31,841 nucleotides of DNA, taken from IMG/VR virus record IMGVR_UViG_3300029448_000215, positions 1 through 31,841 of that record; one strand, written 5' to 3'. The DNA is from a virus. Under the pieces are notes generated by a model. It ran no database searches. It was given only the letters and a program-made list of their open reading frames with translations, and was not told where the DNA came from. Within the stretch, counting starts at the first letter, position 1; each line of letters starts with the position of its first letter. Made by a program: the position numbers and the translations under genes. Below, one piece after another: positions 1-31,841 of the stretch.

Positions 1-3000
1 CGGCGCTATCTCTCATAAACACTCTTCTACGTTTGATGTCTTTACCTCTAACTTTGGCCTCGGCTTTTGAAAACACTTTTTTAGATTCTATATTTAAAGA
101 GTGTTCCATTATTTTGTTAACTTCAAGATTTACGTTTTTACTAGCTAAAGCTTGTTGAACTTTAGATTTTATATCTAATTGATTTAAAACGTCTCTAACA
201 GCCTTTACGTTAGGCAAGGCGTCATCAACAAAATACATGTCATTATAACCTTGTGAGAACTTTTCTAACATCCACAGCGCTTTTGCTTCTCCAGTGCTAT
301 TACCTAAACCAGTAATATTTTTTAAAGGTATTTCAATGCCTTCTGATTTTAAATACTCGTGTATTGCTGGTGCGCTTTCATGTGCTCTCGCGGTTAATAT
401 AAACACATTTTCAGGGCCAAACTTTTTAATTTGGTTTTTCATTTTCTGCATTAAAGGTCCTGGTCTACCTTTTGTAACTCTATTAAAGTCTGAAAAATCC
501 ATCTCCCAACCTTCTTTAACCATTTTATCTCCAACAAAAGGCCATTCGTGCGAAGCTATTTTTTTAGTCTTACCACCTTTTTTAGCTATAACAAAATTAT
601 CACTAATACCGACGGTTTCATCAAAATCAAAAGCACTCATACCTCTAGCTTTTTTGTTTTTAACTCTACCGCTTTCTATTGCTTCCTCTCTGATTTTAGC
701 GTTTCTAATCATCTCTGTAGTAGTGACATTTTTAGAAGGTAAGTTGGCTTTTTTAGAAGCAACCTGAAGAGCCTTATAACCCGCCCCACCTTGTAATCTA
801 CCATCTATAATTTCAGCGTAGGTTTTACCGGTTTTTAGATCAACAATAGATTCCATTATTTGCCTTTCTAACAGAAAGTTAGCTTTAGCCATTACATCTG
901 TAGTCATTCCTTTTTCAGCATATATATTAGCCGTGTTACCTCCAGACTCAGCAGAGTCAATTCTTTCTTGTAACTCCTTGTTAATTATACTTTGCTTAAA
1001 CTCTCTAATTAGAGGTTTCATATTTTCATTAAAACCTTTTTTGTTTCCAGAGTAGTTTAAGGTACTTAAAAGTAAATTACCAGTAAAGTTAGCTAGTTGA
1101 AGCTCGTGCTCACTTCTGTATCTTTTAGATAAAGCCATGTCTAAGTTTCCACTTCTTTGTAACGTGGAGGCGTTGTGTGTTGCTAGACCTCTAAACCAAC
1201 CACCACCTAAATTGGTTTGTATCTGCATTAAATAACTAACGTTATTAATAGCTTTTTCAATAGCTCCTTTTTTACCAGACTTAACGGTATTGTTTACGTG
1301 ATCAAATATTTTTTCAGAAATATACTCTAACATACCTTTGTTTGCTTCGAGCATTTTTTCATAACCTTTTAACGTTCCATCAGGTGACAATTGTTTTTTA
1401 ACATTTTCAACATAAGCTTTTCTTGATTTAGCGTTTTTAGGGTTAAAAAGATCAACACCCTTGCTCTCAAATGTCTCTAAAGTTTTATCAACTATCTCCT
1501 GTACCTTAGTATTATCGTTTACTTTAACAAACTTAGGATCAAAAAACTTTTTAGCAAACTCTTTGTCTGTGTAGGGTTTTTTAGTTTTTGGGTTTATTTC
1601 TTTTATTCCTTCAAGTCCTTCAAAAATACCGTTACGCATTTCAGCGTCAAATATTTTGTGCTCAGTAATCTCTCCTCTTTTTTTACTTGTTCTAGTTACA
1701 AGTGGTCTATAACCAAATCTTTCGGTACCATAACCCATGGTTGTCCCAAGCCCACCTCTATCCGGACCACCCATACTCAACAGTCTAGCATCAAAAGTAT
1801 TAAACAATTCAGGTAAAAACTCTTCAACATATTCTCTACTAAAGTCTACATCTTTTTCTCTTGCGGACTTACTTTTGTTAATATTAATACTTTCTTTGTC
1901 AACAATTCCTTTTTCAGCTAAAACGTCTATTAGCTTATTTAGCTCTCCATAAACACTTGTTCCTTTTTTGCCGCTAAACTTAGCATCAAATATAACTGGT
2001 CTAGCTGCTTTGCCCTGTATTATACCAAGCGTTCTACCTGCTTCACCAACTTTTACAAATAACTCACCAGTTGTAGCTAAATCATCTATGTTTAGCCTCA
2101 TCTCATTCATGATCTGCTCTTTGTAAGGTTTAAGATCCTCGTTGTTAGCTATAACCTCTAACATAGCGGATCTAGCTCCTTGGCCTTTTCTTATCTTTTC
2201 AGCAAATTGATCAACTACTAGCTTTGTTTTTTTAGACGCTAAAGCTTCTGGAGTAGTTCCTCTTAGGTTTTCTCTAATAGATGTTAAAACTTGATTAAGC
2301 TGAAGTCCTTCATAAACACCAGGATTCATTTTCTTTAACATTTCAGCAAACCTAGGATTGCTTAGTTGTGTATCTACAATTTTTCTACTTATAGTAAAAG
2401 CTCCATGCGGCATTAAGTAGTCCATTTTTTTGTGATGCTGATCTTTTCTACTACCTTTAAATATAATTTCGTTAAGAATACCTTTTCTATAAGGTTTTTT
2501 AGTCATTTTATCTCTACCCTCAGCTTTTTGAGAATCTGTAAGTATTTCTTTAGCAATACCCTTGTTTAATTCAGCAAAAGTAAATTCACCTTTAGACTCG
2601 TAAACACTTCTAAATGCAGACTTAGCAGCGTTTGTAGTCTCCGACGTGTACTTATCTCTAGTCTCTGGAAGCATCATTTCGTAAAGCTCTCTTTCTTTCG
2701 TCTCAAACAATTCTTTAGAAGCATCGTAATACTTTTTCTTAGGTACCTTCTCTAAAGTGATACTACCGTCTTTGTTTTCAACTTCTTTATATCTACCAAA
2801 TTGTTTTTCTAACAACTTTTGAGTTTCAAAAGTAATAGCTTCGGCTAGCTTAGCTGGTCTTAAGTCGATAAGTGCTTTTGTTGATTTTAAATAGTCAGTT
2901 GTATTTTTTCTAATACTAACCAAGTCTCTAGGTTCAACATAATCAAGTGGATTTATTTTCTTTTTACCCTTAGCTTCTCTTTTTATTTCCTCTGTTGATT

Positions 3001-6000
3001 TGAATTCAAACTGTTTAACACTAGTGTCAATAAGTTCTCTACCGGTTTCACGCATAGTTTCTTGGCTCTCCGTGTAACCAAGCTCAGCAAAGTCATCCAT
3101 TTTATCAAGAGCATCACGCTTCATGTCATGAATACGTAAAGCCAATGTTTGCATAACCGTTTTAGTTAGGTTTTGTTTACCTTTGTAACCCTCCGCTTCA
3201 GCTTGCTTTATAAACTCAGGTGTACCAAACTTAGCGTCATACTTACTTTCTAACGCTTCGATTTTTTTATCATTTAACCTTCTGTTTCCGTCCGCTTCAT
3301 AAATATCTTTAACCTCTTCTTTGGTTCCATCTCTTTTTTCAATAGTTCTAGTGCCAAAGTCTTTTCTATTAGTATAGTCTTTTATTATTCCTTGAAGACC
3401 CCTGTTTTTAGTTTCAGGACCTCTACTTAAATCATAAACCATTTCTAAGGCTAGCGTATATTTTTGATCTGGATTTCTATGTACATCTGGGTACATCTTT
3501 TCAATCATATCGTATATTATACCGTCAAACTCTTTACCAGCTACAGAGCCACGCTCCGTTGATGGTGCTGTTATTTGTTCTACGGCCCTGTCAAGTTTTC
3601 TACCTTCCTTACCCCTAACTATATCGTCATATACTTTTTGGGTTTTACTAGATAGTTCTACTGACTTAGAGGCAACATTACTTGCTACGTAATCTTCGGA
3701 AGCTTCTTCGTTTTTTCTTTGCTCTGTTCTACTATCAGCCTCTATAGATTCTGCAAAAACCTTGCCGTCCTTTATACCCTTAAACATGTTAACTTGTTTT
3801 CTGGTAAGATTTCCAGCCATAACAGATCTAGAAAAATTAGCCATGAAATCTATTAAATCTTGTTTTGTGCCACTCTCAATAACGCTAGTCCCAGCATATC
3901 TATTGGTAAACTTATTTAAGTCTGCTTTTAATTTATTCCAAGTTCCATTTGCAACAAATTTACTATAATACCTAGGATTTGCTAAAACCTCAGCTGTATA
4001 AGCTAAAAACTCGTTAGCTTTTATTTTGTCAAAATTAACTTGACTTCCATGTTCGTTTTTGACTAACTCTTCAATAGACATACTCTTAAACTTACCAGTT
4101 AGCTTACCATCCTTATCTTTTATCTCAACATTACTAAACATTTTTCCTTTAAAACTAGATTCAATAGTAGCCTTAAATCTATTCATTAACTCTGGATTGT
4201 TATCAAACAATTTTTTCATCGTTAAGTGAAAAACCTCATGTGGAATTTTACCTGGTTCAACTCTATTAACATCTACTAATATAGTTTTACCATCTTTAGA
4301 GAATTCTGCTGCCGAGTCTTCAAACTCAAATAGTTCTTTACCATCTTTATCTTTCCTACTATTAACGGCTTTCAAAGATACGTCTTTACCAAAAACAGCT
4401 TTTATGTTTCTATCTTGACGTTTCATCATTTCAGTGGCTTTCTCTGGATCTTGCCAATCGTTCATGTCATATATACCCTCTAGCTTAGTATGAACGCCTA
4501 TAAACAACTCTTCAGCTTTTTCTAATTTTTCAGCTATTTCTAAAAACTCTTTAGAACCCTCACGTTCAGTAGCCTTCATATTTTCTAACGCGTTTTTATA
4601 TACAGGTATCTTTTCAGCTAATTCACTTTCTAATTTTTGTAATCTAGATGTTGTTTTAAAGTTGTTTTTCCAGTTCTTACCACCGCCAAAAGCCCAACCT
4701 TTAGCGCCGATTGACGTAAACACGAGGTAATCAACAATAAAATCCTCAGTTGTTAACTCTAAGTTCGCGTAATTTTCTTTAACCCAAGTTTGATATGATT
4801 CTTTACCCGCAACATCTCTAGCTAAAGCTTCTAGATTAGCGGCTGCTTGTACTGACAAACCACCACCCAAACCAGCTTTATTAGCGTTCATAAAAGTATT
4901 AAGAAGGTTGTACTTTGATTTAAAGTTAGGGATTAAATTTCCAACAGCATAAAAACCAGCACCACCACCTAAATGATAATGCTCGTCAAAAGCTCCCTTC
5001 ATTTTAAACTCCTCTTTTATGATACCGCCAGTATGGTAGAGACCTTTTTGTAATATGTTTCCTTTGCTAAGTTTAGAAACTAATTTAGCTGCCCCAGGAA
5101 TAATTCCGGTACCTTTTTTAATAGCTAAATCTATTAAAGCAAATTCAGCTATAGCGGGAACAAAACCAGTTACACCCTCGTAAACTCTATAAGCACCGTT
5201 TCTTTTAATTCTATCTTTTTGGGTTGTAGTAAGTTTAATATTACTATTATTTGCTATGCCCTCTAAAATATCTCGCTCTTCTCTACCACTAGTCATCACG
5301 TCTGTGTCAACCTGGCTTCCGCCAAATATACCTTTAAAACCTTCTAATACTAATTCAGTCCCTCTCTCTGGAAGAAATGTTTTTCTCGATGCTGGATCAA
5401 TATTTAGTAAGTGCATTTTAGTTAATACCTTACCTTCTTTTATTATATTAAAACGATCGTCTCTATAATCTTTTAAACTTCTTTTAAATGCTTTTGATAA
5501 ATCAACTCCTTCTTCATACTCATCAGTTCTAGTTGTAAGATCATGAAGCAAAGACGAACTCCTAACTTCTTGTTCCCCTACTTTTTCTGTTAATCCAAAG
5601 TAACCGATGTCTGTTTTAAAGTCTCGGGGTCTAAACCCTTGGTATTGTCCTTTAATATTAAAAAGTCCAGATAAAGCTGCTTTAGGTCCAACTACAAAAT
5701 AGTCATCACCAACTACCTTTCTGTCTTCGGGAGCAACTTGGCCTTGTCCGGTTAAATCAAGAGCAACGGTAAACCCATCAGATTTAACAGTAGCATCGTA
5801 ATATCTTGCTAAGTGCTTCTTTTTAACAACCATCTCATAACCATTCTCATTAGCTCCTTTTACCTTATATCCTAACTTTTGAAATATTGCAACGGCTTGT
5901 GGATCGTTTATTGTAACATCATACTCTTGTTCGCCTTGCTTATCACTAAGCCATTTCTTTCTCCCATTAACGTTAAAAGCTTGCTCAACATTTTTCCCGT

Positions 6001-7177
6001 AAGTTAACTTAATCTTACTCTCTGTTTTCTCTAACTCTTCTTTAGTTATAGAAATAGCTGTTGCTGCTTCTGGAGCCTCTGGATTTATAGATGCACCAGT
6101 TATAGGATCATATAATTTTTTGGTACCGTATTCATACCATTTTTCATATTTTTTTCTTAATAGTTTATTAGCTTCTTCTTGATCAGTGTATTCTTTTGTT
6201 CCAGGTTCTAAAGTGTTTAATCTTTCTATACCATCGTGTAGATTTTTACCCTCTTCAGACAAGGTCAATATTTTATGAGCTTTGTTTGCTACATCTATTT
6301 TAGTTTCCGTAGTGTTTTCTTCAGTTATAGTACCAGCAAGAGTTGTAGCCGCTTCTTCAACTTTGCTATTTTTATCTTTCTCAAACTTCTTTGTTACAGC
6401 ATTTTTAACTATTTCTTCTATAGACTGTTCGCTCATAGCAGCAAACTCACCTGTAGCAGTAAAGTCACCCTCAGTCAAACCAAGAAACCCAGGACCAAAT
6501 TCACCAACTTTTTCTTTTAAAGCTCTTAATACTTTTTCGTAATCATTTTCTTCTCCAGCACCACTTTTACCACCTCTAGTTTGAGGTTGTATATACTCCC
6601 AATCAAAATCTTCACCCAATACACTTGTTAAAAACTCTTCACTTTCTAAATTTTGAGCTATAATATTTTCCGCGTTGGTTTTTTGTTGTTTGAATTCTTT
6701 GTCGATTTTTTTATCTCTATCAAAAAAGTTTATTACGTTTTGATTCACCCCCTCCCATGTAGCTGTTTGCCCACCAGTACTAAGTACGTTTGGTACATCA
6801 AATTCCTCAGAAGTTGTATCAGTAGAGGCGTCGTACATAGTAAACCTATCTTTTCCAGCAGCGGCTTCTTGAAAAGCAACACCAGAATCTTTATAGTATT
6901 CGTTCATTTTTTTCACAAAATCACCCTCAGCTTGCAGCCAAGAAACACCCTCTTTCATTTGGTCTACAGTAGCATGCTTAATCTCTGGTAAATCCGACGA
7001 ACCATCGCCCGACCCTGAATCCATAACGTTTGACGCAGGGTCTGTTGACTTTCCCGGCTCAACCGTAGGATAGAATTTTTCAATATACTCTTCTATAGTT
7101 AACCCCTTACCCTGGGCTGCTAACGAAACTTCTTGGTGAGTGTAATTGTCACCGTCTAACAAGTAGTTCTCTGGCAT
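1..7177 (-). CDS. Giant virion-associated protein with zincin-like and HAD phosphatase motifs (C-terminus cut off)
   Basis: The frame is open from an ATG at 7177 to the window edge, giving at least 2392 residues; the stop lies beyond base 1. The start follows the upstream gene's stop by 10 bases, with an A-rich leader and no Shine-Dalgarno sequence. Seen in the translation: HEVFH at residues 980-984, an HExxH zinc-protease motif, followed by NEFLA with E1056 as a possible third zinc ligand (gluzincin-like). Near the end of the visible part are all four HAD motifs: D2184-F-D2186-E-T, T2262 in ILTAR, K2299 in GEAKA, and D2318-D2319 before ALPNV. Between them are long charged helical regions, with a more hydrophobic stretch near residues 650-680. 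The late position and size fit a protein packaged in the capsid and ejected with the DNA, but that is inferred. Similar giant proteins with a HAD segment occur, from memory, in marine phages. Enzyme activity and substrates are unknown. It could also be a polyvalent protein of the MuF/LPD kind. Confidence 0.85.
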   Translation of the reverse strand, partial: MPENYLLDGDNYTHQEVSLAAQGKGLTIEEYIEKFYPTVEPGKSTDPASNVMDSGSGDGSSDLPEIKHATVDQMKEGVSWLQAEGDFVKKMNEYYKDSGVAFQEAAAGKDRFTMYDASTDTTSEEFDVPNVLSTGGQTATWEGVNQNVINFFDRDKKIDKEFKQQKTNAENIIAQNLESEEFLTSVLGEDFDWEYIQPQTRGGKSGAGEENDYEKVLRALKEKVGEFGPGFLGLTEGDFTATGEFAAMSEQSIEEIVKNAVTKKFEKDKNSKVEEAATTLAGTITEENTTETKIDVANKAHKILTLSEEGKNLHDGIERLNTLEPGTKEYTDQEEANKLLRKKYEKWYEYGTKKLYDPITGASINPEAPEAATAISITKEELEKTESKIKLTYGKNVEQAFNVNGRKKWLSDKQGEQEYDVTINDPQAVAIFQKLGYKVKGANENGYEMVVKKKHLARYYDATVKSDGFTVALDLTGQGQVAPEDRKVVGDDYFVVGPKAALSGLFNIKGQYQGFRPRDFKTDIGYFGLTEKVGEQEVRSSSLLHDLTTRTDEYEEGVDLSKAFKRSLKDYRDDRFNIIKEGKVLTKMHLLNIDPASRKTFLPERGTELVLEGFKGIFGGSQVDTDVMTSGREERDILEGIANNSNIKLTTTQKDRIKRNGAYRVYEGVTGFVPAIAEFALIDLAIKKGTGIIPGAAKLVSKLSKGNILQKGLYHTGGIIKEEFKMKGAFDEHYHLGGGAGFYAVGNLIPNFKSKYNLLNTFMNANKAGLGGGLSVQAAANLEALARDVAGKESYQTWVKENYANLELTTEDFIVDYLVFTSIGAKGWAFGGGKNWKNNFKTTSRLQKLESELAEKIPVYKNALENMKATEREGSKEFLEIAEKLEKAEELFIGVHTKLEGIYDMNDWQDPEKATEMMKRQDRNIKAVFGKDVSLKAVNSRKDKDGKELFEFEDSAAEFSKDGKTILVDVNRVEPGKIPHEVFHLTMKKLFDNNPELMNRFKATIESSFKGKMFSNVEIKDKDGKLTGKFKSMSIEELVKNEHGSQVNFDKIKANEFLAYTAEVLANPRYYSKFVANGTWNKLKADLNKFTNRYAGTSVIESGTKQDLIDFMANFSRSVMAGNLTRKQVNMFKGIKDGKVFAESIEADSRTEQRKNEEASEDYVASNVASKSVELSSKTQKVYDDIVRGKEGRKLDRAVEQITAPSTERGSVAGKEFDGIIYDMIEKMYPDVHRNPDQKYTLALEMVYDLSRGPETKNRGLQGIIKDYTNRKDFGTRTIEKRDGTKEEVKDIYEADGNRRLNDKKIEALESKYDAKFGTPEFIKQAEAEGYKGKQNLTKTVMQTLALRIHDMKRDALDKMDDFAELGYTESQETMRETGRELIDTSVKQFEFKSTEEIKREAKGKKKINPLDYVEPRDLVSIRKNTTDYLKSTKALIDLRPAKLAEAITFETQKLLEKQFGRYKEVENKDGSITLEKVPKKKYYDASKELFETKERELYEMMLPETRDKYTSETTNAAKSAFRSVYESKGEFTFAELNKGIAKEILTDSQKAEGRDKMTKKPYRKGILNEIIFKGSRKDQHHKKMDYLMPHGAFTISRKIVDTQLSNPRFAEMLKKMNPGVYEGLQLNQVLTSIRENLRGTTPEALASKKTKLVVDQFAEKIRKGQGARSAMLEVIANNEDLKPYKEQIMNEMRLNIDDLATTGELFVKVGEAGRTLGIIQGKAARPVIFDAKFSGKKGTSVYGELNKLIDVLAEKGIVDKESININKSKSAREKDVDFSREYVEEFLPELFNTFDARLLSMGGPDRGGLGTTMGYGTERFGYRPLVTRTSKKRGEITEHKIFDAEMRNGIFEGLEGIKEINPKTKKPYTDKEFAKKFFDPKFVKVNDNTKVQEIVDKTLETFESKGVDLFNPKNAKSRKAYVENVKKQLSPDGTLKGYEKMLEANKGMLEYISEKIFDHVNNTVKSGKKGAIEKAINNVSYLMQIQTNLGGGWFRGLATHNASTLQRSGNLDMALSKRYRSEHELQLANFTGNLLLSTLNYSGNKKGFNENMKPLIREFKQSIINKELQERIDSAESGGNTANIYAEKGMTTDVMAKANFLLERQIMESIVDLKTGKTYAEIIDGRLQGGAGYKALQVASKKANLPSKNVTTTEMIRNAKIREEAIESGRVKNKKARGMSAFDFDETVGISDNFVIAKKGGKTKKIASHEWPFVGDKMVKEGWEMDFSDFNRVTKGRPGPLMQKMKNQIKKFGPENVFILTARAHESAPAIHEYLKSEGIEIPLKNITGLGNSTGEAKALWMLEKFSQGYNDMYFVDDALPNVKAVRDVLNQLDIKSKVQQALASKNVNLEVNKIMEHSLNIESKKVFSKAEAKVRGKDIKRRRVFMRDSA

Positions 7178-7187
7178 AATGTGTATT

Positions 7188-9434
7188 TTATTTTAATTGT
7201 TTTTTGTTCTCGCTCATAAACTTTTGTATTTTTTCCCAAGCATCAGGTTTATCAAGCATAATTATAACTTCCTCCTTGCCATTACTAATATTCATAGCCC
7301 TTCCACCTAGCTCCCATTCCGTTGTGAACGTATACCCACTAAACCTTTCGTCTGAATTAAAATTAGCAACCACCTGTTCCTCGTTCCCAGAACCGATAAT
7401 AGATCTTGTGTAGGTTGCAAATTCTTTGTCCGCTTGAGCTTTTGTCTCGGCTGTTGATTTGTAACTCCAATCTTTAATCCCGGTGTAATTTTTGCTTTGC
7501 AAGTAATCGTCAGAGAACTCCCCTTTTTCGTTACCAAAGAACATAACTTCCAATAATTCTTTTTTATTCTTAAAAACGTACCCACTATTGCTGTTTACAT
7601 AAGCGCCTTTGCCTTCATCCCAAAGGATAGAACCGCCATTTGTAAGTGGGATTGACTCTTGGGAGTTTATTATGTTTTGAAAATTATTAAGATTGTTAAG
7701 TTTTACTTCGTCCATATAGCCATTACTACCACCCTTGATAATAGAGCTTTCTTTAGTGTTTGTAGTAAAATTTAAATCGACCTCTTCTTTTTTTCCTTTG
7801 TTGATCTTAGACCAGTTTTGTGCTACACGATTCTTACTTTCCCAAGCTCTACTTCCTACAGCATCAGGGTTTTGATCAAAGGTTAATTCTGTTGATTTGC
7901 TCTTCTTATATGCACCCGTAGTTTCATCCCATTCAAAACCACCAGCGTTGGCACCACGCCCATTCATAGCCTTGCCTTCTTCAGACCACCAATCCAAGAA
8001 CACTTCTTTAGCTACGCTATAGTTGTAGTTCTTAGACTTTGGATTCGTTAAAGCGTCTTTCATGATATTGTAGTTTGCTAATCCATTTTCTCCCGCAAAA
8101 TCAGCTTCGTCTATTCCCTCTGAAGTACCTGGAACGTCTTCTATACCTTTTATCTTTGCCATTGCCCCATACATACCAGCTGAGAAATTACTTTGTGTGT
8201 TTAAGTCTTCTACAAACGTATTATCTCGCTCTCCTAGGTGAGCAGTCTGTAATGTACGTAAATTTTTTGATGTTACAATAGCTCCAGAATCTCTTCTAAA
8301 CCCATTGTCTAAATGCTCACCACCTTTTAAACCGTTGTTGTAGGCGTTAAGATGTAACTTATTCATGTTTACTATCGCGGCATCGTCTCCAGGATCTAAT
8401 AAATCACCTATATTTTTAGAGTTAACTACAATGGGTTCGCCTTTTTCCATATGTTTTTTCGATAGAGTAAGCTTACTTCCATCGTCCCCCAAATCCAATC
8501 TCTCCCAATCATCCACGTATTTATCCAAAGCCCAATTCTTATGCCAGCCCATCCAGCTCTTGCCATCATCACGCGAGATCATGATACCTGTCCCATCTTC
8601 ACTACTTTTATACAGATCCCCATCAGTACCCAAGTAAACCTCTTCTGCAATGATAGCCTCTCCATAATCGTTCATTCCAGTAACAGCGTTTCCTTCTGGA
8701 TCTCTTAATGCCCACTCAGCAACACCCTCGTCGTTAGGTCCCCATGAAGCATAGTAACCTTTGAAGTTACCTTCTTCAATAGGTTTTCCTCCACGCGATA
8801 TACACTGTGCCATAAGGACATTTATCGGAGGAGTTGCTTTTTTATTCCATGTCTCGTTTGCTAGCATGTCATTGTTAACCGCCATCCCATCTTCCATTCC
8901 TTTTATATCACCAAATAATTTTGATTGCTCCATCTCATACATTATCTTTAGCTTTCTTCTCTCAGTGCCAAAAGGTAAGTCTTTATAATCTGCTTTTTGC
9001 TTTTTTAACGCTTCAAGTTTACCCGTGTAATATCCAACTGGATTATCCGCACCCGATTCAATGGCTGCTATTCTTTCTAATTTCACATCATCAGATAATG
9101 CGGTGTTTGCGTTTATTTCCTCTATCCTTTTTTTAGCGTAGTTTGGATCTTTATATAAATCATCGTAAGCTCTTCCAAGAGCGTCCATTTTTCTATTCTC
9201 TACAGCAGCGTCGTAAGCACCTTTTGCTAATTCCCCAGCTACCTTACCCATCTCCGCATAAGCTTCTCCAACCCTTGCCATTGACGTCTCATACCCAGCG
9301 GCCATAGCTCTAAAATCCGCACCCATATCTGTAGGTACGTTACCCATAGCTGCTTTATAAGCCGCATCTACTAAAGTAGCATCTGCTGTTGGAGATAAAG
9401 TTGTTACTCCTGGAGTATATTGTCCTTTTGCCAT
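7188..9434 (-). CDS. Putative internal virion (ejection) protein, 748 aa
   Basis: A complete 748-residue frame with an ATG start, two bases after the stop of the 279-aa gene. I do not recognise a named domain. The first 110 residues are Ala/Met/Gly-rich and probably helical (AAMGNVP, FRAMAAGYETSMARVGEAY), followed by a charged Lys/Glu helical region to about residue 180. The rest is hydrophilic, Asp/Asn/Gly/Trp-rich and looks soluble; no signal peptide or membrane segment is evident. It sits between a Gln/Met-rich putative ejection protein and the giant protein, so it may be part of the same set of proteins carried in the capsid. This assignment rests on position and composition only. An alternative is a structural tail component. 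No regulatory signal separates it from its neighbours. Confidence 0.6.
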   Translation of the reverse strand: MAKGQYTPGVTTLSPTADATLVDAAYKAAMGNVPTDMGADFRAMAAGYETSMARVGEAYAEMGKVAGELAKGAYDAAVENRKMDALGRAYDDLYKDPNYAKKRIEEINANTALSDDVKLERIAAIESGADNPVGYYTGKLEALKKQKADYKDLPFGTERRKLKIMYEMEQSKLFGDIKGMEDGMAVNNDMLANETWNKKATPPINVLMAQCISRGGKPIEEGNFKGYYASWGPNDEGVAEWALRDPEGNAVTGMNDYGEAIIAEEVYLGTDGDLYKSSEDGTGIMISRDDGKSWMGWHKNWALDKYVDDWERLDLGDDGSKLTLSKKHMEKGEPIVVNSKNIGDLLDPGDDAAIVNMNKLHLNAYNNGLKGGEHLDNGFRRDSGAIVTSKNLRTLQTAHLGERDNTFVEDLNTQSNFSAGMYGAMAKIKGIEDVPGTSEGIDEADFAGENGLANYNIMKDALTNPKSKNYNYSVAKEVFLDWWSEEGKAMNGRGANAGGFEWDETTGAYKKSKSTELTFDQNPDAVGSRAWESKNRVAQNWSKINKGKKEEVDLNFTTNTKESSIIKGGSNGYMDEVKLNNLNNFQNIINSQESIPLTNGGSILWDEGKGAYVNSNSGYVFKNKKELLEVMFFGNEKGEFSDDYLQSKNYTGIKDWSYKSTAETKAQADKEFATYTRSIIGSGNEEQVVANFNSDERFSGYTFTTEWELGGRAMNISNGKEEVIIMLDKPDAWEKIQKFMSENKKQLK

Positions 9435-9436
9435 AA

Positions 9437-10276
9437 TTATATTTGTTTAAAGTCTACGTCTAACATACTGTAATCTACCGCGTCATAACCATTATCCATT
9501 TGTACAACTGCTTCTTGTGGTATTTCATTAGATATTACACCTTGGAATAATCCTCTACCATATTTAGAATCTTTATATTCGAAACTATATATATTTAACC
9601 CACTAGGTGATTGCCCAATTTTGTTTATATTCTTTTTAAGTCTTATGTCGGACGCAGCATTGACAAAGCTACCAGCAAGTTGCATGTTGGCTCCGTATCT
9701 AGCGCTCTGCATCTGCCCCGCTGCAGCCATAGCTGACATTTGGTTTCCATAAGCACCTTGTACAGCGGCATTAGCCCCACCCATACCACCATACTCTATA
9801 CCAAGTAAAGTTGTTTGCCTTTGCATTTCGGCTGATTGAACCATCGCTTCACCACCTCTTTCTGTCATATCAGCTTGTCCAGCGCCTTGTCTCTCCATCT
9901 GTTGATTTTGTCTTTCTTGCTGAGCAATACTAATTGACGCTTGTTGAGCTTGTAGTGCTCCTTGATTAGCCAACACTTGCGCTAAACTAGCAATACCACT
10001 TCCTCCAGCAGCACCTCTTAGGTTTTGCATTAGATCAGCTCTCTGTTGATTAGCTTGTTGCATTGCAAAGTTTGCAGCCTTAGTGTCAACAGTCATACCC
10101 TCAAATTGATTCTCCATATTCGCGTATGGATTTTTAAATTGAAATTGTCTATATTGTTCTTTTTGCTTTGCTAGAATTTCACGTTGAATTTTCTTCTCAC
10201 CTTGCGCTTCGTCTAATTGACTTTGCGTCATGTCCATCATTCTCTGCTCGTGTCTTCTTTGTCTTCTTGCTCCCAT
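9437..10276 (-). CDS. Putative ejection protein with C-terminal S74-like segment, 279 aa
   Basis: The N-terminus is strongly basic (GARRQRRHEQR). Residues about 15-45 are a Gln/Glu/Lys-rich helix, and residues 60-205 are rich in Gln, Ala, Met and Gly, the composition seen in phage internal or ejected proteins such as T7 gp14 or P22 gp7. At residues 209-217 is SDIRLKKNI, the hallmark of the peptidase S74 intramolecular chaperone domain. In endosialidase-type S74 domains the Ser and Lys of SDxxxK form the self-cleaving dyad; here these are S209 and K214. The following residues (LNIYSFEY, GVISNEIPQEAV, VDYSMLD) match the rest of the fold, but the protein ends soon after, without the usual long C-terminal helix. 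Cleavage would release about 71 residues. It is packed between the GNAT gene and the 748-aa gene with gaps of two bases. The S74-like call is good; the ejection role is inferred. Confidence 0.7.
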   Translation of the reverse strand: MGARRQRRHEQRMMDMTQSQLDEAQGEKKIQREILAKQKEQYRQFQFKNPYANMENQFEGMTVDTKAANFAMQQANQQRADLMQNLRGAAGGSGIASLAQVLANQGALQAQQASISIAQQERQNQQMERQGAGQADMTERGGEAMVQSAEMQRQTTLLGIEYGGMGGANAAVQGAYGNQMSAMAAAGQMQSARYGANMQLAGSFVNAASDIRLKKNINKIGQSPSGLNIYSFEYKDSKYGRGLFQGVISNEIPQEAVVQMDNGYDAVDYSMLDVDFKQI

Positions 10277-10278
10277 AT

Positions 10279-10692
10279 TTATAAGTATTTAAATGCTTCG
10301 TAATTGGTTTTATGCATATCCCACCCTAATTTTCTATGTATTTGTTCTATAGAGCGATTTCCACAAACCGTAAAAATCAACTTCATTCCCCATCTATCCT
10401 TCGCTTCGTTTTCAATACAAGTTATTAATAGCTCTAGCATCTGTCTTCTATCTTTTTCTTTATACTTTGGATTTGATACCGTCCAAGTATTATAACCCAC
10501 TAAAGGGTTTACTGCTGCGAATAAAAAACTAGCCGCTACAGGTACTCCGTTGCTCTCTATAATAAAACAACGTATATCTTCTGGTAAAAGAGCTCGTTTA
10601 ACCGGTATCTCTTTCCACCACCACTCCCACCACTCACAGCACATTTCGTAGTCCCCCTTTTTAAAGGTCCTAAAGGTCACTTCATTTTCCAT
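10279..10692 (-). CDS. GNAT-family N-acetyltransferase-like protein, 137 aa
   Basis: Length and pattern fit a small GNAT protein: N-terminal strand (VTFRTFKKGDY), an inner strand pair around residues 42-60 (CFIIESNGVPVAASFLF), a strand and helix at 66-98 (YNTWTVSNPKYKEKDRRQ then a long helix), and a final strand-helix with LIFTVCGNRSIEQIHRKLGW. GNAT enzymes move an acetyl group from acetyl-CoA to an amine. The usual pyrophosphate-binding RxxGxG/A loop is not clear here: the region reads KEKDRRQMLELL and lacks the glycines, so activity is uncertain. Residues 21-26 are WWEWWW; a Trp-rich patch at this place, followed by Pro and LPED, is something I recall from GNAT-like genes in marine phages. 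It sits within the structural genes, so it may modify a virion or host surface component, but the target is unknown. Confidence 0.7.
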   Translation of the reverse strand: MENEVTFRTFKKGDYEMCCEWWEWWWKEIPVKRALLPEDIRCFIIESNGVPVAASFLFAAVNPLVGYNTWTVSNPKYKEKDRRQMLELLITCIENEAKDRWGMKLIFTVCGNRSIEQIHRKLGWDMHKTNYEAFKYL

Positions 10693-10741
10693 GATTTAAT
10701 TTAATTTGATTCTACTGTAATATAATTACACTTTTTAGCAA

Positions 10742-11098
10742 TTATTTACTACTTTCCGTGACATCCATGTTGACTGAGAATAGTTCTGCTTCCTCTGCGG
10801 AGTTATTTCTAAACTCTAGTTCTGCAAAATATCCTTTTAAACCACTTAGGTTAGCCCTGTTATCTTTAGTAAACATTATAAAACTACCTGGGTTAGGTGT
10901 AGATGAACCTGGTTCTTGAGGGTTAACAGTTATAGTAGAACCCTGTATGTTGGAACACGGTCCCAAAAGTTGAGTCTGAGTCGTGTTTGATACTCCAAAA
11001 CCACCGTTTACTGAAACAGTAGTAGCATATATAAGATCCCCAACTTGAAGAGATATGTTAATGTTTGTTTGATTTGGAAGTGTTAATATATATGCCAT
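10742..11098 (-). CDS. Small conserved virion-module protein, 118 aa
   Basis: A 118-residue, mostly beta-type protein. The N-terminus (LTLPNQTNINISLQVGDLIYAT) and middle (STITVNPQEPGSSTPNPGSFIMFTKDN) lead to a C-terminal pattern GYFAELEFRNNSAEEAELFSV that I recall from small proteins beside tail genes in marine phages. No catalytic motif, signal peptide or membrane segment is seen. It begins one base after the stop of the 471-aa gene, so the two are probably made from one message. The product is likely a minor structural or assembly protein. The function is unknown, and I rely on position and recalled resemblance, which is weak evidence. Confidence 0.65.
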   Translation of the reverse strand: MAYILTLPNQTNINISLQVGDLIYATTVSVNGGFGVSNTTQTQLLGPCSNIQGSTITVNPQEPGSSTPNPGSFIMFTKDNRANLSGLKGYFAELEFRNNSAEEAELFSVNMDVTESSK

Positions 11099-11099
11099 G

Positions 11100-12515
11100 T
11101 TATGTTGTTATGAAATTGTCTAAAGCTAATCTAGATGTTACGTCTTGTATTCCTATACTTTGTGTTTTTATATCTGCTGTAACCTTTATTACACTAGGTG
11201 CTGATTGAACAGCTTTTAGATTACTGAAAGACACAACTGTCCCACCATTATCAAAACGCATAGTAGTTCCATATTTAACGTTTTGTGAAGTCGAAAGAGT
11301 AACAACCTGCCCATCCGCGTCAATAGCAGAAACAGTTACTTCTTTAGCCGTGGCTTCTTCCGAGGGGTAAATAGATGTAGGACCGTCGGCCGCGGCCTTG
11401 GCCTTGGATTTAAACACGTACTCTTCCTCACCAGTTATTTTTAAAGCACTTTTTTCCAGTTGTGTTAAGGGTGGTAAAGCATGCTCTTTAACTGTTAATC
11501 CAGTTGTGATTTTGGCCGCATCTGCAGACGATATCTTTATTTTATCCCCACTTTTATTACTAAGAGCTCTTACATCAAAGAAAGTGTTTTCACCTTCACC
11601 TAACGTGTTTGCTATATTGTTACTGAAGTCTGTGGCTTTTGGCTGTCTGCTCAGCGTTATAGCACCACCACTAGCTCCTTTTATTTCCCAACTTAGAGAT
11701 GTTGTAGTTGTAGATTTAAGTCTTTTAACCTTACCCTTACGTATAGTAGCGTCACCCGTTAAAAGTACACTAGCTGGGAAAGTTGCGTAATCACTAGCAT
11801 TATCATCAGAAATCATAGTTAATGTTAGGGTAGTTGTATACCACTGAGATATGGTTGTCTTTTTCACAAAACCCTTGTTTAAAGTAGTCCCTGCTTTTGG
11901 CTTTACTTCTATAGTATATCTATCCGAAGCTGTAACTGAGGGAAAGTTTTGTGTAAATTTATAAACACCAGAACCCGGTATGATACCATCAATACTGCTT
12001 TCGCTATAAGTTAGTTTATTAACGCCGGCATTATTTATTAATGTTAATGTAAATTTAGCGCCAGGTGTTCCGTTTATTGATACTGCTCTTTTTTCTCCAC
12101 GGTAACTAATACTGTCTGTGTTTGTAATTATTTGTGTTAACTCCAACGCGGTTGGATTATAAATAGGTGGTCCGCATCCGCAAGTAACTTTTAAATACTC
12201 AAATTGTGCAATTTTAGCTTGCTTGTGTTGGTAGTGTGCGTACCCCTGTTGGTTTCCTGGATTTGGATTCATATTAGCTAATTGAGCGTTCCAATGGTTC
12301 AATCTATTATCAAACCAGCTACATCCAGCGTTTTGATACCTTACCCACATATTCCAAGCGTGAGTTGGGTAACCGTTGGTGTTGTTTCCTAAACAAAAAT
12401 TCTCTGTAGTGAAAATGGTAGGGTTTTGACAATGTATTTGAAACATAGAAGTTGTTGGACCAGTCGGTCCCACCATATGATAAGCATATTGAAAATCAGA
12501 AATAGTACAAGACAT
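11100..12515 (-). CDS. Putative tail or fibre protein with Trp/Cys module and beta-rich body, 471 aa
   Basis: Residues 41-116 hold a Trp/Cys module: C41, then AGCSWFDNRLNHW (63-75), QLANM (78-82), KQAKIA (98-103) and CGCGPP (112-117). The same pattern occurs twice in the 525-aa protein encoded just upstream. After it, residues 120-471 are Thr/Ser/Val/Lys-rich with repeating beta-strand patterns (SISYRGEKRAVSINGTPGAKFTL and others), like Ig-type or fibre domains. The last 120 residues (KEVTVSAIDADGQVVTLST) look like another beta domain. No enzyme motif is seen. The pairing with the 525-aa gene (13-base gap) and position after the big tail protein suggest a peripheral tail or adhesion component. 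This is inference; the module itself is visible. Confidence 0.65.
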   Translation of the reverse strand: MSCTISDFQYAYHMVGPTGPTTSMFQIHCQNPTIFTTENFCLGNNTNGYPTHAWNMWVRYQNAGCSWFDNRLNHWNAQLANMNPNPGNQQGYAHYQHKQAKIAQFEYLKVTCGCGPPIYNPTALELTQIITNTDSISYRGEKRAVSINGTPGAKFTLTLINNAGVNKLTYSESSIDGIIPGSGVYKFTQNFPSVTASDRYTIEVKPKAGTTLNKGFVKKTTISQWYTTTLTLTMISDDNASDYATFPASVLLTGDATIRKGKVKRLKSTTTTSLSWEIKGASGGAITLSRQPKATDFSNNIANTLGEGENTFFDVRALSNKSGDKIKISSADAAKITTGLTVKEHALPPLTQLEKSALKITGEEEYVFKSKAKAAADGPTSIYPSEEATAKEVTVSAIDADGQVVTLSTSQNVKYGTTMRFDNGGTVVSFSNLKAVQSAPSVIKVTADIKTQSIGIQDVTSRLALDNFITT

Positions 12516-12528
12516 ATTTGTTTGTTAT

Positions 12529-14106
12529 TTAGTAATTATTTTGTTCTATTATATTGTAATTATTTTGTTCTATTATTCTAGGTAATGCTTGCTCTGCTTC
12601 ATCCGGTGGAGGTGGCGGCGTAGCACAACCACAATCAATTATCATTAAGTCTATCCAAGCTATTTTAGAACTCTTTAAAGCGTGGTGAATTGGAGCTGTA
12701 ATATTAGCTAATTGATTTACCCATTGATTCTTCTTTTGAAAAAAGTATTGGCAACCAGCAGATAGCTGGTACCCACCGGCAAAAAAGTATTGTAAAAAAC
12801 CATTTTCATGATAACTTAAAAAGTTCCATGGGTACCACCCATTAGACCCTGGTAGATTGTATTGCACGTACACAGGGTTTACGGTTGACAATAAGTTTTG
12901 TAGGTAATGCGAAGAGAGACAAGGGATCATAGACGCTGCTGACGTTGCCGCTACAACACTTTGATCTATTGGGCTTAACCTATATTGAGGAATAATTGGC
13001 ATGTCAGAAGGTGGTATAATAAAAGTATTTTCATTACTAAAATCACTCTTAAAATTCTTATCAACTATTGTTACACAATCACCACTAGCGGGTGCTAGTT
13101 CTACTTTCTCGCTAAATACGTTACCAAAAAGCGCTGTTTTAACAGGTCTTCCTACGTGGAATATATCCCAAGTATCCCAAGATAAACCTTGCAACGTCAT
13201 TGGTTTGTGATACTTATCTCCTTTAACCGGTTCTCCTCCATTTACAACAGCTGTACCAATATGATCTGCTAATATACTGTAATTAACACCATCTGTGGTG
13301 GCATGATCAGGTATTAAACAGTGCCATGTTCCACCAGCTGGGGAACCTTTAAAAAGATGGTTGTATGCAGTGGTAAATGCTGGTTGCCAACCACAAGGGC
13401 ACGCAATTATTTCCTTTGTACCTTCTTCTCCATTTACTCTAGGTATTTGAAGTTCATCAAGCTCGTCTCTGTTATCTAAAGGTTCAATTATTTTACCAAT
13501 AGGATCAGGAGGAAAAAGACAACAGTTTGCCTGCATGCACTGTGCCCAAGCTATTTTAGCACTCTTTTGAGCGACGTGCACAACATTAAGTGGGTTGACA
13601 TTTCCCCAATCTCCTCCACCACCTCCCGGGCCAGTGTGAATACCTGCTAGTTGAGGTAGCCAAACATCAAGTCTGTTTTGAAACCAAGCACAACCTCCCC
13701 AAGTAGCTGCGGTGTTATCGTAATGATCCTCCATGTGGTTCATGAATAGCGTTAGGTCTAACAACGGTTGAAGGTGTAAGCCAGACGCTATTACACACGG
13801 AGAATTTATGTCAAAACTACACCAATCTACAACGGTTCCAACGCTACCATCACCGGTTAACACGTCTATATCCGCATCTATTGGACCTATATCACCGAAA
13901 TCTATATTAGGATTAATTTCCTCGCAAGGTCCACAAATTGGAAATGGTGGATTATTCACCCACCCAGGAGGGCAAGCCCCTGGCGCTGGCCATTGTGGGC
14001 ATCCCAAATCGTCATCTCCGGTTCCACCACTTCCTGGTGCCCAACCTGTACCACCACTAGGTGGGTTCCACCCATGAATTCCATCCCCTTTTTTCTCGTA
14101 AGCCAT
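12529..14106 (-). CDS. Putative tail-associated Cys-rich protein with two Trp/Cys modules, 525 aa
   Basis: The N-terminal 65 residues are rich in Gly, Pro, Trp and Cys (GWNPPSGGTGWAPGSGGTG, then C36, C45, C58 and C61). Two copies of a Trp/Cys module follow. Copy A, residues 104-200, contains GGCAWFQNRLDVW, QLAGI, KSAKIAW and NCCLFPP. Copy B, residues 396-497, contains AGCQYFFQKKNQW, QLANI, KSSKIAW and CGCATPP. Between them (220-380) is an unrelated segment with CPCGW and a DHATTDG stretch. The C-terminus is a short tandem repeat IIEQNNYN-IIEQNNY from a 24-base duplication. No signal peptide or membrane segment is obvious. The Cys pairs suggest disulfides or metal binding. The location between the giant tail protein and the 471-aa protein suggests a tail fibre or adhesion role, not proven. 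Confidence 0.65.
   Translation of the reverse strand: MAYEKKGDGIHGWNPPSGGTGWAPGSGGTGDDDLGCPQWPAPGACPPGWVNNPPFPICGPCEEINPNIDFGDIGPIDADIDVLTGDGSVGTVVDWCSFDINSPCVIASGLHLQPLLDLTLFMNHMEDHYDNTAATWGGCAWFQNRLDVWLPQLAGIHTGPGGGGGDWGNVNPLNVVHVAQKSAKIAWAQCMQANCCLFPPDPIGKIIEPLDNRDELDELQIPRVNGEEGTKEIIACPCGWQPAFTTAYNHLFKGSPAGGTWHCLIPDHATTDGVNYSILADHIGTAVVNGGEPVKGDKYHKPMTLQGLSWDTWDIFHVGRPVKTALFGNVFSEKVELAPASGDCVTIVDKNFKSDFSNENTFIIPPSDMPIIPQYRLSPIDQSVVAATSAASMIPCLSSHYLQNLLSTVNPVYVQYNLPGSNGWYPWNFLSYHENGFLQYFFAGGYQLSAGCQYFFQKKNQWVNQLANITAPIHHALKSSKIAWIDLMIIDCGCATPPPPPDEAEQALPRIIEQNNYNIIEQNNY
12532..12579 (-). repeat. 24-base tandem duplication at the end of the 525-aa gene
   Basis: Two adjacent 24-base units (12532-12555 and 12556-12579) are identical over their first 21 bases. 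They encode the repeated IIEQNNYN / IIEQNNY at the protein's C-terminus. The stop codon follows directly at 12529-12531. The repeat keeps the frame and probably arose by slippage. Confidence 0.9.
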
Positions 14107-14127
14107 TATATATATATTATTTATTTA

Positions 14128-17100
14128 TTATGAAACACATGGAAGAGTTCCACACGGAAGACCAGCCGCACACCCACAATTAGCGTGAGTAGGATCACCG
14201 TCGTTGAAGTTAAATCTCCAATCATAGTTGGAGTAAAGGTAACTAGAACCTGTGCAAGTACCACCGACTCCAACCTGCTGACCTTCCCAACAAGTCCCCT
14301 GTGCATCTGGGAAATTTAAACCAGTTACTGCTACCGAGGGGGTGTTACAACCACAGTCAACGTTTGTCAAAATAAAACTTCCACTAACACCACCACCACC
14401 GGGGTTGTGCATTTTTACAAACCTTCCGGTAGTGGTACCAGAATCATCAAAACCATCCATCACCATAAGGTCAGTTGGACCTAAAGATGCTCCTGTTAAC
14501 TCTAGCACCCCACGATTATCACACGTATCCCAACATCCAGTTTGAACTGTTGGAACGCCTAAACCATTTCCATCATCTGCAAAGTGATACCAAGCGTATC
14601 CAAATCCTCTAGTGCAAGTGAATGATGGATAAGATACACCGTTAAAACTGCTAGCACCATACGTACCGCCTTGCTGGTGTCCACCTAGTTTGTTTCCGCC
14701 AGCGGCATTTGGATTTCCACCAGTAGTCCAAGTGGCTCTAATGCCTCCAGTGAAAGTGTTGAATCCATTACCTGGTAGAGTATTTCTCGTTTTTACTTGG
14801 CTTTCATTTACACCAGCCTCCCACCATTGGTCATCATAATTACCACTACTATCTGGCGCGCTAACATATGGAAATGGAATAATAGTACAAGATCCATCGT
14901 CTACGGTTGCTAGTGGATCAAAGTTAACTGAGTTACATTCTGTGCACCCGTGTTGAGGCACTAGGTAGTCAGCTAACACGGTTCCTTCTGGTGCCACTGT
15001 TATTGTTTGGGTACCAATAAGACAAGAACCACTACCACCATCAAATGTTATTTCTGATTTTAGTAAGTATGAACTCTGCACTGGTAGTGGAGATAACCCG
15101 TTGTGATCTATCCAAAAGTTTGTTAAAAGTGTTATAGTATCCCAGTTTAATATGTACGTGTTTGAACTAGCGATTATTGGCGTGTATACTGAACTATTAC
15201 CACCGGTGTTTGAATCTGCTACATCACTCCAATTTGCACCACCGTCAAAAGAATATTTCCACATCTGGTTGTGAAAACCATTGCCATAAAGAGGACAAGT
15301 AGATTGAAAATTATGAGCATACTCTGGTACTGGTGTTGTTGGACTTCCAATCCCAGTGTCAATTATATTTATGGTTTCACCACTCAAAGGTACTACAGTC
15401 CCTGTTGCGGTAAACTCAACGCCATCAATCCACGTGTTAACATCACAGCAATCCCACTCACAACACCCGTCATCAATTGTAGCCCCAGCTGAGCCAGCTC
15501 CAGAGCAATCAAAATTGTAGTTACTAGCCGCGACTGGTTGTGTTATTCCAGAAGAATAACTACTGCTTCCCCACCAGCTAGCATCACCCACAATACTCCC
15601 ACCGTACATACACCCTGGGGTGTCATAGGTACAAGAACCATCATCAACTACCGCGGTCGGGTCAAAATTGTTAGCGGTTGGATCTGTACAACCAGTTACA
15701 TACACGCAGCTACCGTCATCAGATGTAGCAGCTGGATCGTAGTTTGTTGCTAGTGGGTCAGTACAACCATCATTAAGTGGACTTGTATAAAAACACCCAC
15801 CAAAAGCGTTTATCGAATAATCTGGAATAGTAGCGTTAGGATCATAATTATTAGGAGCTACTGGTATTCCTGGATACGGACTGTTAAAAGGATCACCATT
15901 TGACGTAGCGAAAGTACCAAACTGATCCATACACCCAGGGAATTCGTCTGAAAAAACAGACTGAATCTTACCAATACCCTGCATTGAAAACTCACTAGTA
16001 TCTAAATTGTTATCACCAGTGATATTATCAAAAAATGTTCTGTCGCCTTTTATGTAAGAGAACCACTTTCCTTCTTTGCCTTTGAACTCTATGTCATTTA
16101 ATTGATTAGCTCCATCTTGTAGATCTGTTGTTATAGATTCTACATACCAACCTCTTTTCTCGTTTATATTGTAGTAGTTCTCATCAAGATCGTTTTCTGT
16201 TATTCTTGCTTGCGAACCCTCGTAACTTATTGTTCTAAAGTTTTTAACTATACTAGGTTCTTCATTCACCAAAAGTTTTATTGAAGAATCAAATTCTTCG
16301 CCATAGTAAACGTTTCTATCAACGTTTGCGTGGTGGTGCCATAATTGACTCTCACGCATGGTGAAATACTCGTTATTTAAACTAATTCCATCCTCTGGTA
16401 TAAACGATTTAAAACTTACCCAACCTTTACTCCTTTCGCTAAAACTTAACGTTGTAGGAACGTGTGTTGTTGATGGCACGTAGCTTGTTGAGATTAAACC
16501 AGAATATTCACCCCATCTTTTACCCCCACCCCATAAATCGCTCTTTATAGTTAAGTTGTATAGGCTTTTTCTCTCGTCATAACTACCCAGCATCTTCTCA
16601 AAATCAGCCCCAGTAGGTCTCGATGCTTTAAACTCATCTTTAAACCAATCTTCCATACCTTTGTCTGATATCGCTGTTAAACCATCTTGAGATAGTCTCA
16701 ACACAGCGCCTCTTTGTCTGTCGGTAAAGTATGCTCTATGTGACTCTGATGCGAATGATTCTGGATTTCTAGATATACCATAGTCACCCGCGTAAGGTAC
16801 TGTCTGCCCTAATACGTTATTCGTTGAGGTTAACTGAGCGTTACCATCAGCGTTGTACACGGCGTCTTTGTTTGCTAGGATTTTTAAAATCTTATCCTCA
16901 CACAAAGCAACCAAATCAGTGTTTCTAGTAAATAGCTTTTGAATACTCCCATATGTTGGGTTTATATCTTTTGTTATTTTTTCAGCCTGTATAAATTGAT
17001 TTAAATCATTTACACCGGATGTAGAGTTGTACAACCCAGAGTATATTAATCCGTATTTTCTTTTTTCTGGCTCGTAAACTTTATTTAGAGTTGATGACAC

Positions 17101-20100
17101 CTTAGGACCCTTATCTATAGATACAGAGTTAAACGTATCTCTAACTCTATTTGACTCTACCCCATTTCCAAAAGAATAACAATTATACCATGGTAAAGTT
17201 TGAGTAGTTTGAGCATTAATTATATCGCTATCTATAACAAAAGTATTTGGAATAGCAGTCGGCATTGCACCCGCAATATTACTATAGTGCTGTTTAAAAG
17301 TCGTGTCATAGTAATCTTGAAATTTTGCGGTAACAGAACTACCATCATGTGGGTGAGTGAATATCACTGTTGGGTTAAGCGGCATAAGCCCACTAGTAAA
17401 ATCGGTTGGACTACTTAGCGTTATTACGGTTGCTGGTAATCCACCTGCAAAACCTTGACCACCCTGGCCAGATATCGCGGTTACAGTTCGCTCTTGACCT
17501 GGATTACAATTTGTAGGAGGGCCACCAGGTTGGTTTCCCCAATCTGGATCTTCTACCACGGTAACTACGTCTCCTACACGTATGTATTCTTCTGCGTTTT
17601 CTTTTGTTAACCTAGTTGGATATGCTTGACCTACCTCGTGGTAGATATCTAAATCATTATTGTCTTTTGGTTCAGTCTCAAATATAGCAGGATTAGTAGA
17701 CATTTTCGGTCTATGCTCCGGGTCATTCAGCGAATCAATAAACTGTATCTCTGTAAATGGTGATGGAGTTGAGCTCGCGCTTGTACTAGCAGTCCAACTT
17801 ACATACTCCTCAGTGCTTCTGTTGTTAGGGTAAGTACTACCAGCACCATGATATGTTGGTATATATTCAGTGATAGCACCACTTGCGTCTTCTCCTAATG
17901 GTCTATCAAGAGTTAGTTTATAACGTATTCTAGGGTTTGCCAATATGATTCTACCGCTGTCCGCCTCTGTTTCAATTGTTGTGGCTGGCAACCCATCTAA
18001 ATCTGGTATCCATATTGATCCCCAGTATCTTTGAACTTGTACACTTACAATAGTGTATACATTGGCTGATGGGTCGTTTTTCCACTTAAACTTCTGGCCA
18101 GCGCTCAGCTTGTCAGCTATAATACCAGCTTCTTTATTAAACCTACCCGGAGACTTTCTAATAGCATATTGATCGATGGAACCTTGTAACGTACTAAAGT
18201 CTTCCCAGTAACCAGCGGCAAAAGTGTTCCTAGCCTCTTCGTGAGATGATGCTATAAAGGATATATGCATTACAGTTTCACCCGGTTCAGCTCCCACGCC
18301 ACAATATGGAGCATTGTCAGAAGCACGAGTATTATTGTAATCGGCTAGAGTGCCAATGCCTTTAGAATCATAACCATTAGGCATAGGATTTAGAGAGGAG
18401 TAACCAAACGGCCGAGCAACAGGCTCAGCATCGATAAAGAACATCCATTTTGCTCCATGGTCTTCAAACTCTGTTTCGTTTGCGCCTGGAGTTGGATTGT
18501 GAGAGGCAGTGTTAGTGTCAAGATATGGCATACCGGCGCTTAACCCAACATCATCCAAAAGACCTGCCCAATCTGCATGAGATCTATTGTAATACCTCCA
18601 ACCAGTGTAAGTACCATCATCGTGATACCCATAGTTTGAGTTGGCTGGGGGTAATGGAGTTGTACAACCAGCACAAAGTGAACCAGTTGAGTGATACGGC
18701 TGCGCACCCACCATAAAACCAGTCATACCAGCCGCATTGTATGTTGGTTGATTTGGTGCGCCAGACGTACTTGGAATACCCGCATTAACCAAACCATTCA
18801 AATATGATATGGATGCTGTTTTTGATATATACGTATCGTCTGTTTGTGAAGACGTATTTTCTATATATTTTTGTAGTAATTCGTCGTTAAGTACTTTAAC
18901 AAAAAACCTACCATCAAATTCTGGTTTATTTTCCACTACTTTTCTAGCAAGTTCCATTTTAATTCCAATCTTAGGATCATCAACAGCAGCTGAAGGAGAT
19001 AACCAATCAGAATCCTCAAACTCTTGGTCGGTTGTTATTATAACACTTGTTTCACCGATATTTTGTTCATTTTCATTGATATGAACAAGACCATCACTAC
19101 CGTGGACAATGGTAGAAACATCCATCCAAGGAGTTGACTCACCTTCAGTACCAAAGAAACGAATTTGCAATGTCCCTTCGTCAGCAGCGTTTGCCGCGCC
19201 GTTACCAGCCTCAACATTTCTAGCGTCACTCATGGTGCTGTTTTTCCAGTGATTTTGGTCTATAACCACCGTTCGAGTGTTCGACACCGGAACGATACTG
19301 ATACTATTGGCAAACGGAGAAGCGGTCATTATGAGTGATTCAATTTTCCCAAAAGTTCTCTTAGTAGTTTTTATATACTCAGGAGCCTCGTTTTTTATAG
19401 ATAACACTTTGTACTTGACGTTATCAATAACCGGTTCGTGATTATCGTGTTGTTTTTTAAGTATTAGAGTTGTTTCTTCGTCAACCTTGTTTCTGTCTTC
19501 GTCGGGAAATGAGATCCAAATATTACTATCCTCAGCCCCATACCATCTATCCATTGCTAGGTTATAATATTCAGTTGAAGTTTCTTTAACGAAAAACTTA
19601 AAAGATTTTATATCCCCAACGTTTAAGTTTGGGTGGTTAAGGCTTACACTAAGTTGATTTCTAAGGTGTGCTGTAACTTTTTCTGATTTTATACTCGCAT
19701 CCTTGTTTGTAATAACAGGTGTTTCTCTACCGAAAAAATCTCTATATACCACCCCTAATTGATATGTTCTTAATGATTTTATAGATTTGTGGGGTATCTC
19801 GGACGTAGATACGTCGTAACTGTTTAGTGATATGTCAAAATCAGCCAAACTTTCTGAAGCGGAGATATCTAGGTTTTGTAAGTAATTACCATAAACTATT
19901 CTATTACCAACAACCTCTTGAGCCAACGCGCTTAACGGAACGTTGTCCCATGGGCGCAATAATTGGTTAGACGGTAGAACACCGTGTAACAAGTCTTTTT
20001 CTAACCTATAAACCCCATCGTGAGAACCTGTACCACTCGCGTTGAACTCAGGAGTAGTACTCTCAAATGTTTTTAGTGTATATATGTTTGGAGAATCTGA

Positions 20101-21681
20101 TTCCTTGTATAATAATTCTACCGCCACAACATCTTCCGGTATGCTCTCTAACACCCAATCTTTTATGTATAACGACTTCATAGTGTTGACCATTCCAAGA
20201 TTATAACCGGTTTGTGTCTCATACCCATATGCACCTGGTAAAAAGGCTACCTCCGAAAAAGGTGAAATAGCAGAAAGCTCTCCATCTTTGTATTTATACC
20301 TATAAGCAAATCTTACAAACTTAAGCTCATATAATGGGTTTGGTTCTTCTAAGCTTATATCCCAATGCTGACTACCAACTGACAACCACGCGGTGTCAAC
20401 GGATAATACAACCCCGTAGATGCTGCTCGAACCAGCTGGCGGAGCTGATGTGACTCTCACTCTAAACGTAAACACCTCGCCAGTAACCGAGTTATCTTCC
20501 ATTACCAAAACATCACCAACTTCATAAGGAACATAAGTAGAAACACCCGTAATTTCTATAGGTGTTCCAGAAGGAAACAAAGCGCCGTTCACTGGGTTTG
20601 TAAAATCAAATATTGCAGTATGATTAACAAACACACTTGGATTCCTATGTGACCTCTTCATCTCTATATTAGGTGGAAGAGGTGGGTTTTTACGTATAAC
20701 CGTAACGTGTTTTTTATTAACTAGTGGGTCGGCCAGATTCGGACCTAGTCTAGTGTGCTTCCACCACCAATCTCCGCACCCTGCTTTTGAATCTTTAATA
20801 TTAATTTTTTTCGGCTCAGTATAACCATCAGTCCAAAACAACATATCATCAACTATATTGATACCTGTTATCTTTGGCCACTCGCGAGTTCGCATTCCTC
20901 TTTGGCTAAAGTTTAAAACTCTACCACCTTGTTGGGTAAACACCCACACGAGGGGTCTCTGCATGACTTCTATTGTGGTACTTAACTGTACTTTACAACC
21001 TTGCCACCCAGCACCTGTACCAATAATTCCTATTATTGTTCCTATCTCGGTCTGATTATGACTTGATGCAACCATTCCTACCTCAATTCCCTCACAACTT
21101 TTTAGGTATATAAACTCATCAGCAGATGATGCGGTAGTAGTACCAGTTCCAGCCGCGTCAGTAAATAACGCGTTATACCACCTAGCTATTACCGTGTGTA
21201 TATCGACAAGAACAGGGTATGTAATCCCAGCTGCTCCTGCCTGATCAAAAGTATTAAATTCGCTTATGTAATCAACATAAATATCATTTAGTGTGTCATC
21301 AACGAACGGGGATGGGGCAAGCTGCTGCCCTTGGTTAGTACCAATTGTAACATCATATACTGGGGGACTAGCAACGAGGTAATAAAGTTTATCATTTTTA
21401 GAATCAACCACACTACCAACGCACTGTTGGGTAATTGAGATACCCAAATTTGGGCTAGAGATTTCTTGTACTCTGTTCCAGTTTGGCTTGCTATCCGAAG
21501 GGTATGGACATCCTTGGATGGGTAAATTACCCATAGTATTTTGAACAGCACCTAAATTAGAGCCTTCAGACGTGTTTATCTCAACATTTAAAGCGTCTCT
21601 ATATTCACCGTTAGATACTAATCTCTCGTCCAGGTCCTTGTTCATGCGACCTGCCGTAAAACTATGTTTTAACTCTGGCAT
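14128..21681 (-). CDS. Giant tail structural protein, 2517 aa, with C-terminal DDGSC repeats
   Basis: The start follows the 474-aa gene's stop by four bases. The N-terminus contains LDERLVSNGEYRDALNVEIN followed by TSEG and GAVQN, a signature I recall from large tail proteins of marine phages. The body is beta-rich. A conserved-looking section at about residues 1530-1690 (KVYEPEKRKYGLIYSGLY, NPTYGSIQKLFTRNTDLV, YFTDRQRGAVLRLSQDG) has a beta-propeller feel, as in P22 gp10-type tail needle-hub or crAss muzzle proteins. Residues 1916-2267 carry five Cys-rich repeats of the form GCTDPxAxNYDPxAxxDDGSCxY, two perfect and three degenerate. The last 250 residues are Gly/Cys-rich, ending CGCAAGLPCGTLPCVS. 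Most of residues 330-1500 I cannot assign. Likely job: the main tail body or nozzle, with the C-terminal part facing the host. The tail role is well supported by context, the exact counterpart is not. A tail fibre or spike is the alternative. Confidence 0.75.
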   Translation of the reverse strand: MPELKHSFTAGRMNKDLDERLVSNGEYRDALNVEINTSEGSNLGAVQNTMGNLPIQGCPYPSDSKPNWNRVQEISSPNLGISITQQCVGSVVDSKNDKLYYLVASPPVYDVTIGTNQGQQLAPSPFVDDTLNDIYVDYISEFNTFDQAGAAGITYPVLVDIHTVIARWYNALFTDAAGTGTTTASSADEFIYLKSCEGIEVGMVASSHNQTEIGTIIGIIGTGAGWQGCKVQLSTTIEVMQRPLVWVFTQQGGRVLNFSQRGMRTREWPKITGINIVDDMLFWTDGYTEPKKINIKDSKAGCGDWWWKHTRLGPNLADPLVNKKHVTVIRKNPPLPPNIEMKRSHRNPSVFVNHTAIFDFTNPVNGALFPSGTPIEITGVSTYVPYEVGDVLVMEDNSVTGEVFTFRVRVTSAPPAGSSSIYGVVLSVDTAWLSVGSQHWDISLEEPNPLYELKFVRFAYRYKYKDGELSAISPFSEVAFLPGAYGYETQTGYNLGMVNTMKSLYIKDWVLESIPEDVVAVELLYKESDSPNIYTLKTFESTTPEFNASGTGSHDGVYRLEKDLLHGVLPSNQLLRPWDNVPLSALAQEVVGNRIVYGNYLQNLDISASESLADFDISLNSYDVSTSEIPHKSIKSLRTYQLGVVYRDFFGRETPVITNKDASIKSEKVTAHLRNQLSVSLNHPNLNVGDIKSFKFFVKETSTEYYNLAMDRWYGAEDSNIWISFPDEDRNKVDEETTLILKKQHDNHEPVIDNVKYKVLSIKNEAPEYIKTTKRTFGKIESLIMTASPFANSISIVPVSNTRTVVIDQNHWKNSTMSDARNVEAGNGAANAADEGTLQIRFFGTEGESTPWMDVSTIVHGSDGLVHINENEQNIGETSVIITTDQEFEDSDWLSPSAAVDDPKIGIKMELARKVVENKPEFDGRFFVKVLNDELLQKYIENTSSQTDDTYISKTASISYLNGLVNAGIPSTSGAPNQPTYNAAGMTGFMVGAQPYHSTGSLCAGCTTPLPPANSNYGYHDDGTYTGWRYYNRSHADWAGLLDDVGLSAGMPYLDTNTASHNPTPGANETEFEDHGAKWMFFIDAEPVARPFGYSSLNPMPNGYDSKGIGTLADYNNTRASDNAPYCGVGAEPGETVMHISFIASSHEEARNTFAAGYWEDFSTLQGSIDQYAIRKSPGRFNKEAGIIADKLSAGQKFKWKNDPSANVYTIVSVQVQRYWGSIWIPDLDGLPATTIETEADSGRIILANPRIRYKLTLDRPLGEDASGAITEYIPTYHGAGSTYPNNRSTEEYVSWTASTSASSTPSPFTEIQFIDSLNDPEHRPKMSTNPAIFETEPKDNNDLDIYHEVGQAYPTRLTKENAEEYIRVGDVVTVVEDPDWGNQPGGPPTNCNPGQERTVTAISGQGGQGFAGGLPATVITLSSPTDFTSGLMPLNPTVIFTHPHDGSSVTAKFQDYYDTTFKQHYSNIAGAMPTAIPNTFVIDSDIINAQTTQTLPWYNCYSFGNGVESNRVRDTFNSVSIDKGPKVSSTLNKVYEPEKRKYGLIYSGLYNSTSGVNDLNQFIQAEKITKDINPTYGSIQKLFTRNTDLVALCEDKILKILANKDAVYNADGNAQLTSTNNVLGQTVPYAGDYGISRNPESFASESHRAYFTDRQRGAVLRLSQDGLTAISDKGMEDWFKDEFKASRPTGADFEKMLGSYDERKSLYNLTIKSDLWGGGKRWGEYSGLISTSYVPSTTHVPTTLSFSERSKGWVSFKSFIPEDGISLNNEYFTMRESQLWHHHANVDRNVYYGEEFDSSIKLLVNEEPSIVKNFRTISYEGSQARITENDLDENYYNINEKRGWYVESITTDLQDGANQLNDIEFKGKEGKWFSYIKGDRTFFDNITGDNNLDTSEFSMQGIGKIQSVFSDEFPGCMDQFGTFATSNGDPFNSPYPGIPVAPNNYDPNATIPDYSINAFGGCFYTSPLNDGCTDPLATNYDPAATSDDGSCVYVTGCTDPTANNFDPTAVVDDGSCTYDTPGCMYGGSIVGDASWWGSSSYSSGITQPVAASNYNFDCSGAGSAGATIDDGCCEWDCCDVNTWIDGVEFTATGTVVPLSGETINIIDTGIGSPTTPVPEYAHNFQSTCPLYGNGFHNQMWKYSFDGGANWSDVADSNTGGNSSVYTPIIASSNTYILNWDTITLLTNFWIDHNGLSPLPVQSSYLLKSEITFDGGSGSCLIGTQTITVAPEGTVLADYLVPQHGCTECNSVNFDPLATVDDGSCTIIPFPYVSAPDSSGNYDDQWWEAGVNESQVKTRNTLPGNGFNTFTGGIRATWTTGGNPNAAGGNKLGGHQQGGTYGASSFNGVSYPSFTCTRGFGYAWYHFADDGNGLGVPTVQTGCWDTCDNRGVLELTGASLGPTDLMVMDGFDDSGTTTGRFVKMHNPGGGGVSGSFILTNVDCGCNTPSVAVTGLNFPDAQGTCWEGQQVGVGGTCTGSSYLYSNYDWRFNFNDGDPTHANCGCAAGLPCGTLPCVS
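14881..15936 (-). repeat. Array of Cys-rich DDGSC repeats inside the tail protein
   Basis: Five related units lie within the tail gene, starting at residues 1916, 1972, 1997, 2023 and 2245. The second and third are perfect neighbours 25 residues apart (GCTDPLATNYDPAATSDDGSC and GCTDPTANNFDPTAVVDDGSC, shown here in short form of the motif). The first and fourth keep the leading GCM, an NY core and a late Gly-Cys or DDGCC but hold insertions. The fifth starts GCTECNSVNFDP and ends DDGSC. Each intact unit has two Cys and many Asp/Asn, suggesting a disulfide-closed, perhaps calcium-binding module. I recall such repeats from secreted proteins of Flavobacteriia. Confidence 0.85.
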
Positions 21682-21685
21682 TTAA

Positions 21686-23110
21686 TTAGTGTTTTATTTG
21701 TTTAGACTTACCTCTCATTATCTGAGTTATCTCTTCTAATTTAATATTAGATAATCTTAATTTAGCTTTTCTAACCTCGGCAAATCTTTCTTTCTTAAAT
21801 CGCATGACTTGGTATTCTGGAGTATTAGCTCTTGTTGCTAGAATAGCGTGAGCAAGCCACTTGTACATAGCTTCTTCAGCAAATTTATGAACCTTCATCT
21901 CAGCATCAGTACCAAGACTATCACTTAAGTATTTTAAAACTATAGTTTTACCAGCTAAATTTGAACTAAAGTTTATTTTACCCAACCTACAGTCTACGTA
22001 AAACGAACCGTTAACGTTAGCATGCTGAGGATCTAGCCCGTATCTCGCTCCCTCCGATGGCCAATAAATGTCATCTTGATAATCATCTTGATTTTCAGGC
22101 GGATTATTCGAACTATAATTACTCCAAGTCGTTGATAAACCATCTGAGGATGTTTGTAAAGAATTTATTAAACCAGAGCTTTTGACCGATATATTGTCTA
22201 TAATGTTTTCACTTAAATAAATAGTATTATCAACAAAATTAGTGTGACTTGTTACTAAAATATATATAGTACTATAACCAGTAACATCAATATCCTCAAG
22301 AGTCTGTGTGTTTGATGTTCCAGCTCCACCGCTCCACTCTATATAAGCTATATCTGGAGGGTTTGTATTTGTTGATACTGTTGGCCCAGTTGTGTTTGAA
22401 ATGTTATCTCCAGGTGTCGTGCTTAACCCAAATCTTAAAACACCAGCTGGAACAGTACCTGATGCCGCCGCGGAAGTTCCTTTAGCTTTTATTGTGACGG
22501 TTTGAAACTGACTAACGTCAATAGCTTGCCAAGCAGCGTATGCTCTTCCACTGTATCCACCACTACCCCAACTTGTATAAGTACCAAATCTCAGAGCAAC
22601 GCTTGTACCCATACTGTCAAAACCTGTTGTAGGAGCCTGTGAAGCGCCTGGAGATGTAGAAAACCACGGTGGGCCAAATGCAGTGGTAAAACTTCCATTA
22701 ACAGCTAGTTCAACACCATCAGGAAAGCTATAACTTCCGTCATTATCTTGTGCTATCTTAAAAGGGTTTGAAGTTTTAGAGGTAGGATAAATAGTGTGTT
22801 GTATACCTGATAAATCACTCCAAGATAAGTTAATATAATTAACATAGTCTTGAGGAAGTATCATACTAAGAGAAGGGGGTAAAACTATTTCTTGTGCTTT
22901 ACAGGATTTAAATGTGTCAAAAGATAGTTCCTGCAACGCTCTTTGAGCGTGAAAAGCAACGTCTGTTCTTTTTATTTTAGATATTATTTTATCTTCTCCA
23001 ACATAAGCGATTATAAATTGGTTTATTATATCGTTAAGTGAGATGAATTGGTAATCTCCGAATTCATCACCTTGGTAGTAAGCCTGCTGAGTTTGTGATA
23101 ATAGTCCCAT
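21686..23110 (-). CDS. Tail adaptor / neck protein (P22 gp4-like type) with inserted jelly-roll-like domain, 474 aa
   Basis: Residues 1-125 (QAYYQGDEFGDYQF, SLNDIINQFIIAYVGEDKIISKIKRTDVAFHAQRALQEL) and 350-474 (VDCRLGKINFSSNLAGKTIVLKYLSDSLG, then a helical HKFAEEAMYKWLAHAIL end) form a pattern I recall as a conserved head-to-tail connector in Bacteroidota phages, with similarity to the P22 gp4 type of adaptor. Between them, residues about 126-312 are a Ser/Thr/Gly-rich beta region that ends in TIYLSENIIDNISVKSSG; the DN-[IV]-SV ending is common in carbohydrate-binding jelly-roll domains. So a sugar-binding-like domain appears inserted into the adaptor. The C-terminus is basic. It lies between the 242-aa connector-like gene and the giant tail gene with gaps of 3-4 bases, which fits neck assembly. 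The gp4-like call is from memory. Confidence 0.7.
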   Translation of the reverse strand: MGLLSQTQQAYYQGDEFGDYQFISLNDIINQFIIAYVGEDKIISKIKRTDVAFHAQRALQELSFDTFKSCKAQEIVLPPSLSMILPQDYVNYINLSWSDLSGIQHTIYPTSKTSNPFKIAQDNDGSYSFPDGVELAVNGSFTTAFGPPWFSTSPGASQAPTTGFDSMGTSVALRFGTYTSWGSGGYSGRAYAAWQAIDVSQFQTVTIKAKGTSAAASGTVPAGVLRFGLSTTPGDNISNTTGPTVSTNTNPPDIAYIEWSGGAGTSNTQTLEDIDVTGYSTIYILVTSHTNFVDNTIYLSENIIDNISVKSSGLINSLQTSSDGLSTTWSNYSSNNPPENQDDYQDDIYWPSEGARYGLDPQHANVNGSFYVDCRLGKINFSSNLAGKTIVLKYLSDSLGTDAEMKVHKFAEEAMYKWLAHAILATRANTPEYQVMRFKKERFAEVRKAKLRLSNIKLEEITQIMRGKSKQIKH

Positions 23111-23113
23111 TTA

Positions 23114-23842
23114 TTATTGTTTTTCTTGTTGAATATTCATAGCTTCTTCAGTTGCAGCTCCTTGCACTAATTCCATATTTTTCATAGAAACCCCAGCGAG
23201 TTTTAGTATTTTTATAACTAAATCCACCTCATCAGAAGGGTGTAGTTGAAAGTTGGTTGAGTTAAGCCCATCGTATAAAGCCTTTTCATTCACCACAATA
23301 TATCCCCAACGCACGTCTTGTGGTTTATTGATGTAGGTACAACTTATACCTGATTTAATCTTTTTTGGATATACATATATCACATCTCTTTCTTCACCTC
23401 CCCATACGCCCTTGTGATGCACATATATTGGTCGTTGTTTAGTTGGTTTTGCTAATGGTGATAGATTTATATACAAGAGTTCGTTGTGAGCAACTTCCTC
23501 AACTTCTTTACCACTATACTCTACCGTACCCAACTTATACACGTCGTTTTGACCGTTGATAACGGGTAGTCTAAAAAATCCTCCAGCGGTATTGTAAGTA
23601 CAGTCACGGTGACTTTTTAATGCTGCTAATTTCTCGTTTAATAATCCAAGCATATCAGAATACTCCGTATCGTTTCCGTGTATTCTTCCAAATTGATTTA
23701 TATCATATAAGTGCTGCTCTAATATACCTAACTGTGCTTGATTGGCGAATAAATTAAATTCTTGAGGTGTTATGTATCCTCGTTGTTCTTTATTAGCAAT
23801 AGCTAAAACTTTTTGGTATACCGTATCTACATTTATCGCCAT
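23114..23842 (-). CDS. Conserved head-tail connector (ring) protein candidate, 242 aa
   Basis: The N-terminus carries VYQKVLAIANKEQRGYITP followed by QEFNLFANQAQ, a conserved opening I recall from connector-region proteins in marine Bacteroidota phages. The first 80 residues are helical. Residues 85-190 are beta-rich (GFFRLPVINGQNDVYKLGTVEYSG, RDVIYVYPKKIKSGISCTYINKP). The C-terminus returns to helix (HPSDEVDLVIKILKLAGV) and ends Gln/Glu-rich. Helix-beta-helix with a late helix around an acidic HPSDEVDLV segment resembles other phage adaptor or ring proteins. It starts eight bases after the 55-aa gene and ends three bases before the adaptor gene, so the three are probably translated together. 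A neck or ring role is inferred from place and pattern; no enzyme motif is seen. Confidence 0.65.
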   Translation of the reverse strand: MAINVDTVYQKVLAIANKEQRGYITPQEFNLFANQAQLGILEQHLYDINQFGRIHGNDTEYSDMLGLLNEKLAALKSHRDCTYNTAGGFFRLPVINGQNDVYKLGTVEYSGKEVEEVAHNELLYINLSPLAKPTKQRPIYVHHKGVWGGEERDVIYVYPKKIKSGISCTYINKPQDVRWGYIVVNEKALYDGLNSTNFQLHPSDEVDLVIKILKLAGVSMKNMELVQGAATEEAMNIQQEKQ

Positions 23843-23850
23843 GTCTTATT

Positions 23851-24018
23851 TTATTTTTTATAAGGAAACTTTTTATTTAAAGCTTCTTTTCTTTTATTGC
23901 AACCACAATCTTTTTTCTTTCCAAAAACTCCGTTTCTACCTAAAAACTGAGTAAATGATTTTATACCTGTAGTTGTTGTAAATTTTTCTATTGAGTCGCC
24001 TAGTCCTTTTGATTTCAT
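23851..24018 (-). CDS. Small basic Cys-containing protein, 55 aa
   Basis: This short frame runs from ATG at 24018 to TAA at 23851. The product opens MKSKGLGDSIEKFTTTTGIK and ends with a basic part containing KKKDCGCNKRKEALNKKFPY. The Cys-Gly-Cys in a Lys/Arg-rich setting and the FPY ending match small proteins I recall between capsid and neck genes of marine Bacteroidota phages, which supports it as real. It is flanked by a 276-aa gene upstream and the 242-aa gene eight bases downstream. The leader is A/T-rich, without a Shine-Dalgarno sequence, and a stable hairpin ends about 20 bases before the start. The function is unknown; single-metal or nucleic-acid binding is possible but not shown. 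Confidence 0.75.
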   Translation of the reverse strand: MKSKGLGDSIEKFTTTTGIKSFTQFLGRNGVFGKKKDCGCNKRKEALNKKFPYKK

Positions 24019-24037
24019 TTGATTTTATATTTATATA

Positions 24038-24069
24038 GTAATGCAATCGCCCATAGGGCGATCGCTTAC
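24038..24069 (-). other. Stable hairpin between the 276-aa and 55-aa genes
   Basis: An inverted repeat pairs 24043-24052 with 24056-24065 (10 pairs, one of them G-U in the minus-strand RNA) around a three-base loop. Four more pairs follow outside it with one bulged base. The stem is GC-rich in an AT-rich gap. Downstream on the minus strand there is only a mixed A/T stretch, not a clean U run, so it may be a weak terminator, a processing site or an mRNA-stabilising end. Confidence 0.6.
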
Positions 24070-24079
24070 TACAATTAGA

Positions 24080-24910
24080 TTAATTTAATCTTTTCTCTAT
24101 GTTAGAGTAGATTTCCATTCCTTCATCAGTCTTAAACCAAGCGGCTAAAGCAGAGTAAGGGTGTTCATCAAATGGAACGTTCATTAGTTTTCTGTCATTA
24201 GAACCCCAACTAAATGTTCTTTGATCTGAAGATAGTTTTAGTATCCCCATTTCAGTTGCTCTAATACCAAAGTTTCTAAGCTGAACATTCTCATCATTTA
24301 CTAATTCTAAGAACAAACCTGGGTTTCTCTTAGCATATAATAGTAAATCTCTTTTAAGCTCCTTAGAACTCATCTCATTAACTTTAGAACCAACCTCTAC
24401 ACGCATAACAGCCTCAGCCATATCTATGTCTATGTTTTGAGCAGCATTCAGTGCCGCAATTTCCATTTCCAACATATCTATTTCACTAGCGGCTCTTAAT
24501 TCTGGCTTTAACTCATTATAAAGAACGTTATTCATGGGATGGTATATTGAAAGTAGTTTTTGTAAAACCGTCTTTTCTTTTGGTACAATTAATATACCAT
24601 TTCTAAAAATAATGTGGGATAACCTTTGATCTCCTTGCATTTCATCAACAAAAGAAGTTCTTTGGTTTTCACAATATTTCAACTCTCTTTCGTATCCTTT
24701 TTCCTCATCGAACCAATATATATTAGCTGATTGTATCATTTTGGATAACGGCCTGTGTCTACCTGTTAAGTTATAAATTCTATCTTTTATTTCCCAAGTA
24801 CTTTTTTTCTTTTTTGGTATTGGTTTTTCCATTACCGGTGTTTCAACTTTTGGTTGCTCTACAACCTGTGGAGTTGGTTCCACTTCTGTTTTTTTAGCTT
24901 TTTTTGCCAT
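24080..24910 (-). CDS. Conserved virion-module protein after the capsid gene, 276 aa
   Basis: The first 40 residues are low-complexity and Lys/Pro/Glu/Val-rich (MAKKAKKTEVEPTP, then IPKKKKSTWEIKDR), likely disordered. Residues 45-115 are mixed (NIYWFDEEKGYERELKYCENQ, LSHIIFRNGILIVPKEK). Residues 130-200 are helical and acidic (EIDMLEMEIAALNAAQNIDIDMAEAVMRVEVG). The end (NVQLRNFGIRATEMGILKLSSDQRTFSW, then HPYSALAAWFKTDEGMEIY) has a pattern I recall from proteins just downstream of the capsid gene in marine Bacteroidota phages. No catalytic motif is seen. It starts right after the terminator that follows the MCP. A capsid-decoration, head-completion or assembly role is possible, but the function is unknown. 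Confidence 0.7.
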   Translation of the reverse strand: MAKKAKKTEVEPTPQVVEQPKVETPVMEKPIPKKKKSTWEIKDRIYNLTGRHRPLSKMIQSANIYWFDEEKGYERELKYCENQRTSFVDEMQGDQRLSHIIFRNGILIVPKEKTVLQKLLSIYHPMNNVLYNELKPELRAASEIDMLEMEIAALNAAQNIDIDMAEAVMRVEVGSKVNEMSSKELKRDLLLYAKRNPGLFLELVNDENVQLRNFGIRATEMGILKLSSDQRTFSWGSNDRKLMNVPFDEHPYSALAAWFKTDEGMEIYSNIEKRLN

Positions 24911-24930
24911 AATATAATATAATATAAATT

Positions 24931-24970
24931 AATAAAAATAAAAGGGTCGGGGCCGAAGCCCCAACTCTTT
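24931..24970 (-). terminator. Intrinsic terminator after the major capsid gene
   Basis: On the minus strand a perfect 8-pair stem (24958-24965 with 24946-24953, one G-U included) closes a UUCG tetraloop. After one mismatch it can extend by four more pairs. It is followed by a T-rich tract, CCCTTTTATTTTTATT. This is the textbook form of a rho-independent terminator. It begins 18 bases after the capsid stop codon, and the T tract lies just upstream of the 276-aa gene. Confidence 0.92.
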
Positions 24971-24983
24971 AATATAATAATGC

Positions 24984-26447
24984 TTAGTTCATTAACATGA
25001 AGTTGTTAGCACCTTGTGTAATTAAACATCTTTCAGATAAGTAATTAACTCTCATTGCATCTAATTCAGATGTAGCTGCTCCAACAGAACCAGTAACCCA
25101 AGTTTTGAATCTTCTGTCATCTGTTTGTGAAGCTCTATATCTAACATGTAAGAAAGGTCTCTTAAGATTTCTTCCTAACTGTTGGTCGTATACCGAAGAT
25201 ACACCAGCTGGAACAATAACCCCTCTAACAGCATCGGCAGTAGCTCTAGCGTTAATAGCTCCCCTAGTACCAGCGTCGTTTAAGTATTTCCAGTCAGATT
25301 TGTAGAAATCGTAAGATCCACGTCTGAAGCCAGAGAAACCTAAATTTAATGCCATGTCTTCTGAGTTACTAAATACTCCGTAAGAAGTACCACCAGCCCC
25401 ATAAGAATTCATAGCAGCTAACATATCATCCATCGCTAAAGATGTAGATCTGTTAACAAACATCATGTTTTCTTCAATAGCTCCTTGAGAATCAAACTCT
25501 GCTAAGATAGCGTCAAATTCAGCTAAATCAGTAGCAGCATTAACACCAGTAATACCTGAAGTAGAGTTACCTCTATCAGAAATAGCATCGAATAAACCTT
25601 GAGTACCAAAAGTAGTACCAGTAGTAGCTTGAGGAGATACAAGGAAATTAACACCTGTATCAAGAGTAGAACCTGCTAAACCTGCAACACCTTCTAAAAC
25701 TTGCATCTCACAGTTGTCAGCGAACCTCATTCTAGTTTCACCTTCAGCTTTTAAGTACCATAAGTACCCAGAAGCACCGTCTTCACCAGAAACCTCAACC
25801 CATCCTATCGCAGACGTGTCAGAACCAGAAACGTGATACATGTCTCTAATGATAACTGGTTTGTTAGTAAATGATTGGTGAGAAGGTTCGTTAGCTGATG
25901 TATAAGGAGTATCTGAACCTTTTGCCCACTCAGAACCTATCTTAAGTACAGTAACCGCAACGTCACCCATCGCAGGTGTTAAACCACTTGCGTGAGCAGC
26001 TTCGTAAGGAAGAATTGTGATAACATCAGAAGCGTCATCAGCTGTAATTCTACCAACATAAGTTACGTTAGCAGCAGCAACAAGACAAACATCACCAAGA
26101 CGTAAACCGTGCTCGTTTTCAGTATATGTTGCATTTGTTCCAGCGTGACCTGTTAATGTAACAGCAGAAGCAGAAGCATCTATCGTACCTGTGTACGCTA
26201 AATGTAGTCTACCTTGCTCAGACCATACAACCTGATCAGATTGCATTGCCTCTTCAGCTCCTACTTGTGAAAGAAATCCTGAAACTGTTCTGTTTCCGAA
26301 AACCTCAGCTTCTTTCTCCATAAGATCTGGTAAATATTGTTGTGCCCAACCGTTTCCAGCAGCCGTAAAGTCTATGTAATTAGAGTTTAGCGCGTTTTGG
26401 GTTGGATTTGGGATAATGTTTAGATTACCCCCTGCAGTAATTGCCAT
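24984..26447 (-). CDS. Major capsid protein, 487 aa
   Basis: The gene lies where a capsid protein is expected: after terminase, portal and scaffold, with a strong terminator behind it. The translation is Ala/Gly/Thr/Ser-rich without Lys/Glu-rich helical runs. It opens MAITAGGNLNIIPNPTQNAL, followed by AAGNGWAQQYLPDLMEKEAEVFGNRTV. The C-terminal part has FYKSDWKYLNDAGTRGAINA, RGVIVPAGVSSVYDQQLG and FLHVRYRASQTDDRRFKTWV, typical of phage capsid shells of the HK97 type. Residues about 85-175 (YTGTIDASASAVTLTGHAG up to VTVLKIGSEW) look like a beta domain inserted into the fold. Codons here look more uniform and less AT-extreme than in neighbouring genes, as expected for a highly made protein. The HK97 fold is inferred from the family setting. 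Confidence 0.85.
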   Translation of the reverse strand: MAITAGGNLNIIPNPTQNALNSNYIDFTAAGNGWAQQYLPDLMEKEAEVFGNRTVSGFLSQVGAEEAMQSDQVVWSEQGRLHLAYTGTIDASASAVTLTGHAGTNATYTENEHGLRLGDVCLVAAANVTYVGRITADDASDVITILPYEAAHASGLTPAMGDVAVTVLKIGSEWAKGSDTPYTSANEPSHQSFTNKPVIIRDMYHVSGSDTSAIGWVEVSGEDGASGYLWYLKAEGETRMRFADNCEMQVLEGVAGLAGSTLDTGVNFLVSPQATTGTTFGTQGLFDAISDRGNSTSGITGVNAATDLAEFDAILAEFDSQGAIEENMMFVNRSTSLAMDDMLAAMNSYGAGGTSYGVFSNSEDMALNLGFSGFRRGSYDFYKSDWKYLNDAGTRGAINARATADAVRGVIVPAGVSSVYDQQLGRNLKRPFLHVRYRASQTDDRRFKTWVTGSVGAATSELDAMRVNYLSERCLITQGANNFMLMN

Positions 26448-26466
26448 AATTTTTAAATTTTAATTT
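26448..26466 (-). promoter_or_regulatory. A-rich translation leader of the capsid gene
   Basis: The 19 bases between the scaffold stop codon and the MCP start consist only of A and T, in repeats of AAATT/AAAATT, and hold no Shine-Dalgarno sequence. In Bacteroidota, A-rich leaders without Shine-Dalgarno pairing are known to favour translation. A very unstructured leader would suit the most highly made virion protein. The regulatory meaning is inferred. Confidence 0.5.
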
Positions 26467-27624
26467 TTAATTTTTGTTTTTAATTTTAAACTTAAAATCA
26501 GAAGAACTATCTCCTAGTACTTTATACTTAACTCCACCTGTTTCAATCTCTCCATGACTCTGTCTTGGATTCATATCCACATTTTTAGATTTAGCAACGC
26601 TATTCTTTATAGCGTCAGCTTTACCTTGTTCGTAAAAGTGATTAGCAATAGCATCAGCGTTCATTGCTGTGTAAAGAGATTTATGATAACCTTTAGCATC
26701 TTTAAGTGATAAATCTTTGTCGACAAACTTTGCCATAAAATTATTAAGATCACTTTGCGCGGTTTTAACCCCCTCCACATCTTTGACATTAAACCTGAAT
26801 TTTTTATCCCCGACGTTGTATTCAAAACCTTTGAATTTGTCGTTAAAAAGATCATCTGTCTTTTTTGTAAAAGCATCAGAGTTTTGCTTTACTACTCTTT
26901 GAGTCTCTTCTGACTCCTTGTTGTACCTATTAAAAAAATCAACTGCTTTTTGTTGCTCACTAGTAAGTTTGCTTCCAGCTTTAATTTCTTCATAGTATTT
27001 AGACTTTTGCCCGTCTAGGTGGCTTTTAGCGTCAGCAACTTGCTCTTTTAACGCTAATTTCTTTCTACGTATATCTCTATCGTCGTCAACATCTTCGTCG
27101 AAAGAGAAGTTGTCTTCCATGAGGAAGTTAATTTCTTCATTATCTAAATGAGGTTTTGTTTGCTTGTAGTATTCGCGTAATAGATTGTGATCATCTAATT
27201 TTGAATAATCTTGGTTAAGCTTAACATAATCATCTAAATCTCCACCAGTATCCTCCATGAAGTCTACTAGCTTTTGGATATTTTCAGGAAGCGGTTCACC
27301 TGTTTCTATACTTTCTTTAATAGCTTCTTCAGCTTCAACCGCTATCTCCTCAGTAGTTTCTGCCTCAGTAGTTTCCCCGGTAATTTCCTCTAAAACTACT
27401 TGCTCTTGTTCTGGGGTTTCATTTGTAGGAGTTTCAGTCTCTTCTGAGACTACCGGTTGATTTAAATCAACTTTAAAAACGCTATCATCTCCTGCGCTTT
27501 CAAACTTAGATTCATCTACTTGAGGGGCTTTTTCCTCGGGTGTTTGCTCCACTTGTTCTGGTGTAGTTTGCTCCACTTGTTCTTGTGTAGTTTCTTCAAC
27601 TACTTCTTCGTTTTTTTCTTCCAT
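26467..27624 (-). CDS. Putative capsid scaffold protein, 385 aa
   Basis: The first 115 residues are extremely rich in Glu, Thr, Gln and Val (EEKNEEVVEETTQEQVEQ and similar), likely disordered. Residues 130-330 are charged helices (YYKQTKPHLDNEEINFLMED, KSHLDGQKSKYYEEIKAGSK). The C-terminus turns basic and ends YKVLGDSSSDFKFKIKNKN. An acidic, helical protein with a basic tail placed between portal and MCP is the usual picture of a scaffold that guides shell assembly; the basic tail commonly binds the capsid protein. Two near-identical 24-base units at 27542-27589 repeat EQVEQT. There is no sequence signature for a prohead protease within it. Assignment is by position and composition. Confidence 0.75.
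   Translation of the reverse strand: MEEKNEEVVEETTQEQVEQTTPEQVEQTPEEKAPQVDESKFESAGDDSVFKVDLNQPVVSEETETPTNETPEQEQVVLEEITGETTEAETTEEIAVEAEEAIKESIETGEPLPENIQKLVDFMEDTGGDLDDYVKLNQDYSKLDDHNLLREYYKQTKPHLDNEEINFLMEDNFSFDEDVDDDRDIRRKKLALKEQVADAKSHLDGQKSKYYEEIKAGSKLTSEQQKAVDFFNRYNKESEETQRVVKQNSDAFTKKTDDLFNDKFKGFEYNVGDKKFRFNVKDVEGVKTAQSDLNNFMAKFVDKDLSLKDAKGYHKSLYTAMNADAIANHFYEQGKADAIKNSVAKSKNVDMNPRQSHGEIETGGVKYKVLGDSSSDFKFKIKNKN
27542..27589 (-). repeat. 24-base tandem duplication in the scaffold gene
   Basis: Two neighbouring 24-base units (27542-27565 and 27566-27589) differ at one base. They encode TQEQVEQT and TPEQVEQT in the acidic N-terminal part. The repeat keeps the frame, consistent with recent slippage in a region that tolerates length change. 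Confidence 0.85.
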
Positions 27625-27651
27625 AATATAATATAATAATAATTAATAAAT

Positions 27652-30069
27652 TTATCTAGGGTCAAACGCATCTAAATTAAATCCTCCGCTTAGTATATCA
27701 TTACCTGCGGACTCAAAGTTTTTAGGTGGTTTACCACTATTTCTTTGCTCAATCATCTCTGATTGCTGTGTTGCTTGTATCTTTGTTCTTTCGTCTTTAC
27801 GATCTTCCTTTTGCTTCTCTCTATTCTTCATTCCATCAACCTCAATTCCCTTGAGTTGCATGTTGAAGTTGAACTCCAGTCCCATTAATTCTTTTTTCAT
27901 TTGAACCTCTTGCATCATTCTCTGAGACTCCATTTGAGCTTTTGCTTGTTCTAGTTGAACTTTATTCCTCGTTAACGCTTGATCTTTTTGCATTTCTATC
28001 TCAGCAGCTGCTTGTGCCGCTTGTGCATTAGATTGACTTTGGGCTTGGATATTCTCTAATTGTAACTGTCTATCCTTTTCTTGTTTTTTAGTTCTTCTTA
28101 TTTTTAAAACTTGATTTGCTAGTTTTAGATTTTTAATATCTCTAATATCAATAGCATCTTCAAGTTCTATGCTTTGTTGTTGAAGAGCCATTTGGATATT
28201 ATTCTCTAGTATTGCTTTCTCTTCTTCATCTGGTTGTAACTCTATAAAAATACCAAAGTCGTATAAATTAAGATCTGAAATCTCACTTAGCGTAGCTACG
28301 TTGTGAACACCAATAGCTTGTATGAAAGCATCTTTTGTAGGAGAGTACTCTATAATATCTGATATTCTTAATGACAAACACTCTGCAACTTCAGCAGTTA
28401 AAAATAAACCCGCCTGTAATATGTGTCTAGTTGCTGTGTTAGAATTAGCTGCCGCTATCTTTTGTATTCCAACTAAAGCGTTTTTATCTGGTGTACTACC
28501 ATCTCTAGCTTCGTTAAGACCAGTCACGTCTCTTATCATTTGTAAGTAGTAGTTATAGTTTGCTATCAGTGCTTGGATTTTATTACCCCCACTACCACTA
28601 GTTATTTCTTGGATTGGTACTTTACCAGGATTCATATCACCTTCACTTGTAAAACTTCTCCCAATAACAGATCCCGTTTGGAAGAACATGTTTAAAGCCT
28701 CTTGCGGGTTGTAGTTTGTACCGTTACCTAAATCAATCTCAGCTAAACCATCAGCATCTAAATAGACGCCATCAGGAACCATTCTGGACATTACTTGTTG
28801 AAGTTTTAAGTGTGTCAATTGAATCATATCAGCAAAACTAGTTACCCTTCTAACTAGTGAATCAATTTTCCCGTTATACATTCTTGGTGCTACAATAGAG
28901 TAATTCATTTTAACTTTCGTAAAGTCACTCTTAGGTCGCATCATATTTTTAGCCATTTCCCATCTAAGCAACTTGTTGGTACCTACGATTATAGCTCCAT
29001 CATAGAGGCACTCTATAGATCTTAATAATCTAGAGTACCCACCTTCTTTGTCTTCCGGTGGGTTAAAACTATCATCTTTTTCAATCGCCTTATCACCTCC
29101 ACTAGCACTTTCTTTTAACTTATAAACCTCGTTCATATAAGTCTTGTAGTTAAAGTATAAAACCTGAATAGTGTTTTTATCTTCTTTGTCTGAAGAGAAT
29201 CTAGTTGTGTTGTTGTTCCTATTAAATGTTTTGTTTTTCATTATATCCTCAAGATCACTTTCAGATAAATGAGGAAATTGTTTTGCCAATTCGTTAACTG
29301 GAATAGTTTTAACTTCACCAACATAATATATGTCTTCAAAGTAAGGGGAGTCAGTATAAGAATATACTAGGTTAGCTGGATCAACATAATCTACGGTAGC
29401 TCCTTCAGAAGTGTTAAAGCTTGTTTTTACAGCACCAATACCTACAACGGCTAAATCTTGGTAGAATCTCTTTTTTATCAACTCATACCTACTACCTTCC
29501 ATCAAAGTGTTTATCGCCTGCTCTTCTGCTATCTCTACTGCCTGCTTGTAGTTAAGCTGCATATGAACTTGCAGTTCCTCTGTGGTCTCTGGTAAGGTTG
29601 GCTCCTCACTCTCCCTCATATCTAAACCAGTCTCCGCCATAACAGTGTCGTTAAACTCCCGCATTTCCATGTCGCTTAAAATCTTCTGCATGTACTCAGT
29701 TCGTTCAGCAACTCCATACGGGTCTTGTGAGTAAGCTTTTATATCATACGTTCTTTCAGCTATACCGTTAACCACTATATCAACAAACTTAGAGACAATT
29801 GGAATTGGTTTCCAATCTAAATTTAAATAGGACAAATCACCGTTTATAGATAACTCATCCTTGTATTTTTGTATAGACTGCTCACCCCTAGCGTACAGTC
29901 TTAAATTATGAAAGTTATTAGTACTAGTTCCATATCTACTAGAACCATTACTATTATCAAACCATTCTCCTTCAATAGCTTTTGCAACCTTTAAACCATA
30001 ATCGTAACTCAGCTTCTCGAAGTCGCTAACTACTTGTGATGGGAAATTATTTCCAACAGACTTTGCCAT
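27652..30069 (-). CDS. Portal protein, 805 aa
   Basis: The portal ring sits at one capsid vertex and forms the channel through which DNA is packed and ejected. The gene directly follows terminase (five-base gap), as in most tailed phages. The N-terminal part contains the sections WKPIPIVSKFVDIVVNGIAE and YDIKAYSQDP, then a long helical section (LNYKQAVEIAEEQAINTLMEG, YQDLAVVGIGAVKTSF) and YVDPANLVYSYTDSPYFEDI, a pattern I know from portals of Bacteroidota and crAss-like phages. MIQLTHLKLQQVMSRMVPDG and the QMIRDVTGLNEARDGSTPD segment belong to the later stem and wing region. Residues about 640-770 are a long Gln/Glu/Lys coiled coil (KKQEKDRQLQLENIQAQSQ onward), as expected for a C-terminal barrel extension. 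The length of 805 is on the large side for a portal. Confidence is high for the role, moderate for domain limits. Confidence 0.9.
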   Translation of the reverse strand: MAKSVGNNFPSQVVSDFEKLSYDYGLKVAKAIEGEWFDNSNGSSRYGTSTNNFHNLRLYARGEQSIQKYKDELSINGDLSYLNLDWKPIPIVSKFVDIVVNGIAERTYDIKAYSQDPYGVAERTEYMQKILSDMEMREFNDTVMAETGLDMRESEEPTLPETTEELQVHMQLNYKQAVEIAEEQAINTLMEGSRYELIKKRFYQDLAVVGIGAVKTSFNTSEGATVDYVDPANLVYSYTDSPYFEDIYYVGEVKTIPVNELAKQFPHLSESDLEDIMKNKTFNRNNNTTRFSSDKEDKNTIQVLYFNYKTYMNEVYKLKESASGGDKAIEKDDSFNPPEDKEGGYSRLLRSIECLYDGAIIVGTNKLLRWEMAKNMMRPKSDFTKVKMNYSIVAPRMYNGKIDSLVRRVTSFADMIQLTHLKLQQVMSRMVPDGVYLDADGLAEIDLGNGTNYNPQEALNMFFQTGSVIGRSFTSEGDMNPGKVPIQEITSGSGGNKIQALIANYNYYLQMIRDVTGLNEARDGSTPDKNALVGIQKIAAANSNTATRHILQAGLFLTAEVAECLSLRISDIIEYSPTKDAFIQAIGVHNVATLSEISDLNLYDFGIFIELQPDEEEKAILENNIQMALQQQSIELEDAIDIRDIKNLKLANQVLKIRRTKKQEKDRQLQLENIQAQSQSNAQAAQAAAEIEMQKDQALTRNKVQLEQAKAQMESQRMMQEVQMKKELMGLEFNFNMQLKGIEVDGMKNREKQKEDRKDERTKIQATQQSEMIEQRNSGKPPKNFESAGNDILSGGFNLDAFDPR

Positions 30070-30074
30070 ATTTG

Positions 30075-31841
30075 TTATTTGATTATTTTAGATATATTTC
30101 CAACGTTTGTATATTTGGAAATATTTATATTTAACTTTGGTTTTTCTACCTTAGCGTTTGGAGCATATAAGTGTCTATTGTTAGCCATTATAGCTAAACC
30201 AGAACTTATAGACGCATCATGCTTTGTTCTTTTATTTATATCAAACTTACTCCAATCATTTAGTAATTCGTTGAAGTATAAATTTCCGAACGTTCCATCT
30301 TGCTTCATCCCAACATGATCTTGTATATACATCTCAATTGCCGCCGCATGTGCTTGTTTAATATCTTCTGAAGAGTTAGGTATTCCACCCACTTCTTTTT
30401 CTGCAACGGACAACTTGTTCCATATCTTGTCCGGCCTATTCATACTAAAACCTCTATAACCTCTACGTCTCAAATAGTACAAGAGACGAGGTTTATTGTT
30501 CTCTGCAAGTATAGGCATCCCATAAAATACTAAAGCCATTAGAACATCCTCAAAGAACATCTCGGCTGTTGGTGGTCTTGATAAGTATTCTAAAAAGAAA
30601 CTATTCGCTGGAGCGTCTTCCATACTAAATCTAGTTAAGCCGTGTAAAGCTCCTTTAGATCCAACTCCATCTACTGTACCTGATATATCGTAACTATCAC
30701 AACCAAAGGCTCCCATATGCTCGTTACCAGGATATTTGATACCATTTTTAAGTATTATTCTATTTTGTATCCCAGAAGGTGGAACCCAGCTAACTTTAAA
30801 CCTACCCTTTGGATCTGGATAAAAAATAACTTGAGTATCTTTGATTCCATTAACCCACTGGAAATTACCAGTTGTAACCCCAAGAGTTCTAGACATCTCT
30901 TCATTGTAATCTATCTGCTCGTATATTTTAACTAGGTTAAATATACTTCCTTTTGCCTCGTCTCTAAAAGCGTGCTCTGTAGTTCTTGGGAATTGACGAT
31001 AAAACTCGTTTAAAGCGTCGTGATCGTCTTTCAAACCATCGACTTCGTTCTGCCAGTTATCTATTACACCTACATCTATTAATTCACCGTCTGGCGCAAG
31101 TCTGTCGATATCAGGAGTAGTAAAGACTGGAACTCCATACTCGTCAATAAATCCTTCGTAGTTCCATTCCATTGGGATAAAAAGAGAGTATAATCCAGAC
31201 TTTGTCTGACCATTTCTATTTCTTTTTGTGACATCCGAGGCATTGTATAGTTTTTTAAAATTCTCTCCACCTTTATCTAAAGCGTTTGAAGTTGAGCCCA
31301 TCATACATTTACCAATAATCCTACTACCTAATCGTAAACATGTTTTTGTAACCCTCCAGTTATTTAAAATATTATCGGGTCTCTCCCACTTACCAGATTC
31401 ATCATGAACTAACAAAGCTAGTTTTTCACCATCATAACTATTGTCCCCAGTGTTCTTCCAGTCAATCGTCGTATCCAAACCTTCGATTTCCTCCATGCCA
31501 TCCGTAGCTGACATCTTTTTTCTTGTAAACTTACTAGCAGGTACACGATAAGCAAGTTCGGACTTAGGACGATCCATACCATCCTGGATAGGTTTAAAAA
31601 AGAAAGGATAATTAATTGATATAGGAACCACTTTGTCCGTAAACATCTTTTTTGCATCTGCACCAGTTTTAGATAATATACCAAACCTACTATCACTAGC
31701 AAGAGTGGCTAAATTAACCGTTTCTGCTGATGACATAAAAGAAAATCCAGAACGTCTATTTTTAAGGTAGCACATTCCGTAACATCTTTTATCTGCTTTA
31801 CAAGCTTCCCAAAATATAAAAAACAATCTGTTCGCCTCTCT
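30075..31841 (-). CDS. terL: Terminase large subunit, N-terminus cut off
   Basis: This is the packaging motor and headful or end-cutting nuclease. The frame continues past the right edge, so 588 residues are visible and the true start lies outside. A TTG in frame at 31826 is not the start. In visible numbering, residues 27-34 read KNRRSGFS, a deviant Walker A motif with the Lys at its beginning, like the KSARVGYS of lambda gpA. Walker B is LALLVHDE with D147-E148, and the coupling motif is MGSTS around 182-185. The nuclease domain shows GCDSYDISG (D382), FFEDVLMAL (E431/D432) and KHDASISSG (D542), the usual acidic triad of RNase H-type terminase nucleases. The product acts with the portal encoded just downstream. 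No gene for a small subunit is visible in the window. Confidence 0.92.
   Translation of the reverse strand, partial: REANRLFFIFWEACKADKRCYGMCYLKNRRSGFSFMSSAETVNLATLASDSRFGILSKTGADAKKMFTDKVVPISINYPFFFKPIQDGMDRPKSELAYRVPASKFTRKKMSATDGMEEIEGLDTTIDWKNTGDNSYDGEKLALLVHDESGKWERPDNILNNWRVTKTCLRLGSRIIGKCMMGSTSNALDKGGENFKKLYNASDVTKRNRNGQTKSGLYSLFIPMEWNYEGFIDEYGVPVFTTPDIDRLAPDGELIDVGVIDNWQNEVDGLKDDHDALNEFYRQFPRTTEHAFRDEAKGSIFNLVKIYEQIDYNEEMSRTLGVTTGNFQWVNGIKDTQVIFYPDPKGRFKVSWVPPSGIQNRIILKNGIKYPGNEHMGAFGCDSYDISGTVDGVGSKGALHGLTRFSMEDAPANSFFLEYLSRPPTAEMFFEDVLMALVFYGMPILAENNKPRLLYYLRRRGYRGFSMNRPDKIWNKLSVAEKEVGGIPNSSEDIKQAHAAAIEMYIQDHVGMKQDGTFGNLYFNELLNDWSKFDINKRTKHDASISSGLAIMANNRHLYAPNAKVEKPKLNINISKYTNVGNISKIIK

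Follow-up and report, generated by a model that had tools for sequence, protein, structure and literature searches.

Locus and gene order

The window analysed here is an entire virus record of 31,841 bases. On its minus strand it contains a gene for a giant protein of 2392+ codons (2..7177), which starts with an ATG at 7177 and then runs without a stop down to position 2. Given that the window is the whole record, the 3' end of this gene is missing, lost at the contig end. The preliminary description reported a single frame of at least 2392 codons from this ATG, with a protease-like HEVFH at residues 980-984, E1056 as a possible third ligand, and HAD residues D2184, D2186, T2262, K2299, D2318 and D2319. 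The uninterrupted frame and all of these positions hold. Uncut relatives of the protein are 2,135-3,858 aa long. Complete relatives continue for about 830-1,000 aa after the DxD motif of the HAD domain, which means that about 600 more residues are expected in the window protein beyond residue 2392.

The giant gene is the third of three consecutive genes (279, 748 and 2392+ aa) that come after the tail genes. The first of these (9437..10276, minus strand) has the place of T7 gp14 and N4 gp52, and matches the virion structural family phrog_6121 (7.5e-8); its C-terminus has a weak Peptidase_S74 match (0.0016). The second (7188..9434, minus strand) has the place and size of T7 gp15 and N4 gp51, and its synteny suggests a tunnel-type ejection protein.

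Directly upstream of these three ejection-type genes there is a 137-aa ORF (10279-10692). Its counterpart in MW202828 has an N-acetyltransferase-like annotation, and a 'structural protein' is found near the equivalent place in phi38:1. The tail region also holds a 2517-aa protein (14128-21681) with GCTDPxAxNYDPxAxxDDGSC-type repeats near its C-terminus.

The clade was placed using a major-capsid-type virion protein (24984..26447, minus strand; phrog_13704, 2.8e-101) and a portal protein (27652..30069, minus strand). Both genes recur in 38 of the 40 records tested, at identities of 54-82% for the capsid and 64-82% for the portal. The records that carry the giant therefore form one clade. By the same two genes, the cultivated phages most closely related to the clade are podoviruses infecting Flavobacterium, Cellulophaga, Maribacter and Tenacibaculum, which makes a Bacteroidota host likely. 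The window belongs to an uncultivated marine podovirus clade that probably infects Bacteroidota.

The N-terminal active site

Residues ~930-1125 of the giant (3803..4390, minus strand) form a zincin-like metallopeptidase domain, according to alignments, a predicted model, and fold and profile matches. The motif HEVFH (4226..4240, minus strand) supplies the predicted zinc ligands and general base H980, E981 and H984, and is invariant. The predicted third zinc ligand, E1056 (4010..4012, minus strand), is the E of NEFLAY and lies on a second conserved helix, as both alignment and model indicate.

In alignment A2, which covers 59 zincin regions, no columns are invariant except H111, E112, H115 and E187. 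These correspond to H980, E981, H984 and E1056. Most of these regions are only 9-25% identical to the window. A second zincin alignment of 76 rows has a Glu at the E1056 position in all but one. The earlier suggestion that E1056 is the third ligand is supported by this conservation, and the comparisons show a zincin-type active site, with H980, E981, H984 and E1056 as its predicted residues.

The predicted model of the region (mean pLDDT 74) has N-terminal helices, then strands (65-69, 88-90, 96-100), then the HExxH helix (108-121), and finally the E1056 helix (185-196). This is the zincin order, and in the prediction the HExxH and E1056 helices are correctly placed. The same arrangement of helices and strands has been described for the metallopeptidases (MPTases) of polyvalent proteins (PMC5512222), in which the conserved helix following the HExxH helix likewise supplies a ligand Glu.

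Compared with PDB structures, the model repeatedly finds PprI/IrrE, jannalysin/selecase and lethal-factor chains, but weakly (best E 0.19, Z <5). Among viral models it resembles the zincins of large phages and of polyvalent proteins, and the best match has E 1.1e-3 and probability 1.00. Lower viral matches include proteins named for polyvalent domains or LPD, structural proteins of Tenacibaculum and Cellulophaga phages, and a crAss-like 'RNAP associated protein fused to zincin protease'. The zincin profile also matches gp18 of phage elemo at HEIFH (1.5e-10).

Standard family searches are silent on this protein: Pfam, PHROGs and NCBIfam gave no family at threshold for the window giant or its pieces. 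Nominal matches such as NNH2 and UDPG_MGDP_dh_N are below cut-off and unconserved, and were rejected. A sequence search of solved structures with A2 and A3 returned nothing meaningful.

The C-terminal active site

The HAD phosphatase-type domain spans residues ~2176-2341 (155..652, minus strand), some 1,200 residues further along the chain than the zincin site, and is supported by alignments as well as profile and fold matches. Its four motifs, all on the minus strand, are invariant in 81 of 81 sequences. Motif I, D2184-F-D2186 (620..628), holds the predicted nucleophile and acid/base; in the window it reads D2184-F-D2186-E-T2188, which fits DxDx[T/V]. Motif II is T2262 (392..394), motif III is K2299 (281..283), and motif IV is D2318-D2319 (221..226), the predicted Mg ligands. 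Together with these, T2188 and R2264 are also identical in 81/81. The claim of a complete HAD set is therefore confirmed, given the invariant catalytic residues and the profile and fold matches.

Identity over the HAD region is 69-84% for the first nine relatives and 51-82% for the wider set. NCBIfam models of HAD subclasses (HAD-IA/IB/IIIC) match several members; the best match, HAD-IA-v3 at 1.7e-5, is in a relative.

For the fold, a model was made of the HAD plus C-terminal module of relative L002, 874 aa in total. Residues 36-201 of this model align with HAD phosphatases in most top rows, in agreement with a Rossmann-like HAD fold. The best HAD match has Z 7.9, rmsd 3.5 and 107 aligned residues, and a Z below 8 counts as moderate. 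The Foldseek list for the 874-aa model as a whole is not headed by HADs. The HAD matches point towards the class C acid, NagD-type and phosphoserine phosphatases. Profile comparison with T4 PseT, AphA, SerB and UmpH gave no clear separation from non-HAD controls.

HAD phosphatases of the class C acid, NagD/p-nitrophenyl and phosphoserine types share the fold and the four motifs with the giant's domain, as does a PNK-type HAD from the uncultured 462-kb phage LR756500. Unlike all of these, the HAD described here is fused within a giant virion-block protein. The LR756500 protein, a stand-alone HAD of 187 aa (L097 7842-8402), is the one HAD relative found in the phage collection. It matches the giant's HAD at 1.5e-12 with an hhalign probability of 95%, and in turn hits phrog_415 'polynucleotide kinase' (5.4e-6). 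This two-step link from the giant to polynucleotide kinase is a lead only.

Past the HAD, relative L002 (16106-18727) shows a conserved, helical C-terminal module of ~600 aa with a TQQSSRxDxxSxQQ-type motif. The module has no family match. HAD and module together are 41-84% identical over ~870 aa.

Pairing across the clade

Searching viral contigs with the entire giant protein turned up 8 loci. With the HAD alignment as query, 242 stretches matched, and 80 loci from these were retained. No HAD relatives were confirmed in bacterial genome contigs. Whole giants compared by tblastn with the phage collection gave no match, with the caveat that this collection may omit records very near the window. 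By blastp, the window zincin finds 18 relatives and the window HAD 78.

Exactly one HExxH is present in 75 of 79 distinct giants from viral contigs, while composition predicts a total of 1.2 over all 79 together. In these 75 the HExxH sits 784-1,380 residues N-terminal to the HAD site. As a control, other ORFs of at least 400 aa at the same loci have a single HExxH in their 86,087 residues taken together, with 0.4 expected. This lone motif is probably that of the upstream half-gene at locus L019 (HEAIH).

The four exceptions are of different kinds. L072 and L075 are cut contigs, which end before the expected zincin start. L016 has the variant HEVLGH (HExxxH) at giant residue ~947 and retains the downstream Glu; the HExxxH form has also been described for some polyvalent MPTases (PMC5512222). 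At L019 the giant gene consists of two overlapping ORFs (2077-6774 and 6737-12178), with the zincin in the upstream and the HAD in the downstream one. This split could be an assembly error or a natural separation of both enzymes. Two further loci deserve mention: for L027 the HAD site was taken as the second FDFDET, at 2529, and L033, overlooked by the motif filter, does have HEMGH and DFDYT.

Among close pairs of relatives, dN/dS is 0.01-0.17 in zincin and HAD alike. These sequence comparisons show that strong purifying selection has maintained both predicted active sites throughout the clade. What began as a protease-like motif and a HAD set observed together in one protein is now a conserved architecture (75/79 giants, zincin always before HAD). 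The two sites thus belong together by a design common to the group, and their pairing is no accident of one sequence.

Cultivated relatives

Residues ~367-820 of the giant (4718..6079, minus strand) are homologous to giants of Flavobacterium, Cellulophaga and Maribacter podoviruses; these limits are approximate and were transferred by position from relatives. In blastp, elemoF 349-813 aligns with L086 338-791 at 4e-17, with phi38:1 and Panino matching more weakly.

In the Flavobacterium phage elemo (Elemovirus), gp18 has the same gene place, a homologous N-terminal core and a homologous zincin. The giants of Cellulophaga phage phi38:1 (gp101, Pervagoviridae) and Maribacter phage Panino share place and core, but are without HExxH. 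The MW202828 giant likewise has the same gene place and a core homologous to that of the window clade. A profile search of the elemo, phi38:1, Panino and MW202828 giants found the HAD and C-terminal module absent from all four. Since the core is shared while HAD and module are absent in the isolates, the gene slot is common and its payload varies.

The MW202828 giant itself (L093 42-11621) is 3859 aa long and has two HEFGH motifs, at 1615 and 2500. This makes two zincin-like sites on one chain possible. The syntenic giant of Panino (L091 31774-37263), of 1829 aa, is annotated as a tRNA methyltransferase. Taken with its missing HExxH, this annotation suggests that the giant slot bears different enzymes in different phages.

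Comparison with known systems

Polyvalent proteins (Iyer et al. 2017, PMC5512222) are likewise multidomain giants among late virion genes. The criterion for such proteins is different effector domains on one chain, and the window giant has a zincin and a HAD on one chain in the late virion block. Polyvalent proteins are mosaic, however, whereas the zincin-HAD pairing is fixed throughout this clade. PMC5512222 distinguishes 12 clades of MPTases. No Pfam polyvalent (LPD) domains were found in the giant pieces searched, and neither 'HAD superfamily' nor 'phosphatase' was found in the main text of that paper.

The N4 virion RNA polymerase gp50 (PMC12633501; NC_008720) is also the giant third protein of an ejection trio, gp52-51-50. 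It carries HELVH at 2228, and a weak profile alignment puts one of its Glu residues opposite E1056; as in the window clade, a mostly helical C-terminal domain follows the enzyme parts. In N4 the zincin comes after the other enzyme, while in the window giant it comes before the HAD. No Pfam RNA polymerase domain was found in the giant pieces searched; the giant has a HAD instead.

T7 gp16 is also the last of three ejection genes, and the T7 sizes for gp14-15-16 are 196, 747 and 1318 aa, versus 279, 748 and 2392+ here. It is about half the length of the window giant or less. Neither a match to the T7 gp16 family nor a transglycosylase domain was found in the giant. T7 gp16 has two membrane-interacting regions around a cytoplasmic part, an arrangement that is proposed for the window giant as well.

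In the giants, hydrophobic zones flank both enzyme sites, one ~380 residues before HExxH and one ~200-215 before the C-terminus. The strongest segment in the window, residues 668-687 (5117..5176, minus strand), lies upstream of the zincin and is a candidate for membrane insertion. The peak rises above the whole zincin-HAD stretch in 65/66 full giants for the C-terminal zone, and in 57/66 for the N-terminal zone. Most peaks are under the classic transmembrane level (median 1.3-1.4).

Proposed mechanism and alternatives

The section of T7 gp16 that lies between two zones of this kind has been proposed to reach the cytoplasm (PMC8954989). Since both sites of the giant also lie between hydrophobic zones, they probably function in the cytoplasm of the host during entry. 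We hold it somewhat probable that the giant is ejected, that its zincin cuts its own chain or a host protein, and that its HAD dephosphorylates a small or nucleic-acid substrate.

In this scheme the giant would be packaged in the capsid and leave it with the two smaller ejection proteins. It would cross the inner membrane by way of the hydrophobic regions near residue 680 and ~200 before the C-terminus. As in the T7 gp16 proposal, the stretch with both enzyme sites would thereby arrive in the host cytoplasm. Once inside, the zincin would cut the giant chain, freeing the HAD and C-terminal module, or would cut a host protein. The HAD would take phosphate off a small or nucleic-acid substrate encountered at entry.

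Among the zincin roles, cutting the giant chain is most likely by analogy, as processing by zincins is a published proposal for polyvalent proteins (PMC5512222). The N4 virion RNA polymerase has a zincin-type domain and is nevertheless packaged unprocessed (PMC5512222), so self-cleavage is no general rule. Less probably, the zincin serves as an effector and, once injected, cleaves proteins of the host. It diverges far faster than the HAD, as the 18 versus 78 blastp relatives indicate, and an enzyme that has to follow its host targets would be expected to do so. PMC5512222 also names target-cleaving MPTases as one of the options. Yet a self-cutter with a co-varying cleavage site would diverge equally fast, and a zincin that always precedes the HAD is what one would expect of a chain processor.

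It is similarly tentative that the HAD works on nucleic-acid ends, as a phosphatase of the polynucleotide 3'-phosphatase type, and prepares DNA or RNA termini during entry. The phrog_415 match of LR756500, its sole relative in the phage collection, points this way. The domain has no direct profile similarity to the T4 PseT phosphatase domain, though, and the fold matches favour the other phosphatase types named above.

The HAD is unlikely to be purely structural and non-catalytic, for example as a stably folded element at the foot of the helical C-terminal module. Conservation does extend beyond the active site, over the ~870 aa of HAD and module, but the catalytic D, D, T, T, R, K, D and D are invariant in 81/81 amid varying surroundings.

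The preliminary description also had the chain carried in the particle and ejected. This part is probable, with virion location inferred from synteny, in that the gene order is that of T7 gp14-15-16 and N4 gp52-51-50, and from the annotation of relatives without HAD. It is quite improbable that the giant is instead made in the infected cell and kept out of the virion, even if the clade is known from metagenomic sequence alone. Besides the gene order, 'structural protein' is the annotation given to the syntenic giants in elemo, phi38:1 and Calle, phi38:1 gp101 matches the virion structural family phrog_22602 (1.3e-10), and the N-terminal core is homologous to that of the isolate giants.

Finally, a chance HExxH in a long chain, of which 2392 residues have a small chance of one and for which it could be said that all Pfam peptidase families fall below threshold, is ruled out by the 75 observed versus 1.2 expected and by four residues that are invariant despite very low identity.

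Meaning for the clade

The preliminary description saw the news in the combination of domains. Zincins have already been described in giant ejected phage proteins (PMC5512222, PMC12633501), so that half is not new. The HAD partner was not found described: a literature search, incomplete in coverage, gave no report of a HAD in a phage ejection protein. Homologues may be present unnamed in public databases.

In a group of Bacteroidota-type podoviruses, the giant third ejection slot appears to carry a varying enzyme payload on a shared core, and in one marine clade this payload is fixed as zincin plus HAD. Because the cultivated phage elemo has a homologous zincin on the same gene, self-processing is testable in an existing phage-host pair. 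If the HAD is injected, its substrate would give a pointer to what these phages face in the first moments of infection.

One speculative possibility is that the HAD, which is kept tighter than the N-terminal two thirds of the protein, is injected in active form and neutralises a phosphate-bearing signal or end at entry, after release by the zincin. If this were true, the ejected phosphatase would represent a kind of counter-measure at the entry stage that is new as a class.
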